Below, piece by piece: positions 1-64,000 of a DNA stretch of 64,000 bases. The translations under genes were made by a program, and so were the position numbers. Position 1 is the stretch's first letter. Each line of letters begins with the position of its first letter. Under the pieces are notes generated by a model. The model saw only the letters and a list, made by a program, of their open reading frames with translations, did no database searches and was not told the DNA's origin. The DNA lies in assembly GCA_031296115.1 (NCBI GenBank), contig JARLGI010000036.1, forward strand, positions 37,678 through 101,677, given 5' to 3'. Source of the stretch: Acidobacteriota bacterium. Its GTDB lineage: Bacteria > Acidobacteriota > Terriglobia > Terriglobales > Acidobacteriaceae.

Positions 1-1
1 C

Positions 2-349
2 TTCAACGGCTTTCTCTATCCCGCGCGCTCGCGCGAGGCCAGACTGCGCGCTCGGGCCGGTGGGGAGCAGTCGCGGGATTTGAAAGACCGCATCGCCAAC
101 GACGTTCGCACCAGGTGGCTGAGCGCCATCAACGCCTATCACCGCATCGCTGTCACGCAGCAGTTTGTTGACCAGACCAACCTGGCAGTGGACTTGTCGC
201 AGACCCGCCACAACCTGGGACTCAGCTCGATTGTCGAGCTGAGCCAGGCCGAGTTGCAGCAGACCGAGGCCCAGATTCGGTTCACCGCGGCGAAGTACCA
301 GTACCGTATCGCGCAGTCGGTGCTGCGCTTCCAGGTCGCCGCGCCGTAG
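2..349 (+). CDS. TolC-family outer membrane efflux protein, C-terminal part (5' end outside window)
   Basis: The reading frame is open from base 2 and ends at TAG 347-349, giving about 115 residues of a protein that starts upstream. It reads FNGFLYPARSREARLRA near its start and then a long polar heptad-like helix (TRWLSAINAYHRIAVTQQ, LSQAELQQTEAQIRFTAAKY), typical of the last helical repeat of TolC/OEP proteins, which form the outer-membrane channel of tripartite exporters. The segment GLSSIVELSQAELQQTEA matches the usual 'G..s.veLs.Aq..l..A' C-terminal pattern of the family. The track ORF start at 80 is only an internal codon. The cognate inner-membrane genes would lie upstream, outside the window. 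Family call is good; substrate unknown. Confidence 0.8.
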   Translation, partial: FNGFLYPARSREARLRARAGGEQSRDLKDRIANDVRTRWLSAINAYHRIAVTQQFVDQTNLAVDLSQTRHNLGLSSIVELSQAELQQTEAQIRFTAAKYQYRIAQSVLRFQVAAP

Positions 350-354
350 CTGGT

Positions 355-425
355 TCTGAAAGGGCACGGCTTCAGCCGTGCCCTAGAGTCTCTGCACGAT
401 TGGGAGAGCGGGCTTCAGCCCGCGA
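355..425. repeat. GGCTTCAGCC-type intergenic hairpin repeats
   Basis: Two short palindromes follow the TolC stop: GGGCACGGCTTCAGCCGTGCCC and GCGGGCTTCAGCCCGC, separated by about 25 bp. The same core (GGCTTCAGCC or GGCTAAAGCC) recurs in many intergenic gaps of this window, so this is a dispersed repeat and not simply a terminator. It could still act as an mRNA 3' hairpin for the upstream gene. Confidence 0.8.
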
Positions 426-449
426 CAGATGGACGCGCTGCCAGACAGC

Positions 450-481
450 AAAAAGCCCCGCACAGTCGCGCTGCGCGGGGC
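450..481 (-). terminator. Intrinsic terminator after the kelch-like pseudogene
   Basis: On the minus strand GCCCCGC, a 13-nt loop and GCGGGGC are followed by TTTTTG. It lies about 20 bp beyond the stop of the minus-strand pseudogene, which suggests that this was once an expressed gene. Confidence 0.7.
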
Positions 482-503
482 AATCCTCACCTTCGAACCA
501 CGG

Positions 504-1283
504 TTAGTTGATGGTCACGTTCACCGGCAGCGACGGAATGCCGTTGGCCACAACCTGCAGCCTGCTGGGTCCGGTCTCCATGCAGGCGGGAACATCGAAG
601 TGCGTCGTCACCGGAATATTCTGCGCCACGCCCATGCTGGTGTGATCCTGGGTGCGGGCATAGAAGACGTGGCCGGTGGCGTTGTTGGTGATGCGCACCA
701 GGGACAGTTGGTAGCGGTCTCAAATTCGTCGCGAACGCCGCCGCCTGCGACCAGCCGTTGTAGCGCCGGCCGAAGGTGAAATACGTCTGCCCGCGGGTCA
801 GGCTGGTGGGAACGTATTCGATCCTGCGCGTCCACGGCTGAATGTAGCTGCCCGACGCTTTATAGACCGCCGAGCCGCCGAGCAGGACTTCGCCGGTCGG
901 CAGCACGAGCATGCTGCCGCCGTTGCCGTTCAGTGTCGCCGTGAAATGCATGCCGTCAAATTCGTACAAGCGCCCCGAGTTGCCCTGGACCAGCACGTTG
1001 CCGTCGGTCAACAGGACGGCGAAGTTATCGCCCGCGCTGTCACCATTGGGGAAGTCCGGGCCGGGGACCCAGGTCGGTGGGCGATTTTCCGGGATGATAG
1101 ACCGAGGTATGTCCGGTCGGCGCGCCCGAGTGCAGCGCGCCGGTGGCAAACACCGTGCCGTCGATCCGCAGAATGGCCGGCCCGATTTCTCCCGGCGGAC
1201 AGTACTGGCCGCCGCCGTAGTTAATGCAACCCACTTCCGGCGGACCTTGCAGCAGCGCGATCGTGCTGCCGTCCGAGACCCAC
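504..1283 (-). pseudogene. Kelch/galactose-oxidase-like beta-propeller protein, C-terminal remnant, frameshifted
   Basis: Three minus-strand frames must be joined to read one protein. First comes ALLQGPPEVGCINYGGGQYC..HSGAPTGHTSVYHPG, then PPTWVPGPDFPNGDSAGDNF..LTDGNVLVQG..LPTGEVLLGG..YFTFGRRYNGWSQAAAF, then VRITNNATGHVFYARTQDHT..VTIN ending at TAA (504-506). The text resembles extracellular kelch-repeat proteins of Acidobacteriota with a C-terminal galactose-oxidase-type Ig-like domain; this assignment is by resemblance only. Breaks fall near 1090-1110 and 700-720. The 5' part is missing: similarity stops at about 1283, immediately before a transposase fragment on the other strand. It is non-functional as read. 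Confidence 0.65.
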
Positions 1284-1286
1284 TAA

Positions 1287-1844
1287 GATCGCCTGGTAAA
1301 GAAAATGCGGCTGAAGAAGATCCAGACCCATGTGGAGGCAAACACGTTTCTGGAGAAGGAATATCTACCCGAGCACAATCGACGGTTTAGGCGTACCCCA
1401 GCCCAGCCCGAGGACTATCACCGACCGACCCCGGGGGCAGTGGAGCTGGTGGAAGTTTTTCATCGGGAGACCGGGCGAGTCATCGGCAACAACTGGGTAG
1501 TGCGGCACAACAACCGATATTTCCAGGTGAAAGCTCAAGCCCGGCAGTATGCGCCGGCCAAGGGCAAAGCCACGGTGCGCGAATGGGAGGACGGGCGCTT
1601 ACAGATTTGCTATCGCGGTAGGGCGGTGGCTTGGGAGGAGGGTCCAGGCCCGGTTCCCGTTCAGGCAGTAAGACCCAGGGAGGCCACGGCCAAGAAACCA
1701 AAGCCGCCCACTCCCCAAGCGGATCACCCCTGGCGGCAGGACTATCGCAAGATGCGTCCTTGGAGCAAAGCAGGGATTCCGGTAGCGCACGCCATCCCTA
1801 TGGCAGCGCCTTCCGCTTCGCCCGATAGAGGTTCCGAAACTTAG
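1287..1844 (+). pseudogene. Transposase C-terminal fragment (ISNCY/IS1202-like, DDE integrase core missing)
   Basis: The frame reads DRLVKKMRLKKIQT, then NTFLEKEYLPEHNRRF and VFHRETGRVIGNNWVVRHNN, the C-terminal region of ISNCY/IS1202-type transposases as I recall them. An in-frame TAA at 1284-1286 directly precedes the first matching codon, so the catalytic domain is absent and the ATG at 1305 is internal. About 185 residues remain, with a proline-rich tail to TAG 1842-1844. The left edge coincides with the broken 5' end of the kelch-like gene, which suggests a deletion or insertion junction at about 1284. Family name is from memory. Confidence 0.6.
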
Positions 1845-2061
1845 ATCACCCGATAAGCGTGGTAGGAGCAAATTGGCGGGCAGCCGAAGAATAATAACTC
1901 GAAGCCCGGCGGCGAAAGGCCGTGGAAAAGCCGCCCCGTGGAAAAGTCCCCAAAACGGACTTTCCCACTGCGCTTGGAGATCCGCACACGCCGCGGACTC
2001 CCACTTTCCGCACAGCCTCGACTGCTACTGGAAAATAAATAATGCACGACCACGACAAAGG

Positions 2062-2078
2062 GGACATTTCTAATGTCC
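2062..2078. repeat. Perfect inverted repeat, possible insertion-sequence end
   Basis: GGACATT-TCT-AATGTCC is a perfect 7-bp-arm palindrome downstream of the transposase fragment. It could be part of an IS terminus, but no matching left end was found. The rest of 1845-2147 holds no gene that I can recognise. Confidence 0.35.
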
Positions 2079-2147
2079 GCTGACATTGCCTTTGCATGAG
2101 CCGGCGGGAAATTTGCATGAGCGGCGTGGAATACGGTTCCGCTCGTG

Positions 2148-3242
2148 TCAGGAAAGTCTCGGCAGCTCGTCCAGCGCCAGTCCCAGTCGCTTCAGCGCTT
2201 CAAGGGTCATCGCGGGATTGCCGCCGATCCCGATACGAAACCCTTGCGGCACGTCGAAGAAACGCCCGGGAGCGACACAGGTCTCATACTTTTCCATCAG
2301 CAGCCGGTAAAGCTTGTCCGCGCTGCCTGAACGCAGCCGGCAGAAGGCGATGGTCCCGAACTCCGGCCGGACGTACTCCAGGTCAGCGCGCGATTGCAGA
2401 AATTCATCCAGCGCCGGGCGGTTACTCTGCAGGATCTCCTTCGCCCGCGCCGCCACGCGTGCTAGGTTGTCGAACGCGATCACGCTCAGCCGCTCGGCGG
2501 GGTGCGCCGCGTTGGCGCCATACAGGTCGTTGATGTGCCACATGCGCTGCGCCAGCTCGCGGGCCGCCAGTACCCAGCCGCAGCGCAGGCCGCTCAGCCC
2601 GTACGCCTTGGTCAGGCTGCTGGTCACCAGGAAGTGCTCGCCCAGGTGGAACGCCGGTCGTGGCCGCTGCTCGTAGAACGTCTCCAGGTAGACCTCGTCC
2701 ACCAGCACCAGTGCGCCGTGTTTTTGCGCGATGTCGCCGACCACGCGCATGGTCGCCTCGTCCGCGTAAATGCTGGTGGGATTATGCAGGTTGCACAGCA
2801 CGATCATCCGCGTTTGCGGCGTCATCTGCCGCGCTACTTCCTCGGGATCGAGGCGGAACCCATCTGCCATGCGCCGCTCGAACCTCCGCACGGACGTTCC
2901 CAGAAAATTGAGCAGGTCGACCATGACCTCGTACGTCGGATGCTCGATCAGCACCTCGTCGCCCGGCTCCAGCGTAGCCATCATGGCGATGTGGTTCGCC
3001 ATCGACGTGCCGGCCGCTGCCACCACGCACTCCGGCCGAACGCCGTTGAGCTGCGCGATGCGCTCCTGCAGCGGGGCATAGCCATAGGCATCGCCGCCAT
3101 TGATCTCCAGGTCTTCCAGCTGCACGGGCAGGCCCGACAGGGGATAGCTCTCCAGCCCGCTGGTGGCCAGATCATACTTCGCCGCCGGGTGCAGTTTGGC
3201 AAACTGGATGTAGGGTGAACCAGCGTGGGTGCGCGATGTCAT
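2148..3242 (-). CDS. Class I/II PLP-dependent aminotransferase
   Basis: About 364 residues from the ATG at 3242 (MTSRTHAGSPYIQ). The track start at 3254 is a TTG four codons earlier with no better ribosome site. The fold-type I pattern is clear: NGGDAYGYAPLQERIA near residue 50, the cofactor-phosphate region AAAGTSMANHIA, CNLHNPTS for the substrate and PLP-contacting Asn, LVDEVYLE with the pyridoxal-N Asp, and SLTKAYGLSGLRCGW with the Schiff-base lysine. The C-terminal FRIGIGGNP holds the carboxylate-binding Arg. It resembles aspartate/aromatic aminotransferases, but the substrate cannot be told from sequence. It stands alone between decayed regions, and its upstream gap carries repeats. Confidence 0.88.
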   Translation of the reverse strand: MTSRTHAGSPYIQFAKLHPAAKYDLATSGLESYPLSGLPVQLEDLEINGGDAYGYAPLQERIAQLNGVRPECVVAAAGTSMANHIAMMATLEPGDEVLIEHPTYEVMVDLLNFLGTSVRRFERRMADGFRLDPEEVARQMTPQTRMIVLCNLHNPTSIYADEATMRVVGDIAQKHGALVLVDEVYLETFYEQRPRPAFHLGEHFLVTSSLTKAYGLSGLRCGWVLAARELAQRMWHINDLYGANAAHPAERLSVIAFDNLARVAARAKEILQSNRPALDEFLQSRADLEYVRPEFGTIAFCRLRSGSADKLYRLLMEKYETCVAPGRFFDVPQGFRIGIGGNPAMTLEALKRLGLALDELPRLS

Positions 3243-3271
3243 CGGTCTCAGCAAGAATAAAGGTAAAACAT

Positions 3272-3455
3272 TCAGTCGTCAGCAGTCAGTGGTCAGTAAT
3301 TAGCGTTTACCCCAGAGGCGCATTCTGACCATTGAGTTGTCATCCTGAGCGAGGAGCGCAGCGAGGAGTCGAGGGACCCCTATTGTAACGGGAAACTCTT
3401 GGGGGGCCTTCGATCGCGATCGGCCGCAATGCGGCGTCACTTCGCTCAGAATGCT
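3272..3455. repeat. GTCAGTGGTCAG-type repeat followed by GTCATCCTGAGC inverted repeat
   Basis: Upstream of the aminotransferase lies a run of the CAGTCGTCAGCAGTCAGTGG type, then TGTCATCCTGAGCGAGG near 3340 with an imperfect inverted partner ACTTCGCTCAGAATGC near 3440. Both motif kinds recur elsewhere in the window. Confidence 0.75.
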
Positions 3456-3509
3456 CGGCCCAAAGAAACCCGCCGAGCAAAAGGTGTTTTCCCGTTCAGG
3501 CAAACCACA

Positions 3510-4012
3510 ACTTTAGTTATCTTGCTTGGTTACCTTTTTTCTTGACTTTGGCAAAGCCGCGCGTCTACGGTGGAGCCAGCAGCACGCGACGGTTGCTGGA
3601 CACTCGCTCTTGTTCCGCAGCGCGGTCTTGTCGTGAGTGGTTGCCACGCGGAGGCCGGGGCTACCGGCCGCGGCCCACCTGACGCACTCTGGTGGCAAGA
3701 ACGGTTGCGGGCATATCCAGACTGGTACCGAACCACGACTGCCCACCGTGACCCCAGCCTAAGTTCCACCTGTAAATACTTGTGTGTCAAATGGATACCG
3801 CATAACTCCCTTGAATTGTGGGAGTTGCGGACGCCATCCCCAATCTTGTCCTTTGCTTTCAATAGATTGCAGAGAGAGGGGAGTGGGGGTACCCAGTTGT
3901 CAGTGGCCAGTTGTCAGTTACTGCCTCATTCCGGCTAATAAGGCCAATGTGCCAAATGCTAAATACCAAATACCAGACGCCCATTAACAATTCATCAACC
4001 CGGAGAACTACT
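3510..4012. other. Gene-free stretch
   Basis: ORFs on both strands here have no recognisable domain and no convincing ribosome site. A GTCAGTGGCCAGTTGTCAG repeat lies at about 3898-3920 and an A/C-rich run (CCAAATGCTAAATACCAAAT) at about 3952-3972. Confidence 0.6.
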
Positions 4013-4013
4013 C

Positions 4014-4700
4014 ATGCCTGTGCGAACTTGCGAATACGTGAAACCCAACGGACACTTTTTCGGCTCCATCGCGCTGCGCGGACGCGACTACTGCCACTTT
4101 AATTTAACCTGCATCGGCGCCGGCTGCGCATGGAGGAGCAGGAGGCGAAACTGGCGTCGCCACGCCTCGAACTGCCGCCGCTGTAGGACGCCAACTCCAT
4201 CCAGGTCGCGGTGATGCAGGTGCTGGCCGCCGGCGCCTATGGGCACATCAGCCCCAAGCTGATGGGGCTCATGTTGTACGGCCTGCAAATTGCCAGCACC
4301 AACCTGCGGCTGGGGGTGAACTTCCAGGCGGCGGGCGAAGACCTGGACGCGGCGCCGGAAATGTGCAGCGCCTACGATACCTTCGAAGAGGACTACGAAA
4401 TCACCGCCAACGGCGCAGGGTTGCGGCGTTCCGCTGCCGACCATCAGGCGGACGAACAGGAGAGGGCGCGGGCCAAGCTCGCGGCCCAGGCTGCGATTGA
4501 AAAGAAGGTCCCCGCAGCCTGGAGGAGCAGAGCGACGATGAGTATCTCCGCAAGGTGTTACGGCACGCGGCGGAATCGGTGCACCCGCACGAGCGGAGCC
4601 ACTTGATCGCCAGGTGCTATCGGTACGCCGGATACGCCGATGTCGACAACGACTTCGGTCGCGCCGGAGGAAAAGAAAGCGCCGCAGGCTGTGGCGGGGT
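4014..4700 (+). pseudogene. Decayed small protein with a Cys/His zinc-knuckle-like N-terminus
   Basis: Starts MPVRTCEYVKPNG..GSIALRGRDYCHF after a plausible GGAG site. A frameshift near 4108 moves the frame to RRLRMEEQEAKLASPRLELP, and an in-frame TAG (about 4183) sits where a Glu codon is likely. The frame then continues DANSIQVAVMQVLAA, MLYGLQIASTNLRLGVNFQA and MCSAYDTFEEDYEI. A further shift near 4520 gives LEEQSDDEYLRKVLRH. I recall similar uncharacterised proteins in multiple copies in Acidobacteriota, with a Cys-Cys-Cys-His cluster in the first 30 residues; here one expected Cys is replaced (GHFFGS). Function unknown. It is clearly broken. Confidence 0.6.
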
Positions 4701-4740
4701 AGTGGATAGCGGACTTGCTGTCCGCTATCCACGGTCGCTT

Positions 4741-6630
4741 TTACTTGCCCGGTGGTAGCGAGGGGATCATCCCCGGGAAGACGTACGCCTGGAGAAGGAC
4801 GATCAGGCCGATGATGCCGGCCAGTGCAATGGAGTGCCAGAAGACCTTGCGGAAGATCGGCCCCAGGGCGTGAGAACGCTCGTAGGGATCGTCGTAACAG
4901 GCGGCACAGGCGACCATGATGGACTGGGCGTCAATCATCTTGCCCATGACGCCGCCCGTCGAGTTGGTGGCTACGATGAGGACCTCATTCAAATGAAGCT
5001 GCTGCGCCGTGATCCGTTGCAGGCTGCCGAAAAGCGCATTGGAAGCGGTATCGGAGCCGGTCAGGAAGACGCCGAGCCAGCCCAGGTAGGCGGCGAAGAA
5101 AGGATAGAGAGGGCCCGCGCTGGTGAAGGCCAGTCCGAGGACCGCATCGGTGCCGGAGTAGCGGGTCAAATAGCCCAAGCCCAGTACCAGGCCGATAACC
5201 AGGACGGGGATTTTCATGCGGCGAAGGGTGCGTGCAGTGGCGTCCTTCCATTGGGCGGCGCTCAACTTCAAGCTCAAACCGGTAAGGAGGGCGGCAACAA
5301 AAACGCCGGTACCGGCCGCGGACAGCCAGTTGATGCTAAACACCGCCGCCTCTGGCTTGGCGTTCGCCGCCACGACAGGCGGCATGCGCTGCACCAGGTT
5401 ATGAAGTGCGGGCATCTGCCACTTGGGCAAGGAGAGGGTGCCGGCGAAGCTCGAGCCCAGCAGCGTGGTGTTGACCTTGATGGAAGCAAAAACGTTATTG
5501 AGGTAAGTCTTCCAGGTGGGCATGCCCCAGATGGCACAGCAGGCGATCAGTATGGCCCACGGCACCCACGCATATGCGGTCTCGCCGATGGAGTATGGGT
5601 ATTTCCATTCCTTGGCCGGCGCTGTGGCCTCTCCTGCATTGCCAGCGGCTGCGGCCGCCTGGCGCTCGGACTTCAGCAGAAAGCGCGTCTTGGGATGCCA
5701 GACAAAGCGCAGGAAAAGGGCGGTGCAGATCACTGAAAACACGCCCGACACCACATCGGTCATCAGGTGGAAAGCGGGAGTCTGGGAGGCGAAAAACTGC
5801 ATGATGGCGAAGGACGCTCCCGAGCAGAGAGTCGCCGGCCACACTTCCCAGGCATCCTTCAATTTGCCTCCCTGCATGAGGACAAAGGTGGTCACCAGCC
5901 AGAAAGGGATGAGAATGGAGACGAAGGGGAGCTGCCGCCCGGCCATGGCGGAAAGGGTGAGCTGATCGAGACCGCTCACTTGGGCCAACGTCACGATCGG
6001 AGTGCCAATTGCCCCCCATGCTACCGGGGCGGTGTTGGCCAGCAGGTTGAGCACGGCCGCCTCAAACGGCGAGAAACCGAGGCCTACCATGACCGCACCC
6101 GCGATGGCCACCGGTGTTCCGAAGCCGGAGGTGCCTTCGATGATCGCCCCGAAGGAAAAGGCAATCAACAGTACCTGCAGGCGGCGGTCAAAAGAAATGT
6201 GGATGATCGATTCCTTGACAATTTCGAATTTGCCCGTGATGACCGTCATCGTATAGAGGAACATGGCCCCCAGGACGATCCAGATAATGCCGAGAAAGCC
6301 GGAGATCGACCCGTAGGCAAAGGCCGAGAACGCGGACTTGAAGGGCATCGCGAACGCCAGGCAAGAAACCAGAAAAGCGGCTACCACACCGTAGAAAGCG
6401 GCATAGGGCGCGCTGATGCCGAGATGGCGAGCGCCTTGCTTGTCCCGGTGCGGATGGAGGGCGATGAAATACAGGAGTGTCAGGATCGGGATTGCCGCCG
6501 CGATCGTAGAAAGGGTTACGTTGCCCAGAGGGTTGTAATTCTGATGGTAGATTGCGGGTGCTCCGCCGTCGGCGGCGAACAGTGGACTTGCAAGAGCGAC
6601 GAAACCCAGTGAGGTCAAGAACCCTGTCAT
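4741..6630 (-). CDS. lldP: L-lactate permease family transporter
   Basis: 629 residues, with ribosome site GGGAGGAG five bases before ATG at 6630. Around a dozen or more hydrophobic segments span the chain. The hallmark conserved stretches are present: FGAIIEGTSGFGTPVAI near residue 160, NLLANTAPVAWGAIGTP, and the C-terminal LTGSDTASNALFGSLQ followed by NSTGGVMGKMIDAQSI. This family carries L- and D-lactate and glycolate with protons across the inner membrane. An alanine-rich insert (about residues 330-345) links the two halves. No lactate dehydrogenase gene is adjacent. The next gene on the same strand, upstream, is cstA, separated by 680 bp of repeats, so they are probably separate transcripts. 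Confidence 0.93.
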   Translation of the reverse strand: MTGFLTSLGFVALASPLFAADGGAPAIYHQNYNPLGNVTLSTIAAAIPILTLLYFIALHPHRDKQGARHLGISAPYAAFYGVVAAFLVSCLAFAMPFKSAFSAFAYGSISGFLGIIWIVLGAMFLYTMTVITGKFEIVKESIIHISFDRRLQVLLIAFSFGAIIEGTSGFGTPVAIAGAVMVGLGFSPFEAAVLNLLANTAPVAWGAIGTPIVTLAQVSGLDQLTLSAMAGRQLPFVSILIPFWLVTTFVLMQGGKLKDAWEVWPATLCSGASFAIMQFFASQTPAFHLMTDVVSGVFSVICTALFLRFVWHPKTRFLLKSERQAAAAAGNAGEATAPAKEWKYPYSIGETAYAWVPWAILIACCAIWGMPTWKTYLNNVFASIKVNTTLLGSSFAGTLSLPKWQMPALHNLVQRMPPVVAANAKPEAAVFSINWLSAAGTGVFVAALLTGLSLKLSAAQWKDATARTLRRMKIPVLVIGLVLGLGYLTRYSGTDAVLGLAFTSAGPLYPFFAAYLGWLGVFLTGSDTASNALFGSLQRITAQQLHLNEVLIVATNSTGGVMGKMIDAQSIMVACAACYDDPYERSHALGPIFRKVFWHSIALAGIIGLIVLLQAYVFPGMIPSLPPGK

Positions 6631-7027
6631 TTACTCCTCCCTTTCCCCAGCCACTTTCTATTAAGAAGTCATCTACGTCTCGTGCGGGACTTGCAGGCTT
6701 TTCAGAAGATCGTGCTCACCAGCAGTTTGGGCGCCAGGAAAAGACAAGTATGAGTTCTAACACCGCCGCTGGCCTTGATTGCGTCAGCGTTTCCCCTTCG
6801 CAGACTGCGCCCGGCAGGCGAAGCTGTGACACCAGAGACAAGCGCAAGGCCGAAACGCGCCCTCCCGAATCGAAAACCCTGCTTGCGACCGCAGATTTAC
6901 ATAGCGTTAATGGCAAGTCAAGAAGAACTCGGCGTGCGTTCTACGTCTTTGGGGTGATAGAGGAACAAGGTACTTGGGATGCGGTCATGGCACAGGACGA
7001 AGCAGGTGAAGACGAAGACGATGAGCT
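6631..7027. other. Gene-free stretch upstream of the lactate permease
   Basis: It should contain the permease promoter. Plus-strand ORF 6552-7031 and others show no recognisable domain and overlap the permease start, so no gene is called. Confidence 0.5.
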
Positions 7028-7189
7028 TTGAAAGGGCACAGCTTCAGCTGTGCCGTTACCGGTGTAGAGAGCATCGGGCTTTAGCCCTTGAGGGCATTCG
7101 TGTTTTCTCGTATCCCGAATTCCCTCAGTGGCTAAAGCCGTCGTCCTACTGTGTGGCTTAACGGCACGGCTGAAGCCGTGCCCCTTCAA
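7028..7189. repeat. Composite palindromic repeat element, GGGCAC-armed subtype
   Basis: Outer arms TTGAAAGGGCAC (7028-7039) and GTGCCCCTTCAA (7178-7189) are inverted with one mismatch. They enclose internal hairpins such as GGGCTTTAGCCC and GGCACGGCTGAAGCCGTGCC. The 162-bp length is close to three other composite elements in this window. It is followed to about 7310 by a half-copy of the CTCAGGGTCAC repeat and the GACTGACCACCGGCAACTG repeat. Confidence 0.7.
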
Positions 7190-7310
7190 GTCCTATGAGC
7201 TTGTGAATCATGTGGCCCTTCGACTCGCGGCCAAAGTCAGCCGCTTGCTCAGGGTCACAGTAAAGACAGCTATGACTGACCACCGGCAACTGACAACTGG
7301 CAACTGCTTT

Positions 7311-9158
7311 TCAGCAGCAGCCCATCGTTACCGTCTCCATCTCGGGTTTGCCAAACGCTTCCTGCGGGATGGGCGCTCCATGCAGCGTCTGCCAGCAGCG
7401 CCGCGCCGCCTCGAAGAGCACGATGATGACGCCCAGCACGAAGATCACCATCAGCGTGGTGTCGAGGTAGCCTTGGAACTCCTTGCCGGTTGTATGCGCC
7501 AGCGGCCAGTAGAGGGTCCTAATGGAGAGCACACCAGCGGTCAGCGTGGTCACGCCCACAAAGCACATGGGAATCGCCGTGACCCAGACATACCTCACCT
7601 TGCCCATATTGACGAGGAAGGTGGACACGACGGCGAGCGCGATGGTTGCCAGAAGTTGATTGCCGGTGCCGAACAACGGCCACAGCGTGGAGATGTTGCC
7701 GGTATAGATCAGGTATCCCCAGGCGCCAACCACGATGGCCGAGGTCACCAGGTTTCCCGGCAACCAGGCAGTGTTGGCGAAAGGCTTGTAGGCCTTGCCC
7801 AGCAGCTCATGCATGACGTAGCGCGCGACGCGGGTCCCAGTGTCAACCGTGGTCAGGATGAACAGCGCCTCGAACATGATGGCGTAGTGATACCAGTAGC
7901 CGGTCAGCGTTGCCATTCCGGGCAGTCCCTTGAATATCTGCGCCATGCCGACGGCGAGCGAGACCGCGCCGCCGGTGCGTCCGGCGAGCTTCTCGCCGAC
8001 TTCGGCGGAGAACATATCCAGGTTGACAGTGTGCATGCCCAGCTTGGCGAAGACCGCGGGCGTGGTGTTGATGGCGAAGTAGTCGCCGGGATACATGGAA
8101 GTGGCGGCAATCAGCGCCAGCACCGCAACCATGCCTTCGCACATCATGGCGCCATAGCCGATGAAGCGGGCGTCAGTTTCCTGCCACAGCATCTTCGGAG
8201 TGGTGCCCGAAGACACCAGCGAGTGGAATCCCGAGATCGCTCCACAGGCGATGGTCACGAACAGGAACGGAAAGAGTTTGCCCTTGATGATCGGTCCTCC
8301 GCCGTGGATGAACTGGGTAACGGCGGGGAACTGGATGTTGGGGTGAACGATGAACACGCCAAGAATCAGCAGGACGATGGTTCCCAACTTCATGTAGGTG
8401 GAGAGATAGTCTCGCGGTTCCAGCAGGAACCACACCGGAAGCACCGAGGCAATAAAGCCGTAAGCCATCATCAGGAAGGTGATCTGGTGAGCGTTGAAGG
8501 TGAGCGCGCCGGCGAAGGAGGAAGCGGCGAACCAGCGGCCGCCGATGACCGCGGCGATCAGCAGCACCACACCTGCGGCGCTGGGGCCCGCGACCTTGAT
8601 CTGGCCGGGCGTGCTCTTGAACATGTACAGTCCCATGCCGATCGCGATGGGAATCGTCCACCCGATGGTGAACACGCCCCACGGGCTGTTGGCCAGAGCG
8701 TTGACCACCACTACGCCCAGTCCAGCCAGGGTTACCAGCAGGATGAACAGCAGGGCGACCATGGTGACCAGGCCAGCGCCGTGGCCGATCTCCGTGCGCG
8801 CCACGTCGGCCAGCGACTTGCCCTTGTGCCTGACCGAAGCTACCAGCACCGTGAAATCGTGCACGCATCCGGCCAGCACCGCGCCGACCAGGATCCAGAG
8901 AAAACCGGGCGCAAAACCGAACTGCGCGGCCAGCGTGGGACCCACCAGCGGTCCGGCGCCGGCGATGGCGGCAAAGTGATGGCCAAACAGTACCCACTTG
9001 GGCGAGGGAACATAGTTGTGGCCGTCTTCATAGACGTGCGCCGGAGTCGTTCGGCGGTCGTCCAGGACCAATACTTTCGCGGCGATAAATGCGCTGTAGA
9101 AGCGGTAGGCCAGCGCGAAGACACACAGTGTTCCCAACATGATGGGAAACGTATTCAT
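7311..9158 (-). CDS. cstA: Carbon starvation protein CstA-type transporter
   Basis: 615 residues from ATG 9158, with ribosome site TAGGAGG just upstream. N-terminal landmarks are AYRFYSAFIAAKVL, the KWVLFGHHFAAIAGAGPLVGP block near residue 60, and FGFAPGFLWILVGAVLAGCVHD. Later come FHSLVSSGTTPKMLWQE and GTGNQLLATIALAV, all typical of CstA/BtsT. About 16-18 membrane segments are apparent. Members import peptides or pyruvate when carbon is scarce. The protein ends METVTMGCC, a short cytoplasmic tail. It may complement the nearby lactate permease in scavenging small organic acids. No two-component regulator is adjacent. Confidence 0.93.
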   Translation of the reverse strand: MNTFPIMLGTLCVFALAYRFYSAFIAAKVLVLDDRRTTPAHVYEDGHNYVPSPKWVLFGHHFAAIAGAGPLVGPTLAAQFGFAPGFLWILVGAVLAGCVHDFTVLVASVRHKGKSLADVARTEIGHGAGLVTMVALLFILLVTLAGLGVVVVNALANSPWGVFTIGWTIPIAIGMGLYMFKSTPGQIKVAGPSAAGVVLLIAAVIGGRWFAASSFAGALTFNAHQITFLMMAYGFIASVLPVWFLLEPRDYLSTYMKLGTIVLLILGVFIVHPNIQFPAVTQFIHGGGPIIKGKLFPFLFVTIACGAISGFHSLVSSGTTPKMLWQETDARFIGYGAMMCEGMVAVLALIAATSMYPGDYFAINTTPAVFAKLGMHTVNLDMFSAEVGEKLAGRTGGAVSLAVGMAQIFKGLPGMATLTGYWYHYAIMFEALFILTTVDTGTRVARYVMHELLGKAYKPFANTAWLPGNLVTSAIVVGAWGYLIYTGNISTLWPLFGTGNQLLATIALAVVSTFLVNMGKVRYVWVTAIPMCFVGVTTLTAGVLSIRTLYWPLAHTTGKEFQGYLDTTLMVIFVLGVIIVLFEAARRCWQTLHGAPIPQEAFGKPEMETVTMGCC

Positions 9159-9443
9159 AGCAGCCTCCTAGCGTGCATTGCGGTGCGCCGGCGGCGAATT
9201 GGGCGCTAACCTACTTCGAGCCACACCGGAGCTTGCTTGTGTTCCGTTACTGCCAGACTATGACCGTGAAAAACAAGCTGCGCAACATTCTGGACTTTAG
9301 AGCAGAGACACTCGCGCCGGTTATGACCCAGGTCACGTCGTGCTGTGACATCACCGCCTCGTCCAATGTTTCAAGACTCTATCGCAAGTTCGCACGCTGG
9401 GAAAGGTTTTCTTCGTGGCAACGAAGTCGTGCGATGGAAACGA

Positions 9444-10073
9444 CTACGTTTCGCTCTTCCACGCCGCCGAGTCCTGAGCTGGTATGGTTGATTCAACCGT
9501 AACGGGCGAACTTGCAGTTTGGTAGGACTGTTCCGCGCCTGCCATTGGCAGCCCAGCTTGCAGCGTTTCGGCGCACGACGGGTTGGGCGAGTCTGCACAC
9601 GTTGATTCCATCGCGACGGGCTGAGCAGCCGGGTAGCTCAGCGCCGACTGCAAAGCGTCGATCAGCTTCTGGATATTGTCGCGTGCCGTCGGCTCGAGCA
9701 TCCCGCCCGCCATTGCGGCGAGTTTTCCCGATACCGTGGATTCACCTTGCCAGGTCACGCGGGTGCAATCCAGCGATGCCTCGAGGTCGAATTCGACGCT
9801 CACGGAAATCTGGCTGCCTGCAGCGATGCCTTGTCCCAAGTAGCGCGCCCGCCGCGAAGGCGCCGCTTCGGCCAGTTCCATCTTGATCTCCGCCGTGCCA
9901 CGAATCCCTCCTACGCCGACGTTGAGTTTGACTGTAAAGTGGGTCGCGTCCTCGACCGTCATGTCCTCGAAGTCGGGAAGCAGCGGGGCAAACTTCCTGG
10001 GATCGGAGAGGAACCCGCACACTTCGTCTGGATTGCGCGGAGTGGTGAACTCGCCGGACAAAGTGACATGCAA
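9444..10073 (-). CDS. CoxG-like SRPBCC (START-fold) protein
   Basis: 209 residues if started at TTG 10073, chosen because AGGAG lies eight bases upstream; the track start at 10244 runs through poor sequence. The opening LHVTLSGEFTTPRNPDEV..FLSDPRKFAPLLPDFEDM and the block VKLNVGVGGIRGTAEIKMEL match the carbon-monoxide-dehydrogenase subunit G family, followed by VTWQGESTVSGKLAAMAGGM. In CO dehydrogenase clusters CoxG helps anchor the enzyme to the membrane, but no cox genes are here, so a general lipid- or ligand-binding role is as likely. The last 55 residues (after QSALSYPAAQ) are low-complexity and probably disordered. It is divergent from the F420 operon, about 200 bp away. Confidence 0.78.
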   Translation of the reverse strand: MHVTLSGEFTTPRNPDEVCGFLSDPRKFAPLLPDFEDMTVEDATHFTVKLNVGVGGIRGTAEIKMELAEAAPSRRARYLGQGIAAGSQISVSVEFDLEASLDCTRVTWQGESTVSGKLAAMAGGMLEPTARDNIQKLIDALQSALSYPAAQPVAMESTCADSPNPSCAETLQAGLPMAGAEQSYQTASSPVTVESTIPAQDSAAWKSET

Positions 10074-10276
10074 AGTAATTGCTCCTGGCCCCAGCTTGTG
10101 AGATGCGCTGCGGTTGTTAGAGTATCGCAACTGGAAGCGCTTGGCTGGCGGGTGAGCCCGCAGGCGAAATCGCGCACACGATCGGGGACCGGGTTGCGCG
10201 GATAGAACTGAGATACGACTGGTGCCAGCGCTGCAGGGCGGCACGCGCCAAGTCAGGTATAGTGGCGAGAAGCTAG

Positions 10277-10783
10277 ATGCCAGAACAGGTCACACCCGAC
10301 GAGTTCAAGGCGGCGCTCGGGCGCTTCGCCAGTGGTGTCACCGTCGTCACCGTGCAAACGGCGGAGGGCGAAGTACACGGCATGACGGCCAGCGCCTTCT
10401 GCTCGGTGTCGTTGGCGCCGCCGCTGGTGCTGGTGTGTGTTGACCATCTTGCTGAGACGTACCTTCACCTGCGCGAGCGCGGCGAGTTCGGCGTGAGCAT
10501 TCTGAAGGAAGAGCAGGCGGCGCTGTCGGAGTTTTTCGCCGATCCGGAGCGCAATCCCGATGCGGCCTATCGCCTGGGCATCGAGTATCGCCAGATGCAT
10601 CGCGGGACCTACGTGCTGAAGGACGCCCTGGCAAACCTGGACTGCGCGACCGTGAAGGCGTATGAAGGCGGCGATCACACCATCTTCGTGGGCGAGGTGA
10701 GAGAAGTGGCGCTGGGCGAAGGCGAGCCGCTGCTGTACTTCCGCGGACGGTATCGCACCTTTGCATTCCCGCAGGCCAAGTGA
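10277..10783 (+). CDS. Flavin reductase-like FMN-binding split-barrel protein heading the F420 operon
   Basis: 168 residues, beginning MPEQVTPDEFKAALGRFASG. The flavin reductase domain signature is present: GVTVVTVQTAEGEVHGMTAS, then LAPPLVLVCVDH, and near the C-terminus GDHTIFVGEVREVALGEGEPLLYFRGRY. Such proteins bind FMN and reduce flavin or a deazaflavin with NAD(P)H. It lies six bases before cofG and is clearly part of the operon. It might reduce a flavin for another enzyme, use F420, or reduce dehydro-F420 where the FbiB nitroreductase domain is missing; the last is my inference. A TATAGT hexamer 15 bp before the ATG could be a -10 element. Confidence 0.85.
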   Translation: MPEQVTPDEFKAALGRFASGVTVVTVQTAEGEVHGMTASAFCSVSLAPPLVLVCVDHLAETYLHLRERGEFGVSILKEEQAALSEFFADPERNPDAAYRLGIEYRQMHRGTYVLKDALANLDCATVKAYEGGDHTIFVGEVREVALGEGEPLLYFRGRYRTFAFPQAK

Positions 10784-10789
10784 GCTGGG

Positions 10790-12067
10790 ATGCGGCGCCG
10801 TATGTTTTGGGATATCCTTCCTGAATCGCGCCTTGCAGGGGACAGCGGACGCGAGCCGGAATTCTCCTTGCCAGTCGAAGCTCCAGAACGGTCCAGCGCG
10901 CGGAAGGGTACGTCTCTTGCCTCGCACCTGCGCGAAGTGCGTGATGGGCAGGCGCTTTCGCCGGCAGCGGCTTGCGACTTGCTGCGCTGCGATGGGAGCC
11001 TGCTTGCCGAGTTGCTCGCGGCCGCAAAGGCGGTGAAGGAGCGATTCCATCCTGGCGTCATTACGTACTCGCGCAAGGTCTTTATTCCTTTGACCAACTT
11101 GTGCCGCGACTACTGCGGCTACTGCACCTTCCGCCGCGACCCGGGCGAAGTCGGAGCGCACACCATGACGCCCGACGAGGTGCTCGCGGTCGCCGAGCGG
11201 GGTGAGAAATTGGGTTGCACCGAGGCGCTTTTCTCGCTGGGCGACAAGCCAGAAGCGCTATTCCCGGATATGCGCGAGAAGCTTCGCCAGTTCAGGTATC
11301 GCAGTACGCTGCATTATCTGGAAGCCATGTGCGCGCTGGTTTTGCGCGAGACGAAGCTGCTGCCGCACGCCAATCCCGGACTGCTAAGCGCCTATTGGAT
11401 CGAGCGTCTGCGCGAGACCAATTCCAGCCTGGGCCTGATGCTGGAGAGCGCCGGCGCGCTGCCGGGCGCAACGCACCCGGAAGGACTGACTCCCGACAAG
11501 CTGCCGTCGCTGCGACTCAAGACCATGGAGGATGCAGGCAAGCGCGGCGTGCCATTCACCACCGGGATCCTCATCGGGATTGGCGAGAGCATGGAAGATC
11601 GCGTGGATTCACTGCTGGCGATCCAACGGCTGCACCAGCAGCATGGTCACATCCAGGAGGTCATCGTCCAGAACTTCCGTGTGAAACCGCGCATTCCGAT
11701 GGCGAAGTGGCCGGAGCCCAACACTGGCGACATGCTGCGCACCATCGCCGTCGCGCGCCTGCTGCTACGCGATATGAACCTTCAGGCTCCGCCGAACCTC
11801 ACCGAGAATGGCTACGAGCGGCTGCTGGAAGCAGGCATCAACGATTGGGGTGGAGTTTCGCCGCTCACGCCCGACTACATCAATCCCGAAGCGCCATGGC
11901 CGCACTTGCTGGACTTGCAACAGCACACGGAAGCCGCTGGCCAGAAGCTGGTGCAGCGACTGCCGGTCTATCCCGAGTTCGTCGCCTCGGTGGTTGCGCG
12001 CGGCGGGCTGCTTGCCGAGCGCCTGAAGGCCGCCTTGGATGAAGACGGCTATGCGAGGGCCGCGTAG
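10790..12067 (+). CDS. cofG: 7,8-didemethyl-8-hydroxy-5-deazariboflavin (Fo) synthase subunit CofG
   Basis: 425 residues. The radical SAM cluster motif is NLCRDYCGYCTF (CxxxCxxC) at about residue 100, preceded by ITYSRKVFIPLTNL, the usual CofG sequence. TEALFSLGDKPE and LHYLEAMC follow, and GILIGIGE and NFRVKPRIPM lie further on. With CofH it builds the deazaflavin chromophore Fo from tyrosine and 5-amino-6-ribitylaminouracil. The N-terminal 85 residues include a poorly conserved lead (RLAGDSGREPEFSL), so the true start may be later than ATG 10790. The stop at 12065-12067 directly abuts cofD's ATG. Confidence 0.95.
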   Translation: MRRRMFWDILPESRLAGDSGREPEFSLPVEAPERSSARKGTSLASHLREVRDGQALSPAAACDLLRCDGSLLAELLAAAKAVKERFHPGVITYSRKVFIPLTNLCRDYCGYCTFRRDPGEVGAHTMTPDEVLAVAERGEKLGCTEALFSLGDKPEALFPDMREKLRQFRYRSTLHYLEAMCALVLRETKLLPHANPGLLSAYWIERLRETNSSLGLMLESAGALPGATHPEGLTPDKLPSLRLKTMEDAGKRGVPFTTGILIGIGESMEDRVDSLLAIQRLHQQHGHIQEVIVQNFRVKPRIPMAKWPEPNTGDMLRTIAVARLLLRDMNLQAPPNLTENGYERLLEAGINDWGGVSPLTPDYINPEAPWPHLLDLQQHTEAAGQKLVQRLPVYPEFVASVVARGGLLAERLKAALDEDGYARAA

Positions 12068-13021
12068 ATGGTCGTCGTCTTCACCGGGGGAACCGGCGGC
12101 ACCAAGCTGGTGCAGGGTTTGCAGCAGGTGGTTGCGCCGGAAGAGCTGACGGTCATCGTCAACACCGGCGACGACATCGAGTGGTGGGGACTGTTTGTCT
12201 CGCCCGACATCGATTCGGTGCTGTATGGAATGGCTGGCCTGCTGAGTACCGAGCGCGGCTGGGGCGTGGAGGGCGACAGTTTTCGCTGCCTGGAACGCAT
12301 GAAGCGACTCGGGCAGGCACCGTGGTTCAGCCTGGGCGATTTGGATTTGGCGACGCACCTGACGCGCACCGCGATGCTGCGGGCGGGGAAGCCGCTCGGC
12401 GAAGCGACCGCCGAGCTGGCGGCGAAGATGGGAATCCGCGCGCGCGTGCTGCCGATGTCCGATGACCGGGTCTCGACCATGCTCGACACTGCAAAAGACA
12501 CGTTGACGTTTCAGGAATATTTCGTGCGCGAGCGGCACCAGGTGAAGGTGCATACCGTGCGCTTCGAGGGCGCTGAGCGGGCGCGGCCGGCGCCCGGCGT
12601 GCTGGAGAGCGTCGCGGCGGCGGATGCGATCGTCCTTGCTCCCAGCAACCCGGTGACCAGCATCGGACCGATGCTGGCGGTGCCGGGAATTCTCGACGCG
12701 CTACGGACTGCGAAAGCGTCCATCGCGGCGGTGAGCCCCATTGTGGGCGGAGCAGCGGTTTCCGGTCCCGCAGGTGAGCTGATGAAGATGATGGGCTGGC
12801 CAAGCACCATCGCGGGCGTGGCCAGGGCCTACGAGGATTTCCTGGACGTGCTGATTGCCGATCGCGCCGACGAAGTTGAGGCATCTCACCTAAACAGCAA
12901 GACGCTGCGCGTTGTCTGTACCAGCACGATCATGAAGTCCATGGACGATAAACGCGCGCTGGCGCGGTTCGCGCTGGACGCCTGCGCCACGCCGCAGATT
13001 ACGGGGTTCGCAGGCGATTGA
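12068..13021 (+). CDS. cofD: 2-phospho-L-lactate transferase CofD
   Basis: 317 residues. The start MVVVFTGGTGGTKLVQGL contains the GGTGGxKL nucleotide/Fo-binding loop of the CofD/UPF0052 fold. IVNTGDDIEWWGLFVSPDID is the conserved second motif, and LGDLDLATHLTR and PSNPVTSIGPML occur later. It transfers the phospholactyl (or phosphoenolpyruvyl) group from the guanylylated donor to Fo, giving (dehydro-)F420-0. It abuts cofG with zero spacing, so translation is probably coupled. Length is normal for the family. Confidence 0.95.
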   Translation: MVVVFTGGTGGTKLVQGLQQVVAPEELTVIVNTGDDIEWWGLFVSPDIDSVLYGMAGLLSTERGWGVEGDSFRCLERMKRLGQAPWFSLGDLDLATHLTRTAMLRAGKPLGEATAELAAKMGIRARVLPMSDDRVSTMLDTAKDTLTFQEYFVRERHQVKVHTVRFEGAERARPAPGVLESVAAADAIVLAPSNPVTSIGPMLAVPGILDALRTAKASIAAVSPIVGGAAVSGPAGELMKMMGWPSTIAGVARAYEDFLDVLIADRADEVEASHLNSKTLRVVCTSTIMKSMDDKRALARFALDACATPQITGFAGD

Positions 13022-13033
13022 AAGTTGAAGTTC

Positions 13034-13105
13034 GGGTAGAGCCGGCCTTCAGGCCGGCGTCCCAGCAGCCCAAACAATCAGGGGCATTAGCCCCGAGGGA
13101 CAAAT
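13034..13105. repeat. Two hairpin repeats inside the F420 operon between cofD and cofC
   Basis: GCCGGCCTTCAGGCCGGC and GGGGCATTAGCCCC, the same repeat class found in other gaps, sit in the only sizeable gap before cofC. The gap is open in the cofC frame back to a TTG overlapping the cofD stop. Confidence 0.75.
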
Positions 13106-13122
13106 CAAGCAGCACTAAGTCC

Positions 13123-13791
13123 ATGCATGGAATCCTGCTCATCCCGGTGAAGTCGCTGGCCCACGCGAAACAGCGCCTGGCCTCAGTCCTCAGCCAGCCG
13201 CAGCGTTCACAACTTGCGGAGGCGATGCTGCGCGAAGTGATGCTGGCGGCAACCGGCGTCATCGATCGCATTGACGTGGCATTGGTCACCGGCGATATTC
13301 GCGCGCAACACCTTGCCACCGAGTTCGGCTTCGGCGTGATTGCAGACACGCGCAACGAAAGCGAGACGGCGGCGATCGAGATGGCGACTGCATGGTGCGA
13401 AGGGCGGGGCTACGACACGACGATCGTCGTGCCCGGCGACATCCCGCTGATTACCAGCGGCGAATTGCATCGCGTGCTCGACGCCGGGCCAGCGGAAGGC
13501 GCGGTCTTCGTCCCGGCCTACGACCGCCGCGGAAGCAACTGCATTCTGCGGCGGCCCGCTTCGATCATTCCGTTACGATTCGGCAACGACAGTTTCCTGC
13601 CGCACTGCGAAGCCATGCGCCAGACCGGCAAGCAACTGGTCATTCTGGAAATGCACGGCATCGGGCTGGATATCGACAATCCGCAAGAGCTGGACTTGCT
13701 GGTGCAGCGCGACGGAGACACGAACGCGCAGCGCCTGCTTCGCTCCTGGGGCTTTGGCGCCGGCGATGGCCCGTGGGAAGCGGTGGGTTGA
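13123..13791 (+). CDS. cofC: 2-phospho-L-lactate (or PEP) guanylyltransferase CofC
   Basis: 222 residues from ATG 13123 (MHGILLIPVKSLAHAKQRLA), where family similarity begins. The track start at 13018 only extends into repeat DNA. The nucleotidyltransferase core shows PVKSLAHAKQRL, then TTIVVPGDIPLITSGEL with the metal-binding Asp, and DRRGSNCILRRP..RFGNDSF. It guanylylates phospholactate, PEP or 3-phosphoglycerate to feed CofD; the substrate cannot be read from sequence here. Its stop overlaps cofE's ATG by one base (TGATG). Confidence 0.92.
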   Translation: MHGILLIPVKSLAHAKQRLASVLSQPQRSQLAEAMLREVMLAATGVIDRIDVALVTGDIRAQHLATEFGFGVIADTRNESETAAIEMATAWCEGRGYDTTIVVPGDIPLITSGELHRVLDAGPAEGAVFVPAYDRRGSNCILRRPASIIPLRFGNDSFLPHCEAMRQTGKQLVILEMHGIGLDIDNPQELDLLVQRDGDTNAQRLLRSWGFGAGDGPWEAVG

Positions 13792-14573
13792 TGAAAAGGC
13801 GAACCCGAACGCCCACGCCGAATTTTGGCGAAATCCGCGCGCTGCCCGTGCTCGGCATTCGCGACGTCTTCGAGGGTGACTCCATCGGCGATCTCATCGT
13901 AGATGCGCTGGCGCTGGGCGGATTGCGGCTGCATGAAGGCGACATCGTGGTGGTCAAGCACAAGATCGTCTCCAAGGCGGAAGGCCGCACGGTCGCGCTG
14001 GACGGCGTGAAGCCTTCGGCCGGGGCGAAAGGTTTTGCCCACAAGAATGGCGTTGACGCGCGGGTGGTTGAGCTAGCCATGCGCGAGGCCAAAAACATCG
14101 TGCGTAAGAAGCGCGTGCTCATCACCGAGACGCAACACGGCCTGGTGTGCGCCAACAGCGGCGTGGACTTGTCCAACGTGGATGGTGGCCAGACGGCGGT
14201 GCTTCTGCCGGTGGATCCCGACCGCTCGGCGGCGCGAATTCATCGGCAGCTCAAGAAACGCACTGGCCTTCACATTCCAGTCATCATTGCCGACAGCTTC
14301 GGCCGTCCCTGGCGCGAAGGTTTGTGCGAGGTCGCCATCGGCGTTGCGGGGATGAAAGTGATTCACGATTATCGCGGCCAGCGCGATCCCTACGGCTACC
14401 GTATGCATGCTACAGAAGAAGCTGTGGCGGACGAACTGGCGTGTGTCGCAGGGCTGGTTTGCGGCAAGGATTCGCGCATTCCGGCTTGTATAATCCGTGG
14501 TTATCCTTATCGCCGGGGCAACGGTAGCGCCAAGCAAATAGTACGGCCGGCGGAGAAAGATTTGTTTCGGTAA
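13791..14573 (+). CDS. cofE: Coenzyme F420-0:L-glutamate ligase CofE
   Basis: 260 residues from ATG 13791; the 393-residue track ORF begins inside cofC and is not real there. Motifs are EGDIVVVKHKIVSKAEGR near residue 45, ITETQHGLVCANSGVD near residue 105, and IIADSFGRPWREGLCEVAIG, all diagnostic of CofE, followed by ATEEAVADELA. It adds glutamates to F420-0. It is the single-domain form: the C-terminal nitroreductase domain found in actinobacterial FbiB is absent. The 1-bp overlap with cofC suggests coupling. Confidence 0.95.
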   Translation: MKRRTRTPTPNFGEIRALPVLGIRDVFEGDSIGDLIVDALALGGLRLHEGDIVVVKHKIVSKAEGRTVALDGVKPSAGAKGFAHKNGVDARVVELAMREAKNIVRKKRVLITETQHGLVCANSGVDLSNVDGGQTAVLLPVDPDRSAARIHRQLKKRTGLHIPVIIADSFGRPWREGLCEVAIGVAGMKVIHDYRGQRDPYGYRMHATEEAVADELACVAGLVCGKDSRIPACIIRGYPYRRGNGSAKQIVRPAEKDLFR

Positions 14574-14841
14574 ACCCGCTTCGGGATCGCGCCAAGGGGC
14601 GGTTTGTCCGTGGATAAGATTGCAGTTTCGGAATCAGCCCCGCAGGGGCGGCTCAGGATAGCCCAGCGCGGAAGCGCCGGGTAGGTTCGGGAAATCAAGG
14701 ACAGTCCCTTCAGGGACGGCTGAGGTCTTTCTGGGTTGCGATAGGGGTCTTCGGCTCCGGTTCGCGAGATGCGCGCGAACCTGCGCTCAGGATGACAGAC
14801 TTTGAAATCGCGCACTCGTTCAGGGTGACGGTTGGGAATTT
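14574..14841. repeat. Repeat-bearing gap between cofE and cofH
   Basis: It contains GGCGGTTTGTCCG-, CCCCGCAGGGGCGG- and CCTTCAGGGACGG-type small palindromes, and a CTGCGCTCAGGATGACAG half-repeat followed by CGTTCAGGGTGACGG. No ORF with a recognisable product was seen. Confidence 0.6.
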
Positions 14842-16065
14842 ATGCACGATATCAGTTGGGCCAATCCGCAGACGCTTCAAAATGCGACGTGGGATGATGT
14901 CGGCATGGGCGTTTCCGCTCCGGTGCGGACGGCGCTCGAGAAAGTTCTGGCTTCGCTAGACGGAGGCGTGCTGACTCGCGACGAATTTCTGCTGCTGGCG
15001 AACACTAGAGGTGATGATCTGTTTGGGCTTGCCGTCGCCGCGAACGAAGTGCGGCGGCGACGGGTGGGCGATGTGGTCAGCTACGTGATCACGCGCAACA
15101 TCAACTTCACCAACGTCTGCTTTGTGGGCTGCAAGTTTTGTGCTTTCGGAGTCGGTTCTCATCACGACACGGCATACTTCCTGAGCCTGGACGAAGTAGC
15201 GGCGAAGTGCCGCGAAGCTGAAGAATGGGGCGCGACGGAAGTCTGCATTCAAGGCGGTTTACCGCGCAACCTGCCGCCCTTTTATTACCGGGACATTCTG
15301 CGGACCGTGAAGTCAGCGGCGCCGATGATGCATGCCCACGCCTTCTCGCCGATGGAGATGGTCTACGGGGTGGAACTGACCGGCATGCCACTGCGCGAGT
15401 ATCTGCTCATGCTGAAGGAGAATGGCCTTAATACACTGCCCGGCACCGCAGCGGAAATCCTGGACGACAAGCTGCGGCACGTCCTCTCGCGCAACAAACT
15501 GACCGCCGCGCAATGGCGCGAGGTCATCGAAACCGCCCACGAGTGCGGTATTCGCAGCACATCGACCATGATGTACGGCCATCGGGAGACGCCGGAACAT
15601 TGGGTGAACCAGATGCTGCTGTTGCGTGAGATCCAGTCGCGCACCGGCGGCTTCACCGAATTCGTTCCGTTGGGATTCATCCACGACAACACGCTGCTGT
15701 ACGCGCAGGGCCTGGCGCGAGCGGGCGCCACGCTGGAAGAACACCTCAAGGTACACGCGCTGGCGCGCATCATGCTGGCGGGATCCATTAATCACATACA
15801 GGTTTCGTGGGTGAAGCTGGGACGCGAGAGTTCGCAACTGATGCTGCTGGCCGGCGCCGACGATTACGGCGGCACGCTGTTCGAGGAGAGCATCTCGCGA
15901 CTGGCGGGTGCGACCGCGGGCCAGTACATCTCGACCGCGGAATTTCAGGAACGCATTCTGGAAATGGGCAGGATTCCCGCGCAAAGGAACACGCTGTATA
16001 CCGAGTACATCGATTCGTGCCATTCCCACAAACCCGAGGCAGTGGCAACCGGAGTGACGGCATGA
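14842..16065 (+). CDS. cofH: Fo synthase subunit CofH (radical SAM)
   Basis: 407 residues. The radical SAM motif NVCFVGCKFCAFG (CxxxCxxC) lies at about residue 92, preceded by VVSYVITRNINFTN. EVCIQGGLPRNLPPFYY, AHAFSPMEMVYG, LPGTAAEILDD and STSTMMYGHRETPEHW are all typical of CofH/MqnC-like enzymes. CofH condenses a tyrosine-derived radical with 5-amino-6-ribitylaminouracil, and CofG then closes the ring. CofH is a separate gene here, unlike fused actinobacterial FbiC. Its last codons overlap npdG (ATGA). Confidence 0.94.
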   Translation: MHDISWANPQTLQNATWDDVGMGVSAPVRTALEKVLASLDGGVLTRDEFLLLANTRGDDLFGLAVAANEVRRRRVGDVVSYVITRNINFTNVCFVGCKFCAFGVGSHHDTAYFLSLDEVAAKCREAEEWGATEVCIQGGLPRNLPPFYYRDILRTVKSAAPMMHAHAFSPMEMVYGVELTGMPLREYLLMLKENGLNTLPGTAAEILDDKLRHVLSRNKLTAAQWREVIETAHECGIRSTSTMMYGHRETPEHWVNQMLLLREIQSRTGGFTEFVPLGFIHDNTLLYAQGLARAGATLEEHLKVHALARIMLAGSINHIQVSWVKLGRESSQLMLLAGADDYGGTLFEESISRLAGATAGQYISTAEFQERILEMGRIPAQRNTLYTEYIDSCHSHKPEAVATGVTA

Positions 16066-16727
16066 TTGCCATTGTCGGAGGGACGGGACCGGAGGGTTCA
16101 GGGCTGGCGCTGCGCTGGGCGCGGGCCGGCGAGTCGGTCATCATCGGCTCGCGCGACGCCGAGCGGGCGAAGGCTTCGGCGGCGAAGGTCGCCGAGAGTG
16201 TCGGACACCTCGGCAGCGTTGAAGGGGTTGACAATGTCACGGCGGTGAAGATGTGCGACACGGTGGTGCTGACCGTGCCCTTTGCCGGGCAGGCGGAATT
16301 GCTGAAGCAACTCAAGCCGTCATTTCGTCCGGGCACGGTGTTGATTGATGCAACCGTTCCGCTGGCAACTGCAGTTGGTGGACGGCCAACGCGCGTGCTG
16401 GGTGTCTGGCAAGGCTCGGCAGCCGAGCAGGCGGCGGAGTTGGTGGGAAAGAACGTGACCGTCGCGGCTGCGTTCCACAGCCTCTCGTCGACCGTGCTGC
16501 ACAGCGATCAGCCAGTGGACTGCGATGTGATCGTTTGCAGCGACGACGAACGTGCGCGTCAGGTTGCCTCTGAGCTGGCGACGAAAATCCCCGGCGTGCG
16601 CGCCATCGATGGCGGCAAGCTGGAGAACGCGCGCATCGTGGAAGCCATGACCGCGCTGCTCATCACGCTCAACATCCGTCACAAGGTACATGGCGCAGGA
16701 TGGCGGGTGACAGGATTAGGGATCTGA
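16062..16727 (+). CDS. npdG: NADPH-dependent F420 reductase (F420:NADP oxidoreductase)
   Basis: 221 residues from ATG 16062, which overlaps the cofH stop by four bases; the track start at 15807 is inside cofH. The N-terminal Rossmann motif is MIAIVGGTGPEGSGLALRWA with VIIGSRDAERA for the NADP 2'-phosphate. VVLTVPFAGQ, VLIDATVPL, AAFHSLSS and C-terminal MTALLITLNIRHKVHGAG follow the Fno/NpdG pattern. It passes hydride between NADPH and F420. Together with cofGDCEH it makes the cluster a self-contained F420 production and reduction unit. Confidence 0.92.
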   Translation: MIAIVGGTGPEGSGLALRWARAGESVIIGSRDAERAKASAAKVAESVGHLGSVEGVDNVTAVKMCDTVVLTVPFAGQAELLKQLKPSFRPGTVLIDATVPLATAVGGRPTRVLGVWQGSAAEQAAELVGKNVTVAAAFHSLSSTVLHSDQPVDCDVIVCSDDERARQVASELATKIPGVRAIDGGKLENARIVEAMTALLITLNIRHKVHGAGWRVTGLGI

Positions 16728-16743
16728 AGGCGGGGATTAGTGG

Positions 16744-16938
16744 TTAGTTTCGAGTTTCGAGTAAGAAAGTACGAAGGGCTGTCATCCTGAGCGACGAGCG
16801 CAGCGAGGAGTCGAAGGAACCCTATCGAGGCAAAGTGCCGGGCGGCTATAGGGGTCCTTCGACTTCTTGCGGCCGCTGCGCGGCCACACTTCGCTCAGGA
16901 TGACAAGGTTAAGGTTGTTGCTCGAGACTCGAAACTAA
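16744..16938. repeat. Nested large inverted repeat
   Basis: Outer arms TTAGTTTCGAGTTTCGAG (16744-16761) and CTCGAGACTCGAAACTAA (16921-16938) are inverted with one mismatch. Inside them are perfect 15-bp arms TGTCATCCTGAGCGA (16780-16794) and TCGCTCAGGATGACA (16891-16905), with further GCGGCCGC symmetry in the centre. It sits between npdG and the convergent exporter genes. Confidence 0.85.
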
Positions 16939-16974
16939 CTACCAACTGGAAGCCATCTCGTAAATGCCGGGAAG

Positions 16975-17062
16975 GCTCAAACCGAGTCCCCTCAGGGGCT
17001 AAAGCCCGGCAATGAAGTGAATCTGTACGGCACGGCTAAAGCCGTGCCCTTTCAAAACCATT
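16975..17062. repeat. GGCTAAAGCC-type hairpin repeats
   Basis: GGGGCTAAAGCCC and GGCACGGCTAAAGCCGTGCCCTTTCAA are further copies of the dispersed hairpin repeat. The second matches one arm of the 7028-7189 element. Confidence 0.75.
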
Positions 17063-17097
17063 AATGAGATAGGTTCTGCCAACTACTAGCCACCGTC

Positions 17098-18267
17098 TTA
17101 CGCCTCGCGCAGCGCCCGCGTAATCGGCATGCTGGCCGCGCGGAAGGCGGGCAGCATGCCGCCAACAAATCCCATCACCACCGCGAAAACCATGCCAAAG
17201 ATCAGCAGTGCCGGCGTGAGCTTGAAGGCAAACGCCAGCTCGCTGAAGCTGTTGGTATTGCCGGTCCCCGCGGTGTAGCCGTTCATGGTGAAGGCGGCGA
17301 GGCATCCGAGCGCACCGCCGATGAGCGCCAGCAGCACCGATTCCAACACGAACGAGAACAGGATGCTGAAGCGCGAGAAGCCCAGCGCGCGCAGAGTGCC
17401 AATCTCGCGCGTGCGTTGCGAGACGATGGCGTACATGGTGTTCATCGCGCCGAAGACGGCGCCGATGCCCATCACTACAGCGACAAAGGCCGCTAGGCCG
17501 AGAAGCGCCGCCGCGGTAGGTCCTGCCAGGTTCTCGTAATATTTCGGTTCGGAATCCATCTGCAACTGCACCCGGGGATTGGCGCGCAGGTCTTTGTCGA
17601 ACGCCGCCAGCGTGCCCGGATCTTGCAGTCGAACGGTCACCGACTCGCAGCCGCCGTTGCGACGGATGGCGGGCGCCATGGCATCGTAGTCGCCCCAGAT
17701 TTCGCTCTCGAACGAACCACCTTCGGCAACGAAAAGCCCAACGACTTTCCAGTCCTTCTTCTGAACGTTGAGCACGGACCCGACATCCAGTCCTTGCACG
17801 CGGTCGGCAATTCTCTCGCCGACGATCACTTCATACAGGCCTGGGGTGAAGCTGCGTCCCTCGACCACCTTGAGGTTGTTGCGGACCTTGAACGCCATCG
17901 GCGTCACACCGCGGAAGGTGATGTTGGCGGGCTGGTTGTCGGACTTTCGCGGACGGTTGGCGAGGATAACGACTTCGCACGAGGCCATGGCTTTGCCATT
18001 GCTATCGCGCGCGACCCGCGGGTCAACCATGAAAACGTCGGCATCCGCGATGTTCATCCAGGAAGTCAGCTCCGACATGGAGCCCCGTTGGGTAACGATG
18101 CCATTGAGGGGCGATCCGGTGGAACGCAACGCAATACGGAAGCCGCTTTCCATGGACAACAGCGTGACGAACACCGCCACCACCAGTCCAATGCCGAAGA
18201 TGGCCAGCAGCGTGACCTTCCAGCGCTGGCGAAGATTGCGCACATTATAGGAAAGTGGGAGCGCCAT
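17098..18267 (-). CDS. ABC transporter permease, MacB/FtsX type (second permease)
   Basis: 389 residues. One N-terminal membrane helix (WKVTLLAIFGIGLVVAVFVTLL), a large periplasmic domain, then three C-terminal helices with GAVFGAMNTMYAIVSQRTREIGTLRALGFS, the FtsX-family coupling region. The end AFRAASMPITRALREA is the usual C-terminal helix. Its start overlaps the stop of the previous permease at 18267. With that permease, the ATPase and the adaptor it forms an exporter resembling MacAB or a lipoprotein/antibiotic efflux system. Substrate unknown. Confidence 0.88.
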   Translation of the reverse strand: MALPLSYNVRNLRQRWKVTLLAIFGIGLVVAVFVTLLSMESGFRIALRSTGSPLNGIVTQRGSMSELTSWMNIADADVFMVDPRVARDSNGKAMASCEVVILANRPRKSDNQPANITFRGVTPMAFKVRNNLKVVEGRSFTPGLYEVIVGERIADRVQGLDVGSVLNVQKKDWKVVGLFVAEGGSFESEIWGDYDAMAPAIRRNGGCESVTVRLQDPGTLAAFDKDLRANPRVQLQMDSEPKYYENLAGPTAAALLGLAAFVAVVMGIGAVFGAMNTMYAIVSQRTREIGTLRALGFSRFSILFSFVLESVLLALIGGALGCLAAFTMNGYTAGTGNTNSFSELAFAFKLTPALLIFGMVFAVVMGFVGGMLPAFRAASMPITRALREA

Positions 18268-19433
18268 TAGACTTGCCTCAAGGTTTCGGTAATGCGGGTG
18301 CGATAACCGTTCATCGCGGGGAGGAAGCCGGCGGCCACGCCCAGCAACAAGGCAAAGCCAACGCCGAGAAGGGCGGTGCGCGCTGACAGTCCAAAGCTCG
18401 GATATTGAGCGACGACATCGCCAATCATGGGAACCTCGGGCAAGATCCCCAGCATCCCTTTGCTGAGCAGCAAGCCAACCAGCCCGCCCAAGGCGGCAAT
18501 CAGCAACGCCTCGATGAGGATGAGCGACATGACGAGCCCGCTGGAGAACCCGAGCGTTTTCAGGACGCCGATCTCCTGCTGGCGCTCGCGTACGGCGATG
18601 CTCATGGTGTTGGCGGTCACCAGCAGAATGGTGAAGGCCACAGCAAGCCCGATGCCGTTCAACAGCAGGGCCAGATTGCCAGCCATCGCAACGAAGCCGG
18701 CGAGAAACGCTTGCTCCGTCTCGGTCTTCGTCGGCGTATCGGTGTTTTCGAACTCGGCATCGATGGCTTTGCTGATGGCGCCCGCGTGGCTGGGATCGTC
18801 AATCTGCTCTGTGAGCCATCCGATACCGATGTTCCGCCCGGTGGCCTCGTACAGATATTTGTAGTTGAAGTACATCGAGTTGAGGTCGAAACTCTGCTGG
18901 CTGCTGTCGTAGATTCCGTCCACCACAAAATCGAAAGGATGACCGATGCGGTAAGGCGGGATGCTGCTCTCCAGTTCGAAGGTGTCGCCCACCTTCCACC
19001 CGAAGCGCTGGGCGAGTTTGCGGCCGATGATGCAGCCGCGCTGGTCATGCAGCCACCGCTCCTTCTGGTCGGGAGGGAGAATGACCTCGGGGAATATCTG
19101 GAGGAAGGCCTCGGGCTCGGTGGCGAAGTTGGCGAAGAAGTTCTTGGGATCGCGGTAAATGCCGCCAAACCAGGCGTTCATCACGGTCTGCTTTATGCCC
19201 GGGATGCCCGCAATCTTCGCTTTGTAGTTCAGCGGCAGGTTGTAGACCAGGCTGACGTAGTGGCGCGTGACCAACCGGCTGGCATTGCCGCTGTGCAGGC
19301 CGAAATTGACCGCTTCCACCACGGTTTGCAGAGTGCAGAACAGGAAGATGCACACCGACATGGCCAGCACAGTGCTGAGCGTGCGGATCCAGTTCTTACG
19401 GAGATGTTTGAGGATCAAGGGTGCGAACTTCAT
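18267..19433 (-). CDS. ABC transporter permease, MacB/FtsX type (first permease)
   Basis: 388 residues. N-terminal helix [22 protein letters not shown], a periplasmic domain of about 230 residues, then [25 protein letters not shown], the same FtsX motif as its neighbour, and C-terminal [19 protein letters not shown]. Two different permeases in tandem suggest a heterodimeric membrane part. It starts one base after the ATPase gene ends, so the genes are co-translated. Confidence 0.88.
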
Positions 19434-19434
19434 A

Positions 19435-20133
19435 TCAGGCTGTCAGCACTCCCTTCTCCAGATGGCGCTGCGTGTGGGCGCGCGCTGCGGCGCGGGGATC
19501 GTGCGTCACCATGATGATGGTCTTGCCGAAGTCCCGGTTGAAGGTCTGTATGAGATCCAGAATTTCCTCAGCGCTCTGGGAATCGAGATCGCCGGTGGGT
19601 TCGTCGGCGACCAGCACTTTCGGATCGGTGACGATGGCACGCGCGATAGCGACACGCTGCTCCTGTCCGCCGGAAAGCTGGCGGGGGTAATGCTTCGAGC
19701 GATCGGCGAGGCCGACAATCCGCAGCGCGGTCAGCGCCCGCTCACGGCGCTCACGGCCGGAGAGGGAAGTGAGCAGCAGCGGTAACTCAACGTTCTCGAC
19801 GGCGTTGAGCACGGGAATCAGATTGTAGAACTGAAAGATGAAGCCGACATTGCGGCTGCGCCACTTGGCCAGCTCGCCTTCCGAAAGTGAGCCGAGATAG
19901 GTGCCCGCGACGACCACGCGACCGGAGGTGGCGCGATCAATGCCGGCGATCAGGTTCAGCAGCGTCGTCTTGCCTGAGCCCGACGGCCCCATGAGCGCGA
20001 GAAATTCACCTTCCGGCACTTCCAGGCTCAGGCCATCCAGCACTTTAATCTGCATGCTGTCACGCTGATAGAACTTGCGGACATCCTGCACGCTGACCGC
20101 TCCCGCTCTCGCGGCGATTTCTGTTGTACTCAT
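19435..20133 (-). CDS. ABC transporter ATP-binding protein, MacB/LolD family
   Basis: 232 residues. Walker [14 protein letters not shown]-loop region [21 protein letters not shown], signature [14 protein letters not shown], Walker [13 protein letters not shown] and switch MVTHD are all intact. The FxxxNLIPxLxAxENV stretch is typical of the MacB/LolD/FtsE group. It energises the two permeases downstream. The gene lies 17 bp after the adaptor gene and is followed at once by the permeases. Confidence 0.93.
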
Positions 20134-20150
20134 GATCTCTCCTGTTGCTC

Positions 20151-21353
20151 CTATCCCTTTACCTTTATCGGGTCCCCGTCCTTCAGCTTCTGCGGAGGAT
20201 TGTTCACCAGCGTTTCCGATCCCGCCAACCCTTGTTTGACGATGATCTGGCCATGCAGGTCAGCGCCGGTGGTGACCGGAAGCAGCCGCACTTTCTTGTC
20301 GTCGACGGCGAAGACCGCGGACTTGCCGTCGCGCGTGATGACCGCTTCCTTCGGCACGGTGACGATGCTTGCTGGCGGCGCATTTTTCTTGTCGGCATTC
20401 TTCTGTGGCTGCAGGAATGTGACATTGCAGCTCATCTCCGGCTTCAGGTACTTGTCCTTGTCAAGAATGGACACTTTCACGGTGACGGTCGCCTTGGTGC
20501 GGTCGGCCGTTGGAATGACCTGGCGCAGCACGCCTTCGTAGGTGTGGTTGGGAATGGCCTGCACGGTGATCTCAGCAGGCTGCCCCGACGACAACTGGGC
20601 GACGTTCGATTCGTTTACATCCACTTCCGCTTCCAGCGAGTTCATATCGGCGATGGCGACGATGGCGCCCGAAGAGGTGGAAATGTTCACCCCTGGCGGA
20701 ATCGGCGCGACGCTCTCACCCACCTCGGTCATCTTCTTGACCACGACGCCTGCGAAGGGCGCGCGCACGGTGGAGAAATCTAGATACGACTGCTGCACCT
20801 GGAGGTTGGCCTCGTACTGGACAATGGTGGCTTGGGCAAGATTGACCTTGGCTTTGGCGGCATCGAGCGCATCCTGCGAGGTGACCTTGTCTTTGAACAG
20901 CCCTTCCTGGAGGCGGGCCTGGCGCTGTGCTTCGGCGAGATCGGCTTTGGCGTATTCAATGTCAGCCTTGGCCTTGGAAATGGCGGCAATCAAGTCGGCA
21001 TTGTCCAGACGCGCCAGGACGTCTCCTTCCTTGACCACGCTGCCTTCTTCCACCAGGAGTTGGGAGATTCGGCCCTGGATCTTCGACGACACCACCGATT
21101 GCTTACGGGCTACGAGATATCCGGAGGCAGTCAAAATCGGAGCTCCCGCATCCGGGGAAGAGCTGGTCTGGATGCTGGGCCGCACGGTTTCCACCTCGGT
21201 TGCGCCGAACGCCGGGCGGGCGCGCATGAAGTAGAGTCCGCCGGCCGCTACCAGTGCTAAGAGAATTAGGAGGCCGAGGATGCGCCATCTTCCGCTGCGC
21301 GGCGCATCGCGCTCAATGCGCAATGACGCCAGTTCGTCCTTCAAGTCCTTCAT
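20151..21353 (-). CDS. Periplasmic adaptor (HlyD/MacA-like membrane fusion protein)
   Basis: 400 residues. One N-terminal anchor helix ([21 protein letters not shown]), a lipoyl/barrel-hybrid part [38 protein letters not shown], a coiled-coil hairpin of about 70 residues ([19 protein letters not shown]), the second lipoyl half [14 protein letters not shown], then beta-barrel and membrane-proximal domains. It links the ABC permeases to an outer-membrane channel of TolC type. First gene of the four-gene operon; no outer-membrane gene is adjacent. Confidence 0.9.
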
Positions 21354-21624
21354 TGAAGTAGTTCAACTTTCGTATATGAATACCAATAGCATCGCATTGT
21401 TACAGCAAGTTTGAAAGCCGCGGAAAACCTGTGGACGAATCCCGCCCGATTGCGAACTCTAACGAGGATTATCCTCCGCGTTTAACCACGCGAATAGTGC
21501 GGAATGTCAGCGCTGTCGCATGACAAATGTCACGCAAGGCGGGATCTTGTCGAATTGGAGTCGCTCAGTATCTTTCCCCTTGCGGGAGCCCAATCTGCCG
21601 CTTCGGCTACGGTATTATTGGAAC

Positions 21625-22110
21625 ATGGCGCACGTATATCGTCGTAAGCTGGTATGTCTGGCCGTCCTCGTGCTGGTCGTCTTCGCTGGCTGCAAGGCAA
21701 GGCCGAAGTCGAAGGCGGTGTATGTCCGCGTGATGAGCAATCTCGCGTCTCCCTACGGCCATGAACTGGACCATCGCATACTGGAGTTTCAGACCAGCAA
21801 TCCGCGCACCAGTACGGGCCGGCCGATCGTGGTGCAGACCGTGGAGATCGGCGACTACAAAGACATGCTGGAGCGCCACGTCGGCAGGGACACCACGGTC
21901 GAGCTGATCATTCTCGACGCGCCGGATGACGCGGCCCTGAGTTCTTCCGTGCAGGCCGACATGGGACGTGCGGTGAACATTTGCGCGTCGCTCAAGGCTT
22001 GTCCAGCCAACGTGCCGGCGCTGATTCCGTCCGGCACCGAGGGCGAGCGCCTGGAAGCGGCGCAGAAATTTGAGGACTTCCTGCAGAAAGCCCCGCCCGC
22101 CTCGTCTTAG
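21625..22110 (+). CDS. Putative lipoprotein of unknown function
   Basis: 161 residues from ATG 21625 (MAHVYRRKLVCLAVLVLVVFAGCKA). The signal peptide ends in a lipobox VFAGC, so it is probably lipidated. The track start at 21520 is upstream of the signal peptide and unlikely. The mature part (VYVRVMSNLASPYGHELDHRI..VVQTVEIGDYKDMLERH..VELIILDAPDDAAL) is faintly like a periplasmic ligand-binding half-domain, but I do not recognise a family. It is convergent with alkA, four bases apart. Confidence 0.65.
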   Translation: MAHVYRRKLVCLAVLVLVVFAGCKARPKSKAVYVRVMSNLASPYGHELDHRILEFQTSNPRTSTGRPIVVQTVEIGDYKDMLERHVGRDTTVELIILDAPDDAALSSSVQADMGRAVNICASLKACPANVPALIPSGTEGERLEAAQKFEDFLQKAPPASS

Positions 22111-22113
22111 CGG

Positions 22114-22887
22114 CTACTTTGCAGGACGACGCGAGCCAGTCTTCTTCTCAGCCGCCTTCTTGCTCGCGGCCTTTTTCCGTGTTGCAGCCCTCGCAGTTTT
22201 CTTTTGCGCGCCCACCATCGGCAGATCCTTCATCTCAGCCGCACGCCACAAATACCAGCTCGCCACGCTGCGATAGGGCCGCCAGCGTTCACCATAGGCC
22301 AGCAGTTCCTTCGGTTTGGGCAACCCGACGAGCTTGTGTATCTTAGCGAACCCTTTGCGGATGCCGTAATCGTCGACCGCCAGCACGTCGGGCCGTGCCA
22401 GGCGGAAGATCAGCAGCATTTCCACCGTCCAACGCCCGATACCGCGCACGCTGTCGAGCCGTTCGACCAGATCTTCGTCACTCATGCGGTTGGCTTGCTT
22501 GACGGTGGGCACCGTGCCGTCCAGGGTTTTCGCTGCAAGATCGCTGATAGCCAGCATCTTGGCGCGGGAGAGCCCGGCGGAGCGCAGGCGCTCTTCGCTG
22601 GCCGCCAAAATCTGCTCGGGGGAAGGGAATCCGTCGACCAAGCCGCGCCGAGTCCGAATGCGCTTGGTGTTCTGTGGGAACAGCGCTTTCACGCGGGCGG
22701 TAATGGTGGCCGCGACTTTGCCGTTGAGCTGCTGATAGATGATGGATTCCAGCAGGGCTTCAAAGATGCTCTGTGTGGTCTCCTGCTGCAGACGGCAGGG
22801 GCCCGTGCGCGCGATAATGCGGGCCAGCTTGCGATCGACCCGGCAGAGGTGTTCACAGGCGGCGGCGTGGTCGAGTTTCTTCGGCAT
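22114..22887 (-). CDS. DNA-3-methyladenine glycosylase II-like (HhH-GPD) protein
   Basis: 257 residues. The core shows ALLESIIYQQLNGKVAATI, the helix-hairpin-helix LDSVRGIGRWTVEMLLIF and the catalytic Asp in VLAVDDYGIRKGFA, as in AlkA-type enzymes that remove alkylated purines. Residues before the core are shorter than in E. coli AlkA, so it matches the compact bacterial/yeast Mag1-like form. The last about 45 residues are Lys/Ala-rich (KKTARAATRKKAASKKAAEKK) and may bind DNA non-specifically. It ends convergently with the lipoprotein gene. Confidence 0.88.
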   Translation of the reverse strand: MPKKLDHAAACEHLCRVDRKLARIIARTGPCRLQQETTQSIFEALLESIIYQQLNGKVAATITARVKALFPQNTKRIRTRRGLVDGFPSPEQILAASEERLRSAGLSRAKMLAISDLAAKTLDGTVPTVKQANRMSDEDLVERLDSVRGIGRWTVEMLLIFRLARPDVLAVDDYGIRKGFAKIHKLVGLPKPKELLAYGERWRPYRSVASWYLWRAAEMKDLPMVGAQKKTARAATRKKAASKKAAEKKTGSRRPAK

Positions 22888-22950
22888 GGTCAGTTGTCAG
22901 TGGCCAGCCAGTATGCAACTGACAACTGACTACTGGCCACTGACTTCTCC
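22885..22950. repeat. GTCAGTGGCCAG repeat cluster between recX and alkA
   Basis: Several overlapping units (GTCAGTTGTCAGTGGCCAG, CAACTGACAACTGACTACTGGCC) fill the gap and run into the 3' end of recX, whose last codons and stop come from this repeat. Confidence 0.8.
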
Positions 22951-23466
22951 CTCCAGCGTCGCCAGCGTCTCCTCGTCCCTGTCCCACTTTTTCAGGATGC
23001 GGAAAATGATCCGGCTGCCGAAGCCGGCCCGCATCAGGGTGCGAAACGCGCGCGCCGCCTGCTTTTGGTTCTCCGGCTTGACGATGCGCTTGCGCCGCAG
23101 GAACGCGCGCGCCAGATGCTCTTCGTTTACCCCGCTGTACGCCGCGCTAACCGTGCTCTCGATGATGTCGCCGTGCACGCCTTTGGCCTTCAAGTCTTGG
23201 ACCACACGCATGCGGCCAAATTTTTCGTTTTCCTTACGAAACCGCGTGTAGCTCTCCGCGTAGCTGGTGTCGTTGAGATACTTGTGCATCTTCAGGCGCG
23301 CCACCACAACTTCCACCAGCAGCTCGCCATGCGGTTGGTCGCCCACGCGACGGCGCATCAGCCGCTTGATTTCAGCGACCGTGCGCATCTGCCGCCCCAA
23401 CGCGCCGACGGCGTACTCGTACAGCGACTCCTCGTCATAGACGCGTTCGGTGCGCTTGAAGGGCAT
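22930..23466 (-). CDS. recX: RecX-family regulatory protein
   Basis: 178 residues from ATG 23466 (MPFKRTERVYDEESLYEYAVGAL); the track start at 23856 overlaps ispH on the other strand and is not used. Three-helix RecX repeats are visible: ALGRQMRTVAEIKRLMRRR, LKMHKYLNDTSYAESYTRFR..KFGRMRVVQDLKAKGV, and YSGVNEEHLARAFLRRKR. RecX binds RecA filaments and limits recombinase activity. recA is not adjacent here. The final residues VSGQ and the stop are encoded by the intergenic GTCAGTGGCCAG repeat, so the true ancestral C-terminus may have been replaced. Confidence 0.85.
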   Translation of the reverse strand: MPFKRTERVYDEESLYEYAVGALGRQMRTVAEIKRLMRRRVGDQPHGELLVEVVVARLKMHKYLNDTSYAESYTRFRKENEKFGRMRVVQDLKAKGVHGDIIESTVSAAYSGVNEEHLARAFLRRKRIVKPENQKQAARAFRTLMRAGFGSRIIFRILKKWDRDEETLATLEGEVSGQ

Positions 23467-23645
23467 GGGACGATTATGAATCCATCCAGGCTGCGCCGCC
23501 AGCCTTTCCATTGGCTGCTGAATTTGCGCCGCAGGCTGCCAAATTACGCCACTGGTGCGCGTTACGTTGCTGCTTCCGGCGCTGTTACAATAGAGTAATA
23601 GTGGGGAGAGCCGAGTTTCTACCCGATATACTGGACCGCACAAGA

Positions 23646-24617
23646 ATGACTTTGAGCCAACCCAAGACCTTACTCTTGCTGAAGCCCCGGGGCTTCTGTG
23701 CCGGCGTGGTGCGCGCCATTGACATCGTCCGCATCGCCCTGGAAACCTTCGGAGCGCCCATCTACGTCCACAAAGAGATTGTCCATAACCGCCACGTGGT
23801 GGACGAGTTGAGCGCCAAGGGCGCCATCTTTGTGGACAGCGTGGAAGAAGTCCCAACCGGCGAGCGCGTCATCTACAGCGCCCACGGGGTTGCACCCGAA
23901 GTGCGGGAGTCGAGCAAGCTGCGCGAACTGCGCGTGATTGATGCGACCTGTCCGCTGGTGACCAAGGTCCATGTAGAGGCCGTGAAGTTTGCCCGTGAAG
24001 GCTATTCGCTGATCCTGATTGGACACCACGACCACGATGAGGTCATCGGCACCCTCGGCGAAGCTCCGGCAGTGACCCAGGTAGTGGACGCGCCCGAGGA
24101 CGTTGACAACCTGCATGTCCCCGATCCCGACCGGTTAGCTTACCTAACGCAGACCACGTTGAGCCTCGACGAAACGACGCATGTGATCGAGGCCCTGCGC
24201 AAGCGCTTTCCCAACATCAAGGGCCCGCACGCGCAGGACATCTGCTACGCGACGGAGAATCGCCAGACAGCGGTGAAGGAAGTCGCTAGCGAGTGCGATC
24301 TGCTGCTGGTGGTAGGCTCGGACAACAGCTCGAACTCGAACCGGCTGGTGGAAGTGGCGTGCAACCTGGGCACGCGGTCGTATCTCATCGAGAACTTCCG
24401 CTCAATTCAGCCGGACTGGCTGGAAAACGTAAACACCGTCGGCCTGACCGCCGGCGCCTCGGCCCCCGAGATCCTGGTGCAGGAAGTGGTGCATTTCCTG
24501 GCGGAGCAAGGCTTCACCAACATGCGCGAGGTGGAAGTGATGCCGGAGCATGTGCGCTTCGGCCTGCCGCCGGAGATCGTGGAGGCCATTGGCGCTGCGC
24601 CCGCTATGGCGGAGTAA
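23646..24617 (+). CDS. ispH: 4-hydroxy-3-methylbut-2-enyl diphosphate reductase IspH
   Basis: 323 residues from ATG 23646. All three Fe-S cysteines are in their motifs: KPRGFCAGVVRAID, DATCPLVTKVH and QDICYATENRQ. HGVAPEV, GHHDHDEVIGTLGE and GSDNSSNSNRLVEVA also match. It makes IPP and DMAPP, the last step of the MEP pathway. Its position seven bases before shc ties isoprenoid supply to hopanoid synthesis; the two are probably one transcript. Confidence 0.96.
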   Translation: MTLSQPKTLLLLKPRGFCAGVVRAIDIVRIALETFGAPIYVHKEIVHNRHVVDELSAKGAIFVDSVEEVPTGERVIYSAHGVAPEVRESSKLRELRVIDATCPLVTKVHVEAVKFAREGYSLILIGHHDHDEVIGTLGEAPAVTQVVDAPEDVDNLHVPDPDRLAYLTQTTLSLDETTHVIEALRKRFPNIKGPHAQDICYATENRQTAVKEVASECDLLLVVGSDNSSNSNRLVEVACNLGTRSYLIENFRSIQPDWLENVNTVGLTAGASAPEILVQEVVHFLAEQGFTNMREVEVMPEHVRFGLPPEIVEAIGAAPAMAE

Positions 24618-24624
24618 GCGAACC

Positions 24625-26568
24625 ATGGCAGACCCAGATAATCCCGCCGAGATGCGCTTCGGCAAGATTGATGACATTCAGAGCCGGGTGGCCGCAGCCA
24701 TGGACGCCGCGCGGCAATACCTGTTCTCCATCCAGGATCGCGACGAAGGCTATTGGTGCGGGGAACTGGGTGCCGATACCACGCTGGTGTCGGACTACGT
24801 TCTGCTGCATCGCCTGCTGGGCACCGAAGATGGTACGCGCACCCAGAAGTGCGCGACCGAGATCCTCAACCGCCAGAATGGAGATGGCGGCTGGCCCATC
24901 TACAACGACGGGCCATCCAACATCAGCGCGTCGGTGAAGGCGTATTTCGCGCTGAAGATGGCCGGCTATAGTGCGGAGCATCCGCAGCTGCAGAAGGCGC
25001 GCGAGCGGATACTGGCGCTCGGCGGCGTGACGGAAGTCAACACCTTCACCAAGATTTACCTTTGCTTCCTCGGGCAATACGATTACGACGCGGTCCCGGC
25101 CATTCCACCGGAGATCGTGCTGTTCCCCAAGTGGTTCTGGTTCAACATCTACGAGATCTCGTCATGGTCGCGGGCCATCCTGGTGCCGCTGTCGATTGCT
25201 TACGCTAAGAAGCCGTTCAAGAAAATTCCGCCGGAACAGGGCATCGAGGAGCTGTTTGTCGGAGGCCGTACCAAGAGCCGGCTGCGACTGCGCTGGGCCA
25301 AGAAGCCGGTCAGCTGGCGCAATTTCTTCCTCGTGCTCGACCGCCTGGTGCATTTCCTGGAGAGCGTGCACGTTCGTCCTTTGCGCTCGCTGGCGCTGAA
25401 GGTGGCGGAGAAATGGATGCTGGAGCGGCTGGAGATGAGTGATGGCCTGGGGGCGATTTATCCGGGCATCATGAACTCCATCATCGCGCTGCGCTGCCTG
25501 GGCTATTCGCTGGATGACCCGCAGGTGATTCGCGCGATGGATGAGTTTGAAAGACTTGGCATCGAGGAAGAAACGACCTTCCGCATGCAGCCTTGCATGT
25601 CGCCGGTGTGGGACACGGCGTACGCGGTGTTTGCCCTGGCGGAGAGCGGGGTCGCCGCCGCCGACCCCCGCCTGGTGCAGCCCTGCGAATGGATGCTGAA
25701 GAAGCAGGTCACGCGCCGCGGCGACTGGTGCGTGAAGAACCGCAAGGCAGCGCCCGCCGGCTGGTACTTCGAGTTCAATAACGAGTTCTATCCGGACGTG
25801 GACGACACTGCCCAGGTCATGCTGGCGCTCAGCCGGGTGAAGACCAGCAACGAGAGCTATCACGACAGGTCGGTGCGCCGCGCGCTGGACTGGGTGCTCT
25901 CCATGCAGTGCAAGAACGGTGGTTGGGCGTCCTTCGACAAGGACAACAACCGCATGGTCTTCCAGCAGATTCCGTTTGCCGACCACAACGCCATGCTGGA
26001 TCCGGCGACCGTGGACATTACGGGGCGCGTGCTGGAGTGCCTGGCCAGTTACGGATATTCGCTGAAGGACCAACTGGTTCGCCGTGCCATTGAGTTCATC
26101 AAGCGCGAGCAGGAGCCGGAAGGCTCATGGTTTGGGCGCTGGGGCGTGAATTACATTTACGGCACCATGCTGGTACTGCGCGGGCTGCAGGCCATTGGGG
26201 TGGACTATCACGAACCGTTCGTGCAGCAGGCGGTGGAGTGGCTGCGGATGATGCAGAACCCCGATGGCGGCTGGGGCGAAAGCTGCGACTCGTACGATGA
26301 TGCGACGGTCAAAGGCGTGGGCCCGAGCACGGCTTCGCAGACGGCGTGGGCGGTCATGGGGTTGCTGGCGGCCAGCGACACTCGCAGCGATTCACTGCAA
26401 CGCGGAATTGCTTACCTGTTGAAGACGCAGCGGCGGGATGGCTCGTGGGATGAGTCGCTGTACACCGGCACGGGATTCCCCCGCGTGTTTTACCTGATGT
26501 ACTACATGTACCGGCAATATTTCCCGTTGCTGGCGTTGACCGAGTACGCGAAGTTCAGTTGTCAGTAG
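24625..26568 (+). CDS. shc: Squalene-hopene cyclase
   Basis: 647 residues from ATG 24625; the track start at 24550 lies inside ispH. The acid motif DVDDTA (the DXDD of cyclases) is at residues 391-394. Repeated QW motifs include QNGDGGWPIYN, CKNGGWASFD, QEPEGSWFGRWG, QNPDGGWGE and QRRDGSWDE. It cyclises squalene to hopene at the membrane. hpnC/D/E, which make the squalene, lie downstream in the same cluster. The last residues FSCQ and the stop codon lie in a GTTGTCAGTAGCCAG repeat, so the C-terminal few residues are repeat-derived. Confidence 0.96.
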   Translation: MADPDNPAEMRFGKIDDIQSRVAAAMDAARQYLFSIQDRDEGYWCGELGADTTLVSDYVLLHRLLGTEDGTRTQKCATEILNRQNGDGGWPIYNDGPSNISASVKAYFALKMAGYSAEHPQLQKARERILALGGVTEVNTFTKIYLCFLGQYDYDAVPAIPPEIVLFPKWFWFNIYEISSWSRAILVPLSIAYAKKPFKKIPPEQGIEELFVGGRTKSRLRLRWAKKPVSWRNFFLVLDRLVHFLESVHVRPLRSLALKVAEKWMLERLEMSDGLGAIYPGIMNSIIALRCLGYSLDDPQVIRAMDEFERLGIEEETTFRMQPCMSPVWDTAYAVFALAESGVAAADPRLVQPCEWMLKKQVTRRGDWCVKNRKAAPAGWYFEFNNEFYPDVDDTAQVMLALSRVKTSNESYHDRSVRRALDWVLSMQCKNGGWASFDKDNNRMVFQQIPFADHNAMLDPATVDITGRVLECLASYGYSLKDQLVRRAIEFIKREQEPEGSWFGRWGVNYIYGTMLVLRGLQAIGVDYHEPFVQQAVEWLRMMQNPDGGWGESCDSYDDATVKGVGPSTASQTAWAVMGLLAASDTRSDSLQRGIAYLLKTQRRDGSWDESLYTGTGFPRVFYLMYYMYRQYFPLLALTEYAKFSCQ

Positions 26569-26584
26569 CCAGTTGTCAGGGACT

Positions 26585-26739
26585 GGTAGAGCGGGCCTTC
26601 AGGCCCGCGTGGGCCGACCTTTATAGGATGAGGGGCTTCAGCCCGGGGGAATACTTGCCATCTTAAGAGTGCCGCCGGGCTGAAGCCCACTTCTCTCTTA
26701 ATGTGCAACCGTGACGCGGCGCTAAACCGCCGCTCTACC
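26585..26739. repeat. Composite palindromic repeat element (GGTAGAGC-armed), copy 1
   Basis: 155 bp with perfect outer inverted arms GGTAGAGCGG (26585-26594) and CCGCTCTACC (26730-26739). Internal hairpins include GCGGGCCTTCAGGCCCGC, GGGGCTTCAGCCC and CGGGCTGAAGCCC. Two further elements with near-identical outer arms and length are at 40507 and 52595. More GTCAG-type repeat (CTGACAACTGACTACTGGCAACTG) follows at about 26797-26822, just before hpnA. Confidence 0.85.
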
Positions 26740-26831
26740 CGTGCTCGCGAGCTAGAGTAGTTCTGGAACCGCCTTAATTTGCTTTGCCGGTAATTGCCGA
26801 CTGACAACTGACTACTGGCAACTGATTTTCA

Positions 26832-27821
26832 ATGAAATGTTTCGTCACAGGCGCGACTGGATTTTTAGGCAGCCACGTTGCCCGGCAACTACTGGCGCGG
26901 GGAGGGGAGCTGCGGCTGTTGATGCGTCCAACCAGTCGCACCGACAACATTGACGACCTTCCGGGGGAGCGTGTGGTTGGAGACCTGCGCGATCCCGGGT
27001 CTTTAGCAAAGGGAATGTCGGGTTGCGAGTTTGTGTTTCACGTTGCCGCCGACTACCGGCTATGGGCGCGAAATAGGCAGGAACTCTACGACTCCAACGT
27101 GGAAGGCACGCGCAACGTCCTGCAAGCAGCGAGAGAATCGGGCGTGCGGCGGGTTATTTATACAAGCAGCGTCGCCACGATGGGCTTCGGCAACAACGGG
27201 CACTTAACGGACGAGCAAACGCCGGTCGCCCTCTCGAACATGATCGGCGATTACAAGCGCAGCAAGTTCATGGCGGAACGCCTGGTCATCGAGGCGGCAC
27301 AAGCGGGGCAGAACGTGGTGATGGTCAATCCCACGACTCCCATCGGCGAGCGCGATATCAAGCCGACGCCGACTGGCCGTATCGTGGTTGATTTTCTGAA
27401 ACGCAAGTTTCCCGCCTATGTGGACACCGGATTGAATCTGGTTGACGTGGTGGATTGCGCGGAAGGACACTTGCTTGCGATGGAGAAAGCGGCGCCGGGC
27501 GAGCGCTACATACTCGGTGGCGAGAACCTCACGCTGAAGCAGATATTGGACAAACTGGCTGCCATCACGGGTTTGCCGTCACCGAAGGTAAAGCTGCCCT
27601 ACGCGATGGCCTACGCAACCGGGGTGGTGGACACGCTGGTCACCGGCAGGATGATGGGGCGTGAGCCGCGGGTTACGCTGGATTCGGTACGCATGGGGCG
27701 CAAGAAGATGTTTGTCTCCAGCGCCAAGGCGGAGCGCAACTTAGGCTGGAAGCCGAGGCCGGTGGATGAGGCCCTGCGGCGCGCGGCGGACTGGTTCCGG
27801 GCGAACGGCTATGCCGCATAG
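26832..27821 (+). CDS. hpnA: Hopanoid-associated sugar epimerase HpnA (extended SDR)
   Basis: 329 residues. The N-terminal Rossmann motif MKCFVTGATGFLGSHVARQL and the active site region YTSSVATMGFG..LSNMIGDYKRSKFMAE with Tyr-x-x-x-Lys (YKRSK) are intact. NPTTPIGERDIKPTPTGR is typical of HpnA. The family is a conserved neighbour of hopanoid genes, presumably acting on the sugar-like side chain; its exact reaction is not settled. It overlaps hpnG by 11 bp. Confidence 0.9.
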   Translation: MKCFVTGATGFLGSHVARQLLARGGELRLLMRPTSRTDNIDDLPGERVVGDLRDPGSLAKGMSGCEFVFHVAADYRLWARNRQELYDSNVEGTRNVLQAARESGVRRVIYTSSVATMGFGNNGHLTDEQTPVALSNMIGDYKRSKFMAERLVIEAAQAGQNVVMVNPTTPIGERDIKPTPTGRIVVDFLKRKFPAYVDTGLNLVDVVDCAEGHLLAMEKAAPGERYILGGENLTLKQILDKLAAITGLPSPKVKLPYAMAYATGVVDTLVTGRMMGREPRVTLDSVRMGRKKMFVSSAKAERNLGWKPRPVDEALRRAADWFRANGYAA

Positions 27822-28515
27822 GGCAATCGCGATCGTAGCCGCCATGCGCCGGGAGGTGGCACCGCTGTTGCAATCGGTTCAAGCGGACAAGGTGGATGGA
27901 GTCGAATTGTTCGAACTGGATGCAGCGGTCGTCGCAATCGGCGGTATTGGCAAGAAAGCGGCGGGTAGAGCGACCGAGGTGGTCATTCGCTATTGCCGTC
28001 CGGAACTGGTGGTGAGTGTAGGAATCGCGGGCGCGGTCTCGCCAAAACTGAAGACCGGTGTGGTCGGACGGGCGCGGGAAGTGGTCGATGTCGAGAGCGG
28101 CGTTCGTTACCCGGTAGATGGCGGAGAATGGGTGGTCGCAACGGCTTCCGGGATAAGCAGTCCGGCAGGGAAGCGCGACCTGGCCCTGAAATTTGGCGCC
28201 GACGTGGTTGACATGGAGTGCGCGGCCGTCGCCGAGGTTGCGCGGGAGTACGGGCTGGAATTTGCGGCAGTGAAGGCGGTGGCGGATGAAGCTGACTTCG
28301 ATATGCCACCCATGGCGGCATTTGTCGCCGAGGACGGAAGGTTCCAGACCGGACGGTTTGTGAGCTATGTAGCACTGCGTCCGAAGCTATGGCCGGCGGT
28401 GAACCGGCTCCGTAAAGTCACCACGACAGCCGCAGTGAACCTGAGTTCGGCAGTGACACATCTAATGGACGAGTGCTCAGTGTCTCAATGGGAGGAGAAC
28501 GTTCCCCAAGCCTGA
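27811..28515 (+). CDS. hpnG: Hopanoid-associated phosphorylase HpnG (nucleoside phosphorylase fold)
   Basis: 234 residues from ATG 27811 (MPHRAIAIVAAMRREVAPLL), overlapping the end of hpnA by 11 bases. It has the PNP/MTA-nucleosidase pattern: IVAAMRREV, VSVGIAGAVSPKLKTG, and VVDMECAAVAEVAREYG with the purine/ribose-binding Met-Glu. In characterised bacteria HpnG removes adenine from adenosylhopane to give (phospho)ribosylhopane after HpnH has attached adenosine. No HpnH radical SAM gene is in the window, so it must lie elsewhere if the pathway is complete. Distinction from generic MTA/SAH nucleosidases rests on context. Confidence 0.82.
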   Translation: MPHRAIAIVAAMRREVAPLLQSVQADKVDGVELFELDAAVVAIGGIGKKAAGRATEVVIRYCRPELVVSVGIAGAVSPKLKTGVVGRAREVVDVESGVRYPVDGGEWVVATASGISSPAGKRDLALKFGADVVDMECAAVAEVAREYGLEFAAVKAVADEADFDMPPMAAFVAEDGRFQTGRFVSYVALRPKLWPAVNRLRKVTTTAAVNLSSAVTHLMDECSVSQWEENVPQA

Positions 28516-28533
28516 TGGCGAGGGCAGATTCGC

Positions 28534-29658
28534 ATGTCGACTGCAACCCAGTTCCGCAGTGATACAAGCAAGGATGCCATCCCTGCCATGATGCAGGCTG
28601 CGGTGTATCACGGCGTCAATGACGTTCGTCTGGAGACGGTGCCGGTGCCTGAGGTTGGCCCGGGCGAAATCCTAGTACGCGTTCATACTTGTGGCATTTG
28701 CGGTACCGATCTGAAGAAAATTGCTACCGGGTCGCACTCTGCGCCGCGAATTTTCGGCCATGAAACAGCCGGAGTGGTAGCGGCTCTTGGCGAGGGAGTT
28801 TCCCAGTTTCAGGTTGGCGACCGGGTGATGTTTTTCCATCACATCCCTTGTGGGGAGTGTTACTACTGCCGGCATAAGGTGTTCGCCCAATGTCCCACGT
28901 ACAAGAAGGTCGGTGCGACGGCCGGCTACGAACCGAGCGGGGGCGGATTTGCCGAATACGTGCGGGTGTCGGATTGGATTGTCCGCAGGGGAGTGATCCG
29001 GATTCCTGATGGAATTTCCTTCGAGCAGGCGTCGTTCATCGAGCCCGTGAATACCTGCATGAAAGGTATTGAAACGCTTGGGCTTAAGCCGGGTGAGAGT
29101 GTGCTGGTCATCGGCCAGGGGCCAATCGGCATCCTATTGGCGGTGCTGGCGCATCGCAAAGGAGCGCGGGTAATTACTTCCGATTTGTTTCCCGCGAGGC
29201 ATACAATAGCTAGGTCGTTCGGTCTGAACGAGAACATCGACGCGTCGACTTCGGATACCGTTGGACAGGTCCAGGATCTGACGGAAGGGCGAGGGGCAGA
29301 TGCGGTCATTCTGGCAGTTGCCGGGAATAGCTTGATTCGTCCCGCCATGGATGCCACGCGGCCTGGCGGGCGAGTTCTGCTGTTTGCGCAAACTCAGCAC
29401 GGGGAAGCGACCATTGACCCCGCGGCGGTTTGCGTTGATGAGAAGAGTCTTTTGGGTTCGTACAGCGCTTCTGTCGACTTACAGGAAGAGTCAACGGAAT
29501 TTGTGCTGGGTCGCGAGATGGACTTGGAGCGGCTCATAAGCCATCGTTTTCCGTTGACGGAGTCGGAAGAGGCGTTGCAATTGGCTGCCCATCCCAAACC
29601 AGACTCGATGAAGGTATTGATTCAACCGGGCAGCCTATGGAAGGACCAAGCAGAGTGA
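28534..29658 (+). CDS. Zinc-dependent medium-chain dehydrogenase in the hopanoid cluster (first of two)
   Basis: 374 residues. The GroES-like half holds HTCGICGTDLKKIATG (catalytic Cys), GHETAGVV (catalytic His-Glu) and the structural zinc set CGECYYCRHKVFAQC. The Rossmann motif VLVIGQGPIGILLAVLA follows. It resembles sorbitol/threonine/alcohol dehydrogenases; substrate unknown. It begins 18 bases after hpnG and overlaps the next dehydrogenase (GTGA). Location between hpnG and hpnC suggests work on the hopanoid side chain, such as oxidation or reduction of a polyol; this is inference. About 20 N-terminal residues precede the family start (MMQAAVYHGV), so a later Met is possible. Confidence 0.85.
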   Translation: MSTATQFRSDTSKDAIPAMMQAAVYHGVNDVRLETVPVPEVGPGEILVRVHTCGICGTDLKKIATGSHSAPRIFGHETAGVVAALGEGVSQFQVGDRVMFFHHIPCGECYYCRHKVFAQCPTYKKVGATAGYEPSGGGFAEYVRVSDWIVRRGVIRIPDGISFEQASFIEPVNTCMKGIETLGLKPGESVLVIGQGPIGILLAVLAHRKGARVITSDLFPARHTIARSFGLNENIDASTSDTVGQVQDLTEGRGADAVILAVAGNSLIRPAMDATRPGGRVLLFAQTQHGEATIDPAAVCVDEKSLLGSYSASVDLQEESTEFVLGREMDLERLISHRFPLTESEEALQLAAHPKPDSMKVLIQPGSLWKDQAE

Positions 29659-30704
29659 ACGGACAAATGACCGCGGCGGTCCTCTACGGTAAAGAGGACG
29701 TCAAGATCGAACGCGTGCCGATCCCCAAGTTGGAAGAAGGGGAAGTGCTGGTCAAGGTGCAAGTGGCCCTGACCTGCGGCACCGATCTGAAGGTGTATCA
29801 GCGCGGCTATCACGCGCGCATGATCGTGCCTCCAGCCCTTTTCGGTCATGAGTTGGCGGGTGTTATCGAGGAGGTTGGGCCAAACGTCAAAGGGTTTAAG
29901 AAGGGAATGCGGGTGGTCGCGCTGAACTCGGCACCATGCGGCACCTGCTTCTACTGCTCCAAGCACCAGGAAAATCTCTGTCAGGACCTGCTGTTCAACA
30001 ACGGCGCCTACGCCGAGTACATTCGCATCCCGCGCCGGATTGTTGAAACCAACATGCTGGCCATCCCGAAGCACGTCAGCTATGAAGAAGCGGCGATGGT
30101 GGAGCCGCTGGCTTGCGTATTGCGTGGCTTGCACGAAACCAAGATGGAGATTGGCGACTCGGTCGCTGTCATCGGCGCCGGCCCGATTGGCCTGATGTTC
30201 GTACAGGTGGCCAAGCTCACGGGATGTAATGTGATTTCTGTGGTGAAACGCGACTCTCAGGTGGCAGCCGCGCGCCGCATTGGCGCAGATAGCGCGGTGC
30301 AGATTACCGCCGTAGATGATCCCGTAAAAGCCGTGCGCAAACTGACGCCGGATTTCCGGGGCTGCGACGTGGTGATCGAAGCCGTAGGCCGCCCGCAGGC
30401 GTGGGAATGGTCAATCGACATGGTGCGCAAGGGCGGCACGGTGAACTTCTTTGGCGGATGTGCCAACGGCACCACCGTCGCTCTGGACACCCAGCGCCTG
30501 CATTACAACGAATTGACGCTGAAGGCCACCTTCCATCACACGCCGGAGACGGTGCGCAAGGCCTTCTCGCTGATCTGCGAGAACAAAATCAAAGGCACCG
30601 ACTACATCACCGGCGAGGCGCCACTTTCCAGACTGCAGCAGGTGCTGCGTCACATGCTCAACCGTAACGGCGACATTAAGACAGCCATTATTCCGGGGCA
30701 ATGA
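29655..30704 (+). CDS. Zinc-dependent medium-chain dehydrogenase in the hopanoid cluster (second of two)
   Basis: 349 residues if started at GTG 29655, which overlaps the previous stop as GTGA and has GGAAGGA nine bases upstream; ATG 29637 and ATG 29667 are alternatives. Motifs are VALTCGTDLKVYQRG (catalytic Cys), GHELAGVI, structural zinc CGTCFYCSKHQENLC, and VAVIGAGPIGLMFVQVAK. It is clearly a different paralogue from its neighbour, as its sequence diverges throughout. In the same operon position it may act sequentially with it on one substrate. Closest resemblance is to sorbitol/threonine-type dehydrogenases. Confidence 0.85.
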   Translation: MNGQMTAAVLYGKEDVKIERVPIPKLEEGEVLVKVQVALTCGTDLKVYQRGYHARMIVPPALFGHELAGVIEEVGPNVKGFKKGMRVVALNSAPCGTCFYCSKHQENLCQDLLFNNGAYAEYIRIPRRIVETNMLAIPKHVSYEEAAMVEPLACVLRGLHETKMEIGDSVAVIGAGPIGLMFVQVAKLTGCNVISVVKRDSQVAAARRIGADSAVQITAVDDPVKAVRKLTPDFRGCDVVIEAVGRPQAWEWSIDMVRKGGTVNFFGGCANGTTVALDTQRLHYNELTLKATFHHTPETVRKAFSLICENKIKGTDYITGEAPLSRLQQVLRHMLNRNGDIKTAIIPGQ

Positions 30705-30781
30705 GTCTGCGCTGATACTCGAAGGTTGGGTGCTGGTTTTGCAGAGTTCACAGCGGCCCCGAAAAGGGTGAGAGCAACCTG

Positions 30782-30804
30782 ACCCCGGGCACGAGCCCCG
30801 GGGT
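30782..30804 (+). promoter_or_regulatory. GC-rich hairpin in the hpnC leader (attenuator- or terminator-like)
   Basis: ACCCCGGG-CACGAGC-CCCGGGGT is a perfect 8-bp stem followed by GTTGTTTGT and then the hpnC ATG at 30814. The T content is weak for a terminator. It could reduce read-through from the dehydrogenases or shape hpnC translation. Confidence 0.5.
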
Positions 30805-30813
30805 GTTGTTTGT

Positions 30814-31788
30814 ATGGACCGTTCCAAGATGTCGACAACGCACAACAATGTGTCCTCGGTTCAGGCAGAAGTGATTGCGAAACAGGCTGCTGCCGGCTGG
30901 CAAGCTCTGCCGCCCGAGTACGCCATTCCTGAGCAGCCCCCCTCTTTGGAGGAGGCCCAGCAGTATTGCGCGCGCCTGGCCCATTCGCACTACGAGAATT
31001 TTTCAGTCGTCACCTGGTTTCTGCCGAAAGATCTTCATCAGAACTTCTACAACGTCTACGCCTACTGCCGCATTTCCGATGACTTGGGCGATGAAGTTGG
31101 GGATCCCCAGCAATCCCTGGCTCTGTTGGACCAGTGGCAGGGCGAATTGGAGCGGTGTTATTCAGGCGAACCGCGCCATCCCGTATTTGTTGCCCTGCGT
31201 GAGACAGTGCGGCAGTGCGATATCCCGCAGCACGAGTTTTCCGATTTGCTGACCGCCTTCCGCCAGGACCAGAAGGTCGCGCGCTACCCCACTTTCGCAG
31301 CCGTGCTGGACTACTGTCGGTATTCGGCGAACCCGGTCGGGCACCTCGTACTCTATCTTTGCGGCTACCGCGATGCCGAGCGGCAGAAGCTGTCTGACTG
31401 CACGTGCACCGCGCTGCAGTTGGCGAACTTCTGGCAGGATATTGCCGTGGACTTCGGCAAAGGCCGCATTTACCTTCCATTGGAGGATCTGGCCAAGTAT
31501 GCAGTGGGCGAGGCGGACATCGCGCAACGTCGCGTCACCCCGCAGTTTGTCGAGATGATGAAGTTCGAAGTAGAGCGCGGGCGTGAGTGGTTTCGCATGG
31601 GCCTGCCGTTGGCACGGATGGTGGACAAGCATCTCGCGCTCGACATCGAATTGTTCAATCGTGGCGGAATGGAAATCCTGAACGCCATCGAACGCCAGGG
31701 CTACAACGTTCTGTCGCACCGTCCGGCGATTTCCAGGCCACGGAAATTCTGGCTGGTGGCGCGTGCGGCCGCGAGAAAACTGCTGTGA
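30814..31788 (+). CDS. hpnC: Hydroxysqualene synthase HpnC
   Basis: 324 residues. Trans-isoprenyl-synthase type alpha-helical protein with the first aspartate-rich region YCRISDDLGDEVGD near residue 85 and the second region LANFWQDIAVDFGKGRIYLP. The N-terminal ARLAHSHYENFSVVTWFLP is typical of HpnC rather than HpnD. HpnC converts presqualene diphosphate from HpnD to hydroxysqualene, which HpnE reduces. The start could also be the Met at 30829. Its stop overlaps hpnD's GTG start (GTGA). Confidence 0.92.
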   Translation: MDRSKMSTTHNNVSSVQAEVIAKQAAAGWQALPPEYAIPEQPPSLEEAQQYCARLAHSHYENFSVVTWFLPKDLHQNFYNVYAYCRISDDLGDEVGDPQQSLALLDQWQGELERCYSGEPRHPVFVALRETVRQCDIPQHEFSDLLTAFRQDQKVARYPTFAAVLDYCRYSANPVGHLVLYLCGYRDAERQKLSDCTCTALQLANFWQDIAVDFGKGRIYLPLEDLAKYAVGEADIAQRRVTPQFVEMMKFEVERGREWFRMGLPLARMVDKHLALDIELFNRGGMEILNAIERQGYNVLSHRPAISRPRKFWLVARAAARKLL

Positions 31789-32699
31789 GCGAGCATCCAC
31801 TACAGTTGCGGGCGGCGTATTCCGTATGCCGCCACATTGCTCGCTCGGCCGCGAAGAATTTTTACTACGGCTTTCTCGCTCTTCCCAGGCACAAACGCAA
31901 CGCAATCTCGGCGGTCTACGCGTTTATGAGGCGCGCTGACGACATCTCGGACGACCCGTCAATTCCGGTGGGACCACGCCGCCAGAAACTGGATGAGTGG
32001 ATCGACAGCCTGCGGCGAGTCGCCAACGGTGAGCGTACGGATGATCCGGTCCTGTTTGCGCTGGCCGATTCGCACAGGCGCTACAAAATCCCGCTGGAAC
32101 TCCTGGAACAACTGGTGCAGGGTACCGAGATGGACTTGCCCGAACGGACGGAGGAGGTACAAGCCGCCTGCGGCGGCGATGTTCCTCAATTGCAGTATGA
32201 GAGCTTCGAGCAGCTCTACGACTACTGTTATCACGTCGCGTCGGTCGTCGGCCTGGTGTGCATTCGCATCTTCGGCTACCGTGATCCGCGCGCGGAAGAG
32301 CTGGCCGAGCACACCGGTGTCGCTTTCCAGCTGACCAATATTATTCGGGACGTGAAGGAAGACGCCGCGATGGGACGCATCTACCTGCCGCGGGAGGATC
32401 TGGCGCGCTTCGGCTTATGTGCAGCCGCGCTCAGCAATGGCTCGGCGGCGTCCGTGTTCCGTCCGGTATTGGAGCTGGAGGCACAACGCGCCCGCGAGTT
32501 CTATCGCGACGCCGAAGAACTGCTACCGCTCATCGACGAGGACAGCCAGCCGGCGCTGTGGACGCTGGTCGAGATCTATCGCCGACTGCTGGAGAAGATT
32601 GCAGCCCGTAATTACGATGTTTTCACTGAAAAGGTGCGCCTCACCACTCCGGAAAAAGTCAGCGTGCTGGCCAAGGGCCTTCTGCGGCGGCTGTCGTGA
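31785..32699 (+). CDS. hpnD: Presqualene diphosphate synthase HpnD
   Basis: 304 residues from GTG 31785, which overlaps the hpnC stop; the track start at 31587 is inside hpnC. Motifs are AKNFYYGFLALPRHKRNAI, YAFMRRADDISDDP (first Asp region) and QLTNIIRDVKEDAAMGRIYLP (second). It condenses two farnesyl diphosphates to presqualene diphosphate. The mutually similar hpnC and hpnD are adjacent, as usual for this pathway. Its stop overlaps hpnE's GTG. Confidence 0.94.
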   Translation: MSEHPLQLRAAYSVCRHIARSAAKNFYYGFLALPRHKRNAISAVYAFMRRADDISDDPSIPVGPRRQKLDEWIDSLRRVANGERTDDPVLFALADSHRRYKIPLELLEQLVQGTEMDLPERTEEVQAACGGDVPQLQYESFEQLYDYCYHVASVVGLVCIRIFGYRDPRAEELAEHTGVAFQLTNIIRDVKEDAAMGRIYLPREDLARFGLCAAALSNGSAASVFRPVLELEAQRAREFYRDAEELLPLIDEDSQPALWTLVEIYRRLLEKIAARNYDVFTEKVRLTTPEKVSVLAKGLLRRLS

Positions 32700-34108
32700 G
32701 TTCCGGCAGCGCAACTCACCTGCCGCTTTCCGTCGCCGTCCTTGGCGGTGGTCTCGCTGGACTTTCTGCGGGCTGCGCACTGGCTGACGCGGGCTATCAG
32801 GTCGAGTTGTTCGAGCGCCGACCGTACCTTGGCGGCCGGGCCTCCTCCTACGAGCTTCCCGGCACGGGCGAAGTTATCGACAACTGCCAGCACGTGTTGC
32901 TGGGTTGCTGCACCAATCTCATCGACTTTTACTACCGGCTCGGAGTCGAAGAGCAAATCCGCTGGTATGACGAGATCACGTTCATTCTGCCGGGTGGCCA
33001 TTCTTCCATGTTGAAGCCGGGCGCGCTGCCACCTCCTATGCATGCAGCACCGTCTTTCCTCGAATCCACGGTCTTGGATTTGATGGACAAGCTGGTCATC
33101 GCGCGCGCCATGCTGGCGCTTGTGCCTGCTCTGCCGGAAGATGATGGCGAGAGCTTCCTTTCATGGCTGCTGCGGCACGGACAGACGCAGACGGCAATCG
33201 ACCGCTTTTGGTCGCCGGTGCTCATCAGCGCGCTGAATGACGAGCTTGACCGGGTGTCGGTCCACTACGCCGCGATGGTGTTTCGCGAGTCGTTTCTAAA
33301 ATCAGCGGAAGCCGGACGCATGGGTGTCCCGGCTGTACCGCTTTCAGAACTGTACGGGACGGCAGCGCAGTACATCGAGGCGCGCGGTGGAAAGGTTCAG
33401 CTGCGCACCGCGGTTGACTCCATCCGGCCCGATGCCGACGGCGTTGGCGTTTGCGTTGGTGCAGAAGCAGTGCGGGCAGACTATGTGATCCTGGCGACGC
33501 CATTCAGCAGTGTGGACAAGCTTCTGCCCGACGCACCGGAGCTGAAGGCTCTGGACGACGAGTTGCAGAAGTTGGAGACCTCGCCCATCACCGGTATTCA
33601 CCTGTGGTTTGACCGCCAGATCACTCCTCTGGAGCATGCCGTGCTGCTGGAGCGCACCATTCAGTGGATGTTTCACAAGTCCAAGATTCTTGCCACCCGC
33701 AGAGGCTCAACCGAAGGCGGCAGTTATGTCGAACTGGTGGTGAGCTCGTCGAAGACACTGTTGGAGAAATCGCGCGCCGAGATTGTCGAGCTTGCGGTCA
33801 GGGAACTGGGCGAGTTCTTCCCCGCGGCGCGCGAAGCACAGCTAGTCAAAGCCACAGTCGTGAAAGAAGTCCACGCTACCTTTTCGCCCCTGCCGGGCAG
33901 CGACGCTTTCCGTCCGGGACATGCCAGCCCGTGGCCCCGGATCTTCTTTGCAGGAGACTGGACGGCAACCGGCTGGCCGTCAACCATGGAGGGAGCCGTG
34001 CGTAGCGGGTACGGCGCAGCCGAGACCCTGACGCGTTCGGCTGGACGCAACGATCGCTTTCTCGTCCCCGATTTGCCCGCAAAGGGACTGATGAGGCTGT
34101 TCGAATAG
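32696..34108 (+). CDS. hpnE: Hydroxysqualene dehydroxylase HpnE (FAD-dependent)
   Basis: 470 residues from GTG 32696 (GTGA overlap with hpnD). The FAD dinucleotide motif VAVLGGGLAGLSAGCALAD is at residues 13-31, followed by ELFERRPYLGGRASSY and, at the C-terminus, FFAGDWTATGWPSTMEGAVRSG for the flavin ring. The family reduces hydroxysqualene to squalene, feeding Shc. It is the last gene of the hopanoid operon; a strong hairpin follows. Confidence 0.93.
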   Translation: MSSGSATHLPLSVAVLGGGLAGLSAGCALADAGYQVELFERRPYLGGRASSYELPGTGEVIDNCQHVLLGCCTNLIDFYYRLGVEEQIRWYDEITFILPGGHSSMLKPGALPPPMHAAPSFLESTVLDLMDKLVIARAMLALVPALPEDDGESFLSWLLRHGQTQTAIDRFWSPVLISALNDELDRVSVHYAAMVFRESFLKSAEAGRMGVPAVPLSELYGTAAQYIEARGGKVQLRTAVDSIRPDADGVGVCVGAEAVRADYVILATPFSSVDKLLPDAPELKALDDELQKLETSPITGIHLWFDRQITPLEHAVLLERTIQWMFHKSKILATRRGSTEGGSYVELVVSSSKTLLEKSRAEIVELAVRELGEFFPAAREAQLVKATVVKEVHATFSPLPGSDAFRPGHASPWPRIFFAGDWTATGWPSTMEGAVRSGYGAAETLTRSAGRNDRFLVPDLPAKGLMRLFE

Positions 34109-34134
34109 GGTCGTTTGACGGAGTACAAGAAAAC

Positions 34135-34166
34135 GCGATCGCGACCCATGGCCGCGATCGCTTCTT
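34135..34166. terminator. Hairpin between hpnE and the convergent peptidase gene
   Basis: GCGATCGCG-ACCCATGGC-CGCGATCGC is a perfect 9-bp stem followed by TTCTTCCTTT on the plus strand. It lies 25 bp after the hpnE stop. On the minus strand it lies beyond the peptidase stop but without a good T-run. Confidence 0.7.
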
Positions 34167-34181
34167 CCTTTGCCATTCTGG

Positions 34182-36302
34182 CTACTGCTGCTTGTTTGCC
34201 GGCTTCTGCATTTTATTCTGCGGGTTCGGTTGCATGCCGCCGGTGAGTTCGTTGACCAGCCCATCGGCGTGATAAATCTTGCTCAGCGACTCGATAATGG
34301 CCCGCGAATCAACCTCCACCGTGCGCGCTACCTTGTCGCTGTATAGGAAGTCCCACGGCAGCGACTCGATGTTGCCGTCAAAAACAATGCCCACCACTTC
34401 GGCGTTCCTATTGATCAGTGGGCTGCCGGAGTTGCCGCCGATAATGTCGGGCGTGGAGACGGTGTCGTACGGAGTGTTGAGGTTGATGTCGGACTTATGC
34501 TTCAGCCAGCTCTCGGGCAGCTCATATGGCGGCTTGCTACCGTGCGCGGCTGCATGCTCATAAGCTCCGCCCATGGTCGTGAACCAGGGAACTTTCTTGC
34601 CATTGAGTTTGTAACCGGCGATGGCGCCGTAGCTGAGACGCAGTGTAAACGTCGCGTCCGGAGGAACGTTCAGCCCATCCTTGGCGAACAGCGCCTTGCC
34701 GATGTCACCGCCGCTGCGGCGAAACACCGATTCCACCTGGTCTTCATTGCGCTGGTGAAGTGCTTGCGCCTCGGGTTCTACGCCCCGCATGAGCACGATC
34801 AGCGGGTCCGTGCTGGCATCCACGGCAGCTTTACCACCCTCGTAAAGCTGTTTGCGGAAGGCGGGATCGTCAAGCTTCGTGCCGGCAATCAACTCCTGCG
34901 CGCGTTCCTGTGGCGACTTACCGGCCAGGGCCAGCTTGACGGTCGCGTTATCGGCTCCGAGGTTCTCCTGCATTTCGTTGAGGCTCTCGGCCAACTGGAC
35001 TTCGTCCAGCGATTTGTAAACCGGAGCGGTAGAGAACAACCGCTGCTCCAAACTCGGCAGGGCTGAGTCCTGGTAGCCGCGGATGCGCTGATTACTTGGC
35101 TTCTGCTTCTCGTAGGTGGCGCGTACGATGGTGCGGGCGTAGCGGGGAAGTTCTCCGCGGAAGCCGGCCTGGTTGTCAATGTAGGTCAGCGGCAGGAAAA
35201 TCTGCTTCTGAATAACGACTGCCTTGGCGATGTCACTCCAGGGATCGCCGTACTCCTGCTTGCGCTTGGCGTCAGAGCTGACGAAAGCCTGCAATGCTTT
35301 CTCGTCGGCCGCCTTCTTCGCCATCAGGTCCTTATCCTGCAATCCGCCCTGGTAGCCGGTATAGGCCTTGAAGCCGTTTTGCAGACTGAAGAAGTCGCTT
35401 TCTGCTTCGCGAGCGTTTTCTGGCGACTGTGCGCTAAATTTCTGGAGCATGTCGATGCGGCGCGCCAGCGACTTGAGCTGCCAGGGATACTGCACGTCGC
35501 GCAGAAACTCGAGCTGCGCCGTGGTGAGCAGTCGTCCGGTGCGGCCCGGGTGGCCGGAAACAAAAACCAGGTCGCCATCTTTGACCCCGTCCGGAGACCA
35601 CTTCAAGTAGTCCTTGATCTTTGCCGGCTGATCGTTCTCGTAGGCGCGAAAGAAGGAAATATCCAAGTCGTAGCGCGGATATTCGAAGTTGTCCGGGTCG
35701 CCGCCAAAGAAGGCGATGTCGAACTCGGGGGCAAACACCAAGCGCACGTCGCTGCACTTTTTGTACTTGTACAGGCTGTACATCGCGCCGGAATACAACG
35801 TGACCATGTCACAACGCATGCCATTGGTGGAGCAATCCTTCTCCAGGTTCGACATGACTTCGCGTTGTGCCTTGCCGGCGTCGGCTGCCGACATCCCGGG
35901 CTTGGCCGCGGCATTCACTTTGTCGGTTACGTCCTGGATATCTTCAAGGACGACAAACTCCACGCCCGGACACTTGGGCTCTTCCGCCCGGGTAGGGGCG
36001 TAGAAGCCGTTCTTCATGTAATCCTTGCCGTTGGAGGAGAGGTCGTGGACACAACCCTGGGCGATGTGATGATTGGTGAAAATGAGTCCGTCCGCTGAAA
36101 CGAAGGATGAAGAGCCGTTGGGGGCACGTGCGGAGGAAAGGCGTACGTGGTCAAGCCACGCCTGATCGGGGGCGAAGCCGTACTTGGCTTTGACTTTGTC
36201 TTTGGGGAAAGCGTTAAACAGCCACATGCCTTCGTCCGCGAAGGCAAGACTGCACAGGCCGAGCGTAAGTACGCACAGCACGAGCGCAACACGTTTTTTC
36301 AT
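34182..36302 (-). CDS. S46-family dipeptidyl peptidase (DPP7-like)
   Basis: 706 residues from ATG 36302 (MKKRVALVLCVLTLGLCSLAFA, a signal peptide); the track start adds 35 implausible residues. It begins with the family hallmark DEGMWLFNAFP. Catalytic residues are visible: His in IFTNHHIAQGC, Asp in the FEYPRYDLDISFF region, and Ser in GGNSGSPLIN. The residue 18 after that Ser is Gly (VFDGN), which in characterised enzymes goes with DPP7-type hydrophobic P1 choice rather than the Arg of acidic-specific DPP11. It would cleave dipeptides from peptides in the periplasm. ATG preceded by GGAG. Confidence 0.92.
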   Translation of the reverse strand: MKKRVALVLCVLTLGLCSLAFADEGMWLFNAFPKDKVKAKYGFAPDQAWLDHVRLSSARAPNGSSSFVSADGLIFTNHHIAQGCVHDLSSNGKDYMKNGFYAPTRAEEPKCPGVEFVVLEDIQDVTDKVNAAAKPGMSAADAGKAQREVMSNLEKDCSTNGMRCDMVTLYSGAMYSLYKYKKCSDVRLVFAPEFDIAFFGGDPDNFEYPRYDLDISFFRAYENDQPAKIKDYLKWSPDGVKDGDLVFVSGHPGRTGRLLTTAQLEFLRDVQYPWQLKSLARRIDMLQKFSAQSPENAREAESDFFSLQNGFKAYTGYQGGLQDKDLMAKKAADEKALQAFVSSDAKRKQEYGDPWSDIAKAVVIQKQIFLPLTYIDNQAGFRGELPRYARTIVRATYEKQKPSNQRIRGYQDSALPSLEQRLFSTAPVYKSLDEVQLAESLNEMQENLGADNATVKLALAGKSPQERAQELIAGTKLDDPAFRKQLYEGGKAAVDASTDPLIVLMRGVEPEAQALHQRNEDQVESVFRRSGGDIGKALFAKDGLNVPPDATFTLRLSYGAIAGYKLNGKKVPWFTTMGGAYEHAAAHGSKPPYELPESWLKHKSDINLNTPYDTVSTPDIIGGNSGSPLINRNAEVVGIVFDGNIESLPWDFLYSDKVARTVEVDSRAIIESLSKIYHADGLVNELTGGMQPNPQNKMQKPANKQQ

Positions 36303-36430
36303 GATGACTCCGGACGCGAAAGTTCCGCGTGAGTGATCGTCCGGTATAGGGAGCTCCAGACGGGTAAGCAAACCCTCAACCATAACTCCGGAGAAGGTGG
36401 GAAGCAAAGATACAGCCGAGGAGCGGACAG

Positions 36431-36458
36431 AAAAAAGCGGCCCCGGAGGCGGAGCCGC
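36431..36458 (-). terminator. Intrinsic terminator after the subtilase gene
   Basis: On the minus strand GCGGCTCC-GCCTCC-GGGGCCGC (one G-U pair) is followed by TTTTTT. A classic Rho-independent form about 16 bp past the stop. Confidence 0.85.
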
Positions 36459-36473
36459 CCGGATTAAGGTGCC

Positions 36474-37931
36474 CTAGTGCTGCTGCGTGGCTTTCAGCAG
36501 ATTGAGAAGCCCGTAGCCGAATGTATTGTCCTGGAAGATGCTTGGTCCACGGCAATTTCCCACCGCCTGAAGGTCGGTCAGGTGGATGGCCGAATGATCC
36601 ATATTGGACTCAGTCTTGTCGACGTTTCCGACGAGACTAGGATTGGCCTGCCAGAGCAGGGCCACGCCGCCGGCAACATGCGGGGCCGCCATTGACGTTC
36701 CCTACCATCCGGAGCTATAGCCATCGCCCGGCACTGCGCCGCGGATATTCACTCCAGGTGCGGAAACATCAGGCTTGGTGCGATGGCTGCCGTCGGCGAT
36801 CACTGGTCCTCGGCTGCTGAAGCTGGCGATGTTATTGCCCGAGTCGAGGGCACCTACGTCATAGGAACTGGCGTAGATTGCAGGGGGTTCCTGAATCGTA
36901 GAGCGCGCTGGACCGTAGTTGCTGGCGGCCATTACCGGGACGACACCCGCGGCCCTTACCCCATCCACGATCGCATGGAGAGTGTCGGTCGAGCATCCTT
37001 CAGAAGGAGGGCACGTCCAGGAGTTGTTGATGGCGTCCGGTGCCTTGGAAGGATCGCCCTTTTGGGGCTGACCGATGGGCCAGGTCGCGATCATAAACTG
37101 AAAGCACTAGGTGTATTACGCTGGCTTGCCGTTACCGCCGGAATCCATGTTGCGTCAGGCAATCCACTTCGCACCGGGAGCTACGCCGATCTGGTTCCCC
37201 CGTCCGTCGTCACCCACTTCTTCACTGACGGTGAATGTGCCGTGACCGTGCGGATCGTTCGGGTAGGTGGTCTGCTGCACGGCATCGTCCCAGTTATAGT
37301 CGTGGTTGACCTGTTGGCCATCCCACCCGCGATATTGGCTCTTGAGCGCCGGGTGGTGCCACTGAACGCCGGTGTCAGCGCCAGAGACAACCCGGCCTTC
37401 TCCGTGAAAGCCCAACGCCCAGACATCCGGCGCCTTTACCCTGGCAACATTCCATTCGATGCCCTGAGGCTGAGAACTGGTCTGCTGGCCGTCCGGATTG
37501 GGCAGCGCGGTGTGGACCAGCGGGTTGGCCTCGATGCGGTAGACATCAGCACGGGCAGCCAACGTCTCCATCAGCTTGCGGTTGCCGCTCACCTTAATCA
37601 TGTTGACGATGAAAAATGACTGATAAGCGATACCGCGCTGCTGAAGCAAGTTGAGAATCGGGCCCTGAGTGCGGCCGGCCACGGCGCGAAGTGCGTTGAC
37701 GACAAAATAGCCCTTCTCCATCTTGGTTTGGAGGGTATACGCAGGGCTGAGGTCGGCCTGCTGTGCCAGGACCACCAGCGCTTCCGTCGAAGCGCCATTA
37801 GCGGTTTCCGCCAGAATGCGCGGAGCAATCTTTCCACTTGGGTCGCCGGTCTGAGCTGACCAGCCGAGCGTTGTCATCACAGCTAGGAGCATCGTGAGCC
37901 ACGCTCCAAGCAAGAATTTGCGCAAGTTCAT
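36474..37931 (-). pseudogene. S8 subtilisin-like serine protease with four in-frame stop codons
   Basis: One continuous minus-strand frame of 486 codons from ATG 37931 (signal MNLRKFLLGAWLTMLLAVMT) to TAG 36474. Catalytic Asp is in VVSGADTGVQWHHP, His in DPHGHGTFTVSEE, Asn region in VMAASNYGP, and Ser in GTSMAAPHVAGG. It is interrupted by TGA (37155-37157), TAA (37116-37118), TAG (37107-37109) and TAG (36702-36704), with no frameshift. Expected residues are probably Cys after KWIA, an unknown residue and Glu near YTEC, and Gln just before GTSMAAPH. An N-terminal inhibitor-like propeptide is present at about residues 40-140. A signal peptide and a good terminator suggest recent loss. Confidence 0.85.
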
Positions 37932-38116
37932 AATTTGTCTCCAATAGAAACTGCCAAAAACTGAGCTGCGTTTGGAACGCTGAACATCAGGCCGAGGTAC
38001 TACTTAGGCAGGGCGTAGTATGTTTCCGGAGCTGCCGCGGGCACGGAGCCCTCTTCGCCTGATGTGTTTTCCTACAGCGGCTAGAATTATGACGCGACAT
38101 CTCGTAAGGAAGTGTC

Positions 38117-39109
38117 ATGAAAGCCGGAATCCTGCTTCATCCACATCCCATTGCAGAAAAACCACTGCACGTTGAGCAGGTCGGTCGTCCCGAAATGAAA
38201 CCCGGGCACGTACTTGTTAAGGTGAGGGCCTGTGGCGTTTGCCGCACAGACCTGCACATCGTCGAGGGTGAGCTTGCCGCGCCTCGCGCAAACCTGATTC
38301 CCGGCCATCAGATCGTGGGTGACATTGTGGAGGGAGCTGCCCGCGAACTCCCCGTTGGTACGCGGGTAGGGGTTTCCTGGGTCGGCGGCACCGATGGCAG
38401 TTGCTGGTACTGCCGGCGCGACATGGAGAACCTGTGTGACTCTCCAACCTTTACGGGCTACACGGTGAACGGCGGCTACGCCGAGTATGCGCTGGCCCGC
38501 GCCGATTTCGTCTTTCCGCTGCCTTCCGAACTCGATGACCTGCATGCCGCGCCCCTCTTGTGCGCCGGCATCATTGGCTTTCGCAGCCTCCGTGTTGCCG
38601 GAACACAACGCGGCGAACGGGTTGGCTTGTTTGGGTTCGGAGCATCGGCCCATCTGGCCATCGAGGTCTTGCATTCCTGGGGATGCGACGTTTATGTTTC
38701 GACCCGCGGTGAATCCCATCGCAAATTGGCCGGCTCGCTCGGCGCCAAATGGGTCGGTACGGAAACCGAGAAGCCTCCGGCGGAACTGGATCGCGCCATA
38801 ACCTTCGCGCCCAGCGGAGACGTTGTAGTGGCGGCCCTGTCCAGTTTGCGGAAGGGCGGGGTCGTTGCCATCAACGCAATCCACCTGGACCGAATGCCCC
38901 AGTTCGACTACGACAGCCTGCTTTGGGGCGAACGCCAAATTCGCAGCGTCGCCAACATGACACGTGACGACGCGCGCGACTTCCTGCAGTTGGCTGCCGA
39001 GATCAAGTTACATCCCAAGGTGACTGCGTTCACGCTTGACCAGGCGAACGAGGCCTTGTTGGCGGTCAAGCAGGATGCGATTGACGGAGCCGCGGTGATC
39101 CTGCCATGA
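38117..39109 (+). CDS. Zinc-dependent alcohol dehydrogenase
   Basis: 330 residues with AAGGA seven bases before the ATG. Catalytic zinc motif RACGVCRTDLHIVEGEL and GHQIVGDIVEG, structural zinc CWYCRRDMENLCDSPTFTGYTVNGGYAEY, and coenzyme motif VGLFGFGASAHLAIEV (GxGxxA in place of GxGxxG). The stretch DSPTFTGYTVNGGYAEY marks the AdhP/'CAD-like' subgroup that oxidises simple or aromatic alcohols. It is convergent with tolB, 13 bp apart, and is unlike the two dehydrogenases of the hopanoid cluster. Confidence 0.9.
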   Translation: MKAGILLHPHPIAEKPLHVEQVGRPEMKPGHVLVKVRACGVCRTDLHIVEGELAAPRANLIPGHQIVGDIVEGAARELPVGTRVGVSWVGGTDGSCWYCRRDMENLCDSPTFTGYTVNGGYAEYALARADFVFPLPSELDDLHAAPLLCAGIIGFRSLRVAGTQRGERVGLFGFGASAHLAIEVLHSWGCDVYVSTRGESHRKLAGSLGAKWVGTETEKPPAELDRAITFAPSGDVVVAALSSLRKGGVVAINAIHLDRMPQFDYDSLLWGERQIRSVANMTRDDARDFLQLAAEIKLHPKVTAFTLDQANEALLAVKQDAIDGAAVILP

Positions 39110-39122
39110 ACTCTACCGCTGT

Positions 39123-40469
39123 CTACTTGAAGCTCCAGTTCGGCTGAGTGTTGTCCCCGCCTGCGGTCAACTGTCGTGGCTCGCTGCCGTCGGCCAGCAT
39201 GCTCCAGATTTCCGTATTCCCTCCGCGTTTCGACTGAAACACGATGTGCCGTCCGTCCGGCGACCAGGAAGGGAAGTCGTTGCGCCCGCCATCGTGGGTA
39301 AGCTGCGCCCACTGCTTGCTGGCCAGGTCCATCACGTAAATGTCGCTGCCGCCCGGCGCGCCCGGGCCGTAGTGCCGTATCCAGGCAAAAGCCAGGAACT
39401 GCCCGTTGGGTGACCACGAAGGCGAAACCGCGTAGCCCTGATCGGTCACGCGGCTCACGTTGGTACCATCCGACGCCATGGTGTAAATCTGTGGCAACCC
39501 AGTGCGGCCACTCACCCAGGCGATTTGCGCGTTGGTCTTGGGGTTCCAGGTCGGTGAGACGTCCGGGCCCCTGCTTTCGGTCAGCCGCCGGGGGTTCCCG
39601 CCTGAAGACCCGACCGTGTAGATTTCCGTGTTGCCGGTGCGCGAGGAAGAGAACGCAATCGTCTGCCCGTCGGACGACCATGCCGGCGAGTAGTTATCGC
39701 CCCCGATCCGCACGAAGTTTACCTGCCTGTCCAGTTCCAGCGAATACATCAGAATCTGCCAGCCTTCTTTGGTCATGCCGGAGAAAGCCACGCGCGAACC
39801 GTCCGGCGAAACGTGGGGCGACAACGCAATAGTGCCCATGTGCGTCAGCTGCTTCTGGTTCGCGCCGTCGTAATCCATCTGCCAGATTTCCTTCGAGCCG
39901 CTTCGGTTGCTGACGAAGTAAATCTTGGTCTCGGCGATTCCCGAGATACCGCCGCCGAGCCGGAAGATGATCTCGTCGGCGAAGCGGTGCGCAATCAGCC
40001 GTGCGTTGCCGTCGGTGGCTTCCTCGCGGTACTGCTTGCCCAGCACCTGCGGGGACTGCGGGTTCTTGGTGTCGTACAGCCAGCCTTGGACATTCAACAA
40101 GCCACCCTGGACGCCGCCATTGCCGAAGGCCAGCATGTTGGCGTTGGGCGGCGGACTGCCCCACTCACCCAGACGCACCTCCGCCGGAGCGCCGGGAACG
40201 GCCACCGGATAGAAGCTCTTCGACACCATGTCGAAAATTCCCGCCATCTGGAGGTCGTTCCACAAAGTGACGTTGAAGTTCTCCGCCAGCTTCTGCGTCG
40301 CTGGGTCCGCGGTGACAGTTTTAAAGTCAGGAACCGCAAGCCGGATTTTCTCGACGCCAAGGCCGGTGCCGGTGCGAATCCAGTCCTGGGCAGAAACAAG
40401 GTGTGTTGTGAGAGTTAAAAGGAGGCAGGCCGCGACGATCGCAGGAATTTTCAGCTTTGACAGATTCAT
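39123..40469 (-). CDS. tolB: Tol-Pal system protein TolB
   Basis: 448 residues with a signal peptide (KIPAIVAACLLLTLTTHLVSAQ). The N-terminal domain holds IRLAVPDFKTV, NVTLWNDLQMAGIFDMVS and HRFADEIIFRLGG. A C-terminal six-bladed propeller has repeated SPDG signatures (LSPHVSPDGSRVAFSG, SPAWSSDGQTIAFSS, FPSWSPDGRHIVFQS). It binds Pal and TolA in the periplasm to keep the outer membrane attached during division. It is last in tolQ-tolR-tolA-tolB, separated from tolA by a repeat element. pal lies elsewhere at 59.7 kb. Confidence 0.93.
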   Translation of the reverse strand: MNLSKLKIPAIVAACLLLTLTTHLVSAQDWIRTGTGLGVEKIRLAVPDFKTVTADPATQKLAENFNVTLWNDLQMAGIFDMVSKSFYPVAVPGAPAEVRLGEWGSPPPNANMLAFGNGGVQGGLLNVQGWLYDTKNPQSPQVLGKQYREEATDGNARLIAHRFADEIIFRLGGGISGIAETKIYFVSNRSGSKEIWQMDYDGANQKQLTHMGTIALSPHVSPDGSRVAFSGMTKEGWQILMYSLELDRQVNFVRIGGDNYSPAWSSDGQTIAFSSSRTGNTEIYTVGSSGGNPRRLTESRGPDVSPTWNPKTNAQIAWVSGRTGLPQIYTMASDGTNVSRVTDQGYAVSPSWSPNGQFLAFAWIRHYGPGAPGGSDIYVMDLASKQWAQLTHDGGRNDFPSWSPDGRHIVFQSKRGGNTEIWSMLADGSEPRQLTAGGDNTQPNWSFK

Positions 40470-40506
40470 AGAAGTCCGAAGTGCCGATTTCTGAGCTACA
40501 GTTTCT

Positions 40507-40651
40507 GGGTGGAGCAGCGCTTCAGCGCTGCAGTTTCAGTACGTTCTTTCTTGCGGCTTTAGCCGCTGAGGTAATGCAATCTTACCTCAGCCGCTAAAGC
40601 GAAGATCTCAATAGTCACTCTTTGCTGCATGCCTGAAGGCGTGCTCCACCC
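40507..40651. repeat. Composite palindromic repeat element (GGTGGAGC-armed), copy 2
   Basis: 145 bp with perfect outer inverted arms GGGTGGAGCA (40507-40516) and TGCTCCACCC (40642-40651). Internal hairpins include GCAGCGCTTCAGCGCTGC and a GCGGCTTTAGCCGCTGAGG / CCTCAGCCGCTAAAGC pair. It interrupts the tol operon between tolA and tolB. Confidence 0.85.
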
Positions 40652-40664
40652 CTTTACAAATTCC

Positions 40665-41453
40665 CTATCGCCGGTAATCAAACCAGAACTCCACGGCCAC
40701 ATAGCGCCCCGCATACTCCGGCGGCAGCGGTCCAAATGTATCGATGCGTTGCAGCGCCCGCAGCGCGGACTGGTCCAGCTGCGGAATCCCGCTCGACTGT
40801 TCCACCCGAATATCGGTGGGCTGGCCGGAGCGCGTAATCTCGAAGTAGATGTAAACTCGGTGTGCGGTGTCGATGCGAGGATCGACCTCATACTTCAGCC
40901 AGTTTTCCGAGACCTTGCGGCGCACTGCGTCCACGTACCAGCCAAAGCGGCTGCCAAAATCTCCCGTGCCCCCGGTGAAACTCAGCCCGCCCTTGGTGTC
41001 ACCCACGGCGAACGACCCGTATGGCCCGCTAACCGGGCCACCCTGCCCGAACGGAATCTGGTTCTCGTCGACCTTCGCAACTTCCTTCGGCGGCGGCTTC
41101 TTTTGCGGGGATTCTCGCTGTCCCTTCACCTTGGTCTCGCGCTCGGGAATCGGGATCGCCTTCGGCTGTTCCTTCGGAGTTTCCTTCGGCGGCGACTGCG
41201 CCAGGCCCTTGGATTCGTTGGCCAGCACGTTTTGCGTCTCGGTCTGCGGCGCCGGCAATGGAATGCTGCTGACCAACGTGGCGCTCATCGCCCCGCCGCC
41301 TCCGCCTGTTCCGCCCCAGTTTTCGCCGCGCGTGCTGGGAATCAGGTAGCCAAACAGCGCCAGCGCGAACAACGCGGCGTGCAGGGCCAGCGATCCGAAC
41401 AACGGTCCGCGAATATTCCCCTCGGTCGGGAAGATGTCAACGTCGGCTTCCAT
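40665..41453 (-). CDS. TolA/TonB-like energy-transducing protein of the Tol system
   Basis: 262 residues. One N-terminal membrane helix (LFGSLALHAALFALALFGYLI), a Gly-rich piece, a Pro/Lys/Glu-rich spacer (PPKETPKEQPKAIPIPE, QKKPPPKEVAKVDE), and a C-terminal TonB-like domain (YVDAVRRKVSENWLKYEVDP..VYIYFEITRSGQPTDIRVEQSSG..FGPLPPEY). Placement between tolR and tolB makes it the TolA equivalent. It spans the periplasm and links the TolQR motor to TolB/Pal. It overlaps tolR by 17 bp. The spacer is much shorter than in E. coli TolA. Confidence 0.85.
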   Translation of the reverse strand: MEADVDIFPTEGNIRGPLFGSLALHAALFALALFGYLIPSTRGENWGGTGGGGGAMSATLVSSIPLPAPQTETQNVLANESKGLAQSPPKETPKEQPKAIPIPERETKVKGQRESPQKKPPPKEVAKVDENQIPFGQGGPVSGPYGSFAVGDTKGGLSFTGGTGDFGSRFGWYVDAVRRKVSENWLKYEVDPRIDTAHRVYIYFEITRSGQPTDIRVEQSSGIPQLDQSALRALQRIDTFGPLPPEYAGRYVAVEFWFDYRR

Positions 41454-41865
41454 TGCTCTCCAGCGGCTGCGTGACGATGCTGACGTTGGTGATGCCCGCC
41501 AGCTTCACGGCATCCATCACCGTGGCGAATGCTCCGAAAGGAACGTTCTCGTCGGCGCGGACGAACACCGATTGCCCCTCGGGATCGCGAATCTTCTCGC
41601 GCAGCTTAGCGCCAATCTGGTTGATGTTGACCGGCTGGTTGTTCAGGAACACGCGCTGCTGGCGGTCGATGGTCACCACCAGCCGCTCTTCGGTGATTTC
41701 CTTGACCGTCCTGGTGTGCGGAACAGCGACCTCGATGCCCGACTGCAAGACGGGCGCGGTCACCATGAAGATGATGAGCAGCACCAGTACGACGTCCACC
41801 AGCGGTGTGACGTTGATGTCGGACAGAGAGGATTGCGTGCGTCCCTGCGCATTGGTGAATGCCAT
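41437..41865 (-). CDS. tolR: ExbD/TolR-family biopolymer transport protein
   Basis: 142 residues. The N-terminal SDINVTPLVDVVLVLLIIFMVTAPVL is the membrane helix with the conserved proton-path Asp (PLVDVVLVLL). The periplasmic part VPHTRTVKEITEERLVVTID..VFVRADENVPFGAFATVMDAVKLAG follows. With TolQ it forms the proton-driven motor. It overlaps tolQ (TAATG) and tolA, so the three are translationally coupled. Confidence 0.93.
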   Translation of the reverse strand: MAFTNAQGRTQSSLSDINVTPLVDVVLVLLIIFMVTAPVLQSGIEVAVPHTRTVKEITEERLVVTIDRQQRVFLNNQPVNINQIGAKLREKIRDPEGQSVFVRADENVPFGAFATVMDAVKLAGITNVSIVTQPLESNGSRR

Positions 41866-42578
41866 TAGTGCCGCTCCACGCTCTCGGGCACGCGAGCCGC
41901 GCCGCTCTGGGCGCGCTCCACTTCGTTGATCAACTCCAGGCTGAAGTCGTCCATGCGCGAGCCGAACTCGCGAATGTGCTGGGTGAACATGTTGTAGGCG
42001 ATGACCGCGGGAATCGCGGCGAACAGTCCGGCGGCAGTGGTGATCAGCGCTTCCGAGACACCGGGAGCGACCGCTCGCAGCGTTGCCGCGCCGGCCGTGC
42101 CCAGGCCGTGGAAGGCATCAATGATGCCCCACACCGTTCCGAACAGCCCGATGAATGGCGTCACCGCACCCGTTGTAGCCAGCCAGGGAAGCCGGCTCTC
42201 CAATCGGGTCAGTTCCTCCGACGCTGCAATCTGCGTGGCGCGCTGCAAGGCGGGCATGCGAATTGGATACGTGCCCTGCTTCCGCAGCTCCCCGTATGCG
42301 CCTTCGAAGACCGCCACCAGCGGGCTGGGCTTGAACTGCTCCGCCACGGCAGCGATGTCCTGCAGCCGCTCTGACTTGCGAAATGCGCGCATGAAGCGGT
42401 TGCTCTGCACCCGCGCCCGCCTGAACAGCCCCCATTTCGAGAAGATGATGACCCACGAGGCCACGCTGAACAGCAGCAGAATGACGAGGACAGTTTTGGC
42501 GACGAGGCCGCTGGTCTCAATGAGGCCAGTGATTTCTCCGCCGATGGCCGAGGCAAAAAGAAAGAAATAAACACTCAT
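41865..42578 (-). CDS. tolQ: MotA/TolQ/ExbB proton channel protein TolQ
   Basis: 237 residues with three membrane helices: LVAKTVLVILLLFSVASWVIIFSKW, LPWLATTGAVTPFIGLFGTVWGIIDAF and the last GVSEALITTAAGLFAAIPAVIAYNMF. The stretches TPFIGLFGTVWGII and ALITTAAGLFAAIPAV are diagnostic. First gene of the tol operon. On the minus strand TTATAATAA lies about 45 bp before the ATG and could be its -10 region; the -35 is poor. Confidence 0.94.
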   Translation of the reverse strand: MSVYFFLFASAIGGEITGLIETSGLVAKTVLVILLLFSVASWVIIFSKWGLFRRARVQSNRFMRAFRKSERLQDIAAVAEQFKPSPLVAVFEGAYGELRKQGTYPIRMPALQRATQIAASEELTRLESRLPWLATTGAVTPFIGLFGTVWGIIDAFHGLGTAGAATLRAVAPGVSEALITTAAGLFAAIPAVIAYNMFTQHIREFGSRMDDFSLELINEVERAQSGAARVPESVERH

Positions 42579-42700
42579 GTCGATTGCAGATCAGGCGCCT
42601 ATCACGCTGCGTTTATTATAAGCATTTGACGCGGACGCGGCAGCTTCGCTGTGAGATGTTCCTTTGCAGTTAACCAAGCCGTCGCGAGTTTAGCGGAAAG

Positions 42701-42728
42701 CTGACAATCGGCAGCTTTCTGCTACACT
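42701..42728 (+). promoter_or_regulatory. Probable sigma-70 promoter for recN
   Basis: CTGACA (42701-42706), 16-bp spacer, TACACT (42723-42728). A start site near 42735 would leave about 24 nt of leader before the recN GTG. No obvious LexA box was recognised. Confidence 0.5.
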
Positions 42729-42758
42729 GCGCTTAACTTCGCTGCGTCGGGAACTCAC

Positions 42759-44507
42759 GTGCTGCTGGAACTGCGGGTCGAAAACTACGCGGTCATCGAC
42801 AACATCGCCATGGAGTTCGCGCCCGGTCTCAATCTGCTGACCGGCGAAACCGGCGCTGGCAAATCCATCCTCATTGACGCTCTCGCGCTACTGCTGGGCG
42901 ACAAAGCCTCGACCGACGCCATCCGCCACGGCGCCGACAAGGCTGTCGTCTCCGCCGTCCTCGACGCGGATTCGCCAGGCGTTCAGCAAGTTCTCGAAAG
43001 CAACGGAATTGATGCCGATGACGAACATCTCATTCTGCGCCGCGAAATCGCCGTCGGCGGCAAAGGCCGCGTCTTCGTCAACAATCAGCCGGCGACCGTC
43101 ACCGTTCTGAAACAACTCGCGCAGTTTCTCGCGGTCATTCATGCCCAGAACGAGGCAGTGCTGGCGTTCGACCCTGAGTCGCGCCTGGCGCTGTTGGACA
43201 CCTTCGCCGGCGTGGACATCTCGGCAGTCTCGGCGGCGTTCGACAACTGGAACCAGGTGCGCCACCGCATCGCCGATCTCGAACGCGACGAGCACGACCG
43301 CCTGCGCCTGCTCGATTTGTGGAACTACCAGCGCAAAGAAATTGCCGACGCCCACTTGCAGCCCGACGAAGACGCGAAGCTTGAGGCGGAGAAGCGTGTA
43401 CTCGCCAACTCGGAGAAGGTTTACTGCGCGGCTGTGGCTGCCTGTGATGCGCTGTACGAGGGCGACGCGTCCGCCGGGGCGCTGATCCGTACGGCGACAA
43501 AGCACACGGAAGAACTTTCGCGGTTCGACGAGCAGTTCCGCGCGAGGTTGGCGGAGTTGGAGTCGGCACGCATCACCGTGGAAGACATCGGACAGACACT
43601 GCGTGACTACGCTGCCGGAATCGAGGCCTCGCCCGAACGCCTGTCGGAGGTTGAGGACCGGCTGGCAACGCTCGATCGGCTGAAGCGTAAGTACGGGCCG
43701 AAGCTGGAGGACGTCATTGCGCTGGGCGCCGAGCTCGAGCGCAAGCTGAACGAGATGGAGAACAAGGACGAGGCACTGCGCGAGTTGCGCGTCGATCTAG
43801 CAAGAGAAGCCGATGCCTACCTCGACGCAGCCCGCGCGCTGTCCCGGAAGCGGTACCAGGCCGCCCGATCTCTTGAGAAGATAGTAGGCATCGAAATCAA
43901 TGAGTTAGCGATGAAAGCTCGCTTTAAAGTTGAGGTATCGGGCGTCGATGAGGAAGGGAACTGGACGGCGGCAGGCTTCGACCAGGCGCAATATCTCATC
44001 TCGGCGAATCCGGGCGAGCCGCTCGGCCCGGTGGAGGAGATTGCCTCCGGCGGCGAGCTCTCGCGCGTCATGCTGGCGCTGAAAACGACAATCGAGTCGG
44101 GACAGAGGAAGGGGGCCCCACACTTCGCGCCCTCTGTTGGCGAGAGGGTGGGATCGTCTCGCCATGGCCACAACGGTGCGAAGAACAGCGCAGTTCAACG
44201 AACCCTGGTCTTCGACGAGATCGATACCGGTATCGGAGGCCGCGCGGCGGAAGCCGTCGGTAAGAAGCTGAAACAACTCGCGCGCACCAAGCAGGTGCTC
44301 TGTGTTACGCACCTTCCGCAGATTGCATCCTTCGCCGACCAGCACTACCTCATTGAGAAACGCGAGTCTGGGGGAAGAACCAAGACCTCAGTCCGCTTGC
44401 TGGATTCCGCGGATCGCACCCGGGAACTGGCCCGCATGATCAGCGGCGCCAAGCTGACCGACACGTCGCTCAAGCACGCCGAGCAGATGCTGAAGACCAA
44501 CCGCTAG
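42759..44507 (+). CDS. recN: DNA repair protein RecN
   Basis: 582 residues from GTG 42759. N-terminal LELRVENYAVIDNIAMEF and Walker A LLTGETGAGKSILIDAL are followed by long coiled-coil arms. The C-terminal head holds GGELSRVMLALK (signature), TLVFDEIDTGIGG (Walker B) and CVTHLPQIASFADQHYLIEK. An SMC-like ATPase for double-strand break repair. Between the signature and Walker B there is an unusual extra segment of about 26-30 residues (SGQRKGAPHF..AKNSAVQ) whose DNA contains a CCCTCT/AGAGGG palindrome, suggesting an in-frame repeat insertion. Its stop overlaps the end of the convergent DinB gene. Confidence 0.93.
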   Translation: MLLELRVENYAVIDNIAMEFAPGLNLLTGETGAGKSILIDALALLLGDKASTDAIRHGADKAVVSAVLDADSPGVQQVLESNGIDADDEHLILRREIAVGGKGRVFVNNQPATVTVLKQLAQFLAVIHAQNEAVLAFDPESRLALLDTFAGVDISAVSAAFDNWNQVRHRIADLERDEHDRLRLLDLWNYQRKEIADAHLQPDEDAKLEAEKRVLANSEKVYCAAVAACDALYEGDASAGALIRTATKHTEELSRFDEQFRARLAELESARITVEDIGQTLRDYAAGIEASPERLSEVEDRLATLDRLKRKYGPKLEDVIALGAELERKLNEMENKDEALRELRVDLAREADAYLDAARALSRKRYQAARSLEKIVGIEINELAMKARFKVEVSGVDEEGNWTAAGFDQAQYLISANPGEPLGPVEEIASGGELSRVMLALKTTIESGQRKGAPHFAPSVGERVGSSRHGHNGAKNSAVQRTLVFDEIDTGIGGRAAEAVGKKLKQLARTKQVLCVTHLPQIASFADQHYLIEKRESGGRTKTSVRLLDSADRTRELARMISGAKLTDTSLKHAEQMLKTNR

Positions 44508-44995
44508 GCGATTGCTCCCACTTTTCCCGCCAGTCGCCGCAGCAAGCCGATCTGTCCGTTGTGGTAGCCCTCGTGATAATGCAGCCGGACCAGCGCGTCG
44601 CCCACCGACCCCGTGAGCGGCGGACGGCGAAACTGCTCCGGCACTGGCGCAGCCAGGTCTTCGTCGGCCATTGCGGCCAGAGCAGGAATCAGTTGTTGCT
44701 GCGAGTCCTCCAATAAGCCGCGCAGCGTGCCGATGTCCAGCACATGGTCGCCCGGCTTGACCGGATCCGAGCCGCGCCGGTAATGCTCGGCTTGCGCTTC
44801 GGTGAGCACCGGCGCGCCACCGGTAAGCGTCAGCAACATGCCGCGCGCAACGATGATGTGCCCGAGCACCCAGTTCAGGCAGTTGCCGCCCACGTCGGGG
44901 ATGACGAGGCTTTCTTCATTGGTCACGCCCTCCAGGTTGCGTTTGAGTGCGCCATAGCTGAACTCATACATGCTCGCCAGTTCTGTGCCGGTCAT
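44504..44995 (-). CDS. DinB-family (four-helix bundle, putative metal-binding) protein
   Basis: 163 residues from ATG 44995, with CAGGAG seven bases upstream; the track start is 20 codons too early. DinB/DUF664-like features are YEFSYGALKRNLEGVTNEES, NCLNWVLGHIIVARGMLL (metal His) and LVRLHYHEGYHNGQIGLLRRLAG (two further His). Such proteins bind a divalent metal and some act as thiol S-transferases; the role here is unknown. It overlaps recN by four bases tail to tail. Confidence 0.85.
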   Translation of the reverse strand: MTGTELASMYEFSYGALKRNLEGVTNEESLVIPDVGGNCLNWVLGHIIVARGMLLTLTGGAPVLTEAQAEHYRRGSDPVKPGDHVLDIGTLRGLLEDSQQQLIPALAAMADEDLAAPVPEQFRRPPLTGSVGDALVRLHYHEGYHNGQIGLLRRLAGKVGAIA

Positions 44996-45207
44996 GGAAT
45001 TCTCCTGCGGGAGATTGTACAAGGTGCAGGCGGTGGAACCACTGGGTGGAAGCACTGGGCTTTAGCCCGGTGAAGAGGCCAAAAGCGAGCGCTTTCCTCC
45101 GTCCCAATCGCGCTTCCGCCGGCTGAATATTGACGGCTGGTTGCTAATTGCTGGTTGCTCGTAGCTAGTCGCTAACTTTACACTTCTCCCGTCCTCTGGC
45201 AAAGTGA

Positions 45208-46761
45208 ATGGTGGAAGCCCAATCGATCGTCGTCCTCGACTTCGGCGCGCAGTATTCGCAGCTCATCGCGCGCCGCATCCGCGAACTCAACGTCTTCTCT
45301 GTTGTCCTGCCGTGCAACGCCCCGCTGGAAGAGATCCAGAGCTACCATCCCGCGGGCATCGTGCTGTCGGGTGGGCCGTCGTCGGTCTATGACGCCGACG
45401 CGCCTCCGGCCGACGAGCATGTCTTGCATCTCGGCCTGCCGGTGCTGGGCATCTGCTACGGCCTGCAATTCATGGTGTACAAGCTGGGCGGTAAGGTGCT
45501 CGCCGCCGAGAAGCGCGAGTACGGCCACGCCCAGGTCGAATTGCTGCGCGCCGATTCGCCGCTGTTCAAGGGCCTGACGGGCCCGCTGACGGTATGGATG
45601 TCGCACGGCGATGAAGCGCTGGAGCTTCCTCCCGGCTTCGAGCTGGTCGGCAAGACCTCCAACGCAGTGGCCGCCATCCAGAACCCGGCGCAGAAATATT
45701 ACGCCGTGCAATTTCATCCCGAGGTGCATCACACGCCGCAAGGCACCGCGGTCCTGCGCAACTTCGTCTTTGACGTCTGCGGCCTCAAGCCCAACTGGAC
45801 GCCGCAGAGCTTCATCGACGAGACCATCGCCAGCGTGCGCCAGACCGTGGGCAAGGGCCGCGTCATCTGCGCGCTTTCGGGTGGAGTGGATTCGTCCGTC
45901 GCAGCCGAGTTGGTGCATCGCGCCATCGGCGATCAACTGACCTGCATCTTCGTCAACAACGGCGTGCTGCGCAAGAACGAGTTCCTCAGCGTGCAGAAGA
46001 ACCTGCGCGAGCGGCTTGGCCTCAACATCGACACGGTGGACGCAAGCCAGCGCTTCATGACCAAGCTGGCGGGTGTCATCGACCCGGAGACCAAGCGCAA
46101 GATTATCGGCAATGAGTTCATCGTGGTCTTTGAGGAGGAAGCGCACCGCCTGGAGCAAATGCACGGCAAAGTCGAATGGCTGGTGCAGGGAACGCTGTAC
46201 CCGGACGTCATCGAGTCGCGCTCGGTGCGCGGCCCGTCGCAGACCATCAAGAGCCATCACAACGTCGGCGGGCTGCCCGACATCATGAAGCTCAAGCTGA
46301 TCGAGCCGCTAAAAGACCTGTTCAAGGACGAGGTGCGCAAGATCGGCCGCGACCTGGCCATGCCGGAAGAACTGTTGCAACGGCAGCCGTTCCCCGGGCC
46401 GGGCCTCGCGGTGCGCATCGTGGGCGAGGTCACACCCGAGCGCGTGACGCTGTTGCAGGAGGCCGACGACATCGTCGTGACCGAGATCAAGCGCGCCGGG
46501 CTGTACACCAAAATCTGGCAGTCGTTCGCCGTGCTGTTGCCGGTGATGTCGGTGGGCGTGATGGGCGACATGCGCACCTACGCCTACACCTGCGCCATCC
46601 GTGCGGTGAACTCCGAGGACGGCATGACCGCCGACTGGGTTGACCTGCCGCACGAAGTGATGAAGACCATCTCCAACCGCATCGTGAACGAGGTGAAGGG
46701 CATCAACCGCGTGGTGTACGACGTGACCAGCAAACCGCCGGGAACCATTGAGTGGGAGTAG
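45208..46761 (+). CDS. guaA: GMP synthase (glutamine-hydrolysing)
   Basis: 517 residues. The class I amidotransferase domain has [10 protein letters not shown], the nucleophile Cys in [10 protein letters not shown] and His-Glu in QFHPEVHHT. The ATP pyrophosphatase loop is [14 protein letters not shown] near residue 225. The dimerisation domain ends in [16 protein letters not shown] and the universal C-terminus KPPGTIEWE. It converts XMP to GMP in the cytosol. A partial copy of the last codons occurs about 90 bp downstream. Confidence 0.97.
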
Positions 46762-46790
46762 CTCAGAAGGTTCGAGTCATTGACTCGGGG

Positions 46791-46857
46791 CCCCGAACAG
46801 CGCCGCTTTTGCGCTGTTTGGGGTGAAAAAACGCCGGGCACGATTGAGTGGGAGTGA
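46791..46857. repeat. Long hairpin and duplicated guaA 3' end
   Basis: CCCCGAACAGCGC-CGCTTTT-GCGCTGTTTGGGG (46791-46823) is a 13-bp stem with one G-U pair. Just after it, ACGCCGGGCACGATTGAGTGGGAGTGA (to about 46857) re-encodes TPGTIEWE and a stop, matching the end of guaA at 46735-46761. No T-run follows the stem on the plus strand. Confidence 0.75.
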
Positions 46858-46902
46858 GGGACAGCAGTCAGCAAGCAGGCACGTCATGAGGCCACCCCGT
46901 GG

Positions 46903-46932
46903 TTGCGATGGTGCACCAAAATGGTGTATATT
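46903..46932 (+). promoter_or_regulatory. Promoter with embedded operator palindrome for the RHH gene
   Basis: TTGCGA (46903-46908), 18-bp spacer, TATATT (46927-46932). The spacer holds the palindrome CACCA-AAA-TGGTG (46914-46926), well placed for autorepression by the ribbon-helix-helix product. A start site at about 46939-46942 would make the mRNA leaderless at ATG 46942. Confidence 0.55.
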
Positions 46933-46941
46933 GATGACACT

Positions 46942-47211
46942 ATGGGGACGGCTAAGCGGGCGGCAGCAAAGCAGGTGCGGCGGAGTGTAACCCTGCCGCG
47001 GGAGATCGCGAAACAAGTGGAAACCATGTCGAAGCAGCGCCGCCTCAGCGATAACCGGGTCCTGGTGGAGCTCATCGAGCAAGGGATCCAGGCGCGCAAG
47101 CAAAAGGAGAAGGCCTTTTTCGAGTTGGCGAAACGCTTTCGCGAGGCGAGCGATCCCAAAGAAGTGGAGCAGTTGGGCGACCAGTTGGGGCGCTTCGTGT
47201 TCGGTGGATGA
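46942..47211 (+). CDS. Ribbon-helix-helix (CopG/MetJ-like) DNA-binding protein, antitoxin-like
   Basis: 89 residues if started at ATG 46942 (MGTAKRAAAKQVRRSVTLP). ATG 46921 is possible, but it lies inside the promoter-like sequence. The RHH fold is visible as the beta strand VRRSVTLPREIAKQVETMSKQRRLSDNRVLVELIEQGIQ, followed by a charged helix QKEKAFFELAKRFREASDP. Such proteins bind palindromic operators as dimers, and many are antitoxins. Its stop overlaps the ATG of a downstream small gene (ATGA), the usual layout of a two-gene module. No known toxin family follows. Confidence 0.7.
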   Translation: MGTAKRAAAKQVRRSVTLPREIAKQVETMSKQRRLSDNRVLVELIEQGIQARKQKEKAFFELAKRFREASDPKEVEQLGDQLGRFVFGG

Positions 47212-47508
47212 TGCCCCAGATCGCAAGCTGGTCTCAAATTCCTCCTGGCATCCGTCAACATCTTATTCGGCACATGCATGACCGCAAAATCGGGCCGGAA
47301 GATCTGAACCGTCTGCGTGAGTGGATTTGAGTTGCGGCCCGACGTACCCGAACGAGACTGGTACAAGGACTTCGGCTCTTTCAAGCTTTGCGGCCACGGC
47401 AATTATCCCAAGACGTTCCTTCTGCCAGGCATGCACCTCATGGTAGCGAACGCATGGCGGTGTGATACACAAGTATGTAACTCCCAGCCGGACGCAGAGC
47501 CGGCGTGA
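47208..47508 (+). pseudogene. Small partner gene of the RHH regulator, frameshifted
   Basis: ATG 47208 overlaps the RHH stop. The first 40 codons read MMPQIASWSQIPPGIRQHLI and HMHDRKIGPEDLNRLREWI, then TGA. Shifting by one base at ATTTGAG (about 47323) restores ELRPDVPERDWYKDFGSF and KLCGHGNYPKTFLLPG. An extra T seems to have turned ATT-GAG into ATT-TGA. I recall small uncharacterised proteins with a PEVPEGDWYKDFGSFK-like sequence beside RHH genes; function unknown. The tail after LLPG looks unrelated. It could be decay, a sequence error or +1 frameshifting. Confidence 0.55.
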
Positions 47509-47574
47509 GCAAACTATGAGCCATTCCGTTCCGCGGGACCTCGTTCCCGCTCCCCTGTGGCCCCTGGAGGCGGC

Positions 47575-48495
47575 ATGTTAAGGTCGCTCTTCATTGGGCT
47601 TTCCGAAAGCAAACGGCTTCGCAGCTTCGCCGAGACTTCCGCGCTTGGTCTGCGTTTCTCCAGTCGCTTTGTTGCCGGTACGCAGGTCGAGGACGTCCTC
47701 CGTGCCACGCAAACCGTCAACCAGTGGGGCGCCAGCGTCAGCATCGACAACCTGGGCGAGAACGTCACCAACGCCGACGAATCCAAGCACAGCGGCGAAC
47801 TGTATCATCGCCTGCTGGACGAAATTTCCACGCGCAAGCTGAACGCCAACGTCAGCCTCAAGCTCACGCACATGGGCCTGGGCGTGAGCGAAGAACTCGC
47901 GTTTGGTCTTGTAACTGAGTTGGTGGATCACGCCGTGCGCATCAACAGTTTCGTCCGCGTGGACATGGAGGGCTCGCCCTACACCCAGCGGACGCTCGAC
48001 TTCGTGCGCCAGTTGCATTGCCTGCCCGGACACGCCGGCAAGGTGGGCACGGTCATTCAGTCGTACCTGTATCGCAGCGAGCAGGACGTGAACGATTTGC
48101 TGGCGGAGCGAATCCGCATACGGCTGTGCAAGGGCGCGTACAAGGAGCCGGCGGAGATCGCGTTCCCTAAGAAATCCGACGTGGATGCCAATTACGTGAA
48201 GCTGGCCAAGACCCTACTGAAGAGCGGCGTCTATCACGGGCTGGCGACGCACGACGAACACATCATTGCCGAGATGAAACAATTCGCGCGCGCGGAGAAC
48301 ATCCCGCCCACGGCCTACGAGTTCCAGATGCTGCACGGCGTGCGGCGAGACTTGCAGCAGCAACTGGTGCGCGAAGGCTATGGTCTGCGGGTGTATATTC
48401 CGTTCGGAACGGAGTGGTATCCGTACTTCATGCGACGTCTGGCCGAGCGCCCAGCGAATGTGTTCTTTATCGCCAGGCAAATGTTCCGGCAGTGA
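47575..48495 (+). CDS. Proline dehydrogenase
   Basis: 306 residues from ATG 47575 with CTGGAGG just upstream; the track start is a GTG six codons earlier. TIM-barrel PRODH motifs are SIDNLGENVTNADES, NANVSLKLTHMGLGVS, VRVDMEGSPYTQRTLDF, IRLCKGAYKEP, LATHDEHIIAEM, EFQMLHGVRRDLQQQL and the C-terminal LRVYIPFGTEWYPYFMRRLAERPAN. It oxidises proline to pyrroline-5-carboxylate using FAD. It is the stand-alone form; no P5C dehydrogenase gene is adjacent. The next ORF starts eight bases on. Confidence 0.93.
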   Translation: MLRSLFIGLSESKRLRSFAETSALGLRFSSRFVAGTQVEDVLRATQTVNQWGASVSIDNLGENVTNADESKHSGELYHRLLDEISTRKLNANVSLKLTHMGLGVSEELAFGLVTELVDHAVRINSFVRVDMEGSPYTQRTLDFVRQLHCLPGHAGKVGTVIQSYLYRSEQDVNDLLAERIRIRLCKGAYKEPAEIAFPKKSDVDANYVKLAKTLLKSGVYHGLATHDEHIIAEMKQFARAENIPPTAYEFQMLHGVRRDLQQQLVREGYGLRVYIPFGTEWYPYFMRRLAERPANVFFIARQMFRQ

Positions 48496-48502
48496 AGGAA
48501 GT

Positions 48503-50110
48503 GTGGACAAACTAGGATTCGCACAATCCGTAGTTAGCGCTCACCCAAGTGACGCGCGAAGCGGTAAACTCCAGCGGCCTGGCGGCGAGCGGCGGAGGAT
48601 TGCAGCCACCATTCTTTTGCTTTGGTTGGCTTTCGTTGTGTGCGGCCCGTGGTACTGCGCGATGGCTCCGGCGTGGGAAGGCTACGATGAGCCGTTCCAC
48701 TTTGCTTACCTGCAGCACGTCGCCGCAGGGCTGGGTCCGCCCGCGAGAACTACGCCAGTCTCGCTGGAAGTGCAGCACGCGCTGCACCTGTTTCCCATTC
48801 CCTGGGAGCTGCAGTTCCAGAGCATTCCTCCTCCGCTAACGACCTATGACGAATATTGGCGCTTACCGCCGGCGGAGCAGCGGGTGTCGCGTGAAGCCTC
48901 CGCCCGCGCCCTCGTCGGCCCCGCGCAATATCGGGAGGGAAGCGAGCAGGTCCTGAACTATGAGGCGCAGCACGCCCCCCTCTACTGGTGCTTTGCCGCG
49001 CCTCTCCGCTGGATGGCAGGGGAGCCCCTGCTGACGCAACTCTTCACCCTGCGGATGCTGAATGTGCTGCTGGCCTCGGCCGGGGTTCCGCTGGTCTATG
49101 TGTTGGCCCGGCAGGTGTTCGGCCCGGCCCGGGCACTGGCCACGACAGCACTGCTGGTGTTACTACCCGACCTGATGATCAACGTGGCGCGGGTAAGCAA
49201 CGAATGCCTGACCATGATCTGCTACACGGCAGTCCTGATAGCGGCCGTGAAGGCGGTTGCGGAGCCGTTGCGTTGGCGGTGGTGGCTGCTGCTGGGAGCA
49301 GCCATGGGATGCGGCTTGCTGACCAAGGCGTACTTCCTCACCGCAATGCCGGCGCTAATGGTACTTGCCATCTACTGCCTGTTGAAGCAGGAAGCCGTGC
49401 CTGATCGTCCACGCCTCGCTGTCGCCGCCCGAATTGGCGCGGCGTTCGCGCTGGTGCTCACCATTGCGGGCGTGTTATATCTGCGGGTCCATGCCCTGAC
49501 CGGCTCCTGGTCGGAATATGGCGACGACGCCGCACTCCGCGGCATGTCACTGGGGCAAAAGCTCATGGCCGTGCCGCATGTGAACTGGAAAAGCGTCGCG
49601 GTCTCGGTTTTGCTCTCTCACATCTGGTTTGGCGGTTTGAGTTTCTTGCGTTTACCGCTGGCGTTTTACATCGCGGGCTTCGCCCTGATCGTTGTGGCCA
49701 TTGCCGGAGCTCTCTCCCGCCTGGTGAGTCGGCGAAAACAAGAGCCTGCCGAACTGCGCGGGATCATCGTGCTGGGCGCGTTCTACGTTTGCTTCTGGGC
49801 AGGGCTGGGCTACCATGTCCTCATTACATAATTGAACCAGGGAGTCCCGGCTTCGGCGGGTTGGTATCTTTACTGCCTGGCCGCGGGAGAGGTTGTGTTG
49901 CTGGTGTGGAGTTTGCAGGCATTCATCCCCGGACGGTTTCTATTTCCGCGGCTGTGTGCAGTGGTTGCACTGGCCGATATTTATGGCATGCATGCCTTTC
50001 TACTGCCTTATTACACTGGGTTGACGGTGCACGTCGCGGGACGAGTGCCGTCCTGGTTGGCTGGTGGCTGGGCTATCTGGCGGCCACGATTGGAATGGTT
50101 CTCCTGGTAG
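48503..50110 (+). pseudogene. Polytopic membrane protein, GT39/DUF2142-like glycosyltransferase, with in-frame stop
   Basis: GTG 48503 with AAGGAAG upstream begins a frame with about ten hydrophobic segments. After the first helix comes APAWEGYDEPFHFAYLQHVA, the acidic DE..HF pattern of lipid-linked-sugar-dependent glycosyltransferases. LNYEAQHAPLYW and FTLRMLNVLLASAGVPLVYVLA follow. An in-frame TAA at 49829-49831 (after YHVLIT) is followed in the same frame by LNQGVPASAGWYLYCLAAGE and more membrane helices to TAG 50108-50110. One nonsense change, possibly from a Tyr codon, thus splits it. A sequence error is possible. No glycan locus surrounds it. Confidence 0.7.
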
Positions 50111-50440
50111 TTGCGATCGCTGCCCGCCAGTCCAAAATGGACACATCGGGTTACGACTGAAGCTGAATCTTGGGCAAACATAGCATTTGCACTTGCGTTC
50201 CAGCCGGAAAGCTGAGTACGATAGAGACGTCCTCCAATCGCCGCACTTCCCGTGCAGGCGTTCCTCGCGCCGAAAGTTCCGAGCGCCAGACGGACGTAAC
50301 TGATTCGATATTCAGGAAGTAATCCAACCGCAGATGCGCCGACCCCGCGGATGAAGCAGGTGAGCATCCGGCCGATCGTAGCGGTTCACGAATGTGGGAA
50401 CCCGCCACCTGCGGGTGAAGATTAATTATAAGAGAGAAAC
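50111..50440. other. Gene-free stretch
   Basis: A minus-strand ORF (50151-50408) ends LDYFLNIESVTSVWRSELSA..VSIVLSFPAGTQVQ; I recognise no family, and there is no good start. It may be a remnant. Confidence 0.4.
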
Positions 50441-51211
50441 ATGAATCAAGGATCGAACCCTCCCACCGGATCCGGCGGGAAAGGACGTAGACGGCGGCGC
50501 GGCCGCCGAGGACCTGTCGCGCACCATCACGGCGCGCAAACGCAGGGACAACAACAAGGGGAGCATCGCCACGGACCGCCCAAGCGGCACGGTCGCAAAG
50601 GGCCGCGTCCCGTGGGGCAGAACCAGTCTGGCGGCGGCATTTACACCGCGCCCATGGACCACAGCTACCGCAATGCCCAAGGCAACAACAATGGCAACCT
50701 GCGCAAGCAGGGACGCGGCGGTCGTGGCGGACCGGGTTTCGGCAAGCAGTTCATGCCCGCCGATCCTGAGCCGGTTCCCATGTCGGCTTCCGTTGAAGAT
50801 CAGCCCACGCGCATCTTCGCTTTTGTGGACGACCTGTTTTTCCTGGCGAAAATCCAGGAAACCGCGCGCAAGATGAACGTGAAAGTCGAGTTCGTAAAGA
50901 CGGAAAAAGACCTAAACGAACGCATGGGCGAGAATTGCGACGACAAACCCTCGCTCATCATCTTCGATCTGAACAATGTTTCGGCCAAGCCGCTCAGCGT
51001 CATTCCCAAACTCAAGGCGAAGCTCAAGAAAGCCACCAACATCATCGGCTTTGTGTCGCACGTTCAGGGCGAGCTGAAGCTCAAGGCCCAGGAAGCCGGT
51101 TGTGACATGGTGGTGCCGCGCTCGGCCTTTTCGCAGAACCTGGCGCAGCTGCTGCGCCGTCACGGTGCTCCGGATGAGGGGCCCGAACAACACGAGCAGC
51201 CCGGCTTGTAG
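50441..51211 (+). CDS. Receiver-like domain protein with a long basic disordered N-terminus
   Basis: 256 residues. Residues 1-120 are rich in Gly, Arg, Lys, His, Gln and Asn (GGKGRRRRRGRRGPVAHHHG, KQGRGGRGGPGFGKQF), like RNA-binding RGG-type tails. From about residue 123 a CheY-like fold is suggested: beta-1 RIFAFVDDLFFLAKI with the acidic pair, beta-3 SLIIFDLNN with the acceptor Asp, beta-4 IIGFVSHV with Ser, and beta-5 DMVVPRSAF, where the usual Lys is Arg. It could be a signal-sensing or pseudo-receiver protein tied to nucleic acid. No histidine kinase is adjacent. Confidence 0.65.
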   Translation: MNQGSNPPTGSGGKGRRRRRGRRGPVAHHHGAQTQGQQQGEHRHGPPKRHGRKGPRPVGQNQSGGGIYTAPMDHSYRNAQGNNNGNLRKQGRGGRGGPGFGKQFMPADPEPVPMSASVEDQPTRIFAFVDDLFFLAKIQETARKMNVKVEFVKTEKDLNERMGENCDDKPSLIIFDLNNVSAKPLSVIPKLKAKLKKATNIIGFVSHVQGELKLKAQEAGCDMVVPRSAFSQNLAQLLRRHGAPDEGPEQHEQPGL

Positions 51212-51226
51212 GTTTTGCTGCGATTG

Positions 51227-52567
51227 ATGAGTGTCGTTACGCCGAAGATTGGCGCACTAGCGATTGTGGCGTCCGTTACATTGTTGCTCGCGGGCGCTAC
51301 AAAATCGAGTTCTTCTGCCTCTGCGCGGAAGTCAGCGCAAGCTCGCCCCACGTTCTACAAAGACGTCTTGCCTCTCCTGCAGGACCACTGCCAGGTTTGC
51401 CATCGTGAGGGCAAGATTGCTCCCATGCCATTCGTTACCTACCAGCAGACGCGGCCTTGGGCCGATGCGATCAAGCAGGCTGTGCAATCGCGGCAAATGC
51501 CGCCCTGGTTCGCCGACCCACGTTACGGCAAGTTCTTGAATGATCCATCGCTAACGCCACAACAGATAGCGCTGATCTCCGCCTGGGCTGATTCCGGTGC
51601 GTTGGCTGGTTCACCGAAAGAAGCGCCCCCACCGAAGCAGTGGGCCAAGGGCTGGAACATTCCCCAGCCAGACAAAGTCGTACAGATGCCGCAGCCGGTG
51701 AAGCTGCCAGCGGCCGGTGATGTCGAATACACCTATGAAATTGTTCCCAGTGGATTCACGGACGACAAGTGGGTGCAGATGTCGGAGATTCGGCCATCGA
51801 GCCGCGAGCATGTGCATCACGCCGTGGTGTACATTCGGCCTCCAAACTCGAAGTGGCTGCACAACGCGCCGGTCGGAGTGCCGTTTACGCCGTCCAGTTT
51901 TGCCGACGCTGAGGAGCGCGCCGAAGCTCATGCCACCACCAGCGACATGCTGCTGGTCTATGCTCCGGGCAGCGAGCCTGACCGCTGGCCTGACGGAATG
52001 GCGAAGTTCGTTCCCGCGGGGTCGGACCTCGTCTTCCAGATGCATTACACTACCAACGGTCACGCTGCAATCGACCAGACCAGCATCGGGATGGTTTTCG
52101 CCAAGCAGGCGCCGAAGCAGTGCGTGCTCACGCTCCAGCTCACCAATCACACCTTCATGATTCCGCCGCGCGCGGATGACTACCGCGTCGAAGTCTCCGG
52201 TGCCTTGCCTAACGACGCGACCCTGCTTAGCTTCTTCCCGCACATGCATCTGCGCGGCAAGCGCTTCGAGTACAACGTCCTGCACGACGACGGCGCCATC
52301 GAGACTTTGCTGCGGGTGAACTATGACTTCCATTGGCAACTGAGTTACCGGCTGGCGCAGCCGCGATTGCTGAAGGCGGAAACCCGATTGCAGGCAGTTG
52401 CCTGGTATGACAACTCCGCAGACAACATGCACAATCCTGACCCGAACAAGTTCGTGACTTGGGGCGGACAAACGTACGAGGAGATGATGGTGGGTTTCTT
52501 CGATGTCGCTGTACCCGCAAGTGTAGACAAGGAGCGGTTCTTCGTGCGGAACGCGACAGGCCGGTGA
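51227..52567 (+). CDS. Exported c-type heme protein with PHM-like copper monooxygenase fold
   Basis: 446 residues from ATG 51227. A signal-like helix (IGALAIVASVTLLLAGATK) is followed by a single c-heme site CQVCH in LPLLQDHCQVCHREGKIAPM, then PWADAIKQAVQSRQMPPWFAD. The second half shows the copper-site pattern of ascorbate-dependent monooxygenases: REHVHHAVVYIRP, FQMHYTTNG and FFPHMHLRGKRFEY. Acidobacteriota have many such proteins with unproven substrates. It probably acts in the periplasm. It starts 15 bases after the receiver-like gene, but a functional link is not evident. Confidence 0.8.
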   Translation: MSVVTPKIGALAIVASVTLLLAGATKSSSSASARKSAQARPTFYKDVLPLLQDHCQVCHREGKIAPMPFVTYQQTRPWADAIKQAVQSRQMPPWFADPRYGKFLNDPSLTPQQIALISAWADSGALAGSPKEAPPPKQWAKGWNIPQPDKVVQMPQPVKLPAAGDVEYTYEIVPSGFTDDKWVQMSEIRPSSREHVHHAVVYIRPPNSKWLHNAPVGVPFTPSSFADAEERAEAHATTSDMLLVYAPGSEPDRWPDGMAKFVPAGSDLVFQMHYTTNGHAAIDQTSIGMVFAKQAPKQCVLTLQLTNHTFMIPPRADDYRVEVSGALPNDATLLSFFPHMHLRGKRFEYNVLHDDGAIETLLRVNYDFHWQLSYRLAQPRLLKAETRLQAVAWYDNSADNMHNPDPNKFVTWGGQTYEEMMVGFFDVAVPASVDKERFFVRNATGR

Positions 52568-52594
52568 AGCCGATTTTTAGTACGTTTTGCACTA

Positions 52595-52741
52595 GGTAGA
52601 GCACGTTTTCAAGCGTGCATGAGAGTCTGCAGATTGGAGCCGGCTCTAGCCACAGAGGTAAGTACACCGGGTGTTCCTCAGCGGCTGAAGTCGACGACAA
52701 AAGGAAAGTCTTGCAATTCAGTGCTGAAGCGCTGCTCCACC
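52595..52741. repeat. Composite palindromic repeat element (GGTAGAGC-armed), copy 3
   Basis: 147 bp with outer arms GGTAGAGCA (52595-52603) and TGCTCCACC (52733-52741), inverted with one G-U type mismatch. Internal GCACGTTTTCAAGCGTGC and GCGGCTGAAGTCG/GTGCTGAAGCGC arms are weaker than in the other copies. Confidence 0.75.
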
Positions 52742-52744
52742 CAG

Positions 52745-53353
52745 CTATCTTCCCGCGATCACGCCGTTATCGACCGGTCGCACCAACCGCGCGGGATTGG
52801 CGAAGTTGGCCTGCGCCACGCGAATCTGCTGCTTGAAGTCGTCCACCATGCCTTCATGCAAGCGCACCTCGGTGGGCTTCTTGGCGATACTCATCTTGTC
52901 GATCTTGTCCTGCAACCGCAGTAATCCGTAGAAGAGGTTCTCCGGGCGCGGAGGACAGCCAACGATGTAAACGTCCACAGGCACGATGCGGTCCACACCC
53001 TGCAGTACAGCATAGGTATTAAACGGACCGCCGACCGACGAGCAGGCGCCCATCGAGATCACCCACTTCGGGTCGGGCATCTGGTCATAGATGCGCTTAA
53101 CAACCGGCGCCATCTTCAGCGTGACCGTCCCGGCCACGATCATCAGATCGCTCTGCCGCGGGCTGGGACGAAACACTTCGGAGCCGAAACGCGCGATGTC
53201 AAAGCGCGAGGTCGACGCCGCGATCATCTCGATCGCGCAGCAGGCCAAGCCGAACGTCATGGGCCAAATGGCCGACTTGCGCGCCCAGTTGAACACGTAA
53301 TCCACCGTGGTGACCAGAAAGTTCTTCTCGAAGCGGTTATCGATCCAACCCAT
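52745..53353 (-). CDS. nuoB: NADH-quinone oxidoreductase subunit B (NuoB), solitary
   Basis: 202 residues. The N2 iron-sulfur ligands are in place: [12 protein letters not shown] (two Cys), [15 protein letters not shown] and [46 protein letters not shown] is fully typical. The C-terminus is extended by about 40 residues ([19 protein letters not shown]). No nuoA upstream nor nuoC/D downstream is present, so it is a lone or displaced subunit gene. It looks intact. Confidence 0.93.
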
Positions 53354-53585
53354 GCAATACCTTCTTCGCCGGAGTTTCCGACCCCACTATCTTGGCCGAT
53401 GTCTGTAACGGCAGGCTGTGATAAGCATCACAGTCTCATTAATGCCGAGTCTAGGCCGGATTGGCAGCCGGTTCAAGTCCCGATCTGTGTGTCAGAGCTA
53501 GTTACAAACAATCGCCATCTTGTTAACGCTTGGCAAGCCTCCAATCGCGTCTATTCACCAGATTCCGAAGAATCGGAGGAGTGTG

Positions 53586-55078
53586 ATGAAAAAGTCTCTA
53601 GTGATATTGATCCTTACGTTGATTGGTGGTTTTGCGCCGGTGCAACAGGCCGGCTATAAACAAACCAACCTGGACCAATACGGCGGGCATCGCCAATAAC
53701 ACTGACCAACAGCTGACGAATCCTTGGGAATCGCGGCTTTTCCCGGGCAACCGATCTGGATTGCCAACAACAACGGTGGAACTTCCACCCTTTACGACAC
53801 GAGCGGAAACAAGAATTCTCTCGTGGTACAGATACCCGGCGCGTCGGTGAATCCCTGTAATCCGGGATGCCTAACCGGGATCGTAGCCAACGGTTCCAGC
53901 TCCGATTTTGGAGGTGCGTTCTTCATCTTCGACACCGAAGATTAGCGGCATCACAGTCGTGGACAACTCGGCAGCGGGCGCGGTTTACAAAGGGCTGGCC
54001 TTTTGAACAACGGCTCCGGGAATCTTCTGCTGGCCGCCAACTTCCGGAGCGGGAAAGTAGACGTATTTGACCGCACGTTCAAGGCAACGTCTCTTGCCGG
54101 TAGCTTCACCGATCCCTGTCTACCGGCCGGATTCGCACCACACGGAATTCACATATTAGGTAACCGGGTATTCGTGGCGTACGCGTTGCAGGACGCCGCG
54201 AAGCATGATTCAGTGAATGGCGCCGGCAACGGGGTGGTGGATATTTTTGACGCGAACGACAACTTTGTAAGCAGATTCGCCACCGCTGGGCCATTGAACT
54301 CTCCCTGGGGCGTTGTCGGCGCTCCTACGGGGTTCGGGCAGTTTGCCAATGCGATTCTGGTGGGTAACTTTGGCGATGGCACCATCAACGCCTTTGACAA
54401 CTCCGGAAATTCGCTGGGGCAACTCGCCGATCCCGGTGGGCACCCACAGGTAAATCCTGGACTTTGGGACTTGGTTTTTGGGCCGAGCTCCAGCGACGCC
54501 AATACGCTGTACTTCACCGCAGGAGGTGCCGACCAAACCCAATGACTCTTCGCCACGCTGGTAGCGGCGATTTTGCACTTTCTGTTTCGCCCACGAGTGT
54601 AAGCCTGGCACGCGGAGGCGCGGTGACGCTCACAGTCAATGCCACTGCCACTGCCATATCCGGCTTCAACAGCGCGATTTCGTTGTCTTGCTCCGGGCCG
54701 CCAGCGGGCGTCAACTGCCTGTTCTCGCCCAACACCATTACGCCCGGGGGCGGTGGCGCGTCTTCGGCGCTCACCTTGTCGGTGTCGCAGGGCTATCAGG
54801 CAATGGCGATGATGGGGTGGTTGCCGTTCTCTGGAATTGGCCTCTTCGGACTGGTATTCGCTTCGCCGGCGGATAACAGCGTCAAGAGGAAGATCCTGAG
54901 ACGGACTGCCGTTGCGGGTGCGCTCGTGCTCATAACGCTCCTGCTGCTAATGGCGGTAGGTTGCGGCTCGGGCATGACCAATCACATGACGAACAACGGA
55001 GGCACGATCAACCTTCTGGTGACCGGTAGTTCCGGTGGGCTGAAACATTCGGTCCAGGTTGCACTAACGGTGAACTAG
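53586..55078 (+). pseudogene. TIGR03118-like extracellular propeller protein, broken by several frameshifts
   Basis: Starts MKKSLVILILTLIGGFAPVQ (signal). Segments YKQTNL, then TNTAGIANNTDQQLTNPW, then GIAAFPGQPIWIANNNGG, then GITVVDNSAAGAVYKGLA, then LNNGSGNLLLAANFRSGKVD..FAPHGIHILGNRVFVAYALQ must be joined across frames, with lesions near 53675, 53726 (a lost G in a TTGGGGA-type run), 53943 and 54000. A TGA near 54542 and a further shift precede an Ig-like tail GDFALSVSPTSVSLARGG, with a membrane segment and a LLLMAVGCGSG motif. The family is of unknown function. Five or more lesions make it a true pseudogene. Confidence 0.75.
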
Positions 55079-55178
55079 AAGCGGATTGCGGTGGCGAGGC
55101 GAGCGCAGCAGTGGGCTGGCCTTGTTGTGGAGGGGCCGGCCCATGGCTCTTGCGAGTAGGTCTTTTTCGTCCTCGAAA

Positions 55179-55943
55179 CTAACCCAAGGCACGCACCCGC
55201 AGACCGGCCGCTTGAAGCGTCGCTTTTACCTGACGCGCGATACTTGCGGAGCCGGGTGTATCAGAGTGAATACAGATGGTTTGAGCCGCAACCGCCAACT
55301 CGGAGTTGTCGGTGGCGATGACGTGGTGACGGACCGCGATATTCAACGCTTGCTCCGCCGCGCGTTCGGGAGTGTCAAGCAGCGCGCCCGGCAGTGTGCG
55401 TTTGCGCAGCGTGCCGTCGGGCTCGTAGGTGCGGTCGGCGAAGGCTTCGGCAGCGCAGTGCAATCCCATCGAACACCAGACTGCCAAAGCAGAAGAGCCG
55501 GCCTGTCCAACCAGGATGAGTTGCGGGTCAATTCCCTGAGCCGCGCGGCCCAGGGCCAGCGCAACCTCGCGATCTTTGTTGGCCGCGTGATACAAAGCGC
55601 CGTGCGGCTTGACGTGGACGAGCTTCATGTCTAGGGACTTGGCGATAGTTGCCAGAGACGCAATCTGCTGCTGCACCGAATCCTCGATCTCACTTGGAGA
55701 CATGGGAGATTCGATGCGCCCGAAGTTTGCGCGATCGGGATAACCAGGATGCGCGCCCGCCGCGACATCCAGCTTTTTCGCAGCCGCGAGCGTTTCGCGC
55801 ATCGTATTTTTATCGCCGGCATGGCCGCCGCAGGCAACGTTGGCCGACGTGATGTAACGCATCAGCTCGAAATCGCTGCCATCCGCCAGCGACTTTGCTG
55901 ACTCACCCAAATCCGCGTTGATGTCGATGACGATCTCGCTCAT
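55179..55943 (-). CDS. pxpA: 5-oxoprolinase subunit PxpA (LamB/YcsF family)
   Basis: 254 residues. The N-terminal IDINADLGESAKSLADGSDFELMRYITSANVACGGHAGD is diagnostic, followed by HPGYPDRANFGR, VKPHGALYHAAN and CIHSDTPGSASIARQVKATL. PxpA opens 5-oxoproline, with PxpB and PxpC using ATP. The order here is pxpB-pxpC-pxpA on the minus strand, with a 4-bp ATGA overlap to pxpC, so they are one operon that recycles 5-oxoproline to glutamate. Confidence 0.95.
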   Translation of the reverse strand: MSEIVIDINADLGESAKSLADGSDFELMRYITSANVACGGHAGDKNTMRETLAAAKKLDVAAGAHPGYPDRANFGRIESPMSPSEIEDSVQQQIASLATIAKSLDMKLVHVKPHGALYHAANKDREVALALGRAAQGIDPQLILVGQAGSSALAVWCSMGLHCAAEAFADRTYEPDGTLRKRTLPGALLDTPERAAEQALNIAVRHHVIATDNSELAVAAQTICIHSDTPGSASIARQVKATLQAAGLRVRALG

Positions 55944-56866
55944 GGTAGTAACTCTTTGAGCCGGCGCTCCTGTTCGCGCAGCGCCTCGATTGCTTGCGGT
56001 ATGGATACTTCGGCGAACCGCACCTCGTCACGCGGTCGCAACTGGCCAACGAGGTGCATGTCAGCGGCAATGACATTGGCGATCTTGGGATAGCCGCCGG
56101 TGGTTTGCTGGTCCACGAATAGAACAATGGGTTGGCCGTCTTGCGGGACCTGGATTGCACCGAGCGGAATGCCGTCGGTCAGCAATTGCCGCGGCTCACG
56201 CGGGCGCAGCGGCTCGCCTTTCATCCGTAACCCTGCGCGGTCCGACTGGTCGCTGACCGTGTACGCGCAGGAAAACAGCTTCTCGAATGCGCTTGCGTCG
56301 AACCAATCCTGCTGTGCGCCCCGGGTAACGCGAATCGGACCGTGACTAGCGAGCGCCTCAAGAGATTCTGGGGCCAATGTATGAACCGGAGATGCCTTCG
56401 TGCGGCGCACTTGCAGTACGTCGCCACTTTGCAAACGGTGGCCCTTGATGCCGCCGAAGCGGCCGCGGGCATCAGTGGATGCGCTCCCCATGACCAGCGG
56501 AACGTCGAAGCCGCCCTGAACCGCCAGATAGGATCGCGCGCCGTTTAGCATGCTCCCACAACTCAGGACTGCTCCGGCAGGAACCTCGATGGCGGTGTTG
56601 AACGGGATTCGCGCGGAACCCAGCTTCGGCTCGCAATCAGCGCCCGTGATGGCCACGACAGCGGCCTCGTCGAATTCTAGTGTTGCTCCGAGCAGCGTCA
56701 TTTCCAAGGCAGGTGCATTGACGTCGTTGCCAATCAGAAGATTGCCGATGCGGAACGACAGCGGATCGGCCGCCCCGGCGGGGGAAATGCCCAAGTGTGA
56801 ATAGCCATACCGGCCCAGGTCTTGGATGGTGGTGAACAGCCCCGGTTGTTGTACACGGATTGCCAT
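55940..56866 (-). CDS. pxpC: 5-oxoprolinase subunit PxpC (KipA/AHS2, biotin-dependent carboxyltransferase fold)
   Basis: 308 residues. Hallmarks are QQPGLFTTIQDLGRYGYSHLGISPAGAADP at the start, GNDVNAPALEMTLLGATLEF, SDQSDRAGLRMKGEPL and IVLFVDQQTTGGYPKIANVI. It couples ATP hydrolysis with PxpB to ring opening by PxpA. It starts nine bases after pxpB and overlaps pxpA. Confidence 0.95.
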   Translation of the reverse strand: MAIRVQQPGLFTTIQDLGRYGYSHLGISPAGAADPLSFRIGNLLIGNDVNAPALEMTLLGATLEFDEAAVVAITGADCEPKLGSARIPFNTAIEVPAGAVLSCGSMLNGARSYLAVQGGFDVPLVMGSASTDARGRFGGIKGHRLQSGDVLQVRRTKASPVHTLAPESLEALASHGPIRVTRGAQQDWFDASAFEKLFSCAYTVSDQSDRAGLRMKGEPLRPREPRQLLTDGIPLGAIQVPQDGQPIVLFVDQQTTGGYPKIANVIAADMHLVGQLRPRDEVRFAEVSIPQAIEALREQERRLKELLP

Positions 56867-56875
56867 CGCTGGACT

Positions 56876-57553
56876 CTACTGCTCTCGCGACATCTCCTCG
56901 AAGGTTGCGCGATCAATGGGAAAAATCCTCACCAGATCGCTGGGATGCAATAGGGTCGGCTGCGTGGCTCCCGGACTAAACAGACGCATCGGTGTTCGCC
57001 CGATAATGCGCCATCCTCCCGGCGAATCGACGGGATAGATCCCGGTTTGACTGCCTGCAATTCCCACGCTACCCGCTGCAACGCGCGGCCGCGGTGTCGC
57101 CAGCCGCGGAGCGTGCAGTGGCTCCGGAAGCCCTCCCAGGTAGGCGAATCCTGGAGAGAACCCGAGGAAGTACACACGATAGAGCGGCAAAGAATGCTGA
57201 GAGGCAAATTGCTCGACGGTAAGATTGGCGGACTGCGCCAGTTCGAGCAGGTCGAGGCCAAACTCTGGGTCGTAGCAAACCGGGAGTGTGACCATGCGGG
57301 CAACGAAGTAGGGACGGTCATTCGCATCGGCCACTGCCTGTTCCAGGATGGAGGCCAGTTCCTCATGGCTCAACTGCAGCGGATCAAAATCAATGAGTAG
57401 CGACCCATATCCCGGGTGCAAGTTTCGAATTCTTGGATCGTGGCGCTCCTCCAAAGCGAGAAAGAGTGTCATGACGCGCCCGTGCAACTGGGGCGAGATG
57501 GCATTCCCGAATTCCACCAGCAACGACGAATCGCTCGCCGGAATGATTCTCAT
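56876..57553 (-). CDS. pxpB: 5-oxoprolinase subunit PxpB (KipI/AHS1)
   Basis: 225 residues from ATG 57553 (MRIIPASDSSLLVEFG), with GAGG five bases upstream; the track start adds 16 doubtful residues. Motifs are LHPGYGSLLIDFDP, VCYDPEFGLDLLELA, LPLYRVYFLGFSPGFAYLGGLP and GSVGIAGSQTGIYPVDSPGGWRIIGRTP. First gene of the pxpBCA operon. Confidence 0.94.
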   Translation of the reverse strand: MRIIPASDSSLLVEFGNAISPQLHGRVMTLFLALEERHDPRIRNLHPGYGSLLIDFDPLQLSHEELASILEQAVADANDRPYFVARMVTLPVCYDPEFGLDLLELAQSANLTVEQFASQHSLPLYRVYFLGFSPGFAYLGGLPEPLHAPRLATPRPRVAAGSVGIAGSQTGIYPVDSPGGWRIIGRTPMRLFSPGATQPTLLHPSDLVRIFPIDRATFEEMSREQ

Positions 57554-57727
57554 CGGACCTCGCGGCACATGGCCAGAATAGACGAAGTCTGCCCACGCCA
57601 ACAGCTGTGAAATGGTTGGTCGAGAGTCTGCGGGGCATGGTAGAGTGTTGCCGAATTCTTACTCCACAAACTAGAAGATGCAGGCTCATTCTGCCCGTTG
57701 TGAACCACTTCACGTCGCCACCTCGCT

Positions 57728-58483
57728 GTGCACGGCGGGGAGCAGCTTGCTCGCCAAGCTTCAGTTGCCAAGTTCGCCATCGAGCACCGCTGGAAGGTGC
57801 TGGTCGCCTCGCTGGTGTTCCTAGTACTCGGCGGTTTTCTCTTCACCCAATTGAGGACATCGTTCTTTCCGGACGACGTCCAGTACTGGTCGTACGCTGG
57901 CGTGTGGCTGCCGAATGATGCCAACTTCGAGGCCACCAACCATGCAGCTCAGCTTACCTGGCGCTGCTCTTCCAGTTCAGCAATGCCATTAAGCCGGGCC
58001 TGGTGTTCGCCCGCTGCGCCTTACGGTGTTGCCGGCGCTCTCATCGCGCTCTGGGTCATGAACACTTCGTTCGGCTTCATGGCGTTCCTGGGAATCGCCA
58101 GCCTGATCGGCGTGATTGTCAGCCACGTGATTGTGCGGTTTGACTTCATTGAAGAGATGCACGCCAAGGGAGAGCCGTTTGAGCAGGCGGTGATTGATGC
58201 AGGTATCATTCGTCTGCGCCCGGTGATGATCACGGTTGGCGCCACGGTGCTGGCCTTGTTTCCGCTGGCCATGCACGGGGGCCCGTTGTGGCAGTCGCTG
58301 TGCTATGCGCAGATCGGAGGACTGACGGTGGCAACGTTCATTACCCTGCTACTGGTACCGGTGCTGTATTCCATCGCAGTGCTGGATTTGAAGACCCTGA
58401 CCTGGGAATCAGAAGGCGAGAAAGCTGAAGTCGTAAGCCGAGTGCCCGGACCGTCAGCGGCAACCGCAACCTCGGGAGATTAG
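57728..58483 (+). pseudogene. RND efflux pump remnant with a large internal deletion
   Basis: Two pieces of an AcrB/MMPL-type pump are joined. FAIEHRWKVLVASLVFLVLG..LRTSFFPDDVQYW corresponds to the start of the second half of a pump. It runs into YLALLFQFSNAIKPGLVFA (another frame) and then, back in frame, PYGVAGALIALWVMNTSFGFMAFLGIASLIGVIVSHVIVRFDFIEEMHAKGEP to the C-terminus. About 300 residues of periplasmic domain and the whole first half (roughly 480 residues) are missing, and two frameshifts flank the middle helix. It is non-functional. Confidence 0.8.
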
Positions 58484-58565
58484 CGAGAGCAACTGCACCA
58501 ATAATGCGCAGCCCCGGCAGCGGCGGCCTGAACGGGTAACACTGAATCCACAGAGGAGAATTTAC

Positions 58566-59297
58566 ATGCAAGCACGTCAAACGGTACTCAAGGGAACAAT
58601 CCTATTCCTGCTTTTCACAGCACTGTCGCTTCCATCGGTGGCGCAAATGGTTGTCCAGGGCGGGGAGTTGCAGCAGAAACTTGCCGCCCTGAAGCAGTCC
58701 GTAGCGGCAAACCAGCAGAAGCTCCACAAGTACCAGTGGGTGGAGACCCAGCAACTGACGCTCAAAGGTGACGCCAAGCCGCCTAAGCAGAATCTGTGCA
58801 GCTACGGTGCCAACGGCCAGGTGCAGAAGGTGCCCATTGGGCAGCCGCCAGCACAACAGCAGCAAAGCGGACGTCAACGGCGGCTGAAGGAACATGTCGT
58901 CGAGAAGAAGACGGAAGAGATGCAGGACTACATGAGCCAGGTGAAGACCATCCTGGCGCTCTACGTGCCGCCCGATCCGCAGCGCATGCAGAAGGCTTTC
59001 CAGGCCGGCAATGCGTCGCTGGTTCCGGGTGGCGGCGGGGTGGCACAACTAGTCTTCAAGAACTACGCCCAACCGGGCGACCAGATGACCGTGTCGTTCG
59101 ATACCGCGGCCAAGAAGGTCCAGAAGGTCGACGTCAACACTTATCTGGATGGACCCAAGGACGTGGTAACGCTGGCGTTGCAATTTGCCAGTCTGCCCGA
59201 CGGGACAAACTACGTGCAGCAGAGTGCGCTCAATGCCACCGCCAAGCAGTTGCAGTTAACGACCACGAATTCGCAGTACAGCAAGCTGAGCCGCTAG
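58566..59297 (+). CDS. Secreted protein of unknown function
   Basis: 243 residues with AGAGGAG eight bases before ATG. Signal peptide TILFLLFTALSLPSVAQ. The mature protein begins with a coiled stretch (GGELQQKLAALKQSVAANQQKLHKYQWVETQQ), a Gln/Pro-rich linker, a helical part (RLKEHVVEKKTEEMQDYMSQVKTIL) and a C-terminal beta-rich part (GDQMTVSFDTAAKKVQKVDV..VVTLALQFASLPDGTNY). I do not recognise a named family. A terminator follows, so it is monocistronic. Confidence 0.75.
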   Translation: MQARQTVLKGTILFLLFTALSLPSVAQMVVQGGELQQKLAALKQSVAANQQKLHKYQWVETQQLTLKGDAKPPKQNLCSYGANGQVQKVPIGQPPAQQQQSGRQRRLKEHVVEKKTEEMQDYMSQVKTILALYVPPDPQRMQKAFQAGNASLVPGGGGVAQLVFKNYAQPGDQMTVSFDTAAKKVQKVDVNTYLDGPKDVVTLALQFASLPDGTNYVQQSALNATAKQLQLTTTNSQYSKLSR

Positions 59298-59326
59298 CTC
59301 GTTTTCCGTATCTTCTGGCGCCGACT

Positions 59327-59357
59327 CGCGCGACTCTGCTCGCGCGGGTTTTCTTTT
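59327..59357 (+). terminator. Intrinsic terminator after the secreted protein gene
   Basis: CGCGCGA-CTCTGC-TCGCGCG is a perfect 7-bp stem followed by GGTTTTCTTTT. Confidence 0.75.
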
Positions 59358-59655
59358 CCGCAGGCCGGGTAGGTGCATCGCCGTCGCGGGCAGCCCTCTC
59401 CGGTTCCTGCCGCTCTCTTTATAAACTACCCTCCGGCACTGTGTACTTGCTTGGGTAGTCCCACCTCTTTTTCGCAGAAATTGGATAAGCTACTTGCAGT
59501 AGGAGGCCATGTCCCTGATAACTTGGAAGGGACGGTCTTCGTCACCAGGAACAGTCTAAGAAGCAGGCTGTCGGTCTGACGACGGCAGAGAAGAAGCGCA
59601 CTTCGGCCCTGCCGTGAACGGACGCGATTGCTCTCGCGATGAAAGGGAGGATGAG
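59358..59655. other. Leader region of pal without a gene
   Basis: Short plus-strand ORFs here have no recognisable content. It presumably holds the pal-cpoB promoter. Confidence 0.5.
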
Positions 59656-60396
59656 TTGAAGCTACGTAGAAGTCAATGGATCAAGGTTGCCATCGCTCTG
59701 ATGGTAGTTTTGTCGGCAAGCGCCTGTGGCAATAAGAAAGTCGCTCCGCCCCCGCCGCCCCCGCCGCCGCCCATGCTGGCGCCCACGGCCTCACTCACGG
59801 CAAATCCCAACACGATCAATGCGGGACAAACTACCACTTTGACTTGGAAAACGGAACACGCCACGGACGTTGCGATCGATCAGATGGGCAGGGTTGATGC
59901 GAGTGGCTCGCTGATCGTGACCCCGGCCCAGTCGACCACCTATCACCTGGTTGCGAAGAACGAAAGCGGCACGCAGGAGGCCACGGCGCGCGTGACTGTG
60001 GTCCCGCCACCGTCTACTCCGCCGCAGCAGACCTCGAACGAGACCGAGGCGCAGATGTTTGCCCAGAACGTGCAGGACATCTTCTTCGCCTACGATAGCT
60101 ATGACATTGAGCCGCAATATCAGAAGGTGTTGCAGGCTGATGCGCGCTTCCTGCAACAGCATCCCAACATCAACTTCACCATTGAAGGCCATTGCGATGA
60201 GCGCGGCTCGACTGAGTACAACCTTGCTCTGGGCGACAATCGTGCCAACGCCGCTAAGCAGGCCCTGGTGCAACTGGGCGTGAATGCCAGCCGCATCCGC
60301 ACCATCAGCTATGGCAAAGAAAAGCCGTTCTGTACGGAGAGTACGGAGTCGTGTTGGCAGCAGAACCGGCGAGCCCACTTCGTTTACCAGAGGTAA
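59656..60396 (+). CDS. pal: Peptidoglycan-associated lipoprotein Pal (OmpA family) with an added Ig-like domain
   Basis: 246 residues from TTG 59656, with GGGAGG five bases upstream; the track start at 59614 is poor. The signal ends in lipobox VLSASAC. A run of nine prolines follows, then an Ig-like segment (PTASLTANPNTINAGQTTTLTWKTEHATDVAIDQ) of about 80 residues. The OmpA C-terminal domain comes last: NVQDIFFAYDSYDIEPQYQK, FTIEGHCDERGSTEYNLALGDNRANAAKQAL and RAHFVYQ. It anchors the outer membrane to peptidoglycan and binds TolB. tolB is 19 kb away on the other strand. Confidence 0.9.
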   Translation: MKLRRSQWIKVAIALMVVLSASACGNKKVAPPPPPPPPPMLAPTASLTANPNTINAGQTTTLTWKTEHATDVAIDQMGRVDASGSLIVTPAQSTTYHLVAKNESGTQEATARVTVVPPPSTPPQQTSNETEAQMFAQNVQDIFFAYDSYDIEPQYQKVLQADARFLQQHPNINFTIEGHCDERGSTEYNLALGDNRANAAKQALVQLGVNASRIRTISYGKEKPFCTESTESCWQQNRRAHFVYQR

Positions 60397-60417
60397 GCGA
60401 AGATGTGACGAAGGTTT

Positions 60418-60545
60418 GTCACCCTGAGCAAGCGGCCGCTTTGGCCGCGAGTCGAAGGGCCCCTGTTGTCGCGGTTGGTTTATGGACGCAATAGAGAAGC
60501 TTCGATTCGCGCGGCCAACTGCAGGCCGCGCTTGCTCAGCATGAC
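60418..60545. repeat. GTCACCCTGAGCAAGCG inverted repeat between pal and cpoB
   Basis: Arms GTCACCCTGAGCAAGCG (60418-60434) and CGCTTGCTCAGCATGAC (60529-60545) pair with two mismatches. GCGGCCGC symmetry and GAGTCGAAGGGCCCC lie inside, the same architecture as 16780-16905. Confidence 0.8.
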
Positions 60546-60650
60546 GGAGTGGATTGATAGATCAGTGCGGCTTTCGGGCACTGACAGGCCGCTTACTTTG
60601 CGCGCTTGTTGTAGTCTGATCGTTGGAGCACTCTTAGGAGCAGGACACCT

Positions 60651-61529
60651 ATGCGACTTCGCAATACTTTGACTTGGCTGACTGTCGCGCTGCTATTGGC
60701 CAGTGCGGGTCCGGCCTTTGGCGTCAGCAAGGAAATGATCCAGCTGCAAACCCAGGTACAGGCCCTGCAGGAACAGGTTGCGCGCATGCAGCAGTCGATC
60801 GACATGAACATGGGCGCCATGCGCAACCTCATCGAGCAGAGCGCCGACAGCGTCAACAAGATGAACGCCGCGGTCAACGAGCTGCAGAACAAGATGCAAG
60901 GACAGATCACCGACAGCAACGGCCGTATCGACCAGCTCTCGGGACAAATCCAGTCGCTGCACGACTCCGTGGACGAGCTGAAGTCGCGGCTGGCGAAGGT
61001 CAGCAAGCAGCTCGACGACATGCAGCAGGGAGGCCAGAACCTCGCCGCCGGACAGCCCGGTCTTGCGACAGTCCCCGGCGCCACGCCCGGCACGGTTCCG
61101 GCCAACGCCGCCCCGCCGCCGGAGGCGCTTTATAACAACGCGCTGCGCGACTACAATTCCGGCAAATATGACCTTGCGTCGCAGGAGTTTGGGGATTACC
61201 TGAAGTACTACTCCAACACCGAACTGGCTGGTAACGCGCAGTTCTACCTTGCCGACATCGAGTATCGTCAGGGAAATTTTCAAGCCGCCGTGAAGGACTA
61301 TGACAAGGTGCTGGAACAGTATCCCGGCGGTAACAAAGCCGCGGCAGCCCAGCTCAAGAAGGGCTACGCTTTGCTCGAACTGGGACAGCGCGATGCCGGC
61401 GTTCGCGAGTTGAACAGCCTGGTCGCCCGCTATCCGCGCTCCATCGAAGCCTCACAGGCCCGCGACCGCCTGCGCCGTCTAGGCGTGGCTGCCGGCAGCA
61501 CGACGGTCCATAAACCGCCAGCGCAGTGA
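60651..61529 (+). CDS. cpoB: Tol-Pal system protein CpoB (YbgF)
   Basis: 292 residues with TAGGAG about ten bases before ATG. Signal peptide TLTWLTVALLLASAGPAFG. Residues 28-125 form a coiled coil (IQLQTQVQALQEQVARMQQS, LSGQIQSLHDSVDELKSRLA). A Pro/Ala linker leads to TPR repeats from about residue 160 (ALYNNALRDYNSGKYDLASQEF, AQFYLADIEYRQGNFQAAVKDY, YALLELGQRDAGVRELNSLV). CpoB tunes peptidoglycan synthesis with Tol during constriction. It lies downstream of pal across a repeat. Confidence 0.92.
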   Translation: MRLRNTLTWLTVALLLASAGPAFGVSKEMIQLQTQVQALQEQVARMQQSIDMNMGAMRNLIEQSADSVNKMNAAVNELQNKMQGQITDSNGRIDQLSGQIQSLHDSVDELKSRLAKVSKQLDDMQQGGQNLAAGQPGLATVPGATPGTVPANAAPPPEALYNNALRDYNSGKYDLASQEFGDYLKYYSNTELAGNAQFYLADIEYRQGNFQAAVKDYDKVLEQYPGGNKAAAAQLKKGYALLELGQRDAGVRELNSLVARYPRSIEASQARDRLRRLGVAAGSTTVHKPPAQ

Positions 61530-62130
61530 TGCTCTTGCTGAAAGGCCCGACCAGTGTTTGACCTGGCCCGCTTCGTTTTTGTTGCGCTTTTGATTCGCCT
61601 CCCGCCGGAAAAGGCGAACCCGATTTCCCCGGTATTGCGGGGATGGGATTGCCAAACTGATCGGGAAATGGGAGGTACGACGGGCTTGCCGGATTGATCG
61701 GCTTGGCCGGTATCGGGTGGCCATCCTGATCCGGAAAAGGAAGATATGCCGACGGGATGATTTCCGTTGCGCGGCCGCCGCCATACATCATCTCCGCAGC
61801 CTTCTGTGCAGCGGCGGCGTCTGTAGACTGCGGCCTGGGGAGTTGCTGCGCATCTCCAGCTACATCCGCAGCCTGGGCAGTAAAACGCGGGGCTTGGGTT
61901 ACGCCGCCGACTCCGCCGTCAACACCGATACCGTGGCCTCGATTGCGTTGTCTGATACGTTCTCCGTGTGCGTATCCGGTGTTGTCTGCGGCCCGATCTC
62001 GGCTGGTAAGCTCGCCAGGAGCACTAATCTGGAAGGCGAGCCTGGTGTGCCGCGCACATAATCGAAGTTGACCTCCATACCGTCAACAAGATATCCGGCC
62101 AGTTCGAGGATCACCGGCTGCTTTGCAGCG
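61530..62130 (-). pseudogene. Possible degraded ORF with PFPDQ-type repeats
   Basis: Minus-strand text reads VILELAGYLVDGMEVNFDYV..RLVLLASLPAEIGP, then after a frame change TQAPRFTAQAADVAGDAQQL..GGGRATEIIP, then two copies of a unit, AYLPFPDQDGHPIPA and SYLPFPDQFGNPIPA. It looks like a proline-rich secreted protein that has lost its frame. I do not recognise a family, and no start or stop is certain. Confidence 0.3.
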
Positions 62131-62191
62131 ATAGGGATTGGGCGTGGGGAGCTTCTCCTCAGGGGACGGGCTGGATGATGGAAGCTAAGAG

Positions 62192-63454
62192 CTAGTTCTT
62201 GCCCTCGGCGATCTGCAAGTCGAGGGCAGAGCGTTCGCCGTTGATAACCACCGTGCCTGAGTCAAGCAACTGCTGGCCCGTACAGTCGTAGCTGGCGAAC
62301 CAGCGCATCGCGCGGAAAGGCAGGAAGAACTCCACCGCCAGCGGGCTGGAGCCATCGGCGACCTGGATCATACTGCTGAAGTCGATGCCGTCGAAATCCG
62401 TGTCGCTTGGAAAGTAGTTGAGAACCGGCCGCACCAGGTGAGAGACGTGCTCATCGAAGGCCAGCGCCGCCAGTTTGTAGCGGGAAGTTCCAACGGTAGC
62501 ATCCAGTCGAGTCTTGATGGAGAGCTGTAAATACGCGCCCTGGCGAAATCCGATAAAGATCGGTGCCGCGTAGGGAAGGAAGTGAGCTTCCTTGTCGAGG
62601 TCCTTGGTCATGCGGGTGATGGCATCGTCGTTCTGACGCTGAAGCTTAGACAACGACTCTGGGGTAAAGATGTGCAGCGGTGCCGGCGAGGTTTTTGTTA
62701 ATCCGGCGGAAACGGAAGGGCTGCTGGACGTAGCTGGGTTCGAAGCGCTACTCGCAGTTTCAACGGGCTGCTTCTTAGCCGCAGCCAGGGGTGTGTATCG
62801 TTCCTTCCATTCCTCCGGAGGCGCGCCCTCCTGCAGCCAAAGGGCGTACGGCACGCTGTTCAGGAAGACCTTGGCTTCCAGTACGGCAGCCTGTTTTTGG
62901 TCATCCGTCTTCGCATCCACCAGCTTCTGGGCCGCCAATACCGGGATGATGAAGGTTATGTTCTCCGGCCGCTCGGAACTGACTCCCATCAACTTCTGCC
63001 GCACATGGTGCGCTACCTCAATGGCGAAGGCGGAAAACTCGGAATCGTCGGGGAAGTGCGGTACCTCGGCTTGAAGCAAGGGCATGACAACTTGCTTGAA
63101 GGTCTCTTTCAGGCGGGCTTCAGCATCCATGAGCTCTGCCGAATATGAAGCGTAATAGTTGCCGGTGATTTCCAGCACGGTCTGTCCCTTATAGAAGTCG
63201 AAGCGGATGGAGCGCTGATCGGCCGCTTGCATCTTATCGATGTCAATGTCGAGCACTCGGCTGAAATAGAAGGGATAAGGAAACTTGTGGGCTTCGATCT
63301 CGCGTCCGATGGTCATCAGGGTCTGTATGTGACGTTGCTGCAGTCGCTGCGCGGCGGGATCGGGCAATTCCACGGGCGTAACCGCCTGCGAGAGGAGAGG
63401 AAGCGGTGCCAGGGAAAGGATCATCAGGAGCGCAACAGACCGAACCAACTTCAT
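62192..63454 (-). CDS. Secreted protein of unknown function with an apparent internal duplication
   Basis: 420 residues. Signal peptide SVALLMILSLAPLPLLSQA. The two halves look related. The N-terminal FDFYKGQTVLEITGNYYAS, LKETFKQVVMPLLQAEVPHF and PDDSEFSAFAIEVAHHV parallel the C-terminal FIGFRQGAYLQLSIKTRLDA, FDEHVSHLVRPVLNYFPSD and TDFDGIDFSSMIQVADG. A Ser/Ala/Pro linker (SASNPATSSSPSVSAGL) separates them. No catalytic motif is recognised. It may be an exported binding or structural protein. It starts ATG 63454 and is not in an evident operon. Confidence 0.7.
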   Translation of the reverse strand: MKLVRSVALLMILSLAPLPLLSQAVTPVELPDPAAQRLQQRHIQTLMTIGREIEAHKFPYPFYFSRVLDIDIDKMQAADQRSIRFDFYKGQTVLEITGNYYASYSAELMDAEARLKETFKQVVMPLLQAEVPHFPDDSEFSAFAIEVAHHVRQKLMGVSSERPENITFIIPVLAAQKLVDAKTDDQKQAAVLEAKVFLNSVPYALWLQEGAPPEEWKERYTPLAAAKKQPVETASSASNPATSSSPSVSAGLTKTSPAPLHIFTPESLSKLQRQNDDAITRMTKDLDKEAHFLPYAAPIFIGFRQGAYLQLSIKTRLDATVGTSRYKLAALAFDEHVSHLVRPVLNYFPSDTDFDGIDFSSMIQVADGSSPLAVEFFLPFRAMRWFASYDCTGQQLLDSGTVVINGERSALDLQIAEGKN

Positions 63455-63799
63455 CCGAGCAGTTTCGTCGATTGCGCAAACGCAGTCAAACTTCCGCTGC
63501 TGCTGAGTCGCCCCGACGGGGTGAACTCAGTAGAGTTCAAATGGAGATGAAACTTGGTTTCGCTCGGGGTCTTTGGTGGCATAGAACTGTCACAACCCTG
63601 CGTGACGAACGGCGCAACGCGCAAGCACCACCACTCCCCCAGCACTGAGGTGGGGCAGCAGAACACTTACCGAGCCGAAAGATGGGTAGATGGAATCAAC
63701 ACTATTGCCCAATTGTTTTCTATCGCAACTATGCATACCATTCTCGCCAGATTTCCAGTTCCATCCCAGTTGAATCAGGAATCCCCAGGAGGGCAAAGA
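63455..63799. other. Gene-free divergent intergenic region
   Basis: It lies between two divergent genes for exported proteins and presumably holds both promoters. Short ORFs on either strand show nothing recognisable. Confidence 0.5.
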
Positions 63800-64000
63800 A
63801 TGAGCAAGCGAGTTGTAGTGTTACTTGCGGTATTGATGTGTGCCATGGGAGCCAGTGCCGACACGCTGCACGGCTATTACAGAACCATAACCCCGACCAA
63901 CGACAACCCTCCGCATTCTGCGTTCAACTACGCTGGCAACCTGAAGAACGGGAATGGGGATTTCTTGCTGATCGGACTAGTGCCCGACAACTACAAGACT
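63800..64000 (+). CDS. Start of an exported protein (3' end outside window)
   Basis: 67 codons are visible from ATG 63800, with CCAGGAGG seven bases upstream. Signal peptide MSKRVVVLLAVLMCAMGASA is followed by DTLHGYYRTITPTNDNPPHS and GNLKNGNGDFLLIGLVPDN. Too little is present to name a family. Confidence 0.7.
   Translation, partial: MSKRVVVLLAVLMCAMGASADTLHGYYRTITPTNDNPPHSAFNYAGNLKNGNGDFLLIGLVPDNYKT

Follow-up and report, generated by a model that had tools for sequence, protein, structure and literature searches.

Hopanoids are bacterial sterol-like lipids. In a 64,000-nucleotide stretch of acidobacterial DNA (contig JARLGI010000036.1, hereafter the window), the hopanoid gene cluster contains two genes for zinc medium-chain dehydrogenases (MDR), here termed MDR1 and MDR2. 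Do these two enzymes belong to the hopanoid pathway, and which step do they serve? An initial annotation of the sequence had proposed that they act on the hopanoid side chain and make a modified bacteriohopanepolyol (BHP). Another candidate step is the conversion of ribosylhopane to bacteriohopanetetrol (BHT), for which the enzyme was not established as of a 2025 survey; in that survey, the surroundings of the alphaproteobacterial hpn cluster yielded no obvious new candidates (PMC12583986).

Results

MDR1 and MDR2 lie inside a hopanoid gene cluster

As shown in Table 1, nine co-oriented genes of the window are arranged in the order ispH-shc-hpnA-hpnG-MDR1-MDR2-hpnC-hpnD-hpnE. From hpnA to hpnE, neighbouring genes overlap or are separated by short gaps of at most 109 bases (5' of hpnC), so this part of the cluster is likely to be one transcript. 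The initial annotation had placed hopanoid genes on both flanks of the pair. This was borne out by HpnA, HpnC and HpnE, which scored above their NCBIfam cut-offs, and by HpnD, which came close when scored on a longer ORF that is open from 31587; the HpnG-like protein stayed below its cut-off. The name hpnG is therefore used provisionally, from position and superfamily. The 5' part of this ORF overlaps the 3' end of hpnA, and its frame is open from 27766. It is the gene of the locus with the lowest conservation among relatives, and its position and neighbours are kept. The hpnH gene of the same genome is on a different contig.

Table 1. Genes of the hopanoid cluster and two genes past its 3' end, with positions in the window.
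Gene	Product	Position	Strand	Evidence
ispH	4-hydroxy-3-methylbut-2-enyl diphosphate reductase; first gene of the cluster	23511..24617	+	NF002189, 452.8 bits, above cut-off; real start 3' of 23511
shc/hpnF	squalene-hopene cyclase	24550..26568	+	TIGR01507, 767 bits (cut-off 431)
hpnA	hopanoid-associated sugar epimerase (SDR)	26832..27821	+	TIGR03466, 497 bits (cut-off 368)
hpnG-like	nucleoside phosphorylase	27811..28515	+	PF01048; TIGR03468, 87 bits, below cut-off 187
MDR1	zinc medium-chain dehydrogenase, 374 aa	28534..29658	+	PF08240 and PF00107
MDR2	zinc medium-chain dehydrogenase, 349 aa from GTG 29655	29655..30704	+	PF08240 and PF00107
hpnC	squalene synthase subunit (hydroxysqualene synthase)	30814..31788	+	TIGR03464, 340 bits (cut-off 250)
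hpnD	presqualene diphosphate synthase	31785..32699	+	TIGR03465, 268 bits, just below cut-off 279
hpnE	hydroxysqualene dehydroxylase; last gene of the cluster	32696..34108	+	TIGR03467, 488 bits (cut-off 283)
	large S46 peptidase	34182-36407	-	PF10459, 722 bits
	third zinc alcohol dehydrogenase	38117-39109	+	TIGR02822, 342 bits, above cut-off

Two further genes were observed outside the cluster. The S46 peptidase gene is convergent with hpnE immediately past it, and the third zinc alcohol dehydrogenase, which is unrelated to MDR1 and MDR2, adjoins tolB about 4 kb 3' of it.

MDR1 and MDR2 are distinct zinc MDRs with different predicted cofactors

Both ORFs are intact. Their GroES-like N-terminal (ADH_N) and Rossmann (ADH_zinc_N) domains scored far above the Pfam cut-offs, and both proteins carry the catalytic ligands and the four-cysteine structural lobe of the zinc-containing MDR superfamily. 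In MDR1 the lobe is formed by C106/C109/C112/C120 and the catalytic ligands are C56, H76, E77 and E170; in MDR2, with residues counted from ATG 29637, the lobe is C101/C104/C107/C115 and the ligands are C47, H71, E72 and E156. These residues are invariant in 51 orthologues of each protein with the exception of C47 of MDR2, which is replaced by Asp in two of the 51 (L055 and L065). Full catalytic and structural zinc sites in two non-identical MDRs, as initially described, were thus confirmed. The two proteins share about 32% identity and form separate deep clades in the tree; their origin by recent tandem duplication was rejected on the basis of these clades.

The two genes had also been described as coupled by a GTGA overlap, which holds if MDR2 starts at GTG 29655. 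GGAAGGA is found just 5' of this codon, and the motif V(N/K)xxM is kept in distant relatives, in some of them directly after a stop codon. This conservation supports GTG 29655 as the probable start, with ATG 29637 and ATG 29667 as alternatives.

In MDR enzymes, Asp at the end of the second Rossmann strand is the usual sign of NAD(H) use, and basic residues there are the usual sign of NADP(H) use. We found Asp217 at this place in 50 of 51 MDR1 orthologues and Glu in the remaining one. MDR2 has Lys/Arg followed by Arg/His (K204-R205, numbered from 29637). From these conserved residues, MDR1 is predicted to be NAD(H)-dependent and MDR2 NADP(H)-dependent.

Pairwise dN/dS against a congener was about 0.07 for MDR1 and about 0.04 for MDR2, compared with 0.10 for HpnA and 0.06 for HpnC, and MDR2 is among the slowest-evolving proteins of the locus. 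These results indicate that both families are under purifying selection, with conservation far above chance expectation.

The structure models have a pLDDT of 87 for MDR1, which shows an ADH/polyol dehydrogenase fold, and 88 for MDR2. Both predicted folds match solved polyol, butanediol and alcohol dehydrogenases, matches that add little to function because the fold is common to all MDRs. The top-scoring solved relative of MDR2 is an NADP(H)-dependent ketose reductase. We compared the pair with the polyol/threonine dehydrogenase branch of zinc MDRs, namely the NADP(H) ketose reductase 1e3j and the butanediol (6ie0), threonine (2dfv) and L-arabinitol (3m6i) dehydrogenases. The fold, zinc sites and Rossmann domain are shared with this branch, but identity is only about 22-30% and MDR1 and MDR2 keep their own deep clades. 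Against the NCBIfam MDR equivalogs (threonine, scyllo-inosose and galactitol-1-P dehydrogenase, and others), both proteins scored well below every cut-off, the best score being 184 bits versus a cut-off of 458 (Tdh).

The position of the pair is conserved in relatives

The order hpnA-hpnG-MDR1-MDR2-hpnC-D-E was found in about 35 relatives wherever the contig reaches far enough, with few exceptions. The neighbourhood of MDR1 was also scanned across 84,980 species, with one genome per species, and the best 80 loci were kept. These come from Terriglobales, Acidoferrales (group 2) and Bryobacterales, and all or almost all of them are acidobacterial. Among these best 80, MDR2 directly follows MDR1 in 77/77 loci, hpnG lies 5' of MDR1 in 70/73, and hpnC/D lie 3' of the pair in 62/66. 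The position is kept across deep branches, at 50% identity. Conservation beside hpn genes, the first test that the initial annotation had set for itself, was thus found in both sets. The hopanoid locus of Terriglobia, Acidoferrales (group 2) and Bryobacterales includes the pair at a near-fixed position. Among the exceptions, MDR1 and MDR2 are still adjacent in G117 and L179 and lie outside the hopanoid locus, and in family f36 MDR1 comes immediately after hpnA.

The acidobacterial genes were also seen in records titled Bordetella parapertussis (L171, CALQCC020000014.1) and Chthonomonadales (L179, CALLMM010000032.1). The former record looks mislabelled, and mislabelling is suspected for the latter.

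Sinninghe Damsté et al. (2017) named the gene after hpnG 'ug1' and the gene before hpnC 'ug2', giving no function (PMC5462960). They described ug2 as a gene for about 350 aa, annotated as a Zn-binding alcohol dehydrogenase and linked with hpnCDE; the product of ug1 is not stated in their text (PMC5462960). Joining their clusters end to end gives the gene order of the window, and one of their strains has all hopanoid clusters joined (PMC5462960). In the window, MDR1 follows hpnA-hpnG, and MDR2, a zinc alcohol dehydrogenase of the described size, precedes hpnC. MDR1 is therefore probably ug1 and MDR2 probably ug2, matched by position and published description. The arrangement itself has been in print since 2017, and the initial statement that the known Hpn set does not include these genes stands for names, but both had already been flagged (PMC5462960). 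In that paper ug2 is absent from the SD3 cluster (PMC5462960), whereas in our Bryobacterales (SD3) MAGs MDR1, MDR2 and hpnC are consecutive. What is new here is that both genes encode zinc MDRs with differing predicted cofactors and conserved residues, that in Bryobacterales, as elsewhere, the two are contiguous, and that the pair's phylum-wide distribution tracks the cyclase, not the squalene genes.

The pair co-occurs with the cyclase and not with squalene genes

We examined 197 Acidobacteriota genomes at least 90% complete, 55 with a squalene-hopene cyclase and 142 without. MDR1 orthologues were called at E < 1e-110, and weaker matches in G146 and G163 (38-40% identity) were counted as paralogues. 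MDR1 was present in 34 of the 197 genomes, all of which have MDR2 and the cyclase and 33 of which have HpnH. None of the 142 cyclase-less genomes has an MDR1 orthologue. The co-occurrence spans 16 genera and 5 families (hypergeometric p ~2e-13 by genus, 1e-4 to 4e-4 by family). Neither MDR1 nor MDR2 was found in the 28 genomes that have HpnE but lack the cyclase, and ten genomes carry the pair without HpnE. The distribution of the pair therefore tracks hopanoids, not squalene, and a squalene-only role is not supported by the distribution of HpnE.

MDR1 is absent from 21 of the 55 cyclase-positive genomes. One of these, G016, has no hpnA or hpnE either, which suggests gene loss or a gap in the assembly; the rest come from eight other acidobacterial families. 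In several hpnG loci inspected in cyclase-positive genomes without the pair, no replacement MDR was found beside hpnG, where FMN enzymes, mevalonate genes, HpnI/J-like genes and others were present. A universal ribosylhopane reductase would be present in every BHT producer. The pair is therefore not the general BHT reductase and would be lineage-specific at most; another enzyme must serve in the families without it.

Some cyclase-positive genomes of other families, which do not have MDR1 and MDR2, were seen to carry tandem MDR pairs at sites distant from hpn genes, with one member being MDR2-like (G104, G115, G193, G232; L080, L082, L204, L205). Those of L080 and L082 combine one NAD-type and one NADP-type cofactor loop. 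These pairs were not weighed as evidence.

An MDR2 orthologue with 55% identity occurs in one cyclase-less genome, G174 (L085, G174:C23:40000-59500, 9240-12412), where it is divergent from genes for a class II aldolase, an acireductone dioxygenase and a HAD hydrolase. These neighbours resemble a methionine/5-deoxyribose salvage set. As a chemical parallel, HpnG products are also 5-substituted ribose.

Discussion

MDR1 and MDR2 are very probably oxidoreductases dedicated to the hopanoid pathway in Terriglobia, Acidoferrales (group 2) and Bryobacterales, both serving hopanoid metabolism. Which reaction they catalyse is a separate matter, as operon position cannot discriminate between substrates. 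We put at roughly 40% the probability that the BHT-forming ribosylhopane reductase of these bacteria is one or both of the two, MDR2 being the likelier. The pair would act on the C35 side chain, downstream of HpnH and HpnG. HpnG-type cleavage of adenosylhopane, with removal of adenine, gives ribosylhopane, an aldose whose open-chain form is an aldehyde. One of the zinc MDRs would reduce this group to a primary alcohol, yielding BHT, and the NADP(H)-type MDR2 is the most probable candidate. MDR1, of the NAD(H) type and linked to hpnA-hpnG, may act as its partner, either on that carbon or on a neighbouring one; it may, for example, oxidise a secondary hydroxyl or form a ketose that is then reduced by MDR2. 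Two genes may be present because the enzymes form an oxidation-reduction couple (for epimerisation or an aldose-ketose route) or a heteromer, or because they catalyse two distinct steps. The fuller proposal, in which MDR1 and MDR2 form a two-enzyme zinc dehydrogenase couple (NAD(H) plus NADP(H)) from ribosylhopane to BHT and other hopanoid producers use unrelated reductases, is advanced only tentatively.

A conserved zinc MDR pair of the polyol/ketose-reductase type beside hpnG, with one NADP(H)-type member, fits this step, and tetrafunctionalised BHPs are made by every tested strain of these subdivisions (PMC5462960). The chemistry has a precedent in the reduction of ribosylhopane to BHT that, as summarised in the 2025 survey, Bodlenner et al. 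(2015) found in a cell-free system of Methylobacterium organophilum (PMC12583986). HpnA was proposed earlier for the same reaction and, like the pair, clusters with hpnG, but it belongs to the SDR epimerase family. It has been reported to be dispensable for BHT in Burkholderia cenocepacia and is missing in some BHT producers (PMC5462960). Against the reductase reading, MDR2 stays with squalene genes and not with side-chain genes when the locus is split, and its orthologue occurs in the cyclase-less G174.

Nearest to the idea of the initial annotation is a role in modifying or epimerising BHT, in which MDR1 would oxidise a side-chain hydroxyl with NAD+ and MDR2 would use NADPH to reduce the ketone or aldehyde so formed; the outcome would be a different stereoisomer of BHT or a modified polyol. 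MDR1 never occurs without MDR2 (34/34 genomes), and the opposite predicted cofactors suit an oxidation-reduction couple. To our knowledge, there is no established enzyme for side-chain epimerisation. BHT is known as several isomers, 34R/34S/22S (PMC12583986). However, the chemotyped strains of subdivisions 1 and 3 contained mainly tetrafunctionalised BHPs, five strains also having some pentafunctionalised ones, and no unusual BHP common to both subdivisions was reported (PMC5462960), although Rohmer degradation would mask BHP stereochemistry and intact modifications. For a gene pair that is universal, a universal step such as ribosylhopane to BHT is also a better match than an unusual product. 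We consider this alternative unlikely. The side-chain role proposed initially thus remains reasonable because the pair tracks hopanoid and not squalene capacity, but its product, a modified BHP, is less supported in view of the ordinary BHPs of these strains.

It is also possible, though unlikely, that the two enzymes serve opposite ends of the pathway, MDR1 acting on the side chain with hpnA-hpnG and MDR2 on a near-squalene step or in redox supply to HpnE. In eight genomes from one genus and two genera close to it, the break in the locus falls precisely between MDR1 and MDR2, giving [ispH shc hpnH hpnA hpnG MDR1] and [MDR2 hpnC hpnD hpnE], with hpnH and shc at other sites in one of them. MDR1 thus keeps the company of hpnA-hpnG and MDR2 that of hpnC, in line with the published linkage of ug2 with hpnCDE (PMC5462960). 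However, the split may be a single inherited event, and both the 28 genomes that have HpnE but neither cyclase nor MDR2 and the ten that have MDR2 but no HpnE argue against a squalene-end role of MDR2. In addition, according to work cited in PMC5462960, hpnCDE by itself gives squalene in E. coli, so no dehydrogenase would be needed there.

That the two are non-hopanoid oxidoreductases of sugar, polyol or methionine-salvage metabolism merely sharing the operon is improbable: MDR enzymes are numerous (10 matches in the window's own genome) and the G174 neighbourhood points this way, but MDR1 strictly co-occurs with the cyclase and the locus position persists in deep branches.

Position and near-confinement to hopanoid makers make MDR1 and MDR2 of these soil acidobacteria good candidates for the ribosylhopane-to-BHT step. 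BHT is the parent of the hopanoids used as molecular fossils. With a pair that is fixed between hpnG and hpnC, essentially only in cyclase-bearing genomes, the idea can be tested on just two genes, in a phylum with culturable members. If the proposal is true, a gap in the pathway would be closed, and the reductase would differ in protein identity among hopanoid producers.
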